A stretch of 64,000 nucleotides of DNA from Ignavibacteriales bacterium (GTDB lineage Bacteria; Bacteroidota; Ignavibacteria; Ignavibacteriales; Melioribacteraceae): assembly GCA_026390795.1 (NCBI GenBank), contig JAPLFG010000003.1, forward strand, positions 620,001 through 684,000, given 5' to 3'. Position numbers and translations under genes: made by a program. Under the pieces are notes generated by a model. That model was not told where the DNA came from, ran no database searches, and saw only the letters and a list, made by a program, of their open reading frames with translations. How positions within the stretch are numbered: position 1 is the first letter of the stretch; every line of letters starts with the position of its first letter. Positions 1 to 64,000 of this stretch are shown here, one piece after another.

Positions 1-2258
1 TTTGCACTGTTCGACGCAGATATTTTTGATAATTCAAGGTTGACTTTGCCCGACGCATCCATACTGCCTAGCTTAATTCTAAGATTAGCTTCTTTCAAAT
101 CAACAGGTATGTGTTCCTGTTTGCCTGAAATACTTTTATAGACCGGTTCAACTTCTACAGTTTTGTAATTATACTTAACAGTAAGTTTAGCACCGATCTG
201 AAAATCTTTGCCGGCCATCATAGCTTCACGCACTTCGGGAGGAAAATCGAATTGATCAAATGTAATATCAACACCTTCATATGTATGAGTTTCACCTTTA
301 TTAATAGAGACTGAAGTTCCATTCTGGTTTTCGTTTCCTTCAGAATAACTAACCGGCTCTACGTAAAAGTCTTTTGTGAAGCCAACCAAAATATCGGGCT
401 CGCGCATTAGACTGTTATTAAATTCGGCAATATACATTACAGGTGAAATTGTTCTAACGCTATTTCCATTTTTAACTTCAATATTCATTTTGTACTTAGT
501 ACCGTTCTCAAATGGTTCTATTCCTTTGAATGTAACATCATTACCAAACAGGTTAACGGTTTTCCCTTTTACAAGATCAATTTGTTTTTGTTGTGAATGA
601 CCGGCTGTTGCGAGTACTCCAACCAGAAATAGCGAAATGCCGATATGAGCAACGTATGGTCCAATAAATGATTTTCTACCACGGAATATTTTGTAAGCAA
701 CTTCACCGTTTACAAAGAGAGCAAATGCAGATGAGAATGCGAGTAGAATAAGCATTAGATTATTAACACCGCCGATTATTATCATTAAAAGTGTTAATAC
801 AACAGTGGCTATAATGGCAAATTGCGACTGCTTCCAAATATCTTTTCCTTCGGTGAATTTCCATTTCAAGAGAATACTCAATCCATTGAGCAGACCGATT
901 ATGATAGCGATCGGAAGGTTTAGTTCATTATAGAAACTTGTCTGAACTGTTTTGCCGATTATAGGAGCAGATGTGCCGACCAAAACAATTATAGCGGAGG
1001 CAATCAATGCAACCGAACCTGTAAACAAAGCAAGTTCACGCGAAAGAACATTTTCTTCAAATGTGAAATGGAGTGTTAGAAATTTCCATCTGTATACAAT
1101 GCCGCCAATACCTAAAATTGTGAACGAAGTTAGAAAGATTACTAAGAACCAATAAACCATCATTCCGGGTTCGCCAAATGAATGTACGGAAGCATCACCG
1201 AGAATACCGCTTCGTGTTAAAAATGTACTATATAGAACAAGAACATAAGTCATAATGCTTAGAATAAGATTCATCTTAACGAATCTTCCGACTCCTCCCT
1301 TTTCCTGTGCTTTCTTCTGAACGAGAAGAGTATGAATTGAAGCAACACCAACAATCCACGGAACTAGAGAAGAATTTTCAACCGGGTCCCAGCCCCAGTA
1401 TCCGCCCCATCCTAAAACTCCATAAGCCCAGTATCCGCCGAGCATAATTGCCAAACCGAGAACACATGTGCCCATTAGAACCCATGGTAAAGCCTGCTTT
1501 ACCCAATCTGTGTATTCATTCTTTAAGAGAGCCGCCATTGCAAATGCAAATGGAACCGCAGACATAGAGAATCCGACAAATAAAATCGGCGGATGAATCT
1601 GCATCCAAAAATTTTGAAGCAGCGGATTCAATCCTTTCCCTTGAATTATAAAATCATTCATTAAGATGTTGCTTGATGTCAAAGAAGCGTAAAGTTCTTT
1701 TCCCATTTGAATGAATTGTTTATTCGATTGCGGGTCGCTGAAAATAAAATTTTGAATTGACGGCAAAGAGAGATAAGCGCTATTAATATTTTTCAACTCG
1801 ATAAAATCATTTTCCATCCAGATATAATGGAAGGGAGATTTTAAAAGAGGACTTATCATTACAAGCAGAGCTGTAAGCGACAAAGTAAAAATCATCATTA
1901 CACGCGGTTCAAGATCGCCCCTTTTTGATGTATAATCTAAAAGAATCAAACCGATGATTGCAGTAAAGAAAGTCCAAAGCATAAAACTTCCTTCTTGACC
2001 GGCGTAGAATGTTGACATTAATAATCCGGTTGAAAGACCGCTTCCGCTGTAGTTATATACATATTTATATTGATACTGATGAGTTAAAATTGCGTGAAGA
2101 AGAAGAGCCGCAGAAGCAATTACCATAACAGCAGTTGTATGATAGCCGATCCTTGCCAAGCGCATCGTATTTTCGTAACCTTTGTAGGTTAGATAATACA
2201 TTATAACCGTGAACACACCGGCAAATAATGCCAGTGTGAGTAAAATATTGCCAATCAT
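1..2258 (-). CDS. ccmF: Cytochrome c maturation protein CcmF, C-terminus cut by the window edge
   Basis: CcmF is a multi-spanning inner-membrane protein that attaches haem to apocytochrome c, taking haem from CcmE. The frame stays open for about 752 codons from an ATG at 2256-2258 to base 1, so the C-terminus lies outside. An AGGAG ribosome site sits 5 bases before the ATG. Many hydrophobic segments fill the first 550 or so residues. The tryptophan-rich haem-handling motif WGGYWGWDPVENSS and the segment MQIHPPILFVGFS are both visible. From about residue 555 a soluble, probably periplasmic domain follows that is still running at the edge, so the protein is longer than the roughly 650 residues usual for this family. 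It is the last visible gene of a leftward ccmC-D-E-F cluster, 21 bases after ccmE. Confidence 0.93.
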   Translation of the reverse strand, partial: MIGNILLTLALFAGVFTVIMYYLTYKGYENTMRLARIGYHTTAVMVIASAALLLHAILTHQYQYKYVYNYSGSGLSTGLLMSTFYAGQEGSFMLWTFFTAIIGLILLDYTSKRGDLEPRVMMIFTLSLTALLVMISPLLKSPFHYIWMENDFIELKNINSAYLSLPSIQNFIFSDPQSNKQFIQMGKELYASLTSSNILMNDFIIQGKGLNPLLQNFWMQIHPPILFVGFSMSAVPFAFAMAALLKNEYTDWVKQALPWVLMGTCVLGLAIMLGGYWAYGVLGWGGYWGWDPVENSSLVPWIVGVASIHTLLVQKKAQEKGGVGRFVKMNLILSIMTYVLVLYSTFLTRSGILGDASVHSFGEPGMMVYWFLVIFLTSFTILGIGGIVYRWKFLTLHFTFEENVLSRELALFTGSVALIASAIIVLVGTSAPIIGKTVQTSFYNELNLPIAIIIGLLNGLSILLKWKFTEGKDIWKQSQFAIIATVVLTLLMIIIGGVNNLMLILLAFSSAFALFVNGEVAYKIFRGRKSFIGPYVAHIGISLFLVGVLATAGHSQQKQIDLVKGKTVNLFGNDVTFKGIEPFENGTKYKMNIEVKNGNSVRTISPVMYIAEFNNSLMREPDILVGFTKDFYVEPVSYSEGNENQNGTSVSINKGETHTYEGVDITFDQFDFPPEVREAMMAGKDFQIGAKLTVKYNYKTVEVEPVYKSISGKQEHIPVDLKEANLRIKLGSMDASGKVNLELSKISASNSA

Positions 2259-2279
2259 AAAATCTCCTAACTGCTAACT

Positions 2280-2669
2280 TTATGAGTTAGCTTTTTGAGC
2301 TGGTTGATCTTGATATTTGGACGGACACTTTGTGAGGATATCTGTCGCGTGAAAATTTCCTTGAGAAAATTTTCCGGTAACAACTAGACTTGTAGAAGAT
2401 TCAAAGTTGTTCGGAATTGTTCCATGATAATATACTTTCATCAAATTGCCTTCAGTATCTTTCATGTAGAATACAAACATATTGTTGGTTTTGTCAATCT
2501 GGTAATTTTTTTCTTTAACCCAGGTTCCGGTTGCTTTAACAGTTTTGCCAGATTCCATAATCTTGGTGAAACTCTGTTCGTAAGAAACGTTTGTTTGTGT
2601 GAAGAGAAAAATCATTATGCCAAGAAATACAACAATAATAATCCCGCCGAAGATATATTTATTTTTCAT
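2280..2669 (-). CDS. ccmE: Haem chaperone CcmE, CxxxY type
   Basis: CcmE carries haem in the periplasm from CcmC to CcmF and binds it covalently. The protein has 129 residues: an N-terminal membrane anchor (residues 5-24) followed by a small beta-barrel domain. In most bacteria the haem ligand is the His of an HxxxY motif. Here the corresponding segment reads ILTKCPSKY, so Cys115 replaces the His and Tyr119 is kept. This CxxxY form is known from archaea and some anaerobic bacteria such as Desulfovibrio. The gene follows the small ccmD gene with 4 bases between stop and start, and ccmF comes next, so they should share one transcript. The call rests on length, the anchor, the motif and the gene order. 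Confidence 0.9.
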   Translation of the reverse strand: MKNKYIFGGIIIVVFLGIMIFLFTQTNVSYEQSFTKIMESGKTVKATGTWVKEKNYQIDKTNNMFVFYMKDTEGNLMKVYYHGTIPNNFESSTSLVVTGKFSQGNFHATDILTKCPSKYQDQPAQKANS

Positions 2670-2673
2670 TTAT

Positions 2674-2823
2674 TTACTTCTCCTTTAATTCTTTTTCGAT
2701 TGCTTTAAGACGTTTATCTGTATTAAGTAAGAATAAAAATATTCCAAACCAAATCACAAGTACAATAAAAAGAACAATATATATCGAGTTTTTCTCGAGA
2801 AATTCTAAAAGACCGCCTTCCAA
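2674..2823 (-). CDS. ccmD: CcmD-like small membrane protein
   Basis: A 49-codon frame between ccmC and ccmE. It starts with TTG at 2821-2823, preceded by a GAGG ribosome site five bases upstream, and stops four bases before ccmE. The product has a short N-terminal stretch (LEGGLLEFLEKNS), one membrane segment (IYIVLFIVLVIWFGIFLFLL) and a charged tail rich in Lys and Glu. CcmD proteins are poorly conserved, roughly 50-70 residues long, with one membrane span and a charged cytoplasmic tail; they help release haem-loaded CcmE from CcmC. Size, topology and position between ccmC and ccmE support the call more than sequence does. The non-ATG start and short length make it easy for gene callers to miss. 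Confidence 0.72.
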   Translation of the reverse strand: MEGGLLEFLEKNSIYIVLFIVLVIWFGIFLFLLNTDKRLKAIEKELKEK

Positions 2824-2831
2824 TTTTTACC

Positions 2832-3554
2832 TCAGTTTAATTTTTTAGAAAGATTTTCTTTAATAATGATTGCCCTAGAGCGGACACTCCACATCCAATA
2901 ATAAAGTATTGTAAATGCTGCTAGCGAGACAAAAAACACAAGTCTCATACTCCCATTCATCTTAAAATCAACAACCGGATTTGTTCCCTGAACAACCTTA
3001 TTAGTTGTCGGATCTATTTCCAACGAACCAGGGTGCAAACCCAACATTATTCTGGGCATTATAAAAATGAAAAACGGTACAGTTAAAAAAGCGATTATTG
3101 AATAAACTGCAGATAGTCTTGCGCGTTTATCTTCATTATCAATTGCGGAACGAAGAGCAAAGAGAGAGCCGTAAATCAGCAGCAGAATAAATATGCTGGT
3201 TTCTCTCGGATCCCAGTTCCAGAATGTACCCCAATTAAATTTAGCCCAGATCGAACCGGTTATTGTTGCAAGGATTGAGAACATCATTCCAAGCTGGAGA
3301 GCGGCAGATGATTTTGCATCATCATCCAAATTTTTATTTCGTAAATATTTTATTCCGTAAACCATCGCCATTAAGAATGCAATAACAGAAAGCCATGCAG
3401 TTGGAACGTGAAAGAAAATTATTTTTGCTTTCTCTTCAAGTCCGGGAATGATTGGAAATTCTGCCCACGAAGTCGGATGCATAACAATCGGGAATGTAAT
3501 TCCCGTGATAATGACAAAACACATTAGGATAAAGAGAGTTATTTTCCAGATCAT
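2832..3554 (-). CDS. ccmC: Haem exporter/ligase CcmC
   Basis: CcmC presents haem to CcmE at the outer face of the inner membrane. The 240-residue protein has about six hydrophobic segments. The family's tryptophan-rich motif appears as WGTFWNWDPRETS (residues 108-120), and the two conserved flanking histidines are visible in FFHVPTAW (His49) and GLHPGS (His174). This is the first gene of the leftward ccmC-D-E-F cluster; ccmD starts eight bases after its stop. The subunits CcmA and CcmB, which form the ABC ATPase partner, are usually upstream but are not here: the next gene to the right is a divergent phosphatase. They may be encoded elsewhere. The 206-base gap to that gene is the likely place for the promoter. 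Confidence 0.93.
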   Translation of the reverse strand: MIWKITLFILMCFVIITGITFPIVMHPTSWAEFPIIPGLEEKAKIIFFHVPTAWLSVIAFLMAMVYGIKYLRNKNLDDDAKSSAALQLGMMFSILATITGSIWAKFNWGTFWNWDPRETSIFILLLIYGSLFALRSAIDNEDKRARLSAVYSIIAFLTVPFFIFIMPRIMLGLHPGSLEIDPTTNKVVQGTNPVVDFKMNGSMRLVFFVSLAAFTILYYWMWSVRSRAIIIKENLSKKLN

Positions 3555-3760
3555 CTAAGTTCTTTCTTATTAATAAAACTATAAAAGGATATCGCGGATC
3601 AAAAATAGTCAATTGAGTCTTGATTTTCAAAGAAACAAAGCATCTTATATGGGTAGAAATAGCCTAGAATAAACTATTTTTAAGGAGAGACTGTCAATTT
3701 TTGACGAAATCAAACAAATCCCCATATTGACCGTCTAACTGTTCAGAAAAACAGAGAAAA

Positions 3761-4843
3761 ATGTCAAATTCAAATCCTATAAAAAGATTATTCGATCTTT
3801 ACACAAGCGATCTAAGTTATCAGGAAATTGAAAGGCTGATAAAAAGAGAAGCCGGCGATGTTTATGAATTCTTCGCAAAAGAAATTCCTAAACCGGATCC
3901 ATCAAGAACAAAATTTTTCCGCGGGTTACTTTTTATTAGAAGTCTTTTCAATGCTTTCATTCTTAAACTTACTCCAGCAAGAAGAATATTTTATTTAGCA
4001 GCTCTTCTCTTCTTTGTTGTTGGATACTCCCGGCCACAAAATGGTTATGTGCTAATTGCATTTATAATTATTAATCTTCTTCTTGCTTTTGAACTTGCAG
4101 ATAAACTCTCGGCTCGTGGTGAGCTCGATGTAGCGCGGAAAATTCAATTCGATTTAATTCCCCAGCATTCCGCCAGCATTAATAATTTTGAAGTGGTTTC
4201 ATATTATGAACCGGCTCGAGAAGTAGGCGGTGATTATTTCGATGTGATTGAATTACAGGAACGGACTTACATTTGCGTAGGAGATATTTCCGGCAAAGGC
4301 ATGGCAGCAGCACTTTATATGGTCCGTGTGCAATCAATTATTCATATGTTATTGGAAAATTATACAAGTGTAAAAGAGATGGTCATAAATTTGAAAAAAT
4401 ATTTTTCTAAAAATTTGAGACGCGAATATTTTTTGACTCTTTCTATGGCATCGGTAGAAAAGGACGGTTCGATAAAAATATGCCGTGCGGGACATATGCC
4501 AACCTTCTGGTTCAAATATGATTCTAAAGAATTTGATATCCTTTGCCCAAAGGGACTTGGAATCGGTTTAAATGATAAAGGTGTGTTTGAAAAGACACTA
4601 GAAGAAATTTCTATTAAACCGGCAAGTAAAGACATTATATTTTTCTTCACAGATGGGATCTCCGAAGCCATGAATACTTATTTTCAGCTTTTCGGAGAAG
4701 AAAATATTAAACGGATCATTAAAAATAATTCTGAAAAATCTGCTTTAGAAATAAAAAATGCATTGCTGTATGCTCTAACTGCATTTAGAGGGACTGCATA
4801 TCAAAATGATGATCTGACATTCATAATTCTGAAAGCAAATTAG
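3761..4843 (+). CDS. SpoIIE/RsbU-type PP2C serine phosphatase, membrane-anchored
   Basis: A 360-residue protein of the metal-dependent PP2C family. Such phosphatases usually dephosphorylate an anti-anti-sigma factor and so reverse the action of an RsbW-type kinase. Two membrane segments (about residues 76-90 and 96-112) precede the catalytic domain (about 140-358). Metal-site motifs are visible: EVGGDYFDV (Asp158, Asp161), GDISGKGMAAAL (Asp175), the RAGHMP segment, FFTDGISEAM and a final DDLTFIIL. The N-terminal 75 residues match no sensor domain that I recognise. The gene points towards the Sel1-repeat gene and the two coding regions overlap by four bases at their stops. An RsbW-like kinase lies 1.6 kb away. 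No antagonist protein is encoded in between, so the substrate is unknown. Confidence 0.85.
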   Translation: MSNSNPIKRLFDLYTSDLSYQEIERLIKREAGDVYEFFAKEIPKPDPSRTKFFRGLLFIRSLFNAFILKLTPARRIFYLAALLFFVVGYSRPQNGYVLIAFIIINLLLAFELADKLSARGELDVARKIQFDLIPQHSASINNFEVVSYYEPAREVGGDYFDVIELQERTYICVGDISGKGMAAALYMVRVQSIIHMLLENYTSVKEMVINLKKYFSKNLRREYFLTLSMASVEKDGSIKICRAGHMPTFWFKYDSKEFDILCPKGLGIGLNDKGVFEKTLEEISIKPASKDIIFFFTDGISEAMNTYFQLFGEENIKRIIKNNSEKSALEIKNALLYALTAFRGTAYQNDDLTFIILKAN

Positions 4844-6372
4844 TTCACCTCAAAAATCTTAAACTCATCGTCATCAGGTCTTAACTCATTATACATTCGC
4901 TGGAGAGAGTTGAAAGCGGTTTCATTTCCACGCTGTGCGGCAAGCCGGTAAAGTTTAATAGCTGTTCCTTTATCTTCCTTCACACCTAATCCTTTTTCAT
5001 AACAAAATCCAAGAGCTGTTTGCGCAAGTACAGAACCTTCATCAGAAATTTGTTTTAAAGTAGTTATATCACCGGAAATATCTTTCGATGTCGAATCTGC
5101 TACATTGGTTAGAGCAATTCTAACCGAAGCTTCTTTGCTGCCTAGTTTTTTTGCCATGTTCCAATACTCAATTGCTTTCTGTTTGTTTTTCTGAACAAGT
5201 GTTCCGGCAGAGTAGAGTAAACCCATTTCGATCATAGATGGGATATGTTTTTTATCTACAGCTTTTTTAAGAAAATCCAGAGCTTGCTGATTTGATATTT
5301 GATTATCAAAACCCAGCGCAGAAATTCCAGCCCACGCATACATTGCATCGGCATCCCCGGTCGCAATTCTTTCTTTGAGTTTGGTAAATAATTCTTTCGA
5401 TTGCAGCATAGCAAATAAAAATTGACCCGCTTTAAATGAACCCAAGCGGTAAGCACGTAGATAATTAAAAGCAGCTTGGACTAAATCTTTTTGGAAGATT
5501 ACTCCTTTTTCAAAAGCGCGTCCGGCTATTAGAAGTGCTTCCGGACTACCGCTTGAAGCGGCAAAATTTAATAAGCTTAATGTACTTGAATCCTTTGGCA
5601 TTGTATCTTTGGAAAGATTATCTAAACCAAGGTATGTTTTTAACTCTCCAGGTTTTTTCTTCAAGACATCATTTAAAAAACTCTCTTTCTTTTCTTTAAC
5701 ATCTTTCGAATCAAAATCATAAAAATCCAAATCCCAATTTGGATTCATCAATTGAGTATTATCCTCAACATTCTTTGCTAACTTTTCAGCTTGACCTTTG
5801 GAAAGAGAATCCGTCGGGGGTGAATAACCGCTCTTTAATAATTGCTTCAGAGCTTCTACAGCCGGTTCATATTTGCCTGCAGAAGCCAATTTGAAATACT
5901 GATACGCTTTATTTAAATCCTTGTTTACAAGAAGATCGTCTGTATATGATAATCCTAAAGCAAATTGAGCTTCGGGTAAACCGGCTTTGGCAGCAACTTT
6001 AAAATTCTGGAATGCTTCAAATGGATTCCACGGCACACCAATACCATTGTAAAGCATTATGCCGTAATTAAACCGTGCCGCGGGTAAATTTTGATCAACC
6101 GCTTTTCGAATCCAATAAATCGCTTTCGTGGTATCAGCAGGAAAACCATTTGCAATCAAATAACGAAGTCCTAGTTCATGTTCTGCATAGGGATCGTTTC
6201 GATTTGCTTCCGTTACAAGGAGATAGCCTGCGATGAGTGAGTAGGAAGGATATTTTGCTTTGATCATCGGATATTTGCGGGGAACATTATCTTTAAATGC
6301 TTCACTGCGGGTAGTATCCTGGGCAAAAAGTGAGATTGAAACAAGAAGAAAAAAAGTTATGAAGTATCGCAA
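4840..6372 (-). CDS. Secreted Sel1-like (TPR-type) repeat protein
   Basis: The 510-residue product starts with a signal peptide (MRYFITFFLLVSISLFAQ) and then carries several Sel1-like repeats, short helical pairs of about 36 residues with the pattern A-x-x-x-L-G-x-x-Y. Clear examples include LPAARFNYGIMLYNGIGVPW, LPEAQFALGLSYTDDLLVNK and VLAQTALGFCYEKGLGVKED. Such solenoids bind partner proteins; no enzyme domain is visible. A central stretch (about residues 180-270) is less regular and Lys/Asp-rich. The start codon is TTG, chosen because it gives the complete signal peptide. The gene lies 33 bases after the RsbW-like kinase and is probably cotranscribed with it. Its 3' end overlaps the convergent phosphatase gene by four bases. 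The role is unknown. Confidence 0.8.
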   Translation of the reverse strand: MRYFITFFLLVSISLFAQDTTRSEAFKDNVPRKYPMIKAKYPSYSLIAGYLLVTEANRNDPYAEHELGLRYLIANGFPADTTKAIYWIRKAVDQNLPAARFNYGIMLYNGIGVPWNPFEAFQNFKVAAKAGLPEAQFALGLSYTDDLLVNKDLNKAYQYFKLASAGKYEPAVEALKQLLKSGYSPPTDSLSKGQAEKLAKNVEDNTQLMNPNWDLDFYDFDSKDVKEKKESFLNDVLKKKPGELKTYLGLDNLSKDTMPKDSSTLSLLNFAASSGSPEALLIAGRAFEKGVIFQKDLVQAAFNYLRAYRLGSFKAGQFLFAMLQSKELFTKLKERIATGDADAMYAWAGISALGFDNQISNQQALDFLKKAVDKKHIPSMIEMGLLYSAGTLVQKNKQKAIEYWNMAKKLGSKEASVRIALTNVADSTSKDISGDITTLKQISDEGSVLAQTALGFCYEKGLGVKEDKGTAIKLYRLAAQRGNETAFNSLQRMYNELRPDDDEFKIFEVN

Positions 6373-6405
6373 AAACGTTCCGATTGAAATTGTGTAACAA
6401 AATTA

Positions 6406-6822
6406 TTAAATGAGCCACTTCTTAAGAATGAAATAATTTTTACCCTCTTTAGAACCGTAATCCAATTCATCCATAAGTTGTTTGATTATGAATAAACCCA
6501 TTCCGCTCTCTGGTAAATTTTCAATATCATTCGGATCAAACTCGAGGTCTTTAATTACAAGGTTTTCTCTCGGCAAGCCAACATCAACAATTTCAATCTC
6601 AAGATGCTTTAAATCTTTTTTGACGTTAATTTCAATTGGCTGAGAATTGTTTCCGCCGTAAGAATGCTTTATAACATTATTAAGCGCTTCAGTAAGGCAA
6701 ATGTCAACCGCATTGCAAAGATGTTCTTCAAGATTTTCACCGGCTAAATATTTTTTTATATCTTGAATTACTTCTGCTACGTTATCGTAATCGCTGATAA
6801 TATTAAAATTTTTTTCCTTCAC
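6406..6822 (-). CDS. RsbW-like anti-sigma-type serine kinase (HATPase_c_2)
   Basis: A 138-residue single-domain GHKL ATPase. The N-box is visible as TEALNNVIKHSYGG (residues 44-57) and the glycine-rich box as ESGMGLFIIKQLMDEL (residues 105-120). In the RsbW/SpoIIAB family such proteins phosphorylate an anti-anti-sigma factor on serine and hold a sigma factor or another target. The start is GTG, with purine-rich sequence upstream. The nearby SpoIIE-type phosphatase (3761-4843) would be the natural counterpart, which supports a partner-switch system. The expected STAS-domain antagonist and a sigma factor are not in this window. A Sel1-repeat gene follows on the same strand after 33 bases. Confidence 0.85.
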   Translation of the reverse strand: MKEKNFNIISDYDNVAEVIQDIKKYLAGENLEEHLCNAVDICLTEALNNVIKHSYGGNNSQPIEINVKKDLKHLEIEIVDVGLPRENLVIKDLEFDPNDIENLPESGMGLFIIKQLMDELDYGSKEGKNYFILKKWLI

Positions 6823-6970
6823 CTGTTCTCTTGCTCAATTACCCTTTGCAATATAAAAAAGAGGAATTAAACACCAAAACATAATGATTGAGATTTAAAT
6901 CTATTCAAGAGAAAAAATTTATAGTCCCAATTACTGCCATTAATGCCGAACGTAATATAGACGCTCTATT

Positions 6971-7162
6971 TTATTTTGGTTCCGTTTTGCAAGTAGAGAT
7001 ACCAAACGGCATATATACCGGGCACCATCCGGCAGCAGACGTGAAAAGCGGAATAATACCTAATACACCCCACCAAGATTGATAAACAAACCCAATTGCA
7101 ATTATTGCCAACCCTAAGAGAAGCCGTAGAACTCTGTCAATACTGCCGACGTTCTTTTTCAT
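6971..7162 (-). CDS. Small DUF2892 (YgaP-like) membrane protein
   Basis: A 63-residue protein of the DUF2892 family. It opens with the typical MKKNVGSIDRVLRLLLG, followed by two hydrophobic segments (LLLGLAIIAIGFVYQ and WWGVLGIIPLFTSAAGWCPVY) and the family's C-terminal GWCPVYMPFGISTCK, with two cysteines. Related domains form the membrane part of the rhodanese YgaP and also occur alone, sometimes linked to sulfur metabolism. The ribosome site (AAGGAG, six bases before the ATG) is strong. Neighbours on both sides are on the same strand but more than 100 bases away, so it may be transcribed alone. The family is clear; the function is not established. Confidence 0.85.
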   Translation of the reverse strand: MKKNVGSIDRVLRLLLGLAIIAIGFVYQSWWGVLGIIPLFTSAAGWCPVYMPFGISTCKTEPK

Positions 7163-7264
7163 ATTAACTCCTTCGTTTATTTGAAAGTTGGATGCATAAT
7201 TTGTGGAGAAGATTCAGATTGTATATTGTGCTTTTTGGAAAAATCACATTGCACCGGAAAACAA

Positions 7265-8392
7265 CTAAATTGATTTTTTAAAACATCTTCTTCGTTTATG
7301 TAATCTATTCTCAAAAAATCTCCATTGCGCTTGAATCTTGGAATTTTCTTCGAGCTCTCTATTGGTCTCCACCATTTTAATATTATTCCTAACAAAAACA
7401 TCGTTCACTTCATTAATGATAATTGCATTAACGCCTTTATTCTGCCACTCCGGCTTTACAGCAGTTAAATACAAATCAACGTTTGGATTATTTTTCATTG
7501 CTCTCAGAATGTGAATAAACCCGAAAGGAAATAATTTGCCTTTACTTTTTTGAACGGCAACAGAAAGAGAAGGCATGGTTATTCCAAAACCGATTACTTT
7601 ATTGTTACTATCCAGAAGAATTGGAACGTAATCCGGTTTAATGAATCCGAAGTATGCTTTAACGTACATATCAATTTGTTTATCCGTTAATTCCACGAAG
7701 CCGTAAAGATCTTTATAAGCTTCATTTATCAAATAAAAAATGTCTCTTGCATACGGAAGCATTTCTTTTGCTTTTTTAACTCTTAGAATGTGAAGATGAT
7801 TTTTTTCCGCAACTGCTTTTGCAATTCTAGAAACTTTTTCCGGTCCTTCAACATTTGGATTAAAATATACTAAGTACTCAACCCAATCCGCATCTTTTAC
7901 AAAACCAAGTTTCTCCATATGTTTTTGATAATAAGGATGGTTATATATAGATCCAAAAGTGCTTAACTCATTAAACCCTTCAATCAGCATTCCTTCACCG
8001 TCAAGATCGGTAAAGCCCAGAGGACCGTGAATTTTTTCCATCCCTTTTTCTTTTGCCCAGCTTATTACCTGCATAATTAAACTTTTCGAAACTTCTTCAT
8101 CGTCAATAAAATCAATCCATCCGAAACGAACAGATTTTTGATTCCATTTTGTGTTGTAATTATTGTTAATGATACCAGCTATTCTTCCGACAATCTCGTC
8201 ATCTTTGTAAGCAAGCCAATATTTAGCATCGCAAAAATCGAATGCGGGATTTTTCTTATTGCTAAGAGTTTTGATCTCGTCAAAAATTAGCGGCGGTACC
8301 CAATACTTATTTCCTTTGTATAGTGAAAAAGGGAGTTTGATAAACTTTTTCAATTCACTTTTAGACTTCACTTCTTTTAAAACAATAGCCAT
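7265..8392 (-). CDS. GNAT-superfamily acyltransferase-like protein
   Basis: A 375-residue protein of a conserved family found in Bacteroidota and relatives, often annotated as an N-acetyltransferase or YghO-like protein. The N-terminal part contains the segment KIHGPLGFTDLDGEGMLIEG, typical of the family. The C-terminal part has a GNAT-like region with VIGFGITMPSLSVAV and the acceptor segment KPEWQNKGVNAIIINEVND, and ends in ETNRELEENSKIQAQW...RLHKRRRC, also typical. The substrate is unknown. The coding sequence ends about 100 bases before the DUF2892 gene on the same strand. An overlapping frame at 7177-7401 does not continue the homology, so no frameshift is needed. Confidence 0.78.
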   Translation of the reverse strand: MAIVLKEVKSKSELKKFIKLPFSLYKGNKYWVPPLIFDEIKTLSNKKNPAFDFCDAKYWLAYKDDEIVGRIAGIINNNYNTKWNQKSVRFGWIDFIDDEEVSKSLIMQVISWAKEKGMEKIHGPLGFTDLDGEGMLIEGFNELSTFGSIYNHPYYQKHMEKLGFVKDADWVEYLVYFNPNVEGPEKVSRIAKAVAEKNHLHILRVKKAKEMLPYARDIFYLINEAYKDLYGFVELTDKQIDMYVKAYFGFIKPDYVPILLDSNNKVIGFGITMPSLSVAVQKSKGKLFPFGFIHILRAMKNNPNVDLYLTAVKPEWQNKGVNAIIINEVNDVFVRNNIKMVETNRELEENSKIQAQWRFFENRLHKRRRCFKKSI

Positions 8393-8467
8393 TTACAGCC
8401 TGCTGTTTATTTGTTAACTAATGATTAAATATAATCATTTACAGTAACTTTTTTGATATGGGGGCAT

Positions 8468-8492
8468 AAAAAAACCCCGGCATTTACCGGGG
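8468..8492 (-). terminator. Rho-independent terminator of the TonB-dependent receptor gene
   Basis: A six-base-pair G+C stem (CCCCGG at 8475-8480 pairing with CCGGGG at 8487-8492) with a six-base loop. On the minus strand it is followed by a run of seven T. It lies 25 bases after the stop of the receptor gene. The right side also has a short pyrimidine run, so weak function in the other direction is possible. Confidence 0.85.
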
Positions 8493-8517
8493 TCTCCTTT
8501 TAAAAAATGGATCTTGA

Positions 8518-11100
8518 CTATAACTCGTCGTATCCTTCTTCAATTCTTCTCTGCTTTTCCTGATCCATCATTCTTGTCTTGGTATCAACAAGACGATATG
8601 AAACGCCAATATTAACCGTACGCGAATCGAATTTTCTGTCGTTGATCATATAATAATTCAAGCCGGTTGTTTCTGTATTAAATTTACGCGTATTGAACAG
8701 ATCGGAAATTCGCATTGTAACGGATAACCTTCCGTCCATCAAATCTTTTCTTACCATCAAATCCATTGCATACATCTCTTTCATTTTGGTTTGAGCCGCG
8801 GAACCACCAAAGAACATCCCGCCGCCCCCGTCTCCACCGCGCATTCCTCCGCCGCCGGTACTTAACATTATAGTAGGCGAAGTATACATGAACATCATTT
8901 GTACAATAAGACCATCAGTTACAGTCATCATGGAACTTAATCTTGCCATCCAGCTATTACTTGCGTTCGAACCGCCTAGCGTTCCTAAATCATCAACACT
9001 ATTATTGAAGTAAGAAATATTTCCGTTTAATCTCATCCAATCAGTTATTGGAGAATTTGTTATCAGTTCAATTCCGTATGATTTCCCTTTGGAAATATTC
9101 TGGAATGTTGAATATGTAACCGGAATCCCGTTACCGTTAGGGATGAGCGTACTTATTGTACTGATAAGATTAGTACTTAATCTGTAGAAAAGATTAGAAA
9201 CTATTGAAGTCTTGCCCAATGTTTTTGTGTAACCAAGTTCTAAAGCATTATGATACTGCGGTCTTAAATCCGGATTACCCTTAAAGATATTAAGCGAATC
9301 GGTTTTATCTTCGTAAGGGTTTAACTGCCTGTTCTGCGGACGATCAATTCTTCTGCTGTAGCTCAATTGAATTTCGTCCAGCTCATTAAAGTTGTAACGC
9401 AAGTGAATTGTCGGGTAGACGTCAAAATAATTGCTTTTATATGTTTGGTTGGTTACAAAACTTATTCCATCAATATAAACTTGCTCGGCGCGTAAACCGA
9501 TTTGTGTTGTAAAGCTGCCGAGAGAATTTGAAAAGATACCGTAAAGAGCATGTACTTGTTCTTTGTATTCATAATTATTACTGATTAACGTACTGCTTCC
9601 CCAAGTATTTGTAACCGGTTCCCAATTAAAATTATCATTAGACATTGTTAAATCTTTAATTTGACTTCTCAAACCGGTTTCCAATCTGCCCCAGCCGCCA
9701 AGCGGTTGAACATAGTTGGATTGTATGAGCCATAAATTATTGCCGTTATCCGAAAGTGCTTTTTGAAGCGACTGTGCCGGAGTTGGGAAATAATAATCTT
9801 GATAGATTTTTGTATCACTGTTCATTGAACTATGCGAGTACATAACGTCTGCAGTTAATTCCTGAGTTCTATTCTCATATGTTTTTTTATAACTCAATGT
9901 ATAATTACCGGAACTATTTCCCCTCGTTCCGTTACTATTTCTGTTAAACTGGCTCTGGAGTACGTTGCCCTCAAGATAATTTATATTTTCAATTTGGCTT
10001 GTGGTTCCGAAATTGCCAAATCTAAATTGTGCCGATGCTGTAATAAATTCTTTTTCTGCTAAATAATAATCCGCGCCAATATTCAGATTATGATTATTCA
10101 TGTTATTGTGGTTATCGGAATTCTGATTAAGGCTAGATGAAACCGGACCGGTTGAAGAAGGCAATTCCGAATTCCGTAAAGTAATTCCGCCGCCATTCAT
10201 ATTAAAAAATCTGCCGTCATAACTTGTAAAGAAATTGAAATCTTCACCGCGCAAATTCATATTTAATGAAGAACTATACCTTCCTTTAGTTCCGGCATTT
10301 CCCATCAAAGTTCCGTTAACACCAAGATTGGATTTCTTTTTTAGAATGATGTTAATAATTCCGCCGGTTCCTTCCGGGTCATATTTTGCGGACGGGTTTG
10401 TAACAATTTCTATTGATTCAATTTGGCTTGCGGGAATTTGCGCAAGAACATCCGAACCGGTAAAACCTGCTAACGCCGCGGGTCTTCCATCAACAAGAAC
10501 ATTAATATTTGCATTTCCTCTAACTTGAACAGCCCCGTCAGCATCAACCGTAACGGACGGAACATTTTGCATCACATCAACTGCAGTTCCGCCCGAGTTA
10601 GCCATATTCTGATCAACTGTGTAAACTTTTTTATCCAGGTTTGCTGTTAATGCATCTCTTGTTCCTTGAACTACAATTTCGTTCATGTTAACATTCTTTG
10701 GACGCAGTTTAATTACACCAAAATTGAAATCTGTTTTATTCGGCAGAACCATTAAAGAATCAAACCTTTTTGTGGTGTAACCGATATAGGAAACTTTCAC
10801 AAAGTATTTTCCGTACATCAATTTATTTATTTCGAATTTACCTTTGTCATTTGAAACAGTACCGTTGGCTACAGTTGAGTCTCTCCATTTGAATATTACA
10901 ATGTTCGCATATTCAATTGGTTGTGAAGTCTGGGCATCTATAACAGATCCGCTTAGCTTTCCAACGGGCTGCATCATCGAAGGATCAAATTTTCTTCCCT
11001 GCATATTCTGTGGTCTATCCTGAGCATAAATTAGATACGAATTTATAACGAGTAGTACCGAAAGAATTAAAGTTCTTCTAAAGAGTGAAAAAGTTTTCAT
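8518..11100 (-). CDS. TonB-dependent receptor-like outer-membrane beta-barrel protein
   Basis: An 860-residue outer-membrane protein. After a signal peptide (cleavage near Ala26 in YLIYAQDRP) there is a carboxypeptidase-regulatory-like domain (about 48-130, starting GKLSGSVIDAQTSQPIEYAN), then a plug domain (about 140-255, with VQVRGNANINVLVDGRPAAL and PSAKYDPEGTGGIINIILKK), then a C-terminal barrel of about 600 residues. The barrel pattern fits the outer-membrane beta-barrel family 3 found in Bacteroidota. A glycine-rich loop lies near residues 745-770. It probably binds and imports an unknown ligand using TonB, but no TonB/ExbBD genes are nearby. Its own ribosome site (AGGAT) precedes the ATG, and a terminator follows the stop, so it is likely monocistronic. 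Confidence 0.88.
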   Translation of the reverse strand: MKTFSLFRRTLILSVLLVINSYLIYAQDRPQNMQGRKFDPSMMQPVGKLSGSVIDAQTSQPIEYANIVIFKWRDSTVANGTVSNDKGKFEINKLMYGKYFVKVSYIGYTTKRFDSLMVLPNKTDFNFGVIKLRPKNVNMNEIVVQGTRDALTANLDKKVYTVDQNMANSGGTAVDVMQNVPSVTVDADGAVQVRGNANINVLVDGRPAALAGFTGSDVLAQIPASQIESIEIVTNPSAKYDPEGTGGIINIILKKKSNLGVNGTLMGNAGTKGRYSSSLNMNLRGEDFNFFTSYDGRFFNMNGGGITLRNSELPSSTGPVSSSLNQNSDNHNNMNNHNLNIGADYYLAEKEFITASAQFRFGNFGTTSQIENINYLEGNVLQSQFNRNSNGTRGNSSGNYTLSYKKTYENRTQELTADVMYSHSSMNSDTKIYQDYYFPTPAQSLQKALSDNGNNLWLIQSNYVQPLGGWGRLETGLRSQIKDLTMSNDNFNWEPVTNTWGSSTLISNNYEYKEQVHALYGIFSNSLGSFTTQIGLRAEQVYIDGISFVTNQTYKSNYFDVYPTIHLRYNFNELDEIQLSYSRRIDRPQNRQLNPYEDKTDSLNIFKGNPDLRPQYHNALELGYTKTLGKTSIVSNLFYRLSTNLISTISTLIPNGNGIPVTYSTFQNISKGKSYGIELITNSPITDWMRLNGNISYFNNSVDDLGTLGGSNASNSWMARLSSMMTVTDGLIVQMMFMYTSPTIMLSTGGGGMRGGDGGGGMFFGGSAAQTKMKEMYAMDLMVRKDLMDGRLSVTMRISDLFNTRKFNTETTGLNYYMINDRKFDSRTVNIGVSYRLVDTKTRMMDQEKQRRIEEGYDEL

Positions 11101-11240
11101 TTTATCCTATGGTTTATTTGAAAAAATACTTATTGAGAATTTTTAAGGGTGCAATTTTATAAAAGGTATTAATTAGATGTGCATCTTTGAAGAAAAGTTG
11201 GAACTATTTAACAATTTTTAACTAAATAGGGATCTTAAGT

Positions 11241-11268
11241 GTAGAGACGAGGCATGCCTCGTCTCTAC
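11241..11268. repeat. REP palindrome, short form
   Basis: A perfect 28-base palindrome with left arm GTAGAGACGAGGCA and its exact complement as right arm. It lies between the sorting-domain protein gene and the TonB receptor gene. The same element recurs four more times around the RAYT gene about 3 kb away, so it is taken as a dispersed REP sequence and not only a terminator. Confidence 0.88.
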
Positions 11269-11278
11269 GGATAGAATA

Positions 11279-12589
11279 TTATTTTATCAGCATAAATTTC
11301 TTAACTTCCACAAATTTTCCAGCTTCCAATTTATAAAAATAAACACCGCTCGGTAGATCGCTGCCGTCAAATGTAACTTGGTAGTGACCCGCTTCTTGAG
11401 AACCATTTACAAGTTCTGCTACTTGCTGAGCGATCATATCATAAATTTTCAATTTAACATTTACTCTTTCGGGAATTGTATAGCTGATCTTTGTAGTCGG
11501 GTTAAACGGATTTGGAAAATTCTGTTCAAGTGCAAATGCGGAAACGTTTTCAAGAACTGCCGTAATTATATCGGAATATTCATACGCTCCGTCAAAATCA
11601 ATTTGCTTCAGACGATAATTAAATTCCTTGCCGCCGGTAGGTTCATCTGTAAAAGAATAACTCTTCGGCGAATTGCTGTTTCCATTTCCTTGTACAAATC
11701 CAATCTTTGTCCAGCTATCAGCATTCGGCTGTCCGCTTACAGCTAACCGCTCAATGCTGAACCCATAATTGTTCACCTCCGTCGCAGTCTTCCAATTGAG
11801 TTCTACTTTGTTACCATTTACATTTGATGTGAATGAGGTGAGCTCGACGGGGAGAGCTCCATCCGTTGCGCCATAAATTAAAAAGTTATCTAGAATTATC
11901 GCACCGGTTCCCGCTGTAAAAGCAAACTTTAAATCAGTCATCGATTGACTCACTGTAGTTGCAGCTTTATCATTCATTATTTTTGCAGTACCGGCCCATA
12001 AATCCCAAGTATCATTAGCAACTGCTTCAGAACTTCCATCAGGTCCAGTGTATGTTACTGTACTTCCAGTATTATTTAGATACCATGTTATTGATTGAGC
12101 ACCACTTAGAGTCGCACTGTTTGTGCCTGCTCCAATATCTCTTATCGAAAATGTACCATCGGTTGCAGTAAGGTTTATACCAAATCGTGCATAAACATTT
12201 GCATTCGCTTCAGCTGAATTTGCGGTTCCAAATACACTACCAACTTGGAATACAGCCGCAGTTGTTTGAGCTACTGTATTCCCAGAAACTGCAATTACAA
12301 ATGAATAAACCATGCCAGTTGGTGTGGGTGAAAAATCCGTTGTACGAGAAAATGACATGCTATTAGGGTCAGTGGTTCTAGTAAAGACCAATGCATTATT
12401 AGAAATCAAGACTGTACCATTAGCATTACTTGATCCAATCGCATTCCATTGACCACTATTAGGGCTCGTCGAGTTAATATAGTCGCTCAGCGTAGAACTA
12501 GAAGTAAAATTTTGTGAAAATATCTGTCCCCAACTAACAGCCGGCAAGTAAAACAAAACAGCTATCAAAAGTTGTATAAATTTTTTCAT
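11279..12589 (-). CDS. Secreted protein with T9SS C-terminal sorting domain
   Basis: A signal peptide (MKKFIQLLIAVLFYLPAVSWG) is followed by a region of about 220 residues rich in Thr, Ser, Ala and Asn. It looks like an all-beta domain that I cannot assign. Next comes a fibronectin-like segment (LPVELTSFTSNVNGNKVELN, then WKTATEVNNYGFSIER). The C-terminus is a type A sorting domain: NFPNPFNPTTKISYTIPE, LKIYDMIAQQV, LPSGVYFYKLEAGKF and a basic end, KKFMLIK. This domain directs export by the type IX system and surface attachment. I place the start at the ATG ending at 12589, five bases after an AGGGG ribosome site; an in-frame GTG two codons earlier overlaps that site. Ala-rich composition differs from neighbouring proteins. 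Confidence 0.85.
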   Translation of the reverse strand: MKKFIQLLIAVLFYLPAVSWGQIFSQNFTSSSTLSDYINSTSPNSGQWNAIGSSNANGTVLISNNALVFTRTTDPNSMSFSRTTDFSPTPTGMVYSFVIAVSGNTVAQTTAAVFQVGSVFGTANSAEANANVYARFGINLTATDGTFSIRDIGAGTNSATLSGAQSITWYLNNTGSTVTYTGPDGSSEAVANDTWDLWAGTAKIMNDKAATTVSQSMTDLKFAFTAGTGAIILDNFLIYGATDGALPVELTSFTSNVNGNKVELNWKTATEVNNYGFSIERLAVSGQPNADSWTKIGFVQGNGNSNSPKSYSFTDEPTGGKEFNYRLKQIDFDGAYEYSDIITAVLENVSAFALEQNFPNPFNPTTKISYTIPERVNVKLKIYDMIAQQVAELVNGSQEAGHYQVTFDGSDLPSGVYFYKLEAGKFVEVKKFMLIK

Positions 12590-12604
12590 ACACACCCCTA
12601 TGCT

Positions 12605-13036
12605 TTAAAAATTTTTAATCGATGAAACCATAAAAGAGAATAGCCATATTATCAGCGCAGCTAAAACCAGGGCAACTCCTAATAATATTTTTTTTAATCT
12701 CCGTCTTGCCTCAAATGGTAAGAACCTGTTTTCTTCATTTTCTTTCTTTACAGACTTATAATCACCGTCTCCAACTTGCCAATCCGTAGAGTGAGATAAA
12801 TTTAGCTTATCAATTTTTTCGCGGTTTAGTTTTATAAGGTCTACCCTTTTCAATTTATTTGCCGCGCCAAAGGAAGAATGGCTGGACCACCAGTTGATAG
12901 GTAATTCAAAAAATGCTATTACGGATTTTTTTATTTCTGTTGATTCATCTTGCAGCGGTTGTCCGGGAATTTCATCTCTTTCCCAGAAATTAGTTTTAGC
13001 AGATAAGTGTTTTGCCTTATTAACGGAGTTGGGCAT
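12605..13036 (-). CDS. Orphan membrane-anchored protein
   Basis: A 143-residue protein that I do not recognise. The N-terminal 115 residues are polar and soluble, with a Trp-rich stretch (ELPINWWSSHSSFGAANKLK). Then comes a basic segment, EARRRLKKI, and one C-terminal membrane helix (about 120-137, LLGVALVLAALIIWLFSFMV). This topology, soluble domain inside and a C-terminal anchor, suggests a tail-anchored inner-membrane protein. The start is set by a strong GGAGG ribosome site six bases before the ATG at 13034-13036. An in-frame TTG six codons upstream would place this site inside the gene and is rejected. The next gene downstream, 15 bases away, encodes the T9SS cargo protein, so the two may be cotranscribed. 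Confidence 0.65.
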   Translation of the reverse strand: MPNSVNKAKHLSAKTNFWERDEIPGQPLQDESTEIKKSVIAFFELPINWWSSHSSFGAANKLKRVDLIKLNREKIDKLNLSHSTDWQVGDGDYKSVKKENEENRFLPFEARRRLKKILLGVALVLAALIIWLFSFMVSSIKNF

Positions 13037-13252
13037 TAATAACCTCCACTGCAAAGAAGCTTATTACAAAATTTTATTTTCTCTCAAAATTTGTATTGGC
13101 GGGATTTTCTTGCATCAATTTAACAATTCTTTAGACTTAAGAAAATATATTTTTAAAAATCATAAAATCATTTTTTTTAATTGGAGCATTAGTCCGCGTT
13201 TTATTTTCTTAATCGCGAAGACAATCAATTTATTTCTATGTCATTAAGAATT

Positions 13253-13290
13253 GAGATTGCCACGTCCCGCCTTGCGGGACTCGCAATGAC
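13253..13290. repeat. Dispersed hairpin repeat of the TGCGAG...GTGGCAATCTC type
   Basis: A nested inverted repeat. The inner stem is GTCCCGC/GCGGGAC (13264-13270 and 13274-13280) with a three-base loop; the outer stem is ATTGC/GCAAT (13256-13260 and 13283-13287). The minus-strand flanks read TCATTGCGAG and GTGGCAATCTC, the ends of a repeat family that I know from many unrelated bacterial genomes. It lies in the 411-base gap between the orphan gene and msrA. That gap otherwise holds only the degenerate repeat listed next and A+T-rich sequence. Confidence 0.6.
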
Positions 13291-13320
13291 TAATTCACTT
13301 TACACAAAGACAGAAATTAA

Positions 13321-13380
13321 ATAACTACAAGCTTTAGATCGTGGATTACTAAACACCGCGACTATCGGCTTTAGCCACAT
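13321..13380. repeat. Degenerate intergenic repeat
   Basis: The minus strand reads TGTGGCTAAAGCC, then about 18 bases, then AATCCACGATCTAAAGCTTG and TAGTTATT. This matches the layout of a repeat family common in Bacteroidota-like genomes, in which GTGGCTAAAGCC is followed by a second hairpin of the form CCAC-n-CTAAAG-n-GTGG. Here the second hairpin no longer pairs well, so the copy looks decayed. The assignment is from memory of the family pattern and is tentative. Confidence 0.38.
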
Positions 13381-13447
13381 AAACAGTTTGTCTTGCGGGA
13401 ACATATAATTAAAATTCTTTGTTAATAGATAAAATGAAAGTCGACAT

Positions 13448-14074
13448 ATGAAAAATAAATTTGTTTTGTTTTTCTTACTTGCTGTAATAAGCTGTTCTAA
13501 CAACGCCAAGCCCAAACTTGAGGAAGCTATGATTGATTCATCAAAATATGAAGTTGCCACTTTTGCCGCGGGATGCTTCTGGTGCACAGAAGCGGTTTTT
13601 CAAAGATTAAAAGGAGTTGTAAAAATTGAGAGCGGTTACAGCGGCGGCTCGGTCCCAAACCCGACTTACGAAGCCGTTTGTACTGGACAGACCGGGCACG
13701 CGGAATGCACTCAAATAACTTTCGACCCGAAGATAATTTCTTTCAAAGAATTATTGGAAGTGTTTTGGAAAACACATGATCCAACTACACTTAACCGTCA
13801 AGGGAATGATACAGGAACTCAATACCGTTCGGCAATTTTTTATCACAGCGATGAACAAAAAGAACTCGCCGAGAAGTACAAGAAAGAACTTGATTCAGAA
13901 AAAATTTGGGATGATCCGATTGTGACGGAAATTGTTCCTTTTAAAAAATTTTACAAAGCGGAAGATTATCACCAGGATTATTACAATAAAAACGGGCATG
14001 CGCCGTACTGCAGTTTCGTAATTACACCGAAAGTGGAAAAATTTAAAAAGATTTTTGTGGATAAATTAAAATGA
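13448..14074 (+). CDS. msrA: Peptide methionine-(S)-S-oxide reductase MsrA, lipoprotein form
   Basis: MsrA reduces methionine sulfoxide in damaged proteins. The 208-residue protein has the family core: [10 protein letters not shown] with catalytic Cys43 and Cys46, [31 protein letters not shown], and [19 protein letters not shown]. It ends with an HAPYCSF-type segment carrying a possible recycling cysteine. The N-terminus is a lipoprotein signal (hydrophobic stretch, then AVISC with Cys16), which indicates a lipid anchor and a periplasmic or outer-membrane location, unlike the cytosolic enzyme. No msrB is adjacent. Its ribosome site is weak. REP sequences begin six bases after the stop codon. 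Confidence 0.93.
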
Positions 14075-14079
14075 CAAAC

Positions 14080-14125
14080 GTAGAGACGAGGCAACTTGTC
14101 TTGCAACGTGGGATGCTTAGTCATT
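14080..14125. repeat. REP element, degenerate long form
   Basis: Begins with GTAGAGACGAGGCAACTTGTC, like the long copy inside the RAYT gene, and continues with a decayed right half (TGGGATGCTTAGTC). It lies six bases after the msrA stop. The right arm has lost pairing, so this is an old copy. Confidence 0.65.
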
Positions 14126-14140
14126 AATGAAAAAGTTTTC

Positions 14141-14168
14141 GTAAAGACGGGACATGTCCCGTCTCTAC
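14141..14168. repeat. REP palindrome, short form with altered core
   Basis: A 28-base palindrome with arms GTAAAGAC and GTCTCTAC around the core GGGACATGTCCC. In the other short copies the core is GAGGCATGCCTC. The differences are compensatory, so base pairing is kept. It lies between msrA and the RAYT gene, 79 bases beyond the RAYT stop. Confidence 0.8.
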
Positions 14169-14247
14169 AATAATGGAATATAATCCATCATAAATAAATT
14201 AAGTTTTATTACTATCATTGAGACATATGTTGTAATGTTGTAATATT

Positions 14248-14792
14248 TTAAAATTCAAAAATATTTTCAGGTAATCTCTTTTCGTATTCCCACTTAAGCG
14301 GATTCTGAGAAATATATTTTCTAGTATTAAATAACTCTTTTTCATTCCGGATTACACGATCATAAAAACGTGTCTGCCAAGAAAAATTATCAAGACCATT
14401 CTCATGTGCTTGTTTTGAAACCGCCGATTTGAATGAACCAACAATATTAGATAAGCTAATTGTTTTGTTTCGTAAAGACGAGGCAACTTGTCCCGCGGTG
14501 GCGGGATGCCTCGTCTCTACCAATAAACTAATAATTATTATTCCATGTATGTGATTTGGCATAACAATAAAATAATCCAATTCCACATTTGGAAAATGTA
14601 CCGGAATTTCGGACCAGCATTTTTTGTTATAAAGCTTAGTTCATTAAATTTCATTACTTCATTAACAATTTTTCCAAACCATTCAACATGATTTTTAGTA
14701 TTAACAGTTATGTAATACCACCATGGATTCGAATAGTCCCATTCACTCAATCGCGCAGATTCAATTCTGTATTTATTTTTATATTTTGTCAT
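14248..14792 (-). pseudogene. REP-associated tyrosine transposase (RAYT, IS200/IS605-like), frameshifted
   Basis: RAYTs are single-domain HUH transposases thought to move REP sequences. Two overlapping frames together give about 181 residues, the usual size. The first (start ATG at 14792) has RIESARLSEWDYSNPWWYYI and WFGKIVNEVMKFNEL; the second has VELDYFIVMPNHIHGIIII with the HIH metal motif, IVGSFKSAVSKQ, SWQTRFYDRVIRN and KYISQNPLKWEYEKR, with the likely catalytic Tyr in KYI. The frame breaks near 14618-14627 at a run of six A (ACAAAAAATGC on the minus strand). Reading one base again there restores the family sequence (TKKCWSEIPVHFPNVELD). The sequence A-AAA-AAT fits the X-XXY-YYZ pattern for -1 frameshifting, but loss of one A or a read error explains it equally well. 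A REP element is embedded in frame at 14472-14520. Confidence 0.82.
14472..14520. repeat. REP element, long form, inside the RAYT reading frame
   Basis: Outer arms GTAAAGACGAGGCA and TGCCTCGTCTCTAC enclose a second hairpin (CCCGC, loop, GCGGG). Read on the minus strand it encodes about 16 residues (VETRHPATAGQVASSL) between the HIH motif and the IVGSFKSA segment, without a stop. The RAYT family is variable in length at this point. Confidence 0.85.
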
Positions 14793-14834
14793 TTAACATA
14801 AAAGCCACACTTATTAATACGAGCAATTTGTGTC

Positions 14835-14862
14835 GTAAAGACGAGGCATGCCTCGTCTCTAC
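14835..14862. repeat. REP palindrome, short form
   Basis: Arms GTAAAGACGAGGCA and TGCCTCGTCTCTAC form a near-perfect 28-base palindrome. It lies 42 bases upstream of the RAYT start codon and 30 bases after the symporter stop. Confidence 0.88.
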
Positions 14863-14892
14863 AAATAATTTATTTCACCGAAAGTAATCTCA

Positions 14893-16620
14893 TCACTTTG
14901 AAATATTTTTCAGTACAATGAACAAACTCACCCCCGCAACGGCCAGATAGATAACAGTATTTAAGTAATTACCAAAGATCAAACTGCCGATCCCGAAAAG
15001 TGAAGAATAAACAAGAACAACCCCAAGAAACCAGTTTAGAAACATTCTCGCAAAACCGGAATCACTTTCAACTTCCGGCATCAAAACGGAGATCTTCTTC
15101 CATAAAATTCCTCCGGGATGAACGGTACGGTAAAATTCTTTCAATTTTTCTTCATCGGTAGGTTTGGTAAGAAATGTTACAATAAGCCACACTAATGTGG
15201 TAGCAAAAACCAAATAGTAAAGTGAAAGCGGAAATGAAATTCCTAAATATTTTACAAGCGGTAGCGTAACAAACGGAGTCAACATTGCCGAAATTTCCGA
15301 CCATGCATTTATTCTCCACCAATACCATCTAAGAATAAGAACCAATCCAAGACCGGCTCCGCATTCAAGAATAAATTCCCACGCCCCGGAGATTCTATTT
15401 ACATAGAGAGTAACAACGAGAGATGTGAGCATAAGTAATATGGTAATTATACGTGATGCCGCGACGTAATGCTTTTCATCTTTGTTTTGTTTTATAAATC
15501 TTCGATACAAATCATTTAACAGGTAAGACGAGCCCCAATTTAGTTGTGTTGAGATTGTACTCATGTAAGCCGCAAAGAAAGCAGCAACAAGCAACCCTTT
15601 CAAACCAACGGGAAGAAAATCACGCATGGCATATATGTAACCCATCTTAGCTTGATCCGCAGGCAAGTTTGGATATAATACCATTGCAGATAAAGCGACA
15701 ATTATCCACGGCCAGGGACGAATTGCATAATGAGCAATTTGAAAAAAGAAGGTTCCTAATAATGCATGCTTTTCATTTTTTGCGCTCATCATTCTTTGCG
15801 CAACATAACCGCCGCCGCCGGGTTCTGCACCGGGATACCACGATGCCCACCATTGAATTCCTACATAAGCAAGAAATGAAATTGTTGTAAGAGCAAACGT
15901 AGAGCCGAGTGTTGAAACATCTGATGTAATGTTAGGGAAAAAATCAAAAACAAATTTTGGAAGTTTTGCTTGAAGACCGGCAACACCGCCAACTTGCGGT
16001 GAGTTTACTACAAGGATTGCAAGTATGATGCATCCAATCATCGCAAATACAAACTGAAATGCATCCGTAACAACCACACCCCACAATCCGCTCATCGCAG
16101 AATAAATGGAAACAATTATCATTATTCCAAAGACATAAAGGATAGCAACATTTTCCTGGATTCCAAACATTCCCACAAGTATCGAGATCATTGCACGGTT
16201 AACCCAGCCCAGAATTATCAAATCCATAAAAAAGCCAAGATAGATTGCTTTGAAGCCGCGTAAAAATTTTGCGGGTTTGCCTCCGTAACGAATCTCCGCA
16301 AATTCTACTTCAGTCATAATTCCCGCACGTCTCCAAAGTTTTGCAAAGAAAAAGACTGTGAGCAATCCGCCGAAAACAAAATTCCACCAAATCCAGTTGC
16401 CTGCAATTCCGTTTTTCACAACAAGTTCAGTAACAGCAAGAGGCGTATCAGCCGCAAATGTAGTAGCAACCATTGAAAGTCCCACAAGATACCATGGTAA
16501 ATTTCTTCCGCTCAGAAAAAATTCTTGAGTGCTTTTTCCAGCTCGTTTGGAATAATAAATTGCTATTCCGAAACTGAAAATGAAATAGATAAGGATGATT
16601 GCGTAATCAATAATCTGCAC
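14893..16620 (-). CDS. Sodium:solute symporter (SSS family)
   Basis: An inner-membrane secondary transporter with about 13-14 hydrophobic segments that couples sodium entry to uptake of an organic solute. Family features include the N-terminal IIDYAIILIYFIFSFGIAIY, SGRNLPWYLVGLSMVATTFA (residues 36-55 from the chosen start), and the later TQLNWGSSYLLNDLYRRF. The specific substrate cannot be read from the sequence. I choose a GTG start at 16618-16620, eight bases after AAGGA, giving 575 residues. An ATG 15 codons upstream would add a polar extension not typical of the family and has no clear ribosome site. A glycosyltransferase gene diverges on the other strand; the 131-base gap should hold both promoters. 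Confidence 0.87.
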   Translation of the reverse strand: MQIIDYAIILIYFIFSFGIAIYYSKRAGKSTQEFFLSGRNLPWYLVGLSMVATTFAADTPLAVTELVVKNGIAGNWIWWNFVFGGLLTVFFFAKLWRRAGIMTEVEFAEIRYGGKPAKFLRGFKAIYLGFFMDLIILGWVNRAMISILVGMFGIQENVAILYVFGIMIIVSIYSAMSGLWGVVVTDAFQFVFAMIGCIILAILVVNSPQVGGVAGLQAKLPKFVFDFFPNITSDVSTLGSTFALTTISFLAYVGIQWWASWYPGAEPGGGGYVAQRMMSAKNEKHALLGTFFFQIAHYAIRPWPWIIVALSAMVLYPNLPADQAKMGYIYAMRDFLPVGLKGLLVAAFFAAYMSTISTQLNWGSSYLLNDLYRRFIKQNKDEKHYVAASRIITILLMLTSLVVTLYVNRISGAWEFILECGAGLGLVLILRWYWWRINAWSEISAMLTPFVTLPLVKYLGISFPLSLYYLVFATTLVWLIVTFLTKPTDEEKLKEFYRTVHPGGILWKKISVLMPEVESDSGFARMFLNWFLGVVLVYSSLFGIGSLIFGNYLNTVIYLAVAGVSLFIVLKNISK

Positions 16621-16751
16621 TTTGTAAGTCCTTAAAATTTTGATGACAATTTGGGAATCTTGCATATATGAAGCAAGCAGAGAGCAGACATTTTTATGAT
16701 TTACAATAAATTATACAATTCATAATTTCCATTAGAAAAATCGGAGCTAAA

Positions 16752-18287
16752 ATGAAGCGAGCCGTATCAGAAAAAACACTTTTATTTGTTTTCCCGGTTA
16801 TCAAGCTTTTACTACATCTGTACACAAATACATTTGCCGGTTATGGAATCTTTAGAGATGAGCTTTATTATGTCGCATGCAGCAAACGATTGGCTTTTGG
16901 ATACGTTGATGAACCGCCGTTTTCAATCTGGATTTTATCGTTTGTTAGAAATTTGATTGGCGATTCTGTATTTGCTCTTAGACTTGTTCCGGCAATTGTC
17001 GGCGCTCTAACAATATTTATTGTTGCCTTGATAACAAAAAAATTAGGCGGCGGCAAATCAGCAATTATAATAGCATCAACATGCGCGCTTCTTGCGCCGA
17101 TTAATATCGGAATGAATAGTTATTATTCAATGAATACGTTTGATCACTTTTTCTGGGCACTTGGGTTTTTATTTGTTCTTAAGATAATTCAAGAAGATAA
17201 ATTGAAAAACTGGATAATTCTCGGCGTCATTATCGGCTTCGGTATGCTGAATAAAATTAGCATGGGATGGTTTGCACTTGGATTATTTATCGGTCTGCTC
17301 TCAACTTCATTGAGAAATAGAATTTTGTCGAAACAATTTTTCTTTTTGGTTTTAATTTCTTTCTTGCTTTTCCTTCCTTATATAATCTGGAATTTTCAAA
17401 ACGACTTTGCGGCACTAGAATTTATCCGGAATGCACTTGCACATAAGTACAATGGAATTACGCGTTGGGATTTTGTTTCCGGGTTGTTTCTTATTATGAA
17501 TCCGGCATCAATTCCAATTTGGATTGGAGGACTATACTTTTTCTTCTTAATCGAAGGGAACGAGAAATACAAAATTCTTGGTGCAATTTTTCTTGTCTCC
17601 TTTTTGATCTTATTTATCAATGGTCATAATAAATCGGAATATCTTGCGCCTGCATTTTGCATTTTGTTTGCCGGCGGCGGAGTTATGTTTGAAAAGCTAT
17701 CCGTTAATAAGATTTGGCTTTGGGTTCAAAGAATTGATTTATCATTCGTAATAATATTAGGAATTATTATCCTACCATTTGCAATTCCAATTTTGTCTGT
17801 CGACAATTTTATAAAATATCAGAATATAACTGGTATTGCACCGCAATCAACAGAAAGACATCAACTTTCTGAACTTCCTCAATTTTATGCCGATATGTTT
17901 GGCTGGGAAAATATGGCACGTTCAGTTTCCGAAGTGTATCAAAAACTCTCAGATGAAGAAAAGAAAACTACCGTCATTTACGGCAATAATTACGGACGTG
18001 CCGGCGCGATTGAATATTATTCACACAAATATTCATTACCCGAAAAAGCAATAAGTATGCATAACAATTTTTGGATTTGGGGTTATGAAAATAAATCAAT
18101 TAAAACGATGATTGTAATCGGAGAAGAAAGAGAACATCTTATTAACAACTTTGACGAAGTTACCGCGGCCGGAAGAATAGTTTCGCCTCACGCGATTCCT
18201 TACGAAAATAATTTAACTATCTGGATCTGCCGCGGTCCAAAATTTGATTTTAAAAAACTGTGGCAAGCTGAAAAGAATTTCATTTAA
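16752..18287 (+). CDS. ArnT/PMT-like membrane glycosyltransferase (GT39/GT83 type)
   Basis: A 511-residue polytopic protein with about 10-12 membrane segments. Near the N-terminus it has the lipid-phosphate-sugar transferase pattern: GIFRDELYYVACSKRLAFGY followed by VDEPPFSIWI. The acidic residue in FRDELYY is the catalytic position of the PMT_2/ArnT superfamily. A soluble periplasmic C-terminal part of about 130 residues follows (KTTVIYGNNYGRAGAIEYYS). These enzymes move a sugar from a polyprenyl-phosphate donor to a protein, lipid or glycan outside the membrane; the acceptor here is unknown. A good ribosome site (GGAG, five bases from the ATG) supports the start. The gene stands alone and is followed by an inverted repeat. 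Confidence 0.82.
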   Translation: MKRAVSEKTLLFVFPVIKLLLHLYTNTFAGYGIFRDELYYVACSKRLAFGYVDEPPFSIWILSFVRNLIGDSVFALRLVPAIVGALTIFIVALITKKLGGGKSAIIIASTCALLAPINIGMNSYYSMNTFDHFFWALGFLFVLKIIQEDKLKNWIILGVIIGFGMLNKISMGWFALGLFIGLLSTSLRNRILSKQFFFLVLISFLLFLPYIIWNFQNDFAALEFIRNALAHKYNGITRWDFVSGLFLIMNPASIPIWIGGLYFFFLIEGNEKYKILGAIFLVSFLILFINGHNKSEYLAPAFCILFAGGGVMFEKLSVNKIWLWVQRIDLSFVIILGIIILPFAIPILSVDNFIKYQNITGIAPQSTERHQLSELPQFYADMFGWENMARSVSEVYQKLSDEEKKTTVIYGNNYGRAGAIEYYSHKYSLPEKAISMHNNFWIWGYENKSIKTMIVIGEEREHLINNFDEVTAAGRIVSPHAIPYENNLTIWICRGPKFDFKKLWQAEKNFI

Positions 18288-18298
18288 AAATCCGAAGA

Positions 18299-18398
18299 GT
18301 GTCTCTGAAGTAATTATTCAACTTTTCAATCTGCGAAAATCAGTTGTATCCGCGTCTTCCGCGTTCTATTTTTAAACAAAACATTACTTCTGAGACAC
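18299..18398. repeat. Long inverted repeat between convergent genes
   Basis: Arms GTGTCTCTGAAGTAAT (18299-18314) and ATTACTTCTGAGACAC (18383-18398) pair at 15 of 16 positions around a 68-base loop. It lies between the stops of the glycosyltransferase and DPP4-like genes. It could act as a two-way terminator or be a small non-coding mobile element. The loop contains a member of another repeat family (18328-18370). Confidence 0.7.
18328..18370. repeat. Dispersed repeat of the AATCTGCG...ATCAG...CGCGT type, copy 1
   Basis: Reads AATCTGCGAAAATCAGTTGT, then ATCCGCGTCTTCCGCGTTCT and ATT. This is a familiar intergenic repeat pattern of many bacterial genomes. A related, longer copy lies between leuS and serS (60577-60658). 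It sits in the loop of the inverted repeat 18299-18398. Confidence 0.6.
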
Positions 18399-18414
18399 CT
18401 CCCAAATGAAAATT

Positions 18415-20637
18415 TTACAAATTCTTTTTCCAGAACTCTAACATTTTATTGTAGAGGTGTATCTGTGCGGGGCGATCATTTATCCCGTGCTGCCGCATCG
18501 GGTAGATCATCAAATCGAACATGATATTGGCTTTGATTAGTTCATCCATAAAAGCGTACGCATTTTGAATGTGAACGTTGTCGTCGTATGTTCCGTGTAC
18601 AAGCATCAATCTTCCAGAAAGATTTTTAGCGCTCTTTACCAATGAAGTTTTTTCATATCCTTCCGGATTAACTGCTTCGGTTTTCATTACGCTTTCGCCG
18701 AATTTCGAATCATAATAATGCCAATCGGTTACTGCTGCAACCGCAATCCCTGCCTTAAATTCTTTTGAATGAGTCATTGCGTTAAGTGTAAATGTTCCGC
18801 CGCCACTCCAACCCCAAACTCCAATACGCGATGAATCAATGTATGACTGATTTTTAAACCATTTCACACCATCAACAAGATCTTTGAGCTCTACTTCGCC
18901 TCCCAAATTCTTCATTAACAAATTTTCAAGTTTTTTACTTATTGCTGTTGCGTTACGCGGGTCAATGAATGCAACAAGAAAACCATTATCTACTAAAACT
19001 TGATCGTAAAAAAGTGAACCGCGCCATTTATTCAAAACTTGCGGTGCAGAAGGTCCTCCGTAAACGTAAATAATGAGAGGATATTTTTTGTTTGGATCAA
19101 AATCCTTCGGTTTCAAAATCTCGGCGGGTAAAGGAAAACCATCGTGAGCCGGGATTGTAAATTGCACTGGTCTTTGCAAATCGAGTGACGCAAGTTTATC
19201 AACATCGTAAGTTCCGATCTGTTTTAAAAATTTACCATCATTTTTGTAAAGTGAAAGAACCGGCGGAGTTTTAATATTCGAGTAAGAATCAAAATAGTAT
19301 TTTGCATCGGGACTGAAATTAATGGCATGAGTTCCTTCTTCCTGGGAAAGACGTTTCATTCCGGTTCCATCGAAGTTAATTCTATAAAGATGTTTTTCCG
19401 TTGCTGCTTTTTCCTGCGCGGTGAAGTATAAGATTTCATTTTTCTCATCAACCGCACTGATCGATTTTCTAACCCAATAAGCAGCACCTCCGCTTGCCGC
19501 TACTGCCCACTCTCCTTTTGTAACCTGATTGATCAACTTACCATCATTTGAGTATCGGTACAAATGAGCGTAACCGCTTCTTTCCGATGCCCAGAAAAAT
19601 TCTTTTCCCTTCTTGATGAAATGAAGATCATCGGAAACATTAACCCAGCATGGATCCGTCTCTTTTAGAATCGGTTTTAACTTTCCAGTCCAACGGTCTG
19701 CAAAATATAGATCAAGCTCATCCTGCATTCTGTTCATTGTTTGAACTGCAACTTGTTTACTGTCAGGCAGCCAATTTACACGTATAATATATTCGTACGG
19801 ATTATTTGAAAAATCCAACCAGGTAGTTTTTGAAGTTTCAATTTCCGAAACACCAACTTTAACAATCGGATTTGTACCGCCGGTTTTAGGATAACGCTGT
19901 TTAATAACATTTGGTACTGCGGGTTTAAAATCCGAGTAATACATCAAACTTACAGGCGACTCATCGGTTTGTAAGTATGCAATTGCTTTGGAATCGTTGG
20001 ACCACCAATAAGCAACATCGGCACGACCGAAAACTTCCTCCCAATAAACCCATGAAAGTGTTCCGTTCAAGATAGTTTCTGAACCGTCGCTGGTAACAGC
20101 TTTTTCATTTTTATTCTTGATGTCATAGAAATAAATATTATTTGTACGGACGTAAGCAAGCTTTTCTCCGTCGGGAGAAAAATTAACATTCTCTTCATCC
20201 TCTTTTGTATTTGTGACCCGTTCGAATGTTGCATCTTTCATATTAAGAAGGAAAACATCACCGCCGAATATGTAAAACCCTTTCTCCCCGTTTTTATCTA
20301 ATATGTTAGGCATTTGAAGCATAGGGGGAGTTTTTTCACCAAGAAATATTTTTAAACTCGTGATTGCTTTTTTCATATCCAAAGCCGGTTTAGAAACCGA
20401 AGTAGCAGGATCAAATAATTCGATGGTTCTTTCTTCGGCTGGTTTTTTAAAATCGAACATCATTGCCAAACCGTTATTCAGCCACTGAACATTCGGCAGG
20501 CGGGTCATCATCGCAGCTTCCGGACTATATCTCCACTCAATTGTAAGTTTTTTCTTTTCCTGCGCTGAAGTAAGAAGAGTAAAAAGAGTTAAGAAAAAAA
20601 TTATTTTTACTATTATTCTATTGCTGATTACTTTCAT
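18415..20637 (-). CDS. Dipeptidyl peptidase IV-like serine peptidase (S9B)
   Basis: A secreted peptidase that removes Xaa-Pro or similar dipeptides. After a signal peptide (MKVISNRIIVKIIFFLTLFTLLTSAQ) comes a beta-propeller domain (DPPIV_N, about residues 60-470, including the WVYWEEVFGR segment with its substrate-binding double Glu). The alpha/beta-hydrolase domain follows, starting near ILKPKDFDPNKKYPLIIYVY. Triad: Ser611 in GWSGGG, Asp685 in GTYDDNVH, His717 in RQHGIN. The start is placed at the ATG ending at 20637 because GGAG lies six bases upstream; an ATG four codons earlier overlaps that site. The M28 peptidase gene ends 21 bases upstream on the same strand, so both are probably one transcript for peptide breakdown. 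Confidence 0.92.
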   Translation of the reverse strand: MKVISNRIIVKIIFFLTLFTLLTSAQEKKKLTIEWRYSPEAAMMTRLPNVQWLNNGLAMMFDFKKPAEERTIELFDPATSVSKPALDMKKAITSLKIFLGEKTPPMLQMPNILDKNGEKGFYIFGGDVFLLNMKDATFERVTNTKEDEENVNFSPDGEKLAYVRTNNIYFYDIKNKNEKAVTSDGSETILNGTLSWVYWEEVFGRADVAYWWSNDSKAIAYLQTDESPVSLMYYSDFKPAVPNVIKQRYPKTGGTNPIVKVGVSEIETSKTTWLDFSNNPYEYIIRVNWLPDSKQVAVQTMNRMQDELDLYFADRWTGKLKPILKETDPCWVNVSDDLHFIKKGKEFFWASERSGYAHLYRYSNDGKLINQVTKGEWAVAASGGAAYWVRKSISAVDEKNEILYFTAQEKAATEKHLYRINFDGTGMKRLSQEEGTHAINFSPDAKYYFDSYSNIKTPPVLSLYKNDGKFLKQIGTYDVDKLASLDLQRPVQFTIPAHDGFPLPAEILKPKDFDPNKKYPLIIYVYGGPSAPQVLNKWRGSLFYDQVLVDNGFLVAFIDPRNATAISKKLENLLMKNLGGEVELKDLVDGVKWFKNQSYIDSSRIGVWGWSGGGTFTLNAMTHSKEFKAGIAVAAVTDWHYYDSKFGESVMKTEAVNPEGYEKTSLVKSAKNLSGRLMLVHGTYDDNVHIQNAYAFMDELIKANIMFDLMIYPMRQHGINDRPAQIHLYNKMLEFWKKNL

Positions 20638-20658
20638 TTTATTCTCCATTATATTTTT

Positions 20659-22017
20659 TTACCTAACCGGCAGAGGCCAAACAGGAAGACTTTCGTGTCC
20701 TTCTTCATCGACCGACTGAACCGCGAAGAAATAATTATCTTTTGAGTAAGGTAAGGTGATTTCAGTTTTATCGGTAAAGAATTTTTTCTCCCAAACCGGC
20801 AGATATGTTTCGCGCATCATGACAAAATATCCATGAGGAGTTTTGCCTTGCGGCGTTTTCCATCTCAGTGTTGTTGAATTAGTCAAACCGCTTACAACTA
20901 TTCCTACATTTTGCGGAGCTTGAGGAGCGGATGCTAAATTTGCAAGAACTGCAAGATTAACCGATGTAATTTTTTTGGCGTATTCGAAATCTTCAAATTC
21001 CGGAAGGTCGCCGTATTTAATTCCATTCTCTTCCCGCACATTTTGATGCTGATGCTCATAATTTTCATTCATCTCACAAAATCGTACCGCGGTAAAACCT
21101 TCACGATTAAACGGAGTATGATCGCCGCCCCGTAGAAATCTGTCGTTGCGGTAGATCAGTTTTACTTCAAGCTGGTCAACGTAACGTTCACCAACTTCTT
21201 TAATATAACGCGCAAGTTGCCTGGAATTGCCGTCGCTTTCCGCATTTGTTGATTGACGAATTTTCTTCATCTCATCAGTTTCTAATAATGGAATTCCTTC
21301 ACTAAAAACACGCACTTGCATATTGTCTTTAAGATCTGTTTCGCTGGAATGACTGTTGCTGATCATATCATTGTTGAGCATTGCAACAACTTCCCAATTC
21401 TGATCTTTAGCTTTTTTAGCAAGAAATGCTGAACCATTCAGTCCTTGTTCTTCTCCGGAAACAGCAACAAAAATAATTGTTGACGGGAAACTCTGTTTAC
21501 TCATTACACGTGCTAATTCTAAAACCGCGGAAACTCCGGAAGCGTCATCATTTGCACCGGGAGCCATAGCAGTTGAATCGTTTGCTTCGCTGTTGCGCGA
21601 ATCAAGATGACCGCTTACAATAAAAATTCTTTTATCATTTACATCAGTTCCTTTAAGAGTAGCCATCACATTTGTCAATAATATTTTTCTAACAATCCTT
21701 CTCCCATCGGGTTCAAGAATCAGAGAATCCAGTTTAACAGTTAACCTTCCATTGGATTCTTTGGCAAACTTTTCGAATTCAGATTTAACCCAATTGCAGG
21801 CAGCGCCGATTCCCTTCTCTTTATCTCCGCGCGTACTTAGAGTATGACGGGTCCCAAAGCTCACCATATTTCTTACATAGCTTTCCAGATTTGTAGCCGA
21901 GACTTCCTTTATCATCTCCGATATTTTTACATCGCGATTAATTAAATTTGTCTGTGCATACTCGATCGTACAATTGATTGCAAGAATTGCAAAAATAAAA
22001 AAGAGTTTATTTTTCAT
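20659..22017 (-). CDS. Secreted M28-family zinc aminopeptidase
   Basis: A 452-residue zinc exopeptidase with an N-terminal signal sequence (MKNKLFFIFAILAINC, possibly a lipobox at Cys16). The M28 core is clear: first zinc ligand His137 in SGHLDSR, bridging Asp157 in GANDDASG, catalytic Glu189/Glu190 in SGEEQG, Asp217 in NNDMI, and the last His in GGDHTPFN near residue 303. A C-terminal fibronectin-like domain (about 365-452) includes NSTTLRWKTPQGKTPHGYFV. It likely trims peptides outside the cytoplasm together with the DPP4-like enzyme encoded 21 bases downstream. The ribosome site GAGAGG precedes the ATG. The 177-base gap to the divergent GH27 gene should contain the promoters for both directions. 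Confidence 0.9.
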   Translation of the reverse strand: MKNKLFFIFAILAINCTIEYAQTNLINRDVKISEMIKEVSATNLESYVRNMVSFGTRHTLSTRGDKEKGIGAACNWVKSEFEKFAKESNGRLTVKLDSLILEPDGRRIVRKILLTNVMATLKGTDVNDKRIFIVSGHLDSRNSEANDSTAMAPGANDDASGVSAVLELARVMSKQSFPSTIIFVAVSGEEQGLNGSAFLAKKAKDQNWEVVAMLNNDMISNSHSSETDLKDNMQVRVFSEGIPLLETDEMKKIRQSTNAESDGNSRQLARYIKEVGERYVDQLEVKLIYRNDRFLRGGDHTPFNREGFTAVRFCEMNENYEHQHQNVREENGIKYGDLPEFEDFEYAKKITSVNLAVLANLASAPQAPQNVGIVVSGLTNSTTLRWKTPQGKTPHGYFVMMRETYLPVWEKKFFTDKTEITLPYSKDNYFFAVQSVDEEGHESLPVWPLPVR

Positions 22018-22194
22018 TACCTCTCCTCATTTTTTTGGAAAGTTATAATTAGAAATTAAGTACAAAATACACCGATTTTGATTTGAAGAAAAGCGTTAAT
22101 ATTATTTTCCAATTGTCTACATTAAAATAATTTTGTTCCAATTAATAAATCGGATTAAGTTGATATAAGAAATAACAAATCTTTTGGTGATAAA

Positions 22195-24474
22195 ATGAAA
22201 AAACTGCAATTCGTATTTATCATACTTTTCTTTTCAGTTACAATCTCCACAGCACAGACCGAGCAATCAATTTTATTAAAAGACGGATGGAAATTTAAAG
22301 TTGGGGATAATCTCGAGTACGCCAAACCTGCTTTCGATGATTCACAATGGAAAGAGATTCGTGTTGATAAAATCTGGGAGGAACAGGGATACGATCCACT
22401 TGACGGTTTTGCTTGGTACAGAGTAAAAGTTTTTATTCCATCTTCGTTAAAAGAAAAATCATACTTGAAAGACAGTTTAAAAATTTTTCTGGGAAAGATT
22501 AACAACTTCGATCAGTCGTTTATCAACGGAAAGATTTTTGGAATTAATGGAAAGAATGTAGGCGAAGATACTCCAACCGATACATCATTCTTGAATTCAC
22601 CAACAATATTATGGGATTACAATCGACGCTACACTTTATCTGTAAATGATCCGAGAATTTTATGGGATAAAGAAAACACAATAGCAGTACGAGTTTATGA
22701 TCAAGGCGGGCAAGGCGGAATCTACACCGGCAATTCAGCTATAAGCATGGTTCACATCAGCGAATATCTTTCATTAGACTACGGACAGGTTCCGTTTATT
22801 TTCAAAAATAAAACCGTCTCAAAATCATTTACTATAAAGAATACATCCGATAAACTTACACTCAGCGGTAAATTTATTATCAAAGCAGAAAATAAACTGA
22901 ACAAAAAAGTTATTTATGAAAAATATGCCGCGCTTAATCTTTTACCAAATACATTGCAAAAATTCGATTTCAGTTTGGTTAATCAGGATCAATCAAGCTA
23001 TGTAAATTATATTTTTGAATTTGCTCACAACAAAGAGCAAATAACTTATCGCGAAGAGACGCCATATATCTTGACTCCGGAGCCGTCAGAGAAGCCAAAA
23101 ATTAACGGCGCAAAAGTTTACGGAGAGCGTCCAAATAAACCGTTCTTATATACAATCGCTGCTACAGGCTCAAGACCCATGACCTTTGATGCGATAAATC
23201 TTCCGAAAGGTTTAGCAATAGATAAGAAAACTGGAATCATTACTGGGATTGTTTCTGAGAAAGGTGAAACAAAAGCCACTTTAATTGCAAAAAATAAATT
23301 TGGATTTGCAAAGAGAGAGTTAAAGATTTCCATCGGCGCAACTATTGCACTTACGCCTCCAATGGGATGGAACAGCTGGAATGTTTGGGGATTAACGGTT
23401 GATCAGGAAAAAGTTTTAGCTAGCGCAAAAGTTTATAAAGAAAAGGGATTAATGAATCATGGTTGGACGTTTATTAATATCGATGACGGATGGGAAATTG
23501 TTGGCAATTCGCCGGATGCAAAGCGTGATGAGAAAGGAAATATTTTATGCAATTCAAAATTTCCAAATATGAAAGCTCTTGGAGACAGTATTCACGCACT
23601 CGGATTAAAATTTGGAATATATAGTTCACCCGGACCGCTTACATGCGGCGGCTATACGGCAACATATCTGCATGAACTTCAGGACGCGCAATCTTATGCT
23701 TCATGGGGAATTGATTACTTGAAATATGATTGGTGTTCATATGATAAAATTGCAAAAGATACTTCACGTGCCGAGAGAATAAAACCATATCAAGTAATGC
23801 AAGATGCACTTAATAAAGTTGACCGCGATATTGTCTATAGTTTATGCCAGTATGGAATGAGCAAAGTTTGGGAATGGGGCGGAAGAGTTGACGGTAATTT
23901 ATGGCGAACAACCGGAGACATAACAGATACATGGCAGAGTATGAGTGAAATCGGATTCAGCCAAATTGAAAATGCGAAATATGCTAAACCGGGAAATTGG
24001 AATGATCCGGATATGCTCGTGGTTGGTTGGGTAGGCTGGGGACCAAGTCTTCATCCTTCGAAACTAACACCGGATGAACAATACACTCACATTAGTTTGT
24101 GGAGTTTACTCTCAGCTCCGCTTCTTATTGGATGCGATTTAACACGCTTGGATAATTTTACTCTCAATCTACTAACTAATGATGAAGTCCTCGCCATAGA
24201 TCAAGATCCTCTTGGGAAACAGGCAACACCAAAAATTAAAAAAGATAATATACAGGTGTGGGTAAAAGATTTAGAAGATGGAAGCAAATCAATCGGAATT
24301 TTTAACACAGGCGATGTCTCGCAAAAATTTGTACTTAATTTTTCAGAGATTGGTTTGGATACAAAAACAAAAATCCGAGATCTGTGGCGGCAAAAAAATC
24401 TTGGTGAGTTCGACGAAAAATTTGGGACTATAATTCCTTCGCACGGAGTTGTATTAATAAAATCATCCAAGTAA
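22195..24474 (+). CDS. Alpha-galactosidase, GH27, multidomain, secreted
   Basis: The enzyme cleaves terminal alpha-galactose from oligosaccharides or galactolipids. The 759-residue product has a signal peptide (MKKLQFVFIILFFSVTISTA), then a galactose-binding-like beta-sandwich (about 25-190, with LLKDGWKFKVGD). A linker region follows, then a putative Ig domain of the He_PIG type (about 305-378, with ATGSRPMTFDAINLPKGLAI). The GH27 barrel starts at TPPMGWNSWNVWGL. The nucleophile is Asp512 in DYLKYDWC and the acid/base is Asp604 in GNWNDPDML. A short C-terminal beta domain ends the protein. GGTGA before the ATG serves as ribosome site. It stands alone and diverges from the peptidase pair. Confidence 0.92.
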   Translation: MKKLQFVFIILFFSVTISTAQTEQSILLKDGWKFKVGDNLEYAKPAFDDSQWKEIRVDKIWEEQGYDPLDGFAWYRVKVFIPSSLKEKSYLKDSLKIFLGKINNFDQSFINGKIFGINGKNVGEDTPTDTSFLNSPTILWDYNRRYTLSVNDPRILWDKENTIAVRVYDQGGQGGIYTGNSAISMVHISEYLSLDYGQVPFIFKNKTVSKSFTIKNTSDKLTLSGKFIIKAENKLNKKVIYEKYAALNLLPNTLQKFDFSLVNQDQSSYVNYIFEFAHNKEQITYREETPYILTPEPSEKPKINGAKVYGERPNKPFLYTIAATGSRPMTFDAINLPKGLAIDKKTGIITGIVSEKGETKATLIAKNKFGFAKRELKISIGATIALTPPMGWNSWNVWGLTVDQEKVLASAKVYKEKGLMNHGWTFINIDDGWEIVGNSPDAKRDEKGNILCNSKFPNMKALGDSIHALGLKFGIYSSPGPLTCGGYTATYLHELQDAQSYASWGIDYLKYDWCSYDKIAKDTSRAERIKPYQVMQDALNKVDRDIVYSLCQYGMSKVWEWGGRVDGNLWRTTGDITDTWQSMSEIGFSQIENAKYAKPGNWNDPDMLVVGWVGWGPSLHPSKLTPDEQYTHISLWSLLSAPLLIGCDLTRLDNFTLNLLTNDEVLAIDQDPLGKQATPKIKKDNIQVWVKDLEDGSKSIGIFNTGDVSQKFVLNFSEIGLDTKTKIRDLWRQKNLGEFDEKFGTIIPSHGVVLIKSSK

Positions 24475-24522
24475 AAGTTTAGTTCTTCAGAAAAAGTAAA
24501 TGAAGAGTGGTTTTAAAATTAT

Positions 24523-25116
24523 TTATCTAATGAACGGCTTTTTTTTCTCAGGTAAACGTAATAGCTGCGAATAAAAGCTGTCTATTTTACTTACATAATT
24601 AATAGTTTCCTTATGTTTCCACCGCGGAACTTCCGGTGCAATCTGGCGAATACTGCTCCAAGAATTATGGTCTAAGTTTTTATCTTTTGCTTTCGACCGC
24701 GCTTTAATGATAGTTCCGCGTCCGGCGTTATAACTGCCCAAAGTAAATCTCTGTTTTTCGGGATCGATTCCAATTTCTTTCCAGCAATTCCAAATTGTGC
24801 GGTCATAATAAATTCCCGCTGCAATATTCCATTCGGGATCGTTTACATCGGTCAGCTCCGGGTTACGGCTTTGTACTTCAGCAAACGTAGAGGGCATCAG
24901 TTGCATTATACCTTTGGCTCCCACCTGGCTAATAGCATCTGGAGAGAGACCGCTTTCTGCAATTCCTTGAGCTTTAAATATTTTCCAATCGAATGCCGGT
25001 CCAAAGAATCTTTTACTGTACTTCCGGAATGTATCATCGTATTTCGAAAAAGATTTTTGGGCATATGCGTGAATAAAAAACGAAAAGAATAATATAAATA
25101 GAATAGATCGTTTCAA
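24523..25116 (-). CDS. Lytic transglycosylase, SLT/GH23 type
   Basis: A 197-residue enzyme that cuts peptidoglycan glycan strands in the periplasm. A signal peptide (MKRSILFILFFSFFIHAYAQ) precedes an SLT domain. Family motifs are KAQGIAESGLSPDAISQVGA with catalytic Glu54, then KGIMQLMPSTF, NIAAGIYYDR and the GSYNAGRG segment. It is a minimal single-domain form, closest in layout to MltE/MltF-like catalytic domains. The start is TTG (25114-25116), and this TTG overlaps the TGA stop of the upstream DUF350 gene as TTGA, so translation is probably coupled. That pairing may mean that the two proteins work together in the envelope. Confidence 0.9.
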   Translation of the reverse strand: MKRSILFILFFSFFIHAYAQKSFSKYDDTFRKYSKRFFGPAFDWKIFKAQGIAESGLSPDAISQVGAKGIMQLMPSTFAEVQSRNPELTDVNDPEWNIAAGIYYDRTIWNCWKEIGIDPEKQRFTLGSYNAGRGTIIKARSKAKDKNLDHNSWSSIRQIAPEVPRWKHKETINYVSKIDSFYSQLLRLPEKKKPFIR

Positions 25117-25316
25117 TTAAGCGAACCCGCAATTATCAATGCTATAGCTATGAACAGTGCGCCGATGAAAATTGAAACAGCAATATTTCCCTTTTTTAAT
25201 TCGTCTTCAAAATTAATTTTAGGCGAGAGCTTATCAAAAATTTTGTAAGATAAAAACATAAGAATAACACCAAGCACAGCGTAAAGAAAATTAATTCCAA
25301 CAATATTCCATTCCAT
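25113..25316 (-). CDS. DUF350 family membrane protein
   Basis: A 67-residue protein with two hydrophobic segments (about 8-25 and 45-64) and the typical DUF350 layout. An N-terminal helix is followed by LSPKINFEDELKKGNIAVSI and by a second helix, FIGALFIAIALIIAG. The family occurs in many bacteria, often next to envelope genes, and has no settled function. Its stop overlaps the start of the lytic transglycosylase gene by four bases (TTGA), so both are one translational unit. The gene starts with ATG after a short A/T-rich leader. The cold-shock gene upstream ends more than 150 bases away behind its own terminator. Confidence 0.82.
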   Translation of the reverse strand: MEWNIVGINFLYAVLGVILMFLSYKIFDKLSPKINFEDELKKGNIAVSIFIGALFIAIALIIAGSLN

Positions 25317-25418
25317 TTTGTTCTCTCAATTAATTACCGTTGATTAACTTTATCAAAATAATGCTTCATTTTCAAGTAAAATAAATTTATAGAAATTACT
25401 AGGCGTATTTAAAACAAC

Positions 25419-25442
25419 AAACCCCGAACTAAGTCGGGGTTT
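25419..25442 (-). terminator. Rho-independent terminator after the cold-shock gene
   Basis: A nine-base stem (AAACCCCGA at 25419-25427 with TCGGGGTTT at 25434-25442) and a six-base loop. On the minus strand it is followed by GTTGTTTTAAAT. It lies 30 bases after the stop of the cold-shock gene. Confidence 0.85.
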
Positions 25443-25471
25443 GATGTTAGAAGAAAATTTCTACCGGGGAA

Positions 25472-25684
25472 TTAGCCGATAACTTTTACTTCTTGAGCCT
25501 GCGGTCCTTTTTGACCTTGGGTAACTGTGAATTCAACTTTCTGACCTTCTTGAAGTGAACGGTATCCGTCACTAACAATAGCTTGAAAGTGAACAAAAAC
25601 ATCATCTCCGCCTTCGCGAGAAATGAACCCAAAACCTTTAGAACTGTTGAACCACTTTACGGTTCCTGTAACTTTGTCTGACAT
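25472..25684 (-). CDS. Cold-shock protein, CspA family
   Basis: A 70-residue OB-fold protein that binds single-stranded RNA and DNA and opens RNA structures. It matches the family over its whole length: [20 protein letters not shown] with RNP1-like KGFGFI, then DVFVHFQAI with RNP2, [20 protein letters not shown], and a final PQAQEVKV. The ribosome site AGGAG lies 11 bases before the ATG, a little far. About 130 bases of A+T-rich leader separate the gene from the upstream tRNA; I see no clear structured cold-shock leader in it. A terminator follows. It is transcribed alone. Confidence 0.95.
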
Positions 25685-25821
25685 CTTAAAGATGCTCCTA
25701 CAAAAATTGAAAAAATAAATTAATTAAACAGAGCATCTGAAGACTTTTGGTAATTATTAAATCATCAAAAACAAAATTGCTCTATAAAAAGGGATTTTCA
25801 ATTTATATCGTAATTCCCTCG

Positions 25822-25893
25822 CTCCGCGGGCAAGGCTCGAACTTGCAACCCTGCGGTTAACAGCCGCATGCTCTACCATTGAGCTACCGCGGA
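25822..25893 (-). tRNA. tRNA-Asn (anticodon GUU)
   Basis: A 72-base cloverleaf on the minus strand. The acceptor stem pairs TCCGCGG with CCGCGGA (25887-25893 and 25823-25829 on the plus strand). The D-arm contains AGCTCAATGGTAGAGC, the anticodon arm TGCGG-CTGTTAA-CCGCA gives GTT, and the T-arm has the standard GTTCGAGCC. The discriminator base is G and CCA is not encoded. Confidence 0.95.
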
Positions 25894-26149
25894 ATAAATT
25901 TGCGGGGTAAAAATAGATTTTGCGCATTCCTTTGTCAAGTCTGATTTAAAAATAAATTTTAGTCTTCAAATGTCCTTTTTTAAGACAAATACTTCTATCA
26001 TTTAAAATAATAGGGTATTTATATTCAGCCACCGATTCAAAAAAATATTTTTCTTTAATTCATTTTCTTACATTAGTGATGAATTATTTCTAGAATTACA
26101 CAGGTCTGATTATTATAATAAGTCTTTATTTATTGGAAAAAGAACAAAT

Positions 26150-27829
26150 ATGAATTTAGATACACTCAAAAAGAAAGTTCAGGAAGCTTACAATAATTGG
26201 GATAATAATATTTATCAGAAAACGCTTTCTAAATTTCCCGAACGTAATAAAGAATTTACTTCTCAGTCATTTGTCCCCGTAAAATCGCTTTACACTCCTC
26301 TTGATAGTAATGAGGAAGATTATAATGGAAAGTTAGGATTTCCCGGTCAATTCCCATTTACCCGCGGTATCCAGCCAACAATGTTTCGAGGAAAATTTTG
26401 GACAATGAGGCAATACGCCGGATTCGGATCGGCAAAGGAATCGAATGAAAGATACCGTTATTTATTAGCCCAAGGACAGAGCGGTTTGTCGGTCGCGTTC
26501 GATCTTCCGACTCAAATTGGCTACGACAGCGACGATCCGATGGCGCTTGGTGAAGTCGGGAAAGTTGGAGTAGCAATCGACACACTTGCCGATATGGAAA
26601 TATTGTTCGATCAGATTCCGCTTGATAAAGTTTCAACATCAATGACTATCAACGCTCCGGCTTCTGTTTTACTTGCGATGTATATCGCAGTTGCAGAAAA
26701 ACAAGGGGTCAGCAGAGATAAAATAAGCGGAACAATTCAAAACGATATTCTAAAAGAATATTTTGCTCGCGGTACTTATATTTTTCCGCCCAAACCTTCA
26801 ATGCGGCTCATAACAAATATATTTGAGTTTTGCGGAAATGAAGTTCCGAAGTGGAATACTATTTCTATTTCAGGTTATCACATTCGCGAAGCCGGTTCTA
26901 CCGCATCTCAGGAAATTGCCTTTACACTTGCTGATGGAATTGCATATGTAGAAGCCGCGATTAAAGCCGGGCTGGATGTTGATGAATTTGCCGGACAATT
27001 ATCATTTTTCTTCAACGCACACAACGATCTTTTAGAAGAAGTAGCAAAGTATAGAGCAGCCAGACGTTTGTGGGCTAAGATTATGAAAGAAAGATTCGGA
27101 GCCAAGAAAGATAAATCTCAGATGCTTCGCTTCCACACGCAAACAGCAGGTTCAACCTTAACCGCACAGCAAACTGATAACAACATCGTTAGAGTTACAA
27201 TTCAAGCATTGGCTGCGGTTCTTGGCGGAACTCAAAGTTTACACACAAATTCCCGAGATGAAGCGCTCGCCCTCCCAACTCAAGATTCGGTGAAGATCGC
27301 ACTTCGTACTCAGCAAATTATTGCCCACGAGAGCGGAGTTGCCAATACTATTGATCCGCTGGCTGGTTCTTATTACGTTGAATCTCTAACAGATCAGATT
27401 GAAAAAGATGCGGAAGAATATATCCGGAAGATTGATGCAATTGGCGGAATGATAACCGCGATTGAGGAAGGATATGTTCAAACCGAAATACAAAAAGCCG
27501 CATATCAATTTCATAAAGAATTGGAACGAAATGAAAGAATTGTTGTTGGTGTAAATAAATTTGTTGATGAGAATGACAATCCCGGTGAACTGCTCAGGCT
27601 GAATGAACAGATTCAAAAGAATCAAATTGAATTTCTGAATAATGTACGTGCTAAAAGAAATAAAACAGAAGTCGAGCAAAAACTTGTTGCACTTAAAGAA
27701 GCAGCTAGTTCCGATACAAATCTTATTCCGTTCATTATTGATGCTGTAAAATCTTATGCAAGCATTGGAGAAATTTGTAATACGATGCGCCAAGTTTTTG
27801 GCGAATATAAAGAACGGGTGATAATCTAA
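26150..27829 (+). CDS. Methylmalonyl-CoA mutase, catalytic subunit without B12 domain
   Basis: This subunit converts methylmalonyl-CoA and succinyl-CoA into each other using adenosylcobalamin. The 559-residue protein is the barrel part only: [40 protein letters not shown], then [33 protein letters not shown] and [16 protein letters not shown]. The Tyr in RQYAGF is the residue expected for methylmalonyl-CoA; the related 2-hydroxyisobutyryl-CoA mutase has Ile there. The C-terminal cobalamin-binding domain (DxHxxG motif) is absent, so a separate small subunit, not in this window, must supply it, as in archaeal-type enzymes. The epimerase gene follows after 37 bases. The ribosome site is weak. 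The 256 bases between the tRNA and this gene show no B12 riboswitch that I can recognise. Confidence 0.92.
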
Positions 27830-27866
27830 TTCTTGAAGTAACATTATTCATTCTTTCGAGGGCAAA

Positions 27867-28277
27867 ATGGAAATTACACATATAGAACACATTGGTATTG
27901 CGGTAAAGAATATGGAAGAAGCTATAAAGTATTACGAGGAAGTTCTAGGTTTAAAATGTTATTTAGTGGAAGAAGTAAGATCCCAGAAAACTAAAACAGC
28001 TTTTTTTATGGTGGGACAAACTAAGATCGAACTGCTAGAATCAACAGATCCACTTGGACCGATTGGAAGATTTATAGAAGCCAAAGGAGAAGGGATACAT
28101 CATATTGCTTTTGCAGTAAATAATCTGCAAGACTCTCTTAATGAAGTTGCTGCCAAAGGGATTCAATTGATTGATACCGAACCTAAAAAAGGCGGCGACA
28201 ATATGAATATCGCTTTCCTTCATCCAAAATCAACAAGAGGAGTTTTAACAGAACTCTGCGAAAAGATTGAAAAATAA
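27867..28277 (+). CDS. mce: Methylmalonyl-CoA epimerase
   Basis: Interconverts the (R)- and (S)-methylmalonyl-CoA forms, feeding the mutase encoded upstream. The 136-residue protein has the two-module glyoxalase/VOC fold with metal ligands visible in THIEHIGIAVKN (first His), KIELLESTDP, EGIHHIAFAVNN (His) and TELCEK (Glu). Length and motifs match the bacterial family throughout. The ribosome site GAGGG lies before the ATG, 37 bases after the mutase stop, so the pair is one operon. Together the two enzymes join propionyl-CoA from odd-chain fatty acids or amino acids to succinyl-CoA, or run in reverse in propionate formation. The adjacent gene on the right is convergent. Confidence 0.94.
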   Translation: MEITHIEHIGIAVKNMEEAIKYYEEVLGLKCYLVEEVRSQKTKTAFFMVGQTKIELLESTDPLGPIGRFIEAKGEGIHHIAFAVNNLQDSLNEVAAKGIQLIDTEPKKGGDNMNIAFLHPKSTRGVLTELCEKIEK

Positions 28278-28324
28278 TTCTGTTTCCACTTCTCTTTTTC
28301 ACTTTCCTTTATGTAAGAAAGCAT

Positions 28325-29593
28325 CTATTGTTTTAATTCAAATCCTTCCGACCGGGCAATATATGCCGCGCATGTTATATCTCCGGTAACATTTAATACT
28401 GTTCTGCACATATCTAATAGACGGTCAGCACCAAGAATAATCGCAATTCCTTCTACCGGAACATTCACCATCGCAAGCACAATTACAAGAAGTGGTATCG
28501 AACCGGAAGGAACACCGGCAGAACCGACTGCAGTTAACACACTCATTAGAACAACAATAATTTGAACTCCCAGGGATAAATGCACGCCAAAAACCTGTGC
28601 AAGAAAAAGAACCGTTACTCCCTCGAAGAGAGCTGTACCATTCATATTCATTGTTGCGCCGAGCGGTAAAACGAATCCGGTGATCTGAGAAGGGATACCA
28701 AGATTATCTTGGGCTACCGAGATTGTGGTTGGTAATGTTGCGTTGCTAGAACTGGTTGAGAATGCGGTAAGCATAACCGTTTCTATTTTACGGAAAAATT
28801 TCAGCGGGCTATATCTGGCAAATATTTTTAAAAGTATTGGAAAAACACCGAATTGATGCAGCGCTAATCCCAGTAATACTGTAACAATATACATGCTGAG
28901 CGCAACCAGCAAATCAAAACCAAAACGTGAAGTAACGCTGAAGATTAATGCTGTTACTCCGAATGGCGCAAGTTTCATTGCTATATTTATTACAACTACC
29001 GTAACATCATTAATTCCTTCCAATAATTTAATCAATGGCGCTGCACGTTCTTTGCTAATTATTGTGAGAGCAATTCCAACTATCAAAGAGATAAAAATCA
29101 GAGCCAACATATCTGGATTCGGTTTTGCGACAGCGGTAAACGGATTACGCGGGACAATATTTACAAATGTCTGAATTCCAAATTCAGTTTTCTCTGTAGC
29201 TTCTTTAATTTCCGCCGCCTGTCCTTTATAAGAGGCTAACAATTGAGTTTTAGTTTCCTCGGGCAGATAGTCTCCGGGACGAATAATATTGACCAAGACT
29301 AAACCAATAGTTGCAGCAAGAGTTGTAACAAGTAGAAAATAACTAATTGTTCTAAATCCAATTCGTCCGAGTTTTTTTAGGTCTCCTATCTGTGCTACTC
29401 CTAATGAAAGACTAGCAAAGACTAAAGGGATAACCATCATGATAAGGAGGTTTAAGAATATTTTCCCAAGCGGATCACTAAGGTATCTTTGCACAAATAT
29501 TAAAGCAGGTGCTTCGGGAAACAGTATGTTACATGCTACGCCAGCCACTGCACCAAAAACCAAACCAATAAAAATTTTAGTATGCCGCTTCAT
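28325..29593 (-). CDS. Dicarboxylate/amino acid:cation symporter (DAACS, GltP/DctA-like)
   Basis: An inner-membrane symporter for glutamate/aspartate or C4-dicarboxylates. It has eight membrane segments and two re-entrant loops. Family signatures are the serine-rich hairpin TAFSTSSSNATLPTT and the substrate/cation motif GATMNMNGTALFEG, then VPSGSIPLLVIVLA and a final region with ADRLLDMCRTVLNVTGD, where the Arg/Asp pattern helps set the substrate. I cannot decide between amino acids and dicarboxylates. The start is the ATG ending at 29593, eight bases after GAGGA, giving 422 residues. An in-frame TTG five codons upstream overlaps that site and is rejected. It is convergent with the mutase/epimerase operon. 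Confidence 0.92.
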   Translation of the reverse strand: MKRHTKIFIGLVFGAVAGVACNILFPEAPALIFVQRYLSDPLGKIFLNLLIMMVIPLVFASLSLGVAQIGDLKKLGRIGFRTISYFLLVTTLAATIGLVLVNIIRPGDYLPEETKTQLLASYKGQAAEIKEATEKTEFGIQTFVNIVPRNPFTAVAKPNPDMLALIFISLIVGIALTIISKERAAPLIKLLEGINDVTVVVINIAMKLAPFGVTALIFSVTSRFGFDLLVALSMYIVTVLLGLALHQFGVFPILLKIFARYSPLKFFRKIETVMLTAFSTSSSNATLPTTISVAQDNLGIPSQITGFVLPLGATMNMNGTALFEGVTVLFLAQVFGVHLSLGVQIIVVLMSVLTAVGSAGVPSGSIPLLVIVLAMVNVPVEGIAIILGADRLLDMCRTVLNVTGDITCAAYIARSEGFELKQ

Positions 29594-29700
29594 AGAAAAA
29601 ATCCTCAATATTAATATTACCGGGTGTCAATGATTTTTCAAAAAGTATACATTAATACGTTATACCTTCCGTATCTCTAATTACAATTATAAGGACAAAA

Positions 29701-29808
29701 ATGAGAAAAATGATGAATATTCTATTTTCTAATTTCTCCCAAACTTGTATCAGAATAAATCCCTTTCTCTTCACCAGATTGTTGAATATCTTTTACCGTA
29801 AAAACTAA
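29701..29808 (+). CDS. Possible leader or small ORF upstream of the M1 aminopeptidase
   Basis: A 35-codon frame beginning MRKMMNILFSNFSQ, with a good ribosome site (AAGGA, five bases before the ATG). It stops nine bases before the aminopeptidase ATG, which itself has only a weak GGA upstream. The short product is basic with a few hydrophobic residues and matches nothing that I know. It may be translated and help ribosomes reach the next gene, or be chance. Evidence is limited to the ribosome site and position. Confidence 0.25.
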   Translation: MRKMMNILFSNFSQTCIRINPFLFTRLLNIFYRKN

Positions 29809-29817
29809 TGGACTGAT

Positions 29818-31827
29818 ATGCAAAGATATTTTCTTGGGTTTATTCTTTTTTTAATTTCTTTCGCTTCTGTATTTCCCCAAGATGCTGCCGATTTTTGTTC
29901 TAAGGGAAAGATAAAAGCGTTTGCCCGGTTGAATAAAACATCTCACGTTTTATATCCCGGTGACAGCAACATAAATGTTACCTATTACAAATTGAATTTG
30001 ACAGTAACAACCAATCCAAATTTTTTAAATGGAATTATAACTGTTAAAGCCCGTCCGGCTAATTCTTCCATCAACTCATTCTATCTGGATTTGGTAAATG
30101 CGTTACATGTTTCATCTGTTAAATTAGACGGAATAAATTTGAATTTTTCTCAACCATCCGGCAGCAACCATCTTGTAATAAATCTTGATAAAACTTACGC
30201 ACTGGGTGAAGAATTCTCTGTGGACATCACCTATGGAGGTAGACCAACAAGCGGTTCCGGGTTTATAAGTCAAGCTTCATTTTCTTTTCGCGATAGCACA
30301 TCATCCTTTTATAAAACGGTAGTATCTTCATTGAGTGAGCCTTATGGCGCAAGAGATTGGTGGCCAAGTAAAGATACACCCGCCGATAAAGTTGATTCAT
30401 CAGACGTTTGGATAACAGCCGATAAATTTTTTGTCTCTGTTTCAAACGGATCATTGGAAGGAACTGTTGATAATTCCGATGGAACAAGAACTTATAAATG
30501 GAAAAATCATTATCCCATCGCAAATTATTTGATTTCGATTGCGATGACAAACTATCAAACAATTAATGATCAGTTTGAATACGAACCTGGAAAATTTCTT
30601 CCGGTGGTGCATTATTGCTATCCTGAAAGAATAGATAATACAAGAAGAAATGCCGTTGCAAAAACTATTGATATGCTAAAAATCTTTTCTCAAAAATTTG
30701 GACCTTATCCGTATTTAAAAGAGAAATACGGTCATGCGGAATTTGGCTGGGGCGGCGGAATGGAACACCAGACAATTACTTCAATGGGTAGCGGTGCTAT
30801 GAGTTACGAGACTTACATCGCTCACGAATTGGCTCATCAATGGTTCGGCGATAAAGTAACATGCAAAGATTGGCAGAACATTTGGCTGAATGAAGGATTC
30901 GCTACTTATTGCGAAAAGCTTTACTGGCTGTATGAATATGATCAACCGACTTTTAATTCTGTTGTAAACAACATGTTCGCTTCTGCTAAAACTGCGCAAG
31001 GAACAATATATGTTCAGAACATTAACGATGAAAGACAAATTTTTAATTCTGCCAGATCTTACAACAAAGGCGGTTCTGTTCTTCACATGCTGCGCGGAAT
31101 TGTAGGTGATGATAAATTTTTCCAAATCATGCGTGAGTATGCAAATGAACCCGGACTTGCATACAACGTTGCGACAACAGAAGATTTTCAACGGGTTGCT
31201 GAAAGAGTTTATGGTCAAAGTTTAGATTATTTTTTCAAGGAGTGGATTTACGGTGAGAATTACCCGAATTATTTTGCAGAATGGAGTTATAATTCCGATG
31301 TGAACGGTACATATAAGATTACTCTTAAGCTAACTCAAACAGCAAATTCGAATCCAAAATTTTTTACAATGCCAATTCAGATATTAATTACAACCACGCA
31401 CGGAACAAGCAGACAAACGTTAATCAATAATTCACAAATACAAACATTCGATCTAACTGTCGACGACAAACCAACTTCAATTCAGATTGATCCGGATAAT
31501 TGGATTTTAAAAAACATTTCCGGAATTGTTTCTTTAGAAAATGATGATCTACTGCCGGGCATCTATTCACTCAATCAAAATTATCCTAATCCGTTTAATT
31601 CCGAAACTCTCATTCGTTATAATCTGGCAACCGGCGGACATATTTCATTAACAGTGTATGACGAACTTGGAAGCCTAATAACTAAAATAGTTGACGAGAT
31701 AAAACCTAAGGGCTTGTATGAAGAAAAATTCGATGCAAAGAAATTCAATTTATCAAGCGGAACTTACTTTTATACTTTGCAAACTGATAGTTTCACTGAA
31801 ACGAAAAAAATGATTTTACTTAAATAA
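29818..31827 (+). CDS. M1-family zinc aminopeptidase with T9SS sorting domain
   Basis: A 669-residue secreted peptidase that cuts amino acids from peptide N-termini. After a signal peptide (MQRYFLGFILFLISFASVFP) comes an N-terminal beta domain, then the catalytic domain with GGMEHQTITSMGS and the zinc motif HELAHQWFGDK (His336, His340) with Glu359 in WLNEGFATY. The proton-donor Tyr lies further on, probably in RSYNKGGSVLHML. The last 80 or so residues form a type A sorting domain: LNQNYPNPFNSETLIRYNL, LTVYDELGSLITKIVDE, LSSGTYFYTLQTDSF and TKKMILLK. It is therefore exported by the type IX system and displayed or released. It lacks the long C-terminal helical domain of cytosolic PepN. Confidence 0.92.
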   Translation: MQRYFLGFILFLISFASVFPQDAADFCSKGKIKAFARLNKTSHVLYPGDSNINVTYYKLNLTVTTNPNFLNGIITVKARPANSSINSFYLDLVNALHVSSVKLDGINLNFSQPSGSNHLVINLDKTYALGEEFSVDITYGGRPTSGSGFISQASFSFRDSTSSFYKTVVSSLSEPYGARDWWPSKDTPADKVDSSDVWITADKFFVSVSNGSLEGTVDNSDGTRTYKWKNHYPIANYLISIAMTNYQTINDQFEYEPGKFLPVVHYCYPERIDNTRRNAVAKTIDMLKIFSQKFGPYPYLKEKYGHAEFGWGGGMEHQTITSMGSGAMSYETYIAHELAHQWFGDKVTCKDWQNIWLNEGFATYCEKLYWLYEYDQPTFNSVVNNMFASAKTAQGTIYVQNINDERQIFNSARSYNKGGSVLHMLRGIVGDDKFFQIMREYANEPGLAYNVATTEDFQRVAERVYGQSLDYFFKEWIYGENYPNYFAEWSYNSDVNGTYKITLKLTQTANSNPKFFTMPIQILITTTHGTSRQTLINNSQIQTFDLTVDDKPTSIQIDPDNWILKNISGIVSLENDDLLPGIYSLNQNYPNPFNSETLIRYNLATGGHISLTVYDELGSLITKIVDEIKPKGLYEEKFDAKKFNLSSGTYFYTLQTDSFTETKKMILLK

Positions 31828-31863
31828 TTTTGACCAAAAAGTATTGATGATATTTAAAGTGAA

Positions 31864-31931
31864 AGTCTTAGTAGCAAAATATCTTTGATTCATCTGCCAC
31901 TAAGACTCTAACCTGCCTGTCGGTAGACAGG
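31864..31931. repeat. Two hairpins between convergent genes
   Basis: First stem: AGTCTTAGTAGC (31864-31875) with GCCACTAAGACT (31896-31907), 11 of 12 pairs. Second stem: CCTGTC (31916-31921) with GACAGG (31926-31931). The CACTAAG-n-TCTAAC segment occurs twice, at 31898 and again at 31934, where it covers the end of the RND gene. No T-run follows either stem. They may act as two-way terminators or be part of a dispersed repeat. Confidence 0.55.
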
Positions 31932-31935
31932 ATCA

Positions 31936-34900
31936 CTAAGCTTCTAACAAACTCTGTCTTTTATTTCTTCTATTCTTAAAATAATTTTTTACTCTTTGGC
32001 CCGCATGTTCAAAATCGATATATAGAACTGGAATTACTACTAGCGTAAGTACAGTTGTCGCAGTTAATCCACCGATTACAGCTCTTGCAAGCGGAGACCA
32101 AGTTTCAGAACCCGATCCCATTTCAATTGCAAGCGGAACCATACCGAGAATTGTAGTTAATGCCGTCATTAATACCGGTCTCATTCTTGCCTTACCGCTG
32201 AATTCAACAGCTTCGTATAATTCCATTCCTTTATGTCTTTGTTGATTAATATAATCAACCAGAACAATTCCATTATTTACTGCAATTCCCACAAGCATAA
32301 CTATTCCGACAAGAGCCATTACTCCCAACTTGGTTCCGGTTATTGCAAGAAAGATGAATACACCGATTATTGAAAGAGGAACCGTGAACATTATTATCAA
32401 CGGATCTACAAAAGATTCGAACTGTGAAGCCATTATCATGTAAACCAATAATACTGCGGCAATGAATGCTAATCCTAAATAAAAGAATGCTTCCTGTTGA
32501 TCTTCCGCGGTTCCGCCGAGTATGATCTGATAATCAGAGGGAACCGGCGTATCGGCTATAATTTTTTTTATTTCAATTACAGCGGCGGAAAGATCGATGC
32601 CTGATAATCCGCATCCGACTGACACAAACCTATTTTGATTTTCTCTATAAATTGTCGGACTCGATTGTTCCTCGACAATGGCGGCTACGTCTTTTAATTT
32701 TATTCTGCCGCCCGTTGGTATTGCAAGCTCTATCTGTTCCAGAGATTCTTTTTTGTTTCTGTACTCTTTAGCAAACTGAACATATATGTTATACTCATCA
32801 CTCTTTTCACGGAATTGAGAAGCGACTTTTCCTTGAATAGCCGTTGAAATATTCCCCGCGACCTGAAGTGTGGATAAATTATAATGGTTTAATAAATCCT
32901 TGTTGAGATGAACTTGCAACTCCGGAGTTTCTTCTTTTGTGTTCAAAGAAATGTCAACCAACCCTTTCACTTTTTCCATTTTGGATTTCAATTCATTCGC
33001 AATTACTTTTGCGCCGGCTACATCAAATCCAAGAACTTTTACTTCAATGTCTTTTTCGGTTGTGAATGCTGCATTCTCCATAAATGTATATGTAACGCCC
33101 GGCATCTGATCAAATTTTTTTCTCAATCTATCCTGTATTTCAAATTGCGATGTTTTTCTTTTTTCCTTTGGAGTCAATTTTAGAAAAAGCTCGATAGTGC
33201 TTGCGGTTGTACCAAATGCCGCAATACCTTCTCTTTCACCATAAAATATTGACAGAGATTCAACTTCCTCTTTATTAACTACTTCCTTCACAATATCTTC
33301 AATTTTATACGCATAAATTCTTGTTTGTTCAATAGGAGTACCCGAAGGTGATTCCATCATAACATCTATTATTCCTTGATCGGATTTAGGCAGAAACTCA
33401 CCGCCAAGCAACGCCGCTAATCCGCATGATAGAATGAATAGAACGGTAACAGAAATTAAAATTGTTTTTCTATGATAGATTGACCAGTGCAAAATTCGGC
33501 TATACCAATTCGTAAATCTAATTAGCCAGTCACCCATTTTATCTTTAATCCTTGTAAAGCGGTTCTCTTTCTTTTTTGTTTCGAGCTTTAGAATTCTTGT
33601 TGCCATCATCGGCACGATTGTAACCGCAACAATTAACGATACAATCAAACTGTACGAAATTGTAAGTACCATATCTTTAAATAACTGTCCGGTGATGTTT
33701 GGTACGAATAAAACCGGTACGAATACGGATATGGTCGTTAATGTTGATGCGGTAATTGCCATTCCTACTTCTGTTGTTCCGACATCGGCAGATTCTATTA
33801 GATTTTTTTCCATCTCTTGATGACGGTAAATATTTTCGAGCACAACTATAGAGTTATCAACCAACATACCGATCGCAAGCGCAAGACCGGCCATGGAGAT
33901 TATATTCAAAGTAATATTCGCCGCATACATTACTGCAAAAGTTGCTATTACAGAAAGAGGAATTGAGATTCCCATTATTATGCTTCCGCGTATATTTCTT
34001 AAAAAGAAATAGATTACAACAAACGATAAGACGAATGCAATTATTGCGGAATTCTTCAAGTTGTTTACGGACTGCATAATGAATTCCGACTGGTCCCACA
34101 TTTGGCTCAACTTTGTACCCTGTGGTAAACCTGCAATAATATCGGGAAGAGCTTTTTTAATATTTCTGCTGGTCAGAACAGTATTGGCATCTGATTGTTT
34201 CATCACGAACAACATAACACCTTCGCCGTAATCTGCCCTGACCTCATTTGTATTTTCTTTGTATCCATCTTCTACATTTGCAACATCACTGATGTAAACC
34301 GGCACACCGTTTTTATATGTTATGATTGATTTCTTAATCTGATCTAACGATAAATATTCACTGAGCACACGCAAGTTATAGTTCTTGCCTTTAGTTTGAA
34401 TTGTCCCGGCGGGCTGCAAACCGCTCCCCTGTTGAATTGTTAACAAAACATCATTGGGAGATAAATCGTACGATGCTAGTAAAACGGGATTAATACTAAC
34501 ATTTATTTGTCTTTGCTGACCGCCCATAGTTTGAACTGAAGCCACACCGTCAACTCTTTCAAGCAATGGTTCAATTTTTTCTTCGGCTAATCTTCTTATT
34601 TCTGCAGGCCCGAGATACGGAGAACTTATGCTGAAATAACCTATCGGCATCATCGATGGATCGAAGACAAAGACAACCGGTTCGGTTGCATCGGTTGGTA
34701 AAAAATCTCGTATATAATCTAAATTTTTTCTGATATCGTTTTCTGCAATGTCCATATCGGTTCCATATTTGAACTCAAGCATTACAACAGAGGAACCTTT
34801 GAAAGATTGTGAACTAACTTTTGCAATATTTTTTACAGATGAAACAGTTTCTTCGACTGGTTTGGTTATCAAGTTTTCAATGTCTTCAGGTCCTACACCC

Positions 34901-35055
34901 GTGTAACTTGTAATTACACCAGCAAACGGAAAAGTTATATCCGGGAAGAAATCAATTTTTAATTGCGAAAAGGAGAAGAAACTAAATAAAATTACAACTG
35001 CATAAATCATTACGAGTGTAATCTGCCTTTTAATAGAAAATTTTGTTAGTAGCAT
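31936..35055 (-). CDS. RND efflux pump, inner-membrane transporter (HAE1/AcrB-like)
   Basis: A 1039-residue proton-driven pump with twelve membrane segments and two large periplasmic loops. The N-terminus (LLTKFSIKRQITLVMIYAVV) is typical. The proton-relay motif of segment 4 reads GMLVDNSIVVLENIYRH, and segment 6/7 regions and the AVNNGIVLVDYINQ segment of TM10 are also present. The second acidic residue of the classical DD pair in segment 4 is Asn here, which is common in this subgroup. It works with the membrane-fusion protein and TolC-like channel encoded just upstream (12 and 35 bases apart). Substrates are unknown. The last codons overlap a repeated sequence that may have altered the C-terminus slightly. 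Confidence 0.94.
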   Translation of the reverse strand: MLLTKFSIKRQITLVMIYAVVILFSFFSFSQLKIDFFPDITFPFAGVITSYTGVGPEDIENLITKPVEETVSSVKNIAKVSSQSFKGSSVVMLEFKYGTDMDIAENDIRKNLDYIRDFLPTDATEPVVFVFDPSMMPIGYFSISSPYLGPAEIRRLAEEKIEPLLERVDGVASVQTMGGQQRQINVSINPVLLASYDLSPNDVLLTIQQGSGLQPAGTIQTKGKNYNLRVLSEYLSLDQIKKSIITYKNGVPVYISDVANVEDGYKENTNEVRADYGEGVMLFVMKQSDANTVLTSRNIKKALPDIIAGLPQGTKLSQMWDQSEFIMQSVNNLKNSAIIAFVLSFVVIYFFLRNIRGSIIMGISIPLSVIATFAVMYAANITLNIISMAGLALAIGMLVDNSIVVLENIYRHQEMEKNLIESADVGTTEVGMAITASTLTTISVFVPVLFVPNITGQLFKDMVLTISYSLIVSLIVAVTIVPMMATRILKLETKKKENRFTRIKDKMGDWLIRFTNWYSRILHWSIYHRKTILISVTVLFILSCGLAALLGGEFLPKSDQGIIDVMMESPSGTPIEQTRIYAYKIEDIVKEVVNKEEVESLSIFYGEREGIAAFGTTASTIELFLKLTPKEKRKTSQFEIQDRLRKKFDQMPGVTYTFMENAAFTTEKDIEVKVLGFDVAGAKVIANELKSKMEKVKGLVDISLNTKEETPELQVHLNKDLLNHYNLSTLQVAGNISTAIQGKVASQFREKSDEYNIYVQFAKEYRNKKESLEQIELAIPTGGRIKLKDVAAIVEEQSSPTIYRENQNRFVSVGCGLSGIDLSAAVIEIKKIIADTPVPSDYQIILGGTAEDQQEAFFYLGLAFIAAVLLVYMIMASQFESFVDPLIIMFTVPLSIIGVFIFLAITGTKLGVMALVGIVMLVGIAVNNGIVLVDYINQQRHKGMELYEAVEFSGKARMRPVLMTALTTILGMVPLAIEMGSGSETWSPLARAVIGGLTATTVLTLVVIPVLYIDFEHAGQRVKNYFKNRRNKRQSLLEA

Positions 35056-35067
35056 ATTTTCATTCCC

Positions 35068-36174
35068 TTATTCAATTACATTAACAGTCTGACCTTCCTT
35101 GACAATATTCTGCCCAACAATTATTACCGAGTCGCCAATATTAAGTCCGTTCATTATCTCTATTTGTCCGTTATTTGCAATTCCCGTTTTTACTTCTTTC
35201 ATCTTTGCTTTGTTTTTCTCAATTATAAACAAATAGTATTTTTTAAATGTGTTTTGCAAACCTGTTTCTCTATCAATTTTGATTTCAGTCTGGGGGATTA
35301 AAGAAACTTCAGGGACAACTAAACTATTAGCAATATTTTTCGTCTCAATTAAAAATTCACCGAACATACCGGATTTTATTCTACTGTCTTTTGAGAGAAT
35401 CTCAATTTCAACTTCCATTGATTTTGACGTCTGATCGATTGAAGTATTTATTTTATCTACTCTGCCGTCAAATTCCACACCTGGAATTGTAGGAAATTTA
35501 ACACTAACTCTTTGACCGGCTTTAACATTATGAACATCCTCACCAGTCAAGTAAATTTTCGACTTCATCTTTGAAGGTGAAATTACCTGAACAACCGGTT
35601 GACCAATATTAATACTCTGATTGTTTTCGACATATAACGCTGCAACTACGCCGTTAAAAGGAGCTTTTACAAAACTATTTTCGTACAACTCTTTAGCCTG
35701 TTCATACATAGATTTTGCTTGCTCTAATGAATGATCGGTAGCTTCCTTGGCGGTTTTTGCCTGGTCGTACTGCTGTGGGCTAATTGCTTTTTGAGAATGA
35801 AGTTGATTCATTCGTTCAAAATCTAATGCAGACAATTTTGCCTGTGCTTCCGCAGTTTTTAATGCTGCGCTTGCAATATCCAATCCTTGCCTAAGGATTT
35901 CATTTTTTTGTTCAACAAGAATTTGATTTTGCTTAACAGCCTGTCCCGGTGTTACATTAATTTTCTTAACATGTTCGGCAACTTTGCTGTAAACAATTAC
36001 ATCTTCATCGCTCTTCACTGAACCGGTCGACCTTATGTACTTTGAAATCGATTCCGATTTAACTTTATAAATTTTTACCGGTACAGTTTTTTCAACATTC
36101 TCTTCTTTTTGTTCCGAACACCCGATCAAGACTAATACAATCAAAGAAATTATTAAAAATATTTTGTTCTTCAT
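35068..36174 (-). CDS. RND efflux membrane-fusion (periplasmic adaptor) lipoprotein
   Basis: A 368-residue adaptor linking the RND pump to the outer-membrane channel. The N-terminus is a lipoprotein signal (MKNKIFLIISLIVLVLIGC, Cys19). Then come a lipoyl-like barrel half, a long alpha-hairpin (about 85-165, rich in Ala, Gln, Lys and Glu, with NQLHSQKAISPQQYDQAKTA), the second lipoyl half (FVKAPFNGVVAALYVENNQ), a beta-barrel and a membrane-proximal domain. The start is the ATG ending at 36174, preceded by GGGAGG. An in-frame TTG eight codons upstream would place that site inside the gene. It lies 35 bases after the TolC-like gene and 12 bases before the pump gene. Confidence 0.93.
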   Translation of the reverse strand: MKNKIFLIISLIVLVLIGCSEQKEENVEKTVPVKIYKVKSESISKYIRSTGSVKSDEDVIVYSKVAEHVKKINVTPGQAVKQNQILVEQKNEILRQGLDIASAALKTAEAQAKLSALDFERMNQLHSQKAISPQQYDQAKTAKEATDHSLEQAKSMYEQAKELYENSFVKAPFNGVVAALYVENNQSINIGQPVVQVISPSKMKSKIYLTGEDVHNVKAGQRVSVKFPTIPGVEFDGRVDKINTSIDQTSKSMEVEIEILSKDSRIKSGMFGEFLIETKNIANSLVVPEVSLIPQTEIKIDRETGLQNTFKKYYLFIIEKNKAKMKEVKTGIANNGQIEIMNGLNIGDSVIIVGQNIVKEGQTVNVIE

Positions 36175-36209
36175 TTTATCCTCCCGCAGAGCGGTCAATT
36201 TTGAAAAAA

Positions 36210-37556
36210 TTATTGCCAGATTTTATCTAATAGCCCAACCGACTTTAGTAAAGTCAATTGACTAACATTGTAATTATAGATTCCCTGTAAATAATCGTTT
36301 CTACTTTTTGTATAAAGAAGTTCTGCATTCAAAACATCTAGTTGATTACTCATTCCTTGAGTATAAAGCACATTTGAGATACGCAGACTTTCTTCAAATT
36401 GGTCCAGTGCGTCTTTTAGGCTTTGCAGATTTTTTCCCGCTTCTGTATAACTGTAGTAGCTTTGTTCAATATCCAATTCAGCACCGATCTGCATTTGTTT
36501 TACATATAGATCCATTTGTTCGCTTTTTATTTTCGCAATTTGAAAATCTAGCACTCGCCTTCCCCCTTCGAATAGCGGCCATGAAAAAGAAAGCGTAATA
36601 GATTTGGATCTTATGTAGTCGTTCCATCTGACTTTTGCATTATCCATTTGAGCGGCATGATCAACACTTGCGGCAATAGCCACAGAAGGTGCAAATTGAC
36701 CAAGGGCAATTTTCTCACCCGATTTGGTTGCTTCCTGCTGATACTTTAATGCTTTGATGTCATTTCGATTTTCTGTCGAAAGTTTTTTGAATTCCTCAAG
36801 AGAAATTTTTGAATACTCATTAAGAAATTCAGTTTTATCAAGTAAATCAGTGACTACCAGTGAATCAGTTAATGGGATGTTCAATAAAGCCTTAAGTCTC
36901 TGCGCAGATAATTTTTTATTAGAAAGCGCCGATTCCAGCATTGGAAGTGTTGACGAATATTGAGCTTTAGCTCTTTGGAAGTCCAATTCTCTAGCAGTTC
37001 CGGCATTGTAAAATTTTTCAACTTGATCCAGATTTTCTTTAGCTACGTTAACCGCGTCTTCAGCCGCTTTAGATATTTCATTCGAGAGAATAATGGCATA
37101 GTATGCCTGCATCGAATTTAAAACGGTTTCTTCTTCTTTTCCCTTTAATTCTTCACTCAAAGATTTTTTTATGTTGCTTTGAATATCGTGGTTAAACCAC
37201 CGGCTTCCGCCTGTGAACAGCGGGAGCGAAAGACTTAACGAATGCTGGAAATTGTATTGCGTTCCCACAACAAATCGTTGACCCATAAATATGAATACAG
37301 GCAGCTCAACATTCTTCTGGATAATTCCCTGGTATGATAAGGTTGGTAAAAAATAGGTTAGCGATTTCCATGTTTCAAGATCTTGTGCATCATAATCGAG
37401 AGATTTTAATTTGAGACCAAGATTATCTTTCAGTGAAATATCAACAACATTTTTCCAAGATAAATAAATAATCTTCTTCCCACTTTGTCCTTCGGCAGAA
37501 TTCCACAAAAATGCTAATAACAAAAAGATAATCGACGCATTCTTACTTCTAATCAT
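36210..37556 (-). CDS. TolC-family outer-membrane efflux channel
   Basis: A 448-residue outer-membrane protein with signal peptide (MIRSKNASIIFLLLAFLWNSAEG). Two repeated outer-membrane efflux domains follow, each with long helices rich in Ala, Leu, Glu and Gln. Segments such as VEKFYNAGTARELDFQRAKA and SNVLYTQGMSNQLDVLNAEL mark the matching positions of the two halves. It forms a trimeric channel completing the tripartite pump with the adaptor and RND protein encoded downstream. The start is the ATG ending at 37556, five bases after GAGGTGA; a GTG three codons upstream is part of that ribosome site. It is the first gene of the pump operon, 135 bases after the TetR gene. Confidence 0.93.
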   Translation of the reverse strand: MIRSKNASIIFLLLAFLWNSAEGQSGKKIIYLSWKNVVDISLKDNLGLKLKSLDYDAQDLETWKSLTYFLPTLSYQGIIQKNVELPVFIFMGQRFVVGTQYNFQHSLSLSLPLFTGGSRWFNHDIQSNIKKSLSEELKGKEEETVLNSMQAYYAIILSNEISKAAEDAVNVAKENLDQVEKFYNAGTARELDFQRAKAQYSSTLPMLESALSNKKLSAQRLKALLNIPLTDSLVVTDLLDKTEFLNEYSKISLEEFKKLSTENRNDIKALKYQQEATKSGEKIALGQFAPSVAIAASVDHAAQMDNAKVRWNDYIRSKSITLSFSWPLFEGGRRVLDFQIAKIKSEQMDLYVKQMQIGAELDIEQSYYSYTEAGKNLQSLKDALDQFEESLRISNVLYTQGMSNQLDVLNAELLYTKSRNDYLQGIYNYNVSQLTLLKSVGLLDKIWQ

Positions 37557-37691
37557 AAAGATCACCTCTGTTGTTCTTATAAAAATCTCTAAACAGTTAA
37601 TGATAAAACTTTACAATAGATGTATGAGTCTCTTTATTTGTTACAAAGACATAACATTCCATGTAGAATAAACTAATCTAAAAATTAGAAT

Positions 37692-38294
37692 TCAGTCCTT
37701 AAGTTCTTTATAAAAATTATCCCAGAGTGTAAGTATTTCCGGAAATAAATTCCCCACCTTGCCCTCTAAGAGAAGACGTAAACTGATACCGTTATTTGAA
37801 TAAATAAACATACGGGCAATTTGTTCGTCAGTCATTGGCGAGGAAAACTCTTTTTTGTTTCTTGATGATTCAATGACTTTCGTCCACGTCTTTAGTTCAT
37901 CGTTTAGAACTTCCATCATTTTATCTTTAAAGCCCGGAAAGAGATTCATTGAATCAAAAAGTATTGTAAAATAATTGATGTTTACACCTTCATCCCAGTT
38001 CTTAAGAATTTCTTTTAATTCACCCAGAACTTTCTTTTGTTGATCGATGTAATCATGATAGAATTCAAAAAGTGAATTCTTATTTAGTATGCCGTAGTCA
38101 ATCATCATATTCTTGAAATAGAAGGTATCGACAATTTCAAAGAACAACTTTTCCTTACTAGGGAAGTAATGATAAAAAGCACCTTTGGAAAGTCCCGTCG
38201 CATTTACAATTTCATTCATCGTCACTTCTTTGAAACTCTTTTGTAAGAAGAGACTAAATGCTGTTTCAAGTATATGTTCTTTTGAATCGCTCAT
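37692..38294 (-). CDS. TetR-family transcriptional regulator
   Basis: A 200-residue regulator. The N-terminal DNA-binding domain (about residues 5-50) reads HILETAFSLFLQKSFKEVTM, then NEIVNATGLSKGAFYHYFPS and KEKLFFEIVD, the standard TetR helix-turn-helix. The C-terminal helical domain would bind an effector and has no close signature that I can name. Its gene lies upstream of, and in line with, the TolC-adaptor-RND operon, so it very likely represses the pump until a substrate appears. A candidate operator (38297-38314) overlaps the region just before its start, which fits autoregulation. The start is ATG. Confidence 0.9.
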   Translation of the reverse strand: MSDSKEHILETAFSLFLQKSFKEVTMNEIVNATGLSKGAFYHYFPSKEKLFFEIVDTFYFKNMMIDYGILNKNSLFEFYHDYIDQQKKVLGELKEILKNWDEGVNINYFTILFDSMNLFPGFKDKMMEVLNDELKTWTKVIESSRNKKEFSSPMTDEQIARMFIYSNNGISLRLLLEGKVGNLFPEILTLWDNFYKELKD

Positions 38295-38296
38295 AA

Positions 38297-38314
38297 ACCG
38301 ACCGTTTGGTATGT
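38297..38314. promoter_or_regulatory. Candidate TetR operator
   Basis: ACCGACC-GTTT-GGTATGT: the two seven-base arms match at five of seven positions. The form is like operators of AcrR-type repressors (ACATACC...GGTATGT). It lies two bases upstream of the TetR start codon. I could not find an equally good copy in the 135-base gap before the TolC-like gene. Confidence 0.4.
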
Positions 38315-38429
38315 CAAACTTAAAAATTCCTATTATTCAATACAAGAAAAGATTCTAATAAGTCTCACGTATTATATTTTATGCTTTACACTGCTATAGA
38401 ATCGAAATGTGTTACAACTACTATCAAAC

Positions 38430-38618
38430 ATGCATGCTGCTTTATAAATTTATAATGTACTCGGAATTTTTATTAAACCGGTTGAAGATGAGACTAAGCC
38501 GAAAGGTTAGTACGAAGTAAAGTTCGACGCCCAAAAACTTAACTAATACATCGTTTTTTATTATAATCTAGACACTGAAAATTTTACCTAAATCAGAAAG
38601 ATGATATTCTTAAAATAA
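38430..38618 (+). pseudogene. Decayed remnant of a T9SS type A sorting domain
   Basis: Reading from 38430 on the plus strand gives MHAAL*IYNVLGIFIKPVED, then ETKPKG*YEVKFDAQKLN*Y, then IVFYYNLDTENFT*IRKMIF and LK*, where * marks stops. It lines up with the end of the M1 aminopeptidase (VYDELGSLITKIVDEIKPKG, YEEKFDAKKFNLSSG and TKKMILLK), including the position of the final stop at 38616-38618. Four stops interrupt the frame. Upstream, in another frame, 38405-38431 reads ESKCVTTTIK, a weak trace of the NPFNPTTTIK motif. So this is the tail of a lost secreted-protein gene on the plus strand. It lies in the 358-base gap between the TetR and S9 peptidase genes; the rest of that gap holds only the operator candidate and the terminator. 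Confidence 0.75.
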
Positions 38619-38643
38619 AAAGAGGCGTTTCATCAACGCCTCT
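38612..38643 (-). terminator. Rho-independent terminator of the S9 peptidase gene
   Basis: A nine-base-pair stem (AGAGGCGTT at 38621-38629 with AACGCCTCT at 38635-38643) with a five-base loop. The minus strand continues with TTTTTATTTT. It ends nine bases from the peptidase stop and could also have served the lost plus-strand gene. Confidence 0.85.
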
Positions 38644-38652
38644 AAAATCTGG

Positions 38653-40728
38653 TTATTCAAACTGAAGATTTCTCACGAGTTTTTTACTGTCCCATGGTGC
38701 GGGGTCACCACCTAAATATTTATGAAACCATTCCAGATGAGAGTTATAATAAAGCGGCATCGATTTCAAACCACTCGGCCAATGCCCATCGTTTTTAAAA
38801 ATTATTAATCTCGAATCAATTCCTTTCTTCTGCAATTCCGTAAAGTAGCGGATGCTTTGTGTGTAAGGAATCCGGTAATCTCTTTCTCCGGTAATTATTA
38901 GTGTGGGTGTTGCAAAATTTTCTAAGTATTTACTAGGCGACATTTTTTCGTAATCATTCGGGTTATTCGTTTTCGATTTTAAATCCCAATTTGCGAACCA
39001 TAATTCTTCCGTTTCATCTTTAAATTCAGTCAGGTCATAAATTCCCATCATCGATGCAAGGCATTTATACCTTCTTGTTTTTGCCTGAAGAAGATTCATG
39101 AAGTAGCCACCGTACGACCATCCCATCGCGCCTATTCTTTTCTTGTCGACATAAGGAAGATTTTCAAGATAGTCCGTTACTTTCATTACATCCTGATAAA
39201 CTTTACCATCCCAGTCACTTGAAATAGCTGCGGTAAATTTTTGCCCGTAACCTGTTGAACCATGAGGATTGGGAAAAGCAACTATATAACCGGCGCCGGG
39301 ATATACCTGCCAGTCGGCACGAAACGAATCCATCCATTGCATTTGCGGACCGCCGTGAACATTTATAACAAGGGGATATTTTTTCGCCGGATCAAAATTG
39401 TGCGGCTTCACAATGAATAAATGAATTGGAGTTCCATCAGCACCTTTAACCCACACCTGCTCTGCTGGTCTGATATCAACTTTCTCCTCAATCTCTTTAT
39501 TGAAAAAAGTGAGATCTCGTTTCTCGGATTTTTTAAAATCGAACCGGGCAATATCAACTGGTTTGTAAACGTAAGAATATGTGTAAACAATAAAATCATT
39601 TTGGGGAGAAAGAGTGAAACTTGATATCGCCAGGTTCTCAATTATTTTTTTAATCTCAAGTGTCTCAATATTGATTTTGAATAATGGCTGGTATCCTTTT
39701 TCGTGTCCGGTAAAATAAATTGATTTGGAATCGTTCGACCATTCAAAATCGTTCACCCAATTATCAAATGCTTCAGTTATAATTTTACTTGTTCCGTTTT
39801 TTCTATCGTAAATCGCAAGCCGGATTTTATCGGATTCATAACCCGGGACAATTTGGGTTTGATAAGCAATATATTTGCCATCCGGAGAATATTTTGGATT
39901 GGAATCCGAACCTTGGTTCGCTGCTGTAATATTTTTTAATCCGGTTCCGTCGGCAGAGACTACCCATACATCAACATTTGTTGACGATTCCGGGTGCGAT
40001 ACTCTTTTGGAATCGAATGTGATTTCTTTTGAATCGGGAGAGAATGAATAGTTGCTGCTTCCGCCTGCCGCAAATGCAGGTGAATCGAAATAACCGGGAG
40101 TTACATCAGAGACACTTTTCTTTTCTATATCATAAACAAAGAGATGAGTATACTGTCCGTCTGCATATTCGGTCCAATGTCTAATAAAAAGACTGTCTGC
40201 TAAGTGGGCTTGAACCGGTCCGCTCTCCATTGCCTGACTAATTTTCTTATTGCAGTTTTCATCAGCACCGCACTCCGGAAAAACCTGCGCGGTAAATAAA
40301 AAATATTTTCCGTTCTCAGATAGTTTAGGAGAAGAAATACCCAATCCGTATTTCGTAATTTGAGTTGCTTCTCCACCCAACAGTGACAAATGATAAACTT
40401 GTTCCGATCCGTCGCGTGTTGATACAAAATAAATTCCTTTATCGTCAATACTCCAAATTGGGTTGTAATCGGCTGCGGGATTTGTTGTTAACTGTTTTAT
40501 GTCCGAACCGTCAGTGTTCATTAGGTAAATGTCGGTATTGGATTTCGATTTGTGTAAATCAGTTGCAGTAACCGTAAATGCGATCTTTGTGCCATCGTGT
40601 GAAATTACTTGCGAGCCGACATTTTTTATTTTATAAATATCCTCAATTGTGAAAGCGCTTTTCTGAGCTGAAGTAATTGAGGCTAAAATCAAAAACATTG
40701 TTGTAAACAAGAAACACTTCTTTATCAT
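38653..40728 (-). CDS. Secreted S9-family oligopeptidase
   Basis: A 691-residue serine peptidase. The signal peptide (MIKKCFLFTTMFLILASITS) is followed by a WD40/TolB-like beta-propeller (about 30-410, with repeated SPDGKYIAYQT-like strands). The alpha/beta-hydrolase domain follows from about residue 440. Triad: Ser538 in GWSYGG, Asp617 in GERDYRIP, His649 in NDGHWPSG. This layout fits prolyl oligopeptidase or acylaminoacyl-peptidase-like enzymes, as in dipeptidyl peptidase 5, more than DPP4. It cuts short peptides outside the cytoplasm. The ribosome site GGAGG is strong and a terminator follows, so the gene is monocistronic. A divergent TonB receptor gene begins 361 bases away. Confidence 0.92.
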   Translation of the reverse strand: MIKKCFLFTTMFLILASITSAQKSAFTIEDIYKIKNVGSQVISHDGTKIAFTVTATDLHKSKSNTDIYLMNTDGSDIKQLTTNPAADYNPIWSIDDKGIYFVSTRDGSEQVYHLSLLGGEATQITKYGLGISSPKLSENGKYFLFTAQVFPECGADENCNKKISQAMESGPVQAHLADSLFIRHWTEYADGQYTHLFVYDIEKKSVSDVTPGYFDSPAFAAGGSSNYSFSPDSKEITFDSKRVSHPESSTNVDVWVVSADGTGLKNITAANQGSDSNPKYSPDGKYIAYQTQIVPGYESDKIRLAIYDRKNGTSKIITEAFDNWVNDFEWSNDSKSIYFTGHEKGYQPLFKINIETLEIKKIIENLAISSFTLSPQNDFIVYTYSYVYKPVDIARFDFKKSEKRDLTFFNKEIEEKVDIRPAEQVWVKGADGTPIHLFIVKPHNFDPAKKYPLVINVHGGPQMQWMDSFRADWQVYPGAGYIVAFPNPHGSTGYGQKFTAAISSDWDGKVYQDVMKVTDYLENLPYVDKKRIGAMGWSYGGYFMNLLQAKTRRYKCLASMMGIYDLTEFKDETEELWFANWDLKSKTNNPNDYEKMSPSKYLENFATPTLIITGERDYRIPYTQSIRYFTELQKKGIDSRLIIFKNDGHWPSGLKSMPLYYNSHLEWFHKYLGGDPAPWDSKKLVRNLQFE

Positions 40729-41089
40729 TTTACCTCCGGATTAATATTTTATTTTCGCACTGAAATTTAAGAAGAATATTTATCAGCAGCACAGGTTCAA
40801 TTTTTTCCATCTAATTAATTATTTGTTCAAAATAATATTCAAACCTCAGTTCGTCATTTCAAAAGTATTATTATTTCAATCAGATATTATTTTTTACAAT
40901 ACTAAGAGGAATTTTGTAGAGACCAACAACTGATCTTCCAAACACAATACTTTTATCTCCAATTCAAACTTCATTTTCGTTTAGATTATTGCGTGTAATT
41001 AAACAAATTCTTACTTTTAATTGCATTTAAGAGCATTTGTCTTATTCTAATTTAATCAACTATTTCAAAATAAATAGTGAGGGATGCAA
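40729..41089. other. Intergenic region between divergent genes, no gene seen
   Basis: This A+T-rich gap separates the S9 peptidase and TonB receptor genes, which point away from each other, so it should carry promoters for both. I see no reading frame with a ribosome site, no tRNA and no strong hairpin in it. The GAGGG at 41079-41083 is the receptor's ribosome site. Confidence 0.6.
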
Positions 41090-43693
41090 ATGAATTGTAA
41101 GAAACTATTTCATTTAATTTACATTCTACTCTTCATTTTCTCAACGGTCCAATATTCACAGCAAAACAAACTTCACGGAACAGTGAAAGATACAGACGGC
41201 ACTCCTCTAGCCGGAGTCAATATTATAATAAAGGGAACTAAAACCGGAACTACTTCCGATAATTTGGGAAGATATTCCATAAACTATAATTCACCCGAAG
41301 ATATCATTGTGTTCAGTATGGTTACTTATAAAAAACAAGAAATAAAAATTTTGGGAAAGACAGAATTGGATGTTGTTCTTGTAGGCGGTCTTGAATTGAA
41401 TGAAATTTTTGTTGTTGGCACCAGAAGTTATAATAGATCTTTAACTGATTCTCCTGTTGCAGTTGATGTTCTGGATTTAAAAGATATTGCACCCAAGCTT
41501 GGTCAATCCAATATAAATTCAATTTTGCAGTATGTAGCGCCTTCATTTAATTCGAACAGACAATCTGGTGCAGATGGCGCAGATCATATTGATCCGGCAT
41601 CAATACGCGGTTTGGGACCGGATCAAACTTTGGTTCTTGTTAACGGAAAAAGATATCATCAATCTTCACTGATAAATCTTTTTGGTTCTAGAGGAAGGGG
41701 CAACACCGGAACAGATTTAAATTCAATTCCACTCTCCGCGATTGATAGAATTGAAATACTACGCGACGGTGCGAGCGCACAATACGGCTCCGATGCAATT
41801 GCCGGAGTAATAAATCTTGTTCTTAAAAAAAGTGTCAATGAATTTAACGTCACTGCGAATACCGGGGCTCATTCTGCAGCCTTTCGCAAAGACCGGGATT
41901 TTGACGGAGAAGAATTTAACTTCGGCGGAAATTACGGCGTCTCTGTTGGAGAAAACGGATTCGTAAATATGACATTAGATTATTCACGTGCAGGAAATAC
42001 AAACAGACCGGCAGATCCAAAACTTTATTCGATATACAGAAATCAATTTGGTGACGCGGCTTTTAACAACTTCGGTGTATTTGTTAATTCAAGATTTCAG
42101 ATAAATAACGATGCAACTTTATATGCATTCGGCGGATTGAATAACAGAAATACAGATGCATATGCATGGACGCGCGATCCGTCCGATAGTTCAAGAAATG
42201 TTTATTCAATTTATCCAAACGGTTTTGATCCGCATATTTTATCAAATATAAAAGACCAATCAATTTCAGCCGGGATCCAAGCCAAAATCGGCGAATGGGA
42301 TGTTGATTTCAATAACACATTTGGTGTAAACCGATTTCATTATTATGGAGACGGTACACTCAATTCATCACTCGGTGATAAATCCCCCACCCGTTTTGAT
42401 GATGGTGGTTTTCAACTTTCTCAAGCAACAGCATCGTTCAACATTACACGTTACTTCAAAGAATATTTACATGGATTAAACGTTGCGTTCGGCTTAGAAT
42501 ATAGAATTGAGGAATATCAGATTTTCGCCGGCGAAGACGCCTCATGGAAAAATTTCGGAATAATTGATACGGTAATTAATAATAGAATCATGCAGGTTGA
42601 TGTACTTGGTAAAGCAGCCGGCGCGCAAGGATTTCCAGGCTTTCGACCCGAAAATGTTTTGGATGAATCAAGAACAAATCTAGGCGCGTACGCAGATCTT
42701 GAACTTGATGCAACTTCTAATTGGATGATCGGAGCTGCTGCCAGGTGGGAGAGCTACAGCGATTTCGGAAATTCTCTTAATATAAAATTTGCATCAAGAT
42801 ATAAAATTACAGATGATTTTGCATTGCGCGCTTCCGTAAGCACGGGATTCCGCGCTCCTTCATTAGCACAAATTTATTTTAATTCAACATTCACGGATTT
42901 TGTCGCCGGCGTTCCAATAGACAAAATTATCGCGAAGAACAACAGTCCTATTACACACGCTCTTGGAATTCCTTCACTGAAACAGGAGACAGCAGTAAAC
43001 GGCAGTTTGGGATTTACATTTACTCCATTTGGCGGTTTAACCGCAACCGTTGACGGCTACTATGTAAAGATCAAAGATAGAATCGTACTAACCGGTGCCT
43101 TCACTAGTGACGATCCGGACATAGGAACGACACTCACGGAATTAAATGTCGGAGCTGCTCAGTTTTTCACGAACGCATTGGATACCAAAACAACGGGTTT
43201 AGATGCTATTCTAACTTATTCCAAAAACTTTGATCAGCATCTTTTAAAATTTTCATTTGCGGCGAATTTTAATTCTATGGAATTAGGAACCATAAAAACC
43301 AGTCCAAAACTAAAAGGCAAAGAAGATATTTATTTTGGAAGACGTGAACAGGCTTTTTTATTGGCTTCGGCTCCAAAATCAAAAATGACTTTCTCAATTG
43401 ATCACAGTTTTGACAGTTTTCATGCTTTACTCCGGTTCGTTTATTTTGGTGAAGTTAAGCTGGTTGATTGGAACGACGCTGATAATATTTATGATTCAAA
43501 AGTTACAACGGATTTAAGTTTTGCATACGATTTTACAAAAAATCTTACGTTAATTTTAGGCAGCACAAATCTATTTGATGTTTATCCCAAACAAATGGAT
43601 CCCGCAACAACGGAATCCGGCGGTATGTGGGATGCGGTACAAATGGGATTCAGCGGAAGGTTTGTTTACGGTAAAGTCATTTTCAAATTGTAA
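41090..43693 (+). CDS. TonB-dependent outer-membrane receptor
   Basis: An outer-membrane importer of about 867 residues. A signal peptide (MNCKKLFHLIYILLFIFSTV) is followed by a carboxypeptidase-regulatory-like domain (about 25-105, with LHGTVKDTDGTPLAGVNIII). Next come a plug domain (about 110-250, with ASIRGLGPDQTLVLVNGKRY and AIDRIEILRDGASAQYGSDA) and a 22-strand-type barrel. The plug is of the general TonB receptor type; I do not see the SusC-specific signature and there is no SusD gene. The start is the ATG at 41090, six bases after GAGGG; an ATG at 41084 touches that site. A strong terminator follows. Two alpha-glucan-type glycosidase genes lie downstream, so the ligand may be a glucan, but that is inference. 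Confidence 0.87.
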   Translation: MNCKKLFHLIYILLFIFSTVQYSQQNKLHGTVKDTDGTPLAGVNIIIKGTKTGTTSDNLGRYSINYNSPEDIIVFSMVTYKKQEIKILGKTELDVVLVGGLELNEIFVVGTRSYNRSLTDSPVAVDVLDLKDIAPKLGQSNINSILQYVAPSFNSNRQSGADGADHIDPASIRGLGPDQTLVLVNGKRYHQSSLINLFGSRGRGNTGTDLNSIPLSAIDRIEILRDGASAQYGSDAIAGVINLVLKKSVNEFNVTANTGAHSAAFRKDRDFDGEEFNFGGNYGVSVGENGFVNMTLDYSRAGNTNRPADPKLYSIYRNQFGDAAFNNFGVFVNSRFQINNDATLYAFGGLNNRNTDAYAWTRDPSDSSRNVYSIYPNGFDPHILSNIKDQSISAGIQAKIGEWDVDFNNTFGVNRFHYYGDGTLNSSLGDKSPTRFDDGGFQLSQATASFNITRYFKEYLHGLNVAFGLEYRIEEYQIFAGEDASWKNFGIIDTVINNRIMQVDVLGKAAGAQGFPGFRPENVLDESRTNLGAYADLELDATSNWMIGAAARWESYSDFGNSLNIKFASRYKITDDFALRASVSTGFRAPSLAQIYFNSTFTDFVAGVPIDKIIAKNNSPITHALGIPSLKQETAVNGSLGFTFTPFGGLTATVDGYYVKIKDRIVLTGAFTSDDPDIGTTLTELNVGAAQFFTNALDTKTTGLDAILTYSKNFDQHLLKFSFAANFNSMELGTIKTSPKLKGKEDIYFGRREQAFLLASAPKSKMTFSIDHSFDSFHALLRFVYFGEVKLVDWNDADNIYDSKVTTDLSFAYDFTKNLTLILGSTNLFDVYPKQMDPATTESGGMWDAVQMGFSGRFVYGKVIFKL

Positions 43694-43716
43694 TTAATAA
43701 TTGAAGCTCATTTTAA

Positions 43717-43746
43717 GGAGATGCCCGTTCGGGCATCTCCCTTTTT
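43717..43746 (+). terminator. Rho-independent terminator after the TonB receptor gene
   Basis: An 11-base-pair stem (GGAGATGCCCG at 43717-43727 with CGGGCATCTCC at 43730-43740) and a two-base TT spacer, followed by CTTTTT. It lies 24 bases after the receptor stop and separates the receptor from the glycosidase genes. Confidence 0.9.
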
Positions 43747-43825
43747 ATTCTCAATCAAATCTATTTTCCATTCATTAACACAATTCCTATTTTGTACTTA
43801 TTACAATTCATTTTTAGGTATTCAA

Positions 43826-46237
43826 ATGGAAAAAATAGTTTTCACATTAATTAGCATTTTGTTCTTCGTTTCGATTGTTCATGCCGGATTCGAATTTATC
43901 GGCGGAGTAAAAAGTTATAAGATTGAGTCAAACCGGGTTGAGCTAATACTAAGCAATGCAAAGTTGAATATTTACGTCGTTGATCAAAGCATAATCCGTT
44001 TCCGTTACACAAATAAGAATGATTTTTCTAAAGCGCCGTCGTATGCTGTGATTTATCAGCAGCCTGAAAAATCGAAATTTGATTTCAAAGATGAAAAAGA
44101 AAAATTTATTCTCACCACTGAAGAATTGATTGTTCACATATCAAAAAATCCTTGTCGTGTTTCAATTTACGATAAACAGATGAATCTGCTGAATTCTGAT
44201 GAAGAAAGTTTTGGCGTTTCATTCGACGATGCGGAAGTTCGATGTTTCAAAAAACTTTTCAAGGATGAAAAATTTTTCGGACTTGGAGAGAAATCCGATG
44301 ACTTAATTAAAAACGGTAACCAGTACACTCTTTGGAATACAGACTATCCAGCATACACGAGCAAGAAAGATGAATTATATCAATCAATTCCGTTTTTCAT
44401 CGGCCAGCGAGATCATAAATCCTACGGCATTTTCTTCGACAACACGTTCAAATCGTATTTCAACTTTGGCGCAAGCAACAACCGTTTTTACTGGTTCGGC
44501 GCGGATAAAGGCGAAATGGATTATTATTTTATTAACGGTCCGGATATTAAGCGTGTTATCTCTGATTATACTAAACTCACCGGACGGATGGAACTGCCGC
44601 CGATGTGGTCGTTAGGTTATCAGCAAAGCAGATGGAGCTATTATCCGGAATCTAAAGTAAGAGACATCGCGAAAAATTTCCGGGACAGAAATATTCCATG
44701 CGACGTAATTTACCTAGACATTCATTACATGGATGGATACAGAGTATTTACCTGGGATAAAGATCGATTCAAAAATCCCGAACAAATGATTTTAGATTTA
44801 AAGAAAGAAGGATTCAAAATTATTCCAATAACCGATCCGGGAATTAAAGCGGATTCAAATTATTTTGCTGCACAGGAAGGATTGAAACAAAATCTCTTCG
44901 CAAAATATCCGGATGGTATTCCATATCAAGGAGAAGTTTGGCCAAGCTGGGCTTACTTTCCCGACTTCACAAAAAAAGAAACACGCGCATGGTGGGGTGA
45001 CAAACTTCAACCATTTCTCAAGATTGGAATTGAAGGATTTTGGAACGACATGAATGAACCGTCAACATGGGGACAGGCATTTCCCGATATTGTTCATTTT
45101 GATGATAACGGATTTAAGTCTGATCATAAAAAAATACATAATGTTTATGCGCTTTCCATGGCGCGAGCAACACGTGAAGGTTTAAGAAAATATTCAGATC
45201 AAAGACATTTCATATTAACCCGCGCGGGGTTTGCCGGCATTCAGCGGTACAGCGCTGTCTGGACCGGTGATAACGCATCTACCGAAGAACATCTTGCGCT
45301 TGCATGTACTATGCCTCAGAATCTTGGATTAAGCGGCGTACCGTTCGTAGGTTCCGATGTTGGCGGATTTATGGGTGAAGAACCTTCCAATGAAATGTAT
45401 GTACGCTGGATTCAACTTGGCGCGTTTTCTCCTTTCTTCCGAGGACATTCTGCAATCGATACAAAAGCACGTGAGCCGTTTGCATTTAACGAATGGACTG
45501 AAGAACGCGCGCGTCAAATCATACAGCTACGATACAAGCTTCTTCCCTTCTGGTATAATGAATTTTACGTTTCGTCTCAAACCGGTTTGCCGATAATGCG
45601 GCCGATGTTTTTGAATTACGAAAATGATGATAACTGCTATACGCATGACGCACAGTTCCAATACATGATTGGAGAAAATCTTCTTGTTGCGCCGATTGTA
45701 GCATCAGTCGATAAAACAAAAAAATTATATCTGCCGAAAGGATATTGGTATGACTGGAATAATGATAAAGTGATTAATGGCAATCAATGGATTATTACCG
45801 AAGTACCGATGAATAAAATTCCGCTCTACATTAAAGAAGGCGGAATGATTCCGATGCAAGTTGTTCAAAATTATGTCGGCGAGAAAAAGATCGAACAGCT
45901 TGAGATGGTTATCTTTCCATCAAATAAATCCGAATATACATTATATGAAGACGATGGAATTTCTTATAACTATGAGAATAATAAATATTCCTTAACTAAG
46001 TTTGAGTGTGAGAAAGATTCTAAAGTTTTTAAGCTACTGATTAATAAATTGCAAGAAGGATTTAAGAGTAACAGAAAAAATTATCTTTTCACTTTGCTGG
46101 ATACAAGTATGCCGAAGAAGGTATTGACCAATGGAATTGAACTACCAGGCTCTGCATTTGAGTTTGATAAAGAGAAAAAGATTTTACACATAAAAATTGA
46201 AGACACCGGTAATATCAAATTGCAGCTGGAATATTAA
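43826..46237 (+). CDS. Alpha-glucosidase-like glycoside hydrolase, GH31, secreted
   Basis: Cleaves alpha-linked glucose (or alpha-xylose) from glycan ends. Signal peptide MEKIVFTLISILFFVSIVHA; then an N-terminal beta-sandwich, with the GH31 segment KFFGLGEKSDDL and the barrel with LPPMWSLGYQQSRWSYYPES. The nucleophile is Asp408 in FWNDMNEPS and the acid/base is Asp482 in VWTGDNAST; PFVGSDVGGFMGE and PFFRGHSA also fit. Proximal and distal C-terminal beta domains follow. The length of about 803 residues is usual for the family. I choose the ATG at 43826 because it opens a proper signal peptide. An in-frame ATG at 43721 lies inside the preceding terminator stem. The GH13 gene follows after 23 bases, so the two form an operon. 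Confidence 0.92.
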   Translation: MEKIVFTLISILFFVSIVHAGFEFIGGVKSYKIESNRVELILSNAKLNIYVVDQSIIRFRYTNKNDFSKAPSYAVIYQQPEKSKFDFKDEKEKFILTTEELIVHISKNPCRVSIYDKQMNLLNSDEESFGVSFDDAEVRCFKKLFKDEKFFGLGEKSDDLIKNGNQYTLWNTDYPAYTSKKDELYQSIPFFIGQRDHKSYGIFFDNTFKSYFNFGASNNRFYWFGADKGEMDYYFINGPDIKRVISDYTKLTGRMELPPMWSLGYQQSRWSYYPESKVRDIAKNFRDRNIPCDVIYLDIHYMDGYRVFTWDKDRFKNPEQMILDLKKEGFKIIPITDPGIKADSNYFAAQEGLKQNLFAKYPDGIPYQGEVWPSWAYFPDFTKKETRAWWGDKLQPFLKIGIEGFWNDMNEPSTWGQAFPDIVHFDDNGFKSDHKKIHNVYALSMARATREGLRKYSDQRHFILTRAGFAGIQRYSAVWTGDNASTEEHLALACTMPQNLGLSGVPFVGSDVGGFMGEEPSNEMYVRWIQLGAFSPFFRGHSAIDTKAREPFAFNEWTEERARQIIQLRYKLLPFWYNEFYVSSQTGLPIMRPMFLNYENDDNCYTHDAQFQYMIGENLLVAPIVASVDKTKKLYLPKGYWYDWNNDKVINGNQWIITEVPMNKIPLYIKEGGMIPMQVVQNYVGEKKIEQLEMVIFPSNKSEYTLYEDDGISYNYENNKYSLTKFECEKDSKVFKLLINKLQEGFKSNRKNYLFTLLDTSMPKKVLTNGIELPGSAFEFDKEKKILHIKIEDTGNIKLQLEY

Positions 46238-46260
46238 AGTAAATTGAGCGAGTGAACGTT

Positions 46261-48387
46261 ATGAAAAGATATTCGATAATAAACTTAGTGATTGCATTAA
46301 TTGTTGTATTTACTGCTCTTCAAATATCCAAAGGAGAAAAATTGTATCTCAAGGAAACACGCTATACAAAATTAATTCCGGATTCAGCCGAATTTCAAGA
46401 ACATTCAAAAGAGTTAGACAAATTTTATTCGGATAAAAAACTCGGTTCTTTTGTAGAAAACGGAAAAACATTTTTCAGATTATTCGCACCATCTTCAATA
46501 CAGGTTAAGCTCTGTGTTTTCAATAAACCGGATGAGAAAAAGTATCAAGAATATTTTCTTAATAAAGACGGAAACGGTGTTTGGGAAGTTGTTCTCAATA
46601 ATAATTTACATGGCAAGTTTTACGGATACAAGGTTTTTCACAAAGGAGATGATGTATTCACTTCAAAAGTTCCTATTTGTGTTGATCCATACGCGAAAGC
46701 AGTTACTTCATTAACAACATACATGAATCCGCGTTTAGCAATTGTTACAAAAGATGAACCTTACAATTGGGAAGGAACAAACTGGATTCAGCGTGATTGG
46801 CGCGATCTGATAATTTATGAAATGCATGTGCGTGATATGACAGCCCACAAATCTTCCGGCGCCAAAAACCGAGGATCGTATAAAGGTTTGACTGAAAAAG
46901 GAATTCGAGGAGGTCTCGATTACATAAAATCGTTAGGCGTTAATACGGTAGAATTATTGCCGGCACAAGAATTCGGCAACATCGAAATTCCTTATATGGA
47001 TTCTTTAAGAGGAAAATTTAACACATGGAATCCATACGAGCGGAATCATTGGGGATACATGACGTCTAATTTTTTTGCGCCGGCTGCTTATTATACTGAG
47101 AGCTGGGAAAAAATGAAATGGAACAAATGGATCGGCGAGGACGGAACACAGATAAATGAATTTAAGGATATGGTGAAAGCATTTCATAAAGAAGGGATTG
47201 CCGTGGTAATGGATGTCGTTTATAATCATCTTTCGGAATATGAAACGGGCAACCTCAAACAGATTGATAAAGAATATTATTTCAGATTAGATGCAAATGG
47301 AAATTATATTGCAGAAAGTTATTGCGGCAATGATTTGAAAACCGAACGACCAATGGTGCGCCGGCTGATAATTGAAAGTATTTTGTATTGGATGAAAGAA
47401 TATCACATTGATGGTTTCCGTTTTGATCTTGGAAAACTGATCGATTGGAAAACCATTGAAGAAATAATTTCTGAGGCGAGGAAGATAAATCCAAATGTTG
47501 TGTTCTCATGCGAACCCTGGGGCGGAGGATATGACCCGGAAGGTTTTTCAAAACGCGGCTGGTCTGCTTGGAATGATCAAATTCGAAATGGAGTTAAAGG
47601 AGAGAATCCGAATAATGGTCTCGGCTGGATTTTCGGTCACTGGTACGGAAATAATTCGATTGACCGAATAAAAAGTTATGTAAACGGTACGTTGATTAGT
47701 GATTCGCTTGGATTATTTCAAAAGAAAGAGCATTCGCTAAATTATCTTGAATCGCATGATGGTTTTACTCTTGGCGATTTTATAAGAATCGGTTCACGCG
47801 AAGTTGACCCGGATATAATTATAAAAGATGTTGATAAAAATGTTAGACTTACTCACTATCAAATGAAGTTGAATAAACTGGCTGCGTTGTTCCTTCTTAC
47901 TTCTCAAGGAATGACAATGATTGATGAAGGACAAGAATTTGCCCGTTCAAAAGTTATTCCGTTTAATGAAAAAGAGAAGGATAAAGAAAAAGGTAAGATT
48001 GATCATAATTCGTATAATAAAGACAACGAAACAAATTATATTAATTATAAACATGCGGAGATTAATAAGGAGCTGTTAAATTATTACAAAGGATTGATAG
48101 CATTACGAAATAAATATGACGCTTTCAGACGGGCTGAATATAAAGACATTATTTTTTATGAGCACCCGGATAGTAAATTCGGTTTGGGATATACGCTAAA
48201 ACATAACAAAGATACTTTCATTGTACTCTTCAACGCAGATCAAAACAAGAATTTGGAATTTCCTCTTCCGGAAGGTGTTTGGAGCGCTTTAGTGGATAAA
48301 GATTTGGCGGGAATAAAAACACGTTATGTAACCGGCGCAAAAATTATATTGGAACCAGTTACAGGTGCTGTTTTAAAATTACAATGA
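46261..48387 (+). CDS. Pullulanase/isoamylase-like GH13 glycoside hydrolase, secreted
   Basis: Likely a debranching enzyme cutting alpha-1,6 bonds in glycogen, starch or pullulan. The 708-residue protein has a signal peptide (MKRYSIINLVIALIVVFTAL) and an N-terminal CBM48/isoamylase-type domain (FFRLFAPSSIQVKLCVFNKP). The GH13 barrel carries the four classical regions: VVMDVVYNHL, GFRFDLGKL with nucleophile Asp389, VVFSCEPWGG with acid/base Glu418, and NYLESHDGF with Asp500. A beta domain ends the protein. The start could also be a GTG three codons upstream; the ATG at 46261 is preferred for its signal peptide. It is 23 bases after the GH31 gene; together they would turn branched alpha-glucans to glucose. 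The exact specificity is not certain. Confidence 0.9.
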   Translation: MKRYSIINLVIALIVVFTALQISKGEKLYLKETRYTKLIPDSAEFQEHSKELDKFYSDKKLGSFVENGKTFFRLFAPSSIQVKLCVFNKPDEKKYQEYFLNKDGNGVWEVVLNNNLHGKFYGYKVFHKGDDVFTSKVPICVDPYAKAVTSLTTYMNPRLAIVTKDEPYNWEGTNWIQRDWRDLIIYEMHVRDMTAHKSSGAKNRGSYKGLTEKGIRGGLDYIKSLGVNTVELLPAQEFGNIEIPYMDSLRGKFNTWNPYERNHWGYMTSNFFAPAAYYTESWEKMKWNKWIGEDGTQINEFKDMVKAFHKEGIAVVMDVVYNHLSEYETGNLKQIDKEYYFRLDANGNYIAESYCGNDLKTERPMVRRLIIESILYWMKEYHIDGFRFDLGKLIDWKTIEEIISEARKINPNVVFSCEPWGGGYDPEGFSKRGWSAWNDQIRNGVKGENPNNGLGWIFGHWYGNNSIDRIKSYVNGTLISDSLGLFQKKEHSLNYLESHDGFTLGDFIRIGSREVDPDIIIKDVDKNVRLTHYQMKLNKLAALFLLTSQGMTMIDEGQEFARSKVIPFNEKEKDKEKGKIDHNSYNKDNETNYINYKHAEINKELLNYYKGLIALRNKYDAFRRAEYKDIIFYEHPDSKFGLGYTLKHNKDTFIVLFNADQNKNLEFPLPEGVWSALVDKDLAGIKTRYVTGAKIILEPVTGAVLKLQ

Positions 48388-48430
48388 TTAACAAAGATGG
48401 CGATTGGTTGATTCTAGAGGAAAATTTATT

Positions 48431-51400
48431 TTAGTTAAAAATCGCTTTTCTTAATGAACGCTCAATTGCATTTTTGAAATTCGCAAGGTTTACTGGTTTT
48501 TCAAAAATAAATTCAACTCCAAGATCTTTGTACTCGGCTTCAATAGATTTGTTAAGATCACTACTTAGGACAATCACCGGCGGTTTATATTTCAATTCCG
48601 TCATGTTCAGTTGTTTCACCAAATCATAACCGCTCATTACAGGCATTTTATGATCTGTAATAACAAGCGCTGGGGATGAATGCTTAATAACATCGAGCGC
48701 TTGCTTGCCGTTTTCCGCTTCAAGTATTTTATAACTTGGAATTAAACTTCTTATCAATTTCGAATAAAGCAGTCTGTCCGTCTTAAGATCATCCACGAGT
48801 AAAATATTTGCAGAAGCGACTGGAATAGAAAAAATAAATTCAGTCCCTTTTCCGGTTTCACTTTCCACCCAAATTTCGCCGCCATGTTTCTGAATAATAT
48901 CGTGAACGAGTGAAAGCCCCAACCCGCTTCCCTTTTCACCTGCAGTTCCGCTTGTTGTGTATTTTGAATCCACCTTGAAAAGTTTTGGAATATCTTCTTT
49001 ACTTATTCCAACGCCGTCATCTTTAACGTAAAACTCGACCTGCTTTTTCTCAATGTTTGCCTGAGCATTTACACGAATGCTTCCGCCGGGCTTAGTAAAC
49101 TTAATTGCATTAGAAATAAGGTTGTTGAATACCTGTAGAAGTAATCCCGAATCCGCATGAACATAGAAATCTTTTTGCATTTCCGGAATCAAATTAATTT
49201 TCTTTTGAAGCGCGGCACCGGATAAAATCTGTATAGATTTCTCGATCAGTTCTTTTGCGTTTATTCTTTCAGGCTCGAACTTAACGCTTCCGGTCTGAAG
49301 GCGTGTCCAATCTAAAAGTGAGTTTACCAAACTCAACATACTTTTTGATGATTCTTGAATGTACTGGATATACTGAGTCTTCCCTTCTTCATCTAGTTCT
49401 TTATCATTTAGTAGAAGATCCGTGAAACCGAGAATTGAACTGAAAGGTGTGCGCAGATCATGAGATATAATTGATATGAACCGGTCTTTTGTTTCATTTA
49501 GTTCCTTTAAGTTCTGCGCTGATTTTTTCAATTCCTCTTCTGCCCGTTTAGACAGACTTATATCGCTTACAATTCCAAAAATCTTTTGAATTTCTCCCTT
49601 CGAGTCACGGACAAGTGTAATTCTATCTTCAATCCAAATGATGTTTCCAAGCGTATCAATTATTCTGCATTCGATGGCATCCGAGTAACGAGCCGGATCT
49701 GCGTAAAATTTGTGTAGTTTATCAACCACTTCATCTACATCATCGGGATGAATTATTTTTTTCCAGAGTGTTGGATCTTCAATAAATTCATGATCTTCAT
49801 AAGTCGTAATTTTTTTGATGGCAGGGGTATAGAATACGGCTTTTAATTTTCCGTCTTGCCTTTCAGCAGTCCAAATACTTTCACTAATATTTTCTGTAAT
49901 GCTACGGTATCTCTCTTCGGATATTGTGAGAGCATTCTGAGCTTTTTTCTCTTCGGTTACATCACGTAAAATCCATACGGCAAATTTCTCGTTTTCGATT
50001 TCATAAGTCGAAACGGAATTTTCTACTTCAAATGAAGAAAAATTTTTCTTCCGTCCGGTAAAATAAAATCTTGAAGGAGTTTCTTTTCCATCTTCAGCCA
50101 TTTCGATCAGAAACGCGACCCGTTCTTTATCTTTCGCATCAATGAAGTCTAATGGGTTCATTCCAAGAATTTCACTTGCACTTCTGAACCCGAATATTTC
50201 CACAAAAGAATCGTTGACGAGTGCTATTCTTTTTTTGTTTAACAGCACTATTCCGTTCTGAGACGCCTCAAACACAGAGCGGATAAGCATCAAATCTTTT
50301 TCCGATTCTTTCTTCAGAGTAATATCGGTCAATATCACATTATAATATTGAACACTTCCATTTATATCCTCAACAGATGAAAAACTTGAGAGAACATGAA
50401 TTCTCTGTCCTGCCTTTGTTAAAAGCGGAAGTTCAAATGTATGCAGTTGTTTTTCTGCAATGCTTTTAAAATCGAATGGCTCTTTTATAGGATAATATGA
50501 ATCAATCAATTCCGGAAATTCGAGATTAACTATTTCTTTCTCCGAGTATTGAAATACTTCAAGGAAATGTGGATTTGCGTATGTAATTCGTCCGCGCAAA
50601 TCGAGTGTGCAAATAAATTCATGCGAGTTGGTTACAATGTTGCGGAATCTTTCTTCGGAAATTTTTATTTTTTTTTCTTGGTTAACACGCTCGGTAACCG
50701 GTGTGCACAAAAGAAAAACGGTCTCATCGTCTCCGTCTCCAACAATTCCGATTTTAACATCATAATAGTCGGCAATACTTTCGTCTTCTCCAATATGAAA
50801 TTGGCCGCGCCATTCTTTATTAATGCGAACATGCTCTTTCAGTTCTTCAAAATATTTTTCATCAATGTTCGAGAATATTTTCCCTAAGAATTTTCCATAA
50901 ACTTCGCTTCGTGTTAACCCGATAAGCTTGTATGCCGATTCATTCCAGAAAGTGATTTTACCGTTTTTATTCGTGCCGATTAGTCCGTCTATAACAGTAG
51001 CTGTAATTTGCTGGTACTTTGTGAGCTCGGTGATTTCTTCTTCGGATAAGCCAATGTGTTCAGACTCTCTACTAAAATCTTTAACCAGAAGAATCACCCA
51101 GTCAACTTCAAGTCCGCCTTCACTAAAAGGAATTAGTGTTACACGTGCGGGAATTTCTCTTTGATTCCGTATGAAAGGAATTTGTGTACTTATAACTTTA
51201 TTATTAGCAAAAACATTTTCTAAAAGTTTTTTAAAAAGGATTGATGAAATCTTTTTTGATGGAAATATTGATTTACCGGTTTCCGGCTCAAAAAGGAAAT
51301 CAAATAATTCGATTCCGGTTGAAGGCAAGACTCTGGCAATACCTTCTTTATCAACTACGATAAAAAAATCGCTGAATGAGCCGAGAAATGATTGAAAATC

Positions 51401-51829
51401 TCCTGAATGTATTAACGATCCGTGAGTTTTTACCGCGTCAATCTTGATATCTTCAAGAATCAAAACACCACCGGTAAATTCATCGTTAAAAATAATTGGA
51501 GCGCCTTTTAAAAGAATGGATACTTTACCACCAGTTAATGTATGTGAGGCAACTATTTCTTTTTCGAACGTCTCCCCTTTTTTGAGAAGATTTAGTTCGT
51601 CGCGTATATCCGCTTCATGAAATAATCTGTTTTCAAAAATACTCCTGCCGATAATATCTTGAGGAGTATTTACAACCACGCCATTAAACCGGAAAAAGTT
51701 TTTATTTACAAATTTAATTTTCCAATCCCGCTGGAATATTATAACCCCGATCGGTGCAAACTCAAATATCTCACGAAATGATATTTCTGTTGTTGAATGC
51801 TCGAATGATTTTTCCAGAGATGGATTCAT
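48431..51829 (-). CDS. Hybrid sensor histidine kinase with multiple PAS domains and C-terminal receiver
   Basis: An 1132-residue signalling protein without obvious membrane segments, so probably cytoplasmic. About six PAS or PAS-like modules span residues 15-760; the clearest are near 15-135, 270-385, 390-505, 512-628 and 640-760 (the last with IIHPDDVDEVVDKL). The HisKA domain carries the phosphorylated His790 in FISIISHDLRTP. The ATPase domain shows FNNLISNAIKFTKPGG, KDDGVGISKED and GEKGSGLGLSLVHDI. A receiver domain (about 1006-1130) has Asp1013/Asp1014, acceptor Asp1059 in VITDHKMP and Lys1111 in FEKPVN. Signal and output are unknown; no separate regulator is adjacent. No clear ribosome site precedes the ATG. 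Confidence 0.92.
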   Translation of the reverse strand: MNPSLEKSFEHSTTEISFREIFEFAPIGVIIFQRDWKIKFVNKNFFRFNGVVVNTPQDIIGRSIFENRLFHEADIRDELNLLKKGETFEKEIVASHTLTGGKVSILLKGAPIIFNDEFTGGVLILEDIKIDAVKTHGSLIHSGDFQSFLGSFSDFFIVVDKEGIARVLPSTGIELFDFLFEPETGKSIFPSKKISSILFKKLLENVFANNKVISTQIPFIRNQREIPARVTLIPFSEGGLEVDWVILLVKDFSRESEHIGLSEEEITELTKYQQITATVIDGLIGTNKNGKITFWNESAYKLIGLTRSEVYGKFLGKIFSNIDEKYFEELKEHVRINKEWRGQFHIGEDESIADYYDVKIGIVGDGDDETVFLLCTPVTERVNQEKKIKISEERFRNIVTNSHEFICTLDLRGRITYANPHFLEVFQYSEKEIVNLEFPELIDSYYPIKEPFDFKSIAEKQLHTFELPLLTKAGQRIHVLSSFSSVEDINGSVQYYNVILTDITLKKESEKDLMLIRSVFEASQNGIVLLNKKRIALVNDSFVEIFGFRSASEILGMNPLDFIDAKDKERVAFLIEMAEDGKETPSRFYFTGRKKNFSSFEVENSVSTYEIENEKFAVWILRDVTEEKKAQNALTISEERYRSITENISESIWTAERQDGKLKAVFYTPAIKKITTYEDHEFIEDPTLWKKIIHPDDVDEVVDKLHKFYADPARYSDAIECRIIDTLGNIIWIEDRITLVRDSKGEIQKIFGIVSDISLSKRAEEELKKSAQNLKELNETKDRFISIISHDLRTPFSSILGFTDLLLNDKELDEEGKTQYIQYIQESSKSMLSLVNSLLDWTRLQTGSVKFEPERINAKELIEKSIQILSGAALQKKINLIPEMQKDFYVHADSGLLLQVFNNLISNAIKFTKPGGSIRVNAQANIEKKQVEFYVKDDGVGISKEDIPKLFKVDSKYTTSGTAGEKGSGLGLSLVHDIIQKHGGEIWVESETGKGTEFIFSIPVASANILLVDDLKTDRLLYSKLIRSLIPSYKILEAENGKQALDVIKHSSPALVITDHKMPVMSGYDLVKQLNMTELKYKPPVIVLSSDLNKSIEAEYKDLGVEFIFEKPVNLANFKNAIERSLRKAIFN

Positions 51830-51923
51830 TGATTTAGCGACATCCTAATTTCATTATCAATTTATAAAATACGCTGTAGAAACTAAATAAGAAACGATCT
51901 GAATCTTCTATTCCTCTAAAATC

Positions 51924-53201
51924 TTAGATGAATTTATAAATTTCGTCTAAAATTCTTGAAGTAGCGCCTATATTCTGAATTACATATTCGGAACCGATAT
52001 TGCCAATTTTTATCCGTAACTGCTCATCGCTGAAAATCTTACGTAAATTTTTATATGCTTCTTTTTTGTTGCGTATGCAAATTCCCCCGCCGATTTTTCT
52101 TAAATGAATGGCTTCCTGGCTGTTTTCATGCTTAGGCCCAAATAATACCGGAATTCCATACACAGCGGGTTCAAGCACATTATGTATTCCTTGTTTAAAA
52201 CTTCCGCCAACATATGCAACATCACCATATGTATAAAGAGTTAATAGAACTCCGATTGAATCAATTATTATCAGTCGTTCGTTCTTATAGTTATTCAAAT
52301 ATGAAAATCTGATTGAGTCAAATTCTCCTTTAAGAGCGTTTTCAATTTCCTCCAGATGCTGTTCGGTGGGCTCATGTGGAACTATTATTGTAATAAGCTG
52401 CTTATCATATTTCATTAGCTTGAGTACTGCAGGCAAAAGAACATTTTGATCACTTTCCCATGAACTCCCCAAGACAAATACTTTTTTCCCTTTAAAAAAT
52501 CCATCTTTAAAAAGTTTTTTTTCTTTTGCAAGAAGACTTTTTTGATATACGCGGTCGAACCTAGTATCTCCAACAGCTTTTATAATTTCGCCATTGATAT
52601 TAAAATTTCTGAAATTATTTTCATCTTCTTTGGATACGGCTAGAATTTTGGTAACATGCGCGTAAAGTGATTTGTGGAAACTGTTAACAATGAACCATTT
52701 TCTTGGAGTTTTAGAACGCATTGTTGCATCAACAATAAAACTGGGAATCTTCTTCTTCTCAAGCTGCCAGATCATATTCGGCCAAATATCGTAACGCATA
52801 AAAATAGCAATATTAGGACGCACCAGATTTAGAAACCGGCTTGTCGCTATTGGAGTATCATATGGGAAATACGCGATCACATCCGCGAGAGGATATTTGA
52901 GATTGTTAGTATAGCCGGAAGGTGAAAAAAAGGTAATCAAAACATTAACATCTTTCTCTTTTCTTAATCTTTCAATGATCGGTTTTGCCTGTTCGAACTC
53001 ACCCATAGAAGATGAATGTACCCAAACCATTTTTTTTTGACGGTCTATGCCTGCAAGATCAATTATTAAATTTTCAAAAAGTTTTTCTCTTCCTGTAACA
53101 CCTGTTTTTATCTTAGCATTGAAGAACTGACCAACTAGAATTGAAAGTTTTAGCAACGGAATTACGATAGCATTATAGAGAAGATACCAGAATTGTTTCA
53201 T
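51924..53201 (-). CDS. waaA: 3-deoxy-D-manno-octulosonic acid (Kdo) transferase
   Basis: Adds Kdo from CMP-Kdo to lipid A precursor at the inner membrane. The 425-residue protein has a hydrophobic N-terminal anchor (FWYLLYNAIVIPLLKLSILV), then the GT30 domain with MVWVHSSSMGEFEQAKPIIE, where the Glu in MGEF is the likely catalytic base. Other family features are ITFFSPSGY, FMRYDIWPNMIWQLEKKKIP and, near the C-terminus, ADVAYVGGSFKQGIHNVLEP (written GDVAYVGGSF here) and FGPKHENSQEA. Its ATG overlaps the stop of the GT9 gene by four bases (ATGA), so translation is coupled. Both serve LPS inner-core assembly. Confidence 0.95.
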   Translation of the reverse strand: MKQFWYLLYNAIVIPLLKLSILVGQFFNAKIKTGVTGREKLFENLIIDLAGIDRQKKMVWVHSSSMGEFEQAKPIIERLRKEKDVNVLITFFSPSGYTNNLKYPLADVIAYFPYDTPIATSRFLNLVRPNIAIFMRYDIWPNMIWQLEKKKIPSFIVDATMRSKTPRKWFIVNSFHKSLYAHVTKILAVSKEDENNFRNFNINGEIIKAVGDTRFDRVYQKSLLAKEKKLFKDGFFKGKKVFVLGSSWESDQNVLLPAVLKLMKYDKQLITIIVPHEPTEQHLEEIENALKGEFDSIRFSYLNNYKNERLIIIDSIGVLLTLYTYGDVAYVGGSFKQGIHNVLEPAVYGIPVLFGPKHENSQEAIHLRKIGGGICIRNKKEAYKNLRKIFSDEQLRIKIGNIGSEYVIQNIGATSRILDEIYKFI

Positions 53202-54184
53202 ATACCTACTTGAATATTATTAATCTGACTAAGTACAAACTCGGGTGTAATTTCTTTCATACATTTGAAATGTTTTTTGGGGCAGCTTGATCTTCCAATG
53301 TGGCTGCACGGGCGGCAAGATAACAATTTATTTTCTAAGATTAAATTTTGCTGCCCCGTCGGCATAAATCCAAACTCTCTAACAGTTGATCCAAAAATAG
53401 AGATTAACGTAATACCAACAGCAGATGCGGCGTGCATTAATCCGGAATCATTTGTTATAATTACTTTACAATGTTTCATTTCTGCAGCTGTTTGAAGCAA
53501 GAGATCTTCATTCTGTAGATTAATAGATCCTTCAATTTTAGCTGAGATTGTTTCACAAAGTTCTTTGTCGTCTTTTCCGCCCAATAAAACTATAATGAAT
53601 CCCTGCTCAGCCAATTTATTCCCAAGTTCAATAAAATATTCGGATGGCCAACGTTTTGTAAAATGTTTAGATCCCGGACATAAGCCGATATAATTTTTAT
53701 CATCATTAAGTTCAGTTTTAATATCCTGCGGAAAAAATAATTCTAATTCATTATTGTCAATATCAACTCCGGCAGTTTCAGCATACCTTTCAGAAATTGT
53801 TTTAATATTTTTCAAAAAGTTTATCTTAAACCAAACTAGAAGAAGTTTCCGCATTGAAGGTTTTTTAAACCTCCGAATTTGTACTCTTATTCCACTTGTC
53901 AGATTATTACTTCTAAAATTATTCTGAAGATCAATTACCAAATCATATTTCCCTATTTTCAAATTATTTTTGAGCTGCTTTGCATTTTCCTTTTCATAAA
54001 TGATAAGATTGGAGATATTCGGGTTATATAACAATGCATCTTTGAACTGCTTTTTTACCACAAAATCAATTTGTGAAGCGGAAAATTTCCGTTTTATTGA
54101 CCTAATAACGGGAGTTGAAAGTAGTATATCCCCGAGTGAACTCAGCCGGATGATTAGAATTTTATTTATTTGTTTGTCGGGCAC
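53198..54184 (-). CDS. GT9-family glycosyltransferase (heptosyltransferase-like)
   Basis: A 328-residue cytoplasmic glycosyltransferase of family 9, which adds heptose to the LPS inner core. The N-terminus has ILIIRLSSLGDILLSTPVIR, the family's typical opening. Then come LVIDLQNNFRSNNL, YIGLCPGSKHFTKRWPSEYF with its donor-binding Lys/Arg, and the C-terminal VIITNDSGLMHAASAVGI and SIFGSTV. A Cys-rich tail (SCRPCSHIGRSSCPKKHFKC) is found in part of the family. The start is GTG with no good ribosome site. The gene overlaps the Kdo transferase gene by four bases. Whether it is WaaC- or WaaF-like, or uses another sugar, cannot be read from the sequence. Confidence 0.85.
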   Translation of the reverse strand: MPDKQINKILIIRLSSLGDILLSTPVIRSIKRKFSASQIDFVVKKQFKDALLYNPNISNLIIYEKENAKQLKNNLKIGKYDLVIDLQNNFRSNNLTSGIRVQIRRFKKPSMRKLLLVWFKINFLKNIKTISERYAETAGVDIDNNELELFFPQDIKTELNDDKNYIGLCPGSKHFTKRWPSEYFIELGNKLAEQGFIIVLLGGKDDKELCETISAKIEGSINLQNEDLLLQTAAEMKHCKVIITNDSGLMHAASAVGITLISIFGSTVREFGFMPTGQQNLILENKLLSCRPCSHIGRSSCPKKHFKCMKEITPEFVLSQINNIQVGI

Positions 54185-54304
54185 TATGTGATTTGGTTGT
54201 TTTCACTGCAAATCTAACCAATAATATTTTCCATTCCAATTTGTAGAGTTGGATGTAAAAGTTCACTTCATTATTTTTCGGCAGTTAAAAAACAAGGTAT
54301 AAAC

Positions 54305-54571
54305 ATGACAACACTGCCTCCTCCAGCAACTAAATTATTTCCGGCAAATTCGCTTGAAAAACAATGCTATAACATCACGGAAATGTTCAAAGAAAACATA
54401 CCGATAATGAATGACAGGAACCGACTGGGTTATTGTTTATTTAAATACATGAAAGGCGAGGGAGATGCACCGGAAATTTTGGTGAGTTCTACAAAAATTA
54501 AAATTGAAGGAATTGCAAAACCAGAACTAGCAAAGAAACTTGCGGAAGAACTTTCTAAAATCAATTTATAA
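54305..54571 (+). CDS. Small orphan protein
   Basis: An 88-residue soluble protein that I do not recognise. It opens with a Pro-rich start (MTTLPPPATKLFPANSLEKQ), has a middle with several charged residues (MFKENIPIMNDRNRLGYCLF), and ends with a probable amphipathic helix (KPELAKKLAEELSKIN). No signal peptide or membrane segment is seen. A good ribosome site (AAGGT, six bases before the ATG) supports real expression. It diverges from the GT9 gene (120-base gap) and converges on fbp, ending in a hairpin shared with it. Confidence 0.6.
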   Translation: MTTLPPPATKLFPANSLEKQCYNITEMFKENIPIMNDRNRLGYCLFKYMKGEGDAPEILVSSTKIKIEGIAKPELAKKLAEELSKINL

Positions 54572-54576
54572 TTGCG

Positions 54577-54614
54577 AATTGAGAATTGAGAATGAAAATT
54601 ATCAATTCTCAATT
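54577..54614. terminator. Two-way terminator hairpin between the orphan gene and fbp
   Basis: A 13-base stem (AATTGAGAATTGA at 54577-54589 with TCAATTCTCAATT at 54602-54614) and a 12-base loop. It is A+T-rich and has no strong T-run. The right arm touches the stop codon of fbp (54614-54616), so it lies at the very ends of both convergent genes. Confidence 0.55.
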
Positions 54615-55636
54615 TAGTATCTGTCTTCGCCTTCGAGTAAATATTTCTCGACAAGCAAAACATCTTCTTCACTGCCGATATAGATTGGAGTTCTTTGATG
54701 CAGACTTTCGGGCTGCAACTCCAAAATTCTTTTTTTACCGTCGGTTGCCCGCCCGCCTGCTTCCTCCATTATAAAAGCCATCGGATTGCATTCATACATT
54801 AACCGCAGTTTACCTTTCAAATTTCTTCTATCGCCGGGATAAATAAAAATTCCGCCGTATAAAAGAGTACGGTGAATATCTGCAACCATAGAGCCAACAT
54901 AGCGCGCTTGATACGGTTTACCTTCAAACATATTCGCCTGAAGATATTTAATATAATTTTTCAAACCTTGAGGCCACGAAAAATAGTTTCCTTCATTCAG
55001 ACTATAAATTCTGCCGTGATTAGGAATTCTAATATTGTCGTGAGAAAGAAGAAATTCTCCGAATGCCGGATCAAGAGTAAATCCGTGAACTCCATGACCA
55101 TGACCAGCAGTGTAGACGAGCATTGTACTCGAACCGTAGACAATATAACCAGCGACAACCTGCTTATATCCTTCCTGCAAACAATCTTCTAATGTACCCG
55201 GTCCATTGCCAAGGCTAATCCTTTTATAGATCGAAAAGATTGTACCGATACTTATATTTGCGTCAATATTTGATGAACCGTCAAGAGGATCAAAAAGCAA
55301 AACATATTTTCCGATTTTCTGGTGCGGCGGGAGATGAATAATATCTTCTTCTTCTTCAGATGCCATAACACAAAAATGACCGCCATGATCCATTGCTTTT
55401 ATCAGCATTTCATGTGCGTAGATATCAAGCTTTTTAACTTTTTCGCCGTGAACGTTCTCGTCGCCTGTGAACCCTAATATTTCTGCCAGCCCAGCTTTGT
55501 TAACCTCGAGTGAAATTAATTTTGCAGCAAGACCGAGCTGCAGAAGGATTGTAGAAAGTTCGCCCGTTGCTTCCGGATGTTCTTTTTCGCCTTCCTCAAT
55601 ATGGCGGGGTAATGTCATAAATCTTTTTGTAGCCAT
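54614..55636 (-). CDS. fbp: Fructose-1,6-bisphosphatase, class I
   Basis: Removes the 1-phosphate from fructose-1,6-bisphosphate, the committed step of gluconeogenesis. The 340-residue protein matches the class I enzyme: KLDIYAHEMLIKAM, the metal/substrate site LFDPLDGSSNID, TIFSIYKR, then the sugar-binding YVGSMVADIHRTLLYGGIFI, YPGDRRNLKGKLRLMYECNP and MAFIMEEAGGRATDG. A GGAG ribosome site precedes the ATG. It lies 11 bases after the stop of an ABC-exporter gene and is the last gene of that leftward group, an arrangement without an obvious functional link. Confidence 0.96.
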   Translation of the reverse strand: MATKRFMTLPRHIEEGEKEHPEATGELSTILLQLGLAAKLISLEVNKAGLAEILGFTGDENVHGEKVKKLDIYAHEMLIKAMDHGGHFCVMASEEEEDIIHLPPHQKIGKYVLLFDPLDGSSNIDANISIGTIFSIYKRISLGNGPGTLEDCLQEGYKQVVAGYIVYGSSTMLVYTAGHGHGVHGFTLDPAFGEFLLSHDNIRIPNHGRIYSLNEGNYFSWPQGLKNYIKYLQANMFEGKPYQARYVGSMVADIHRTLLYGGIFIYPGDRRNLKGKLRLMYECNPMAFIMEEAGGRATDGKKRILELQPESLHQRTPIYIGSEEDVLLVEKYLLEGEDRY

Positions 55637-55647
55637 TTACAGCTCCA

Positions 55648-57438
55648 TTAAGCGTTTTTAATTATTTCCTGATCTTTGTACTGTAACTGATAAAGTCTAT
55701 AATAGATTCCTCTCTTAGCGAGAAGTCCTTGATGTGTTCCTTCTTCTTTCAATTCGCCTTTATGCATAACAAATATTTTATCCGCATTCTGTATAGTTGA
55801 GAGACGATGAGCAATTACTATTGATGTTCTGCCTATTAAAAGTTTTTCAATAGCGTTTTGAATTAATTGTTCCGTCTCCGTATCTACACTTGATGTTGCT
55901 TCGTCCAAAATAAGTATTTGAGGATTAAAAGCAAGCGCCCGTGCAAAAGAGATCAATTGTTTTTGTCCTACACTAAGTGTAGCGCCTTTTTCTTTTACTT
56001 CCTCATCATAACCATTTGGCAGATTGGATATAAATTTATGAGCACCGACTGTCTTTGCTGCTTCAACAATTTCCGAATCAGAGATATTTTTATTACCCAG
56101 ATTAATATTTGATTTAATATTACCGCTAAAAAGAAAGACATCTTGCAAAACAACAGCTATATGTTTCCTTAAATCTCCAATATCCAGAGTCCGTATATCA
56201 ATTCCATCTAAAGTGATGCTTCCTTTTTCGATATCATAAAATCTGGTAAAAATATTGATGATGCTCGTCTTGCCGGCTCCCGTCGCGCCTACGATCGCTA
56301 TCCTTTCACCCGGATTAATCTTGAATGAAAGATTTTTCAATACATATTCACCGGGATTATAGGCGAACCAGACATTATTAAATTCAATCTCACCGCGGAA
56401 ATTATTTATGCTTACTGGATTCTCGGGATTCTTAATAATTGTTTTATCATCAAGAAGATTAAATATTCTTTCCGAAGACGCCATTGCTGTCTGTAAAATA
56501 TTGTATTTATCGGAAAGATCGCGAATCGGTCGCCAGAACATTTCCGTGAATTGTAAGAATGCAAAAAGAATTCCAATAGTTGCGCGGCTTTGAATTACTT
56601 CACCACCCCCATACCAAATTATTAAAGCCATAGAAATCGCGCTAAGTAATTCAACAACCGGGAAAAAAACAGCGTAATAAAAAATCGATTTTATGTTTAC
56701 AACTTTATTATCATAATTGATAGAGGTAAATTTTTGTAGTTCTTCTTTCTCCTTTGCAAAAATCTGAACAACATTCATCCCGGTGACACGTTCTTGCATG
56801 TAAGAATTCAGTCTTGCAAGATGTTTACGGATATCTCTATATGTTTCTCTTACTTTTTTGCGAAATAAAAATGTGGCATATATTAATGCCGGAAGAACTG
56901 AAAGGGTTACAAGAGCAAGATCCCAGGACATCCAAAACATGAAGATGAAAATCCAAACTATTATGAAGATATCGCTGAAAATCGAGACAATTCCCGATGA
57001 AAACATTTCGTTGAGAGAATCCACATCATTTGTAACACGGGTTACGGTTCTTCCTACCGGTGTTTTATCAAAATATCTTAAAGCAAGTTTCTGTACATGA
57101 GAAAAAATTTGAACACGAAGATCATAAACTATCCTCTGCCCAGTAAGTTCTGTGTAGTACGTAAGAAAATATTGTATCATCGCCTGGAGGATAAGAGTCA
57201 CCAGAAGTACAATGCACACTATCATCAAGCCGTGAAAATCTTTATTCTTTATATTATCATCAAACGCAATCTTTGTTAATAACACACGGAACGGTCCGAG
57301 TGCCGCAACGACAATATTCAGAATAATTGCGGGAATAATATATTTCTTATACGGTTTAATATACTTTAACAATCGCCGCATCAACTGGGAGTCATACGCT
57401 TTGCCGAGTATCTCATCATCTTTTGGTTGTTCTGCCAT
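55648..57438 (-). CDS. ABC exporter half-transporter, subunit with canonical catalytic Glu
   Basis: A 596-residue type IV (MsbA/LmrCD-like) ABC half-transporter. Six membrane segments (about 30-320) are followed by the ATPase domain. Walker A is GATGAGKT (384-391), the Q-loop Gln is near 432, and Walker B ILILDE has catalytic Glu513 and the switch His544 in AHRL. The signature motif is LSVGQ (488-492) instead of LSGGQ. Its partner, encoded 11 bases upstream, has LSGGQ but Asp in place of the catalytic Glu. The two defects fall in the same composite ATP site, the pattern of heterodimeric exporters such as TM287/288. The substrate could be a lipid, drug or peptide. fbp follows 11 bases later. 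Confidence 0.92.
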   Translation of the reverse strand: MAEQPKDDEILGKAYDSQLMRRLLKYIKPYKKYIIPAIILNIVVAALGPFRVLLTKIAFDDNIKNKDFHGLMIVCIVLLVTLILQAMIQYFLTYYTELTGQRIVYDLRVQIFSHVQKLALRYFDKTPVGRTVTRVTNDVDSLNEMFSSGIVSIFSDIFIIVWIFIFMFWMSWDLALVTLSVLPALIYATFLFRKKVRETYRDIRKHLARLNSYMQERVTGMNVVQIFAKEKEELQKFTSINYDNKVVNIKSIFYYAVFFPVVELLSAISMALIIWYGGGEVIQSRATIGILFAFLQFTEMFWRPIRDLSDKYNILQTAMASSERIFNLLDDKTIIKNPENPVSINNFRGEIEFNNVWFAYNPGEYVLKNLSFKINPGERIAIVGATGAGKTSIINIFTRFYDIEKGSITLDGIDIRTLDIGDLRKHIAVVLQDVFLFSGNIKSNINLGNKNISDSEIVEAAKTVGAHKFISNLPNGYDEEVKEKGATLSVGQKQLISFARALAFNPQILILDEATSSVDTETEQLIQNAIEKLLIGRTSIVIAHRLSTIQNADKIFVMHKGELKEEGTHQGLLAKRGIYYRLYQLQYKDQEIIKNA

Positions 57439-57449
57439 TCTTCTTCTTT

Positions 57450-59198
57450 CTAGTTCATTTCCGAGAGTTCTTTTTCCAACAATTGTTTCCTGTGCAGTTC
57501 TGAATAGATCCCGCCCAGTTCCACCAACTCATCATGAGTTCCTTCTTCTGCAATTGTTCCGTTCTCCAGTACAAATATTTTGTCCGAATCTTTTACCGTA
57601 GAAATTCTATGACTTATAATTATACTTGTCCGATCTTTCCTGAATTTTTTGAGAAGTTTTAAAATCTCTTCTTCGGTGTGAGTATCAACTGCCGAGAAAG
57701 AATCGTCAAGTATCAAAATATTAGGATCGATTGCCAAAGCACGAGCTAGCGTTGAACGCTGTTTCTGTCCGCCGGAAAGCGTAATTCCCCTTTCTCCTAG
57801 AATCGTATCATATGCAAGAGGGAAGGTTTCAACATCTTTTGAGAGCTGTGCAATATTTGAAACGGACTCGACTAATTCTTTCGTTCCGTCATTCAGACCG
57901 TAAACTATATTGTTGGTAAGTGTGTCAGAAAAAAGGAAATTTTCTTGCGGCACCATTCCAATATTTTTTCTCAATACATCAAGTGGAACTTTTCTAATAT
58001 CAATTCCGCCGATCATTACGGTGCCGTCAGACACATCATAAAGTCTAGGAAGGAGATTGATAAGACTTGTTTTGCCAACACCTGTATTACCGACAAAAGA
58101 AACGGTTGTACCACGTTCAATTTTTAAACTTATATTTTGAAGAACCCATGGTAATTGTTCTCCAAAGCGGAATGAAACATTTTTAAATTCAATATCACCG
58201 TTAATTTCTTTTATGTTCACGTCAGCATTCTCATTGGAAATATCAATCGGTTCTTTTAGAATTTTGAGCAGACGCTTCATACTTGCGTCTGCTTGTTGAA
58301 CCATATTTGCAACCCATCCAAACGATATCATCGGCCAGATCAAATCGACAAGGTATAGCATGAATGCAAAGATTACTCCTGTACTGAGAGTATTGTTAAT
58401 AACCATATTACCGCCGGCGAATACAATGATAATTGCCGAGAGTCCGGCGATCATAAAAAATATTGGTGCAAACCAGGCCTGTAATTTTACCTGATCCATT
58501 TTTCGTTTTAAATATTCTTTGCTCTCTTTTTCATACTGATCAATTTCATATTCTTCCCTTTCGTAAGATTTAATTACTCTTATTCCGGAAAAATTCTCTT
58601 GCGCCTTTGTAGTTAGATCTGACATCTTTTCTTGAATGCGCGTATACTTTACATGCATTTTCTTCATTACAATATAAACTACGAATGAAAGGAGCGGCAT
58701 TGGTAAAAGCGCGTACAGTGTTAATATCGGGCTAAGAGAAATCATAACAAAAAATGTTAAGACAAATTTAATTCCGTTATCGATCGTATACATAACAGAC
58801 GGTCCAACGAACATTCTAACCGCACCGATATCATTGGTGGCGTGAGACATAATATTGCCGGTTGAATTGTTCTGGAAAAATCTTAACGGAAGTTTTTGAA
58901 TGTGCGCCCAAAAATCCTGGCGAAGATCGAATTCAATTTCCCGGGACACGACTATGATAGTCTGACGAATCAGGAAACGGAATAATCCGCTTATCAATGC
59001 CGCGGTAAGGAGAAGTAGTACAGGTTTTACTAAAACACTTGGGTCGTTCTTAAGAGCCAGTGAATCGATTGCCTGCTTAACATTAAGAGGAATTATGACG
59101 TTCGCTATATTCGACAGCAGAATAAAGACGCAACCGAGAATTAATTTTGTTTTATAGCGAAGAAAATATTTTTTAAGATGAGCTAAATTGCCAAACAA
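57450..59198 (-). CDS. ABC exporter half-transporter, subunit with degenerate catalytic position
   Basis: A 582-residue ABC half-transporter and the first gene of the exporter pair. Six membrane segments precede an ATPase domain with Walker A GNTGVGKT (370-377), signature LSGGQ (474-478) and Walker B ILILDD, in which Asp499 occupies the position of the usual catalytic Glu. The switch His is present in SHRIS. Combined with the LSVGQ signature of the partner, this gives one degenerate and one competent ATP site. The start is TTG (59196-59198); an AGGAAG lies about 11 bases upstream. The 87-base gap to serS shows no strong terminator. Confidence 0.92.
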   Translation of the reverse strand: MFGNLAHLKKYFLRYKTKLILGCVFILLSNIANVIIPLNVKQAIDSLALKNDPSVLVKPVLLLLTAALISGLFRFLIRQTIIVVSREIEFDLRQDFWAHIQKLPLRFFQNNSTGNIMSHATNDIGAVRMFVGPSVMYTIDNGIKFVLTFFVMISLSPILTLYALLPMPLLSFVVYIVMKKMHVKYTRIQEKMSDLTTKAQENFSGIRVIKSYEREEYEIDQYEKESKEYLKRKMDQVKLQAWFAPIFFMIAGLSAIIIVFAGGNMVINNTLSTGVIFAFMLYLVDLIWPMISFGWVANMVQQADASMKRLLKILKEPIDISNENADVNIKEINGDIEFKNVSFRFGEQLPWVLQNISLKIERGTTVSFVGNTGVGKTSLINLLPRLYDVSDGTVMIGGIDIRKVPLDVLRKNIGMVPQENFLFSDTLTNNIVYGLNDGTKELVESVSNIAQLSKDVETFPLAYDTILGERGITLSGGQKQRSTLARALAIDPNILILDDSFSAVDTHTEEEILKLLKKFRKDRTSIIISHRISTVKDSDKIFVLENGTIAEEGTHDELVELGGIYSELHRKQLLEKELSEMN

Positions 59199-59285
59199 TG
59201 TTTACAAACTTCCTTTCTGTTCTTTTACACTCTTAATATTGTGTACGGAATATAAATAAACTTCATTTCGGACACTTGTTTTGAA

Positions 59286-60560
59286 CTATCCGATTATATC
59301 AAATCCTGTATACTTCTGTAAAACTTTTGGAACAATAATTTTCCCTTCGGGAGTCTGATAGTTTTCAAGAAGCGAGACCATCAGACGGCTGGTAGCCAAA
59401 CCGGAACCGTTAAGTGTGTGAACGAATTCAAGTTTTTTATCTTCTTTGCGGTAACGAATGTTCGCACGACGTGCTTGAAAATTTTCGAAGTTGCTGCAAG
59501 ATGAAGCTTCCAGCCATTTATTTTCTGCGGGAGACCAGGTTTCAATATCGTAACATTTTGCGGCTGAAAAACTTAAATCGCCTGTACATAACAATAAAAT
59601 TCTATACGGAATTTTTAACGCTTGCAAAATATCTTCCGCATCTTTCACCATCGCTTCTAATTCATCATAAGAATTATCCGGCTTAACAAATTTTACCATT
59701 TCAACTTTGTTGAATTGATGTACACGTAAAAATCCTTTTGAATCTTTTCCGTATGAGCCCGCTTCACGTCTGAAACAAGGCGAGTAACCGACATATTTTA
59801 TCGGCAAATCTTTTTCAGCAAGAATTTCATCACGGTGAATATTTGTTATTGGAACTTCCGCTGTCGGAACCGGATACAAACCGTCTTTCTCTATAAAATA
59901 CATATCCTCTTCCATCTTGGGAATTTGTCCCGTCCCTTTCATTGATTCTCTGTTAACAAGAACAGGTGGAAAAATTTCTGAGTAACCGTGATCATGCAAG
60001 TGAGAATCCAACATAAAATTAATGAGAGAACGTTCCAGTGTGGCGCCTTTTCCCATGTAAAGAGGAAAACCGGAGCCGGAAATTTTTGTTCCTCTTTCAA
60101 AATCTAAAATGGAATGTTTTTTTCCAAGTTCAATATGATCGAGAACTTTAAAATCATTTGTGAATGAAAATCCTTCCGGAAGCCATTGGCGGACTTCAAT
60201 ATTCTGTTCTGCTGATGCTCCTACCGGGACAGATGCGTGTGCCAGGTTAGGCGTACTACGCAAAATATTTTCCAGTTTATCTTCAACATCACCAAGCTGT
60301 CCATCAAGTAAAGCGATCTCATCTCCAACGCGTTTCATTTCAGCAAAAACTGTTGAAGTATCCTGCCCTGCTTTTTTCATCTGAGGTATTTGAGATGAAA
60401 CTTGATTCTTCTTCGCTTTCAAATCTTCCGTCTTAGCAATAAACGAACGGCGTTGTTCATCAAGATTAATTACTTCATCAACAATATCTTTCGCATTTTT
60501 GTTTAGCAATCCTTGTCGAACCAACTCTGGGTTTTCTCTAATGAATTTAACTTCTAGCAT
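59286..60560 (-). CDS. serS: Seryl-tRNA synthetase
   Basis: Charges tRNA-Ser with serine; class II, cytoplasmic. The 424-residue protein begins with the typical [20 protein letters not shown] and a long antiparallel coiled-coil tRNA-binding arm (about 30-100). The catalytic core follows: [19 protein letters not shown], the [15 protein letters not shown] segment, motif 2 in [20 protein letters not shown], and motif 3 in [21 protein letters not shown] good ribosome site (GAGGA) precedes the ATG. It lies downstream of leuS on the same strand, separated by 99 bases occupied mainly by a dispersed repeat. Confidence 0.97.
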
Positions 60561-60576
60561 TTTTTCCTCTTTTAAT

Positions 60577-60658
60577 ATCTGCGGAGATCCGTTTCATCAG
60601 TGTCATCTGCGTGCTATTAGCCCACTGATAGCGCAGATTGAATTGATTACGCAGATTC
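60577..60658. repeat. Dispersed repeat of the AATCTGCG...ATCAG type, copy 2
   Basis: On the minus strand: AATCTGCGTAATCAATTC, AATCTGCGCTATCAGTGGGC, TAATAGCACGCAGATGACAC, then TGATGAAACGGATCTCCGCA and GAT. It belongs to the same family as 18328-18370. It starts two bases after the leuS stop and fills most of the leuS-serS gap, so it would be part of any leuS-serS transcript. Confidence 0.65.
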
Positions 60659-60659
60659 T

Positions 60660-63125
60660 TTATTTGATTACGATAGTATAAATTTTATTTGGTACGTAAA
60701 TTTCTTTTACTATTTGTTTACCTTCTGTATACGATTTCACTTTCTCATCGGCAAAAACAGCATTCTTCACTTCTGCTTCAATAGCCTCAACCGGTAAATC
60801 AATTTTTGATCTTACTTTTCCGTTTATCTGAACAACGATTGTCATATTATCAACCGAAAGCGCTTTTTCATCAACATCAAACCAGATTGGATTTTGAAAA
60901 AGCGAATTTTCTTTGCCAAGAAGTTTCCAACATTCCTCGCCTAGATGCGGTGCCATCGGCGCGATCATCACAGCAAATCTTTCTAAAACATAAGTTTGCA
61001 GATCTTTCCTGCACTCGGCTAAATTTTTCATTTCGTTGGAAAGTTCCATCAAAGTAGCAACAGCGGTATTGAATCTAAAGTTCTCAATTTCAATATCAAC
61101 TTTATGAATTGATTGATTCACTTTTCTATAAATTAATTTTTCAATTTCACTCAGTTCAGAAATCTCGTAATTATCTTTCGATGGAAATTCTTTTGCAAAA
61201 TTTGTGTGCGTCTCGAACATGGTATATGCTCTTTGGACAAAACGGTCAACACCGACAATTCCTTTATCACTCCAATCGCCGCCAAGTTCATAAGGACCCA
61301 TAAACATTAAATACATTCTAAAGACATCGGCACCGTAGTTTTCCATAAAGGAATGCGGATCTACAACATTGCCCTTTGACTTAGACATCTTTGCGCCTTG
61401 AGCTGTAATCGTTCCTTGATGAATAAGTTTTTGAAATGGTTCGTTACTGTTTACCATTCCAATATCTCTTAAAAATTTATGAATGAACCGTGCATAGAGT
61501 AAATGCATAACCGCATGTTCCGCGCCGCCGACATACATATCTACCGGAGTCCATTTATTTGCAAGATCGGAATCAAACATCGAGCTGCTAAAATGCGGGT
61601 TCATATAACGCAGATAATACCATGATGAATCAACAAACGTATCCATCGTATCAACATCTCGTTTTGCAGGTGCACCACACTTTGGGCAAGTAGTGTTCAC
61701 AAATTCTTGATTGCTTGCTAATGGAGAACCGCCATCTGGTTTGAATGCAACTTCATATGGAAGTACAACAGGAAGCTGATCTTCTGGAACCGGAACTTCG
61801 CCGCATTTATCGCAGTAGATAACCGGTATTGGAGTGCCCCAATAACGCTGGCGTGAAATAAGCCAATCACGCAATCTGAAATTAATTTTTCTCTTACCGA
61901 TTTTATTTGCTTCAAGATCATCTGTAATTTTTTCGATTCCGACGTTTGATTGCAGTCCATTGTATTTTCCTGAATTGATCATCGTTCCAATTTCAGTATA
62001 AGCGGCGGTAAGTTCATCATTAGCTTCAGCGCCGGATTCAAGAATAACTTTTCGTATTGGTAAATTAAATTTCTTAGCAAATTCAAAATCACGTTCGTCA
62101 TGTCCCGGTACAGCCATAACGCATCCGGTTCCGTACGTTGCAAGTGCATAATCGGCAATCCAAATAGGAACACGTTCACCATTAACAGGATTGATTGCAA
62201 AAGCTCCTGTTGATATGCCCGTTTTTTCTTTCACAGTTGATGTTCTTTCAATTTCGCTGAATGATTTTACCGATTCAATATAATTATCAACACCCTCTTT
62301 GAATTCCGGTTTTGTTATTCTCTGGACAAGATCTTTTTCTGGTGCAATAACAACATAAGTCACGCCGAATAATGTATCCGGTCGTGTAGTAAATACTGTA
62401 ATTTTTTCATCGTGTCCTTCAATAGCAAATTCTACTTCGGTGCCGACACTTTTTCCGATCCAATTTGTCTGCATCAATTTTGTTTTTTCCGGCCAGTCAA
62501 TTTTATTAAGACCATCCAGAAGTTCATCGGCATAATTTGTAATCTTGAAAAACCATTGTGTAAGATTTTTTTGAATAACCGTTGTACCGCAGCGTTCACA
62601 TGTTCCGTCGTTTAATACTTGTTCGTTTGCTAATACGGTTTGATCTTTAGGACACCAATTAACAGGTGCATTTTTTCTATAGGCTAAACCTTTTTTGTAA
62701 AGCTGTAGAAAAAGCCATTGGTTCCATTTATAATATTCCGGAACACATGTCATTAATTCTGCATCCCAATCATACATTCCGCCCATCTGTTTCATCATTT
62801 CACGGATATCATTTATATTCTTTAACGTACTGTCTTTAGGATGAACGCCGGTTTTTATAGCATAATTTTCAGCAGGTAGACCAAAAGCATCATAACCCAT
62901 AGGTTCAAAAACGTTAAAGCCTTTTAACTTTTTAAAACGTGCCCATGAATCTGTTGGTCCGTAATTATACCAATGCCCAATATGCATTTTTGCTGCAGAT
63001 GGATATATGAACATCACGAGGCAATAAATTTTTTCACGAAGGTTTGTTAAATCAGTTTTGTGAACTTTATTTTCTTCCCAAAACTTCTGCCATTTGTTTT
63101 CTACTTCTTTAAAAGGATATTTCAT
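60660..63125 (-). CDS. leuS: Leucyl-tRNA synthetase
   Basis: Charges tRNA-Leu with leucine; class I, cytoplasmic. The 821-residue protein begins MKYPFKEVENKWQKFWEENK and has the HIGH motif at residues 48-51 (KMHIGHWYNYGP). A zinc-type segment follows (CPKDQTVLANEQVLNDGTCE, then RCG), and the CP1 editing domain contains VFTTRPDTLFGVTYV. Then come RQRYWGTPIPVIYCDKCGEV, MYVGGAEHAVMHLLYARF, the KMSKS loop in GAKMSKSKGNVVDP and the C-terminal anticodon-binding domain. The length is usual for bacteria. The ribosome site GGGAA precedes the ATG. It is divergent from zwf; the 162-base gap holds both promoters. Confidence 0.97.
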   Translation of the reverse strand: MKYPFKEVENKWQKFWEENKVHKTDLTNLREKIYCLVMFIYPSAAKMHIGHWYNYGPTDSWARFKKLKGFNVFEPMGYDAFGLPAENYAIKTGVHPKDSTLKNINDIREMMKQMGGMYDWDAELMTCVPEYYKWNQWLFLQLYKKGLAYRKNAPVNWCPKDQTVLANEQVLNDGTCERCGTTVIQKNLTQWFFKITNYADELLDGLNKIDWPEKTKLMQTNWIGKSVGTEVEFAIEGHDEKITVFTTRPDTLFGVTYVVIAPEKDLVQRITKPEFKEGVDNYIESVKSFSEIERTSTVKEKTGISTGAFAINPVNGERVPIWIADYALATYGTGCVMAVPGHDERDFEFAKKFNLPIRKVILESGAEANDELTAAYTEIGTMINSGKYNGLQSNVGIEKITDDLEANKIGKRKINFRLRDWLISRQRYWGTPIPVIYCDKCGEVPVPEDQLPVVLPYEVAFKPDGGSPLASNQEFVNTTCPKCGAPAKRDVDTMDTFVDSSWYYLRYMNPHFSSSMFDSDLANKWTPVDMYVGGAEHAVMHLLYARFIHKFLRDIGMVNSNEPFQKLIHQGTITAQGAKMSKSKGNVVDPHSFMENYGADVFRMYLMFMGPYELGGDWSDKGIVGVDRFVQRAYTMFETHTNFAKEFPSKDNYEISELSEIEKLIYRKVNQSIHKVDIEIENFRFNTAVATLMELSNEMKNLAECRKDLQTYVLERFAVMIAPMAPHLGEECWKLLGKENSLFQNPIWFDVDEKALSVDNMTIVVQINGKVRSKIDLPVEAIEAEVKNAVFADEKVKSYTEGKQIVKEIYVPNKIYTIVIK

Positions 63126-63287
63126 AATTCCCGTAGTATTTATAAAATTGCATCAGAAATTATGGAAAATGGAGAGGCTTATCAAGGAAAGCATTGTAAA
63201 TAAGCCATTTAATATCAATGCGGAACTATTTGGGTCAATAATTCATTTTATATTTGTATTAGCATTTGCCAAAGTTCAGGTAACTTT

Positions 63288-64000
63288 ATGAATAAACCTT
63301 TAGACCATATTTTTGTAATATTTGGTGCGTCTGGAGATTTGACAAAGAGAAAATTGATTCCGGCAATTTATTCTTTGTATGTTCAAAATCTTTTACCGGA
63401 TAAATTTGCTCTTCTTGGAACTTCCCGAACTCAATTCAGTGATGAAGAATTCCGCTCAAAAATGAAAAGTGCGCTTATTGAGTTTAAGGAGATTGATGAT
63501 CTATCCAAAATAGATGAATTCTTGAAAAAAATATTTTACCAACCGCTAGATTCTGAAGATAGCGGAACATTTATAAATTTGTCAAAAAAAATAAATTCGT
63601 TAAAAACCGCTTATGATATTTGCGGGAATACAATTTACTACTTATCAACACCTCCCAGCCTCTATTCTGTAATTCCCAAGAACTTAGCTGCAAACAATTT
63701 GAATCAAGAAGATGACGGTTGGAAAAGATTAATCATAGAAAAACCTTTTGGAGAGGATTTTGATTCCGCCGAGAAATTAAAAAACGGTTTGCTGTTGGAT
63801 TGGAAAGAAGAACAGATTTTTAGGATTGATCATTATCTCGGTAAAGAAACCGTACAAAATTTATTGGTTACAAGATTCTCAAATGGAATATTTGAGCCGC
63901 TTTGGAATAGAAATTTTATTCATCATGTGGAAATAACATCTGCCGAAAGTATTGGAGTTGAAGGTCGGGGAGAATATTATGATTCTTCCGGCGCATTGCG
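63288..64000 (+). CDS. zwf: Glucose-6-phosphate 1-dehydrogenase, C-terminus cut by the window edge
   Basis: Oxidises glucose-6-phosphate to 6-phosphogluconolactone, the entry to the oxidative pentose-phosphate pathway. The first 237 residues are in the window and open to base 64000. The N-terminal coenzyme-binding fold reads DHIFVIFGASGDLTKRKLIP. Further on, NTIYYLSTPPSLYSVIP, LIIEKPFGEDFDSAEKL and the active-site segment FRIDHYLGKETVQN match the family, as does FEPLWNRNFIHHVEIT. An AGG ribosome site lies seven bases before the ATG. It diverges from leuS. No downstream gene is visible. Confidence 0.96.
   Translation, partial: MNKPLDHIFVIFGASGDLTKRKLIPAIYSLYVQNLLPDKFALLGTSRTQFSDEEFRSKMKSALIEFKEIDDLSKIDEFLKKIFYQPLDSEDSGTFINLSKKINSLKTAYDICGNTIYYLSTPPSLYSVIPKNLAANNLNQEDDGWKRLIIEKPFGEDFDSAEKLKNGLLLDWKEEQIFRIDHYLGKETVQNLLVTRFSNGIFEPLWNRNFIHHVEITSAESIGVEGRGEYYDSSGAL

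Follow-up and report, generated by a model that had tools for sequence, protein, structure and literature searches.

A decayed type IX sorting domain beside an S9 peptidase gene, best read as the old tail of an M1 aminopeptidase cut off by an acquired efflux island

The remains of a type IX secretion system (T9SS) sorting domain, lying without a protein between a tetR gene and an S9 peptidase gene, raise the question of which gene they once terminated and how they came to be separated from it. The locus occupies part of a 64,000-nucleotide stretch (the window) of an Ignavibacteriales genome of 4.08 Mb, designated G000; compared genomes carry G-numbers, their contigs the letter C and sorting-domain loci the letter L. 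G005, G010, and G001 belong to the same genus as the window, and G038, G041, and G016 to other genera. Sorting domains at the end of the neighboring M1 aminopeptidase are of two types, termed alpha (that of the window M1) and beta (that of the G010 M1 and of the relic, hereafter the ghost). The features on which the argument turns are as follows.

29818-31827, plus strand: M1 aminopeptidase gene, intact, with its own alpha-type sorting domain at about 31567-31824 (PF01433, E 8.8e-31; PF18962, 33.1 bits; TIGR04183, 37.4 bits)
31828-38414, no strand: stretch from M1 to the ghost, absent here from G005 and G010, whose contigs pass from the M1 tail to S9 (its ends placed to within about 100 bases)
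38415-38618, plus strand: ghost, a decayed beta-type M1 sorting domain (profile match, DNA identity to G010, shuffles, alignment)
38621-38643, minus strand: S9 terminator hairpin, next to the ghost and shared with G005 and G010 (nine-pair stem and T-run; alignments)
38653-40728, minus strand: S9 peptidase gene, convergent neighbor of M1 in G005, G010, and G001 (PF00326, E 5.8e-55)

Identity and decay of the ghost

The ghost is read on the plus strand, between tetR (37692-38294, minus) and the S9 gene (38653-40728, minus), and is a relic of the sorting-domain family rather than a working member of it. A genome-specific profile, built from 30 sorting domains of the window genome with that of M1 excluded, recovered it at 38415-38615 in a whole-genome search that read through stops (44.9 bits, E 4.1e-11); scored directly with this profile it reached 46.4 bits, whereas none of 2,000 dinucleotide shuffles, searched in all six frames, exceeded 9.9. 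For protein and profile comparisons its stops were masked as X. The initial annotation, which had recognized a sorting domain at this place, is thereby upheld, although a match to sorting-domain profiles is obtained only with the genome's own: NCBIfam and Pfam scans of the masked ghost returned no family at E<=10, and it is not among the 64 matches to TIGR04183 in the genome at E<=0.001. Translation of 38295-38620 gives ...IYNVLGIFIKPVEDETKPKG*YEVKFDAQKLN*YIVFYYNLDTENFT*IRKMIFLK*, with internal stops in the homologous part starting at 38445 (TAA), 38508 (TAG), 38544 (TAA), and 38589 (TAA). These are the four stops, one TAG and three TAA, that had been noted in an alignment with the end of M1, and the tail of the window M1 is indeed the best match of the masked ghost in its own genome (E 1.9e-14, 47% identity), ahead of a different gene (E 1.2e-10), out of 49 places matched elsewhere in the genome at E<=1. 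The observation that even the final stop is preserved also holds, since the TAA at 38616-38618 aligns with the M1 stop codon of both G005 and G010. The start had been placed too early, at 38380: the profile match begins at 38415 and the blastn match to G010 at 38416, identity to G010 in the alignment rises from 35-45% before about 38415 to 70-90% after it, and the first 35 or so bases of the earlier call align no better than chance. Thus the ghost resembles a T9SS type A sorting domain (TIGR04183, or PF18962 Por_Secre_tail) in sequence and in the position of its last stop, but differs in carrying four stops, in lacking the NYPNPFN start, in having no protein body attached whose reading frame it could end, and in being missed by the curated profiles.

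Both its position and its sequence are orthologous to the M1 ends of relatives. The ghost matches the 3' end and terminator of the M1 gene in G010 with 79% DNA identity (blastn, E 4.4e-53), one 1-base and one 3-base deletion being required in the ghost by the alignment, and the M1 3' end of G005 matches its 3' half. Beyond this locus the best relatives of the beta tail are again M1 tails, those of G006 (62%) and G007 (55%), which rank ahead of the 149 non-M1 tails compared. In G005 and G010 the tail is the open-frame end of M1 beside S9; in the window it occupies the same site beside S9 but is separated from M1 by 6.6 kb. A DNA search of the window genome found no other copy of the ghost better than E 0.05, so recent copying of another tail is not its source. 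Judged by sequence, the ghost is an M1-aminopeptidase tail.

Codon constraint has been lost. Where G005 and G010 share the same base, the ghost has changed at 14 of 69 first, 17 of 69 second, and 12 of 47 third codon positions, lacking the third-position excess that is evident among window-specific changes in S9 (4.7%, 2.4%, and 21.9% at positions 1, 2, and 3, and 34.6% at fourfold sites); the counts against G010 alone, in which G010's own changes are included, are 15/70, 12/70, and 20/69. The total divergence of the ghost (43/185, or 23%) is about two-thirds of the fourfold-site value in S9. Together, the missing third-position excess and this level of divergence suggest that the ghost has been free of constraint during much of the window lineage, an estimate uncorrected for multiple hits and for the shared stem branch.

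Empty sites in relatives and the efflux island

A five-gene alignment places G005 and G010 together as sisters to the window, (window,(G005,G010)), with 100% bootstrap support, and both have the locus without an island. In G005 the M1 gene (C84:4097-6103) and the S9 gene (6144-8216) are convergent, as are those of G010 (C104:16837-18840 and 18882-20954). The gaps between the M1 and S9 matches are 40 and 41 bases, respectively, and 145 bases in G001, whose M1 is diverged (56% identity in the body); the two genes are direct convergent neighbors in all three. The intact homolog that the initial annotation had proposed to look for in relatives is therefore the S9-facing end of M1, and the statement that the rest of the ghost's gene is gone is probably wrong: the owner of this tail in relatives is M1, and its body stands intact 6.6 kb upstream in the window. 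When the G005 contig is compared with the window by blastn, one block ends at the M1 stop and another runs from 38460, inside the ghost, through S9. The two blocks overlap, the last 162 M1 bases of G005 matching both window tails, as do the last 206 M1 bases of G010. These overlaps imply that the window holds 6.6 kb extra relative to both relatives, with an M1-type tail on each side. An M1 tail at the relatives' empty site, combined with an island between the intact M1 and the ghost, further implies that M1 was split or re-tailed and not simply lost.

The downstream neighbor of M1 varies within the genus, with five arrangements among the eight genomes read, the window included (G002, G006, G008, and G011 lay outside this set). 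M1 is followed by S9 in G001, G005, and G010, by a homolog of window gene 43721 in G004 and G009, by a TonB receptor in G007, by the gene at 48431 in G003, and by the efflux island in the window. The closest homologs of S9 itself among named records, taking the best four of 32 loci (81-91% identity), are in three MAGs labeled 'Bacteroidetes bacterium' and in 'Ignavibacteriae bacterium HGW-Ignavibacteriae-3'. Just 3' of the window M1, at 31912-31931, lies a palindrome, CCTGCCTGTCGGTAGACAGG, the only such place in the window, the search pattern having been derived from the same site; LPTGRQAG in the M1 tail of G033 may represent a small repeat of this kind within coding sequence.

The stretch between M1 and the ghost contains a TetR-RND efflux cluster.

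31936-35055, minus strand: RND efflux pump of the AcrB family (PF00873, E 4.5e-256)
35068-36198, minus strand: HlyD-type membrane-fusion adaptor (PF16576, E 1.3e-20; in none of 11 other genus members at E<=1e-50)
36210-37565, minus strand: outer-membrane efflux protein (PF02321, E 5.1e-47)
37692-38294, minus strand: TetR-family regulator (PF00440, E 1.5e-16; in none of 11 other genus members at E<=1e-12)
38295-38314, minus strand: 20-base sequence directly upstream of tetR that is invariant among the five aligned genomes (window, G038, G016, G041, and G037), a probable TetR operator

Neither tetR (E<=1e-12) nor the HlyD adaptor gene (E<=1e-50) was found in any of the 11 other genus members sampled, eight of which are at least 90% complete. 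The island's closest relatives are in other genera (G038, G041, and G016; 73-79% DNA identity by blastn). This patchy distribution suggests that the island was probably acquired horizontally; its GC content does not stand out. No integrase or relaxase is present among the four named genes of the 6.6 kb, and no tRNA lies near the island, the sole tRNA gene of the window being at 25821-25893. A 14-base exact direct repeat occurs near both island ends (31971-31984 and 38605-38618). It was rejected as the island's border because both copies fall within other homology: the left one in the AcrB gene, where the sequence is still alignable to G038 (from 31950), and the right one in the M1-homologous part of the ghost. 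Other exact 14-base pairs are present in the stretch. The right junction of the island is probably within 38327-38414, about 90 bases that gave no blastn match and could not be aligned, situated between the conserved region upstream of tetR (to 38326) and the ghost. Other genomes, as far as the surroundings of the island were read, do not have it beside an M1 gene; G038 has no sorting domain there, and in G016 and G041 the only ones are about 3 kb and about 8 kb from tetR.

Tail types and exchange between lineages

The M1 body can be aligned throughout the window, G005, and G010, while the tails fall into the alpha and beta types. G005 combines both.

31731-31734, plus strand: switch in the M1 tail, at which G005 passes from window-like (alpha) to ghost- and G010-like (beta) sequence (maximum chi2 42.5, equaled in 0 of 10,000 permutations)

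Before 31731, and back to 31412, G005 carries the alpha state at 58 of 76 informative sites; after 31734 it carries the beta state at 28 of 30. The M1 of G010 leaves the window type from about the NYPNPFN motif onward, and the ghost is G010-like in both halves of the domain. These switch points place boundaries within the sorting domain against both empty-site relatives. The earlier suggestion that the ghost may mark a recombination point is borne out. The nearest relative of the alpha tail beyond the locus is the M1 tail of G004 (78% over 36 residues).

Exchange has not been confined to tails. At about 30831-31059 the M1 bodies of the window and G005 share 96-98% identity, compared with 84-93% in most other parts, and around the same coordinates the G010 body is only 63-75% identical to both and in part close to G004 and G006. 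In contrast to the five-gene tree, one built from M1 bodies groups the window with G005 (support 1.000). Such tracts and the discordant tree indicate that allelic exchange between lineages occurs in M1. It follows that the G005 mosaic alone is no proof of island excision, as plain allelic exchange could have produced it. As a separate observation, the interval at about 30718-31059 exists as two allelic body types, one in the window, G005, and G011 and the other in G010, G004, and G006, a sign of lineage exchange.

The partners in recombination had been envisaged as long, near-identical sorting domains across one genome. This does not fit the locus: among the tails collected, the best same-genome DNA match of the window M1 tail scores only 63.5 bits, and the ghost, as noted, has none better than E 0.05. 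With no close paralog of the M1 tails among those collected, exchange here was probably between M1 genes, and the recombining sequences were probably M1-type tails of different lineages.

Origin of the ghost and wider implications

The locus is best read as a junction of M1 and S9 that an acquired efflux island has split, leaving the old M1 tail as the scar. In the ancestor shared with G005 and G010, M1 would have run directly into S9, tail to tail. In the window lineage a 6.6-kb stretch with the TetR-RND island would then have joined within the M1 tail, likely through homologous recombination that paired two M1-type sorting domains; the new DNA would have supplied the M1 body on the left with a working alpha tail, and the resident beta tail would have been left on the right with neither body nor start codon, decaying since. 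We hold this account, in which the ghost is the displaced original tail, to be somewhat better than an even bet. Counted against it are that no donor with the island next to M1 has been seen, that 38327-38414 is unaccounted for, that the ghost and the window M1 tail are only about 47% identical as proteins, so that today's homology is poor, and that allelic exchange in the M1 body could explain the G005 mosaic. As for the turnover of secreted-protein genes read from the ghost by the initial annotation, a dead tail of M1 kinship does exist, but the evidence favors a junction split by the island over an independent gene lost from this place.

The main rival, to which we give a minority share of belief that is far from trivial, locates the events in the relatives. 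The ancestor would have had two M1-type tails, in tandem M1 copies or with a cassette between them; G005 and G010 would each have lost the interval by tail-to-tail recombination at different points, and the window would have kept both tails, the second decaying. Simple descent on (window,(G005,G010)) then accounts for all four half-tails (alpha 5' in the window and G005; beta 5' in the ghost and G010; beta 3' in the ghost, G005, and G010; alpha 3' in the window, akin to G004), and two distinct switch points suit two independent deletions. The same account requires two independent deletions, and a homology search of the M1 locus in 57 genomes (E<=1e-60, many of them drafts) found no tandem M1 pair. 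Many genomic islands enter the 3' ends of genes, leaving a restored gene on one side and a displaced 3' fragment on the other, and the window likewise has a restored gene on one side and a dead 3' fragment on the other. An integrase-driven element could have entered the M1 3' end, repaired the gene by means of a tail copy that it carried, pushed the displaced tail to its far end, and later lost its mobility genes. We regard this as quite improbable: such islands would be expected to bring an integrase and short exact border repeats, whereas the four named genes include neither integrase nor relaxase, no tRNA is near, the 14-base repeat does not bound the island, the repeated tails are about 200 bases long and diverged, and the boundary differs between the G005 and G010 empty sites.

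It is very improbable that the ghost derives from an unrelated secreted-protein gene between M1 and S9 whose tail the M1 genes of G005 and G010 later acquired. Tails do appear to have been replaced between unrelated genes in these genomes; set against this, the beta tail's best outside relatives are M1 tails and no body of such a gene is left. Chance resemblance or an assembly artefact, suggested by the failure of the curated TIGR04183 and Pfam profiles, has practically no weight, being refuted by the 2,000 shuffles, the genome-wide E of 4.1e-11, and the orthologous DNA match in G010; nor would misassembly be expected to give such deep decay.

How far the displaced M1 tail exemplifies a wider process was assessed from sorting-domain frames collected in the window genome (59), G005 (36), and G010 (57), fewer than the 65, 43, and 70 profile matches in these genomes. 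Reciprocal-best matching of bodies (at least 55% identity over 80 residues) gave 41 pairs, not independent of one another. In 26 of them the sorting domain was no less conserved than the body, and in six it fell more than 15 points lower, M1 being one of the six. These low-tail pairs comprised 1 of 13 between the window genome and G005, 5 of 15 between the window genome and G010, and 0 of 13 between G005 and G010. The clearest case is L107 of G010, with a body 84% and a tail 52% identical to the window-genome ortholog; over 246 bases the DNA of this tail is 94% identical to the tail of L110, also of G010, while the bodies have no blastp match, so this is probably a recent tail copy between genes.

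Stops were present in two of the 67 sorting-domain matches in the window genome at E<=1, and further orphan or frameshifted tails are present in G005 and G010. A probable second tail ghost lies outside the window at G000:C3:318081-318191 (minus), with one TAG and one TAA (profile positions 37-73, E 1.2e-8). Another relic is split over two frames at L179 (G005:C87, about 1242-1550) and truncated at L220 (G010:C18, about 1514-1709), in an alignable 1.5-kb stretch of 80.6% identity; in G005 two further tails follow downstream on that strand. At L182 (G005:C21), two sorting domains at 844-1113 and 1853-2101, within about 1 kb, are 96% identical over 251 bases, the second in an 87-residue frame without a body. 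The tails of L197, L216, and L223 in G010 contain an extra ETRRGE/ETRHGE-type insert that is missing in their window-genome orthologs. Over about 150 bases the DNA of L215 is 92-93% identical to two of these tails, and a single tail subtype or small repeat may be spreading.

The gain and retention of T9SS sorting domains by genes seem little documented, and among the matches listed from the T9SS literature, titles and abstract openings mention neither exchange nor relics of the sorting domain itself. In the excerpted account of Porphyromonas gingivalis (PMC5266723), gingipains and adhesins undergo domain rearrangement and allelic exchange, with catalytic and adhesin modules varying and the C-terminal domain of about 80 residues called conserved. 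The likeness to the window lies in T9SS cargo genes diversified through homologous recombination; the difference from that excerpt is that the exchanged part here is the sorting domain itself.

The locus provides a worked case: the site is empty in two sister species and filled in the window, the G005 tail is a mosaic whose switch point can be placed, and a decaying scar is present. We tentatively raise the possibility, which we consider doubtful as a general rule, that type IX sorting domains serve as recombination handles, allowing tail swaps and the entry of foreign clusters at the 3' ends of cargo genes, with ghosts as the scars. If so, the many similar tails in each genome would let secreted proteins swap their export tails, and tail ghosts, were the process general, would offer a means of tracing where insertions and tail swaps once took place.
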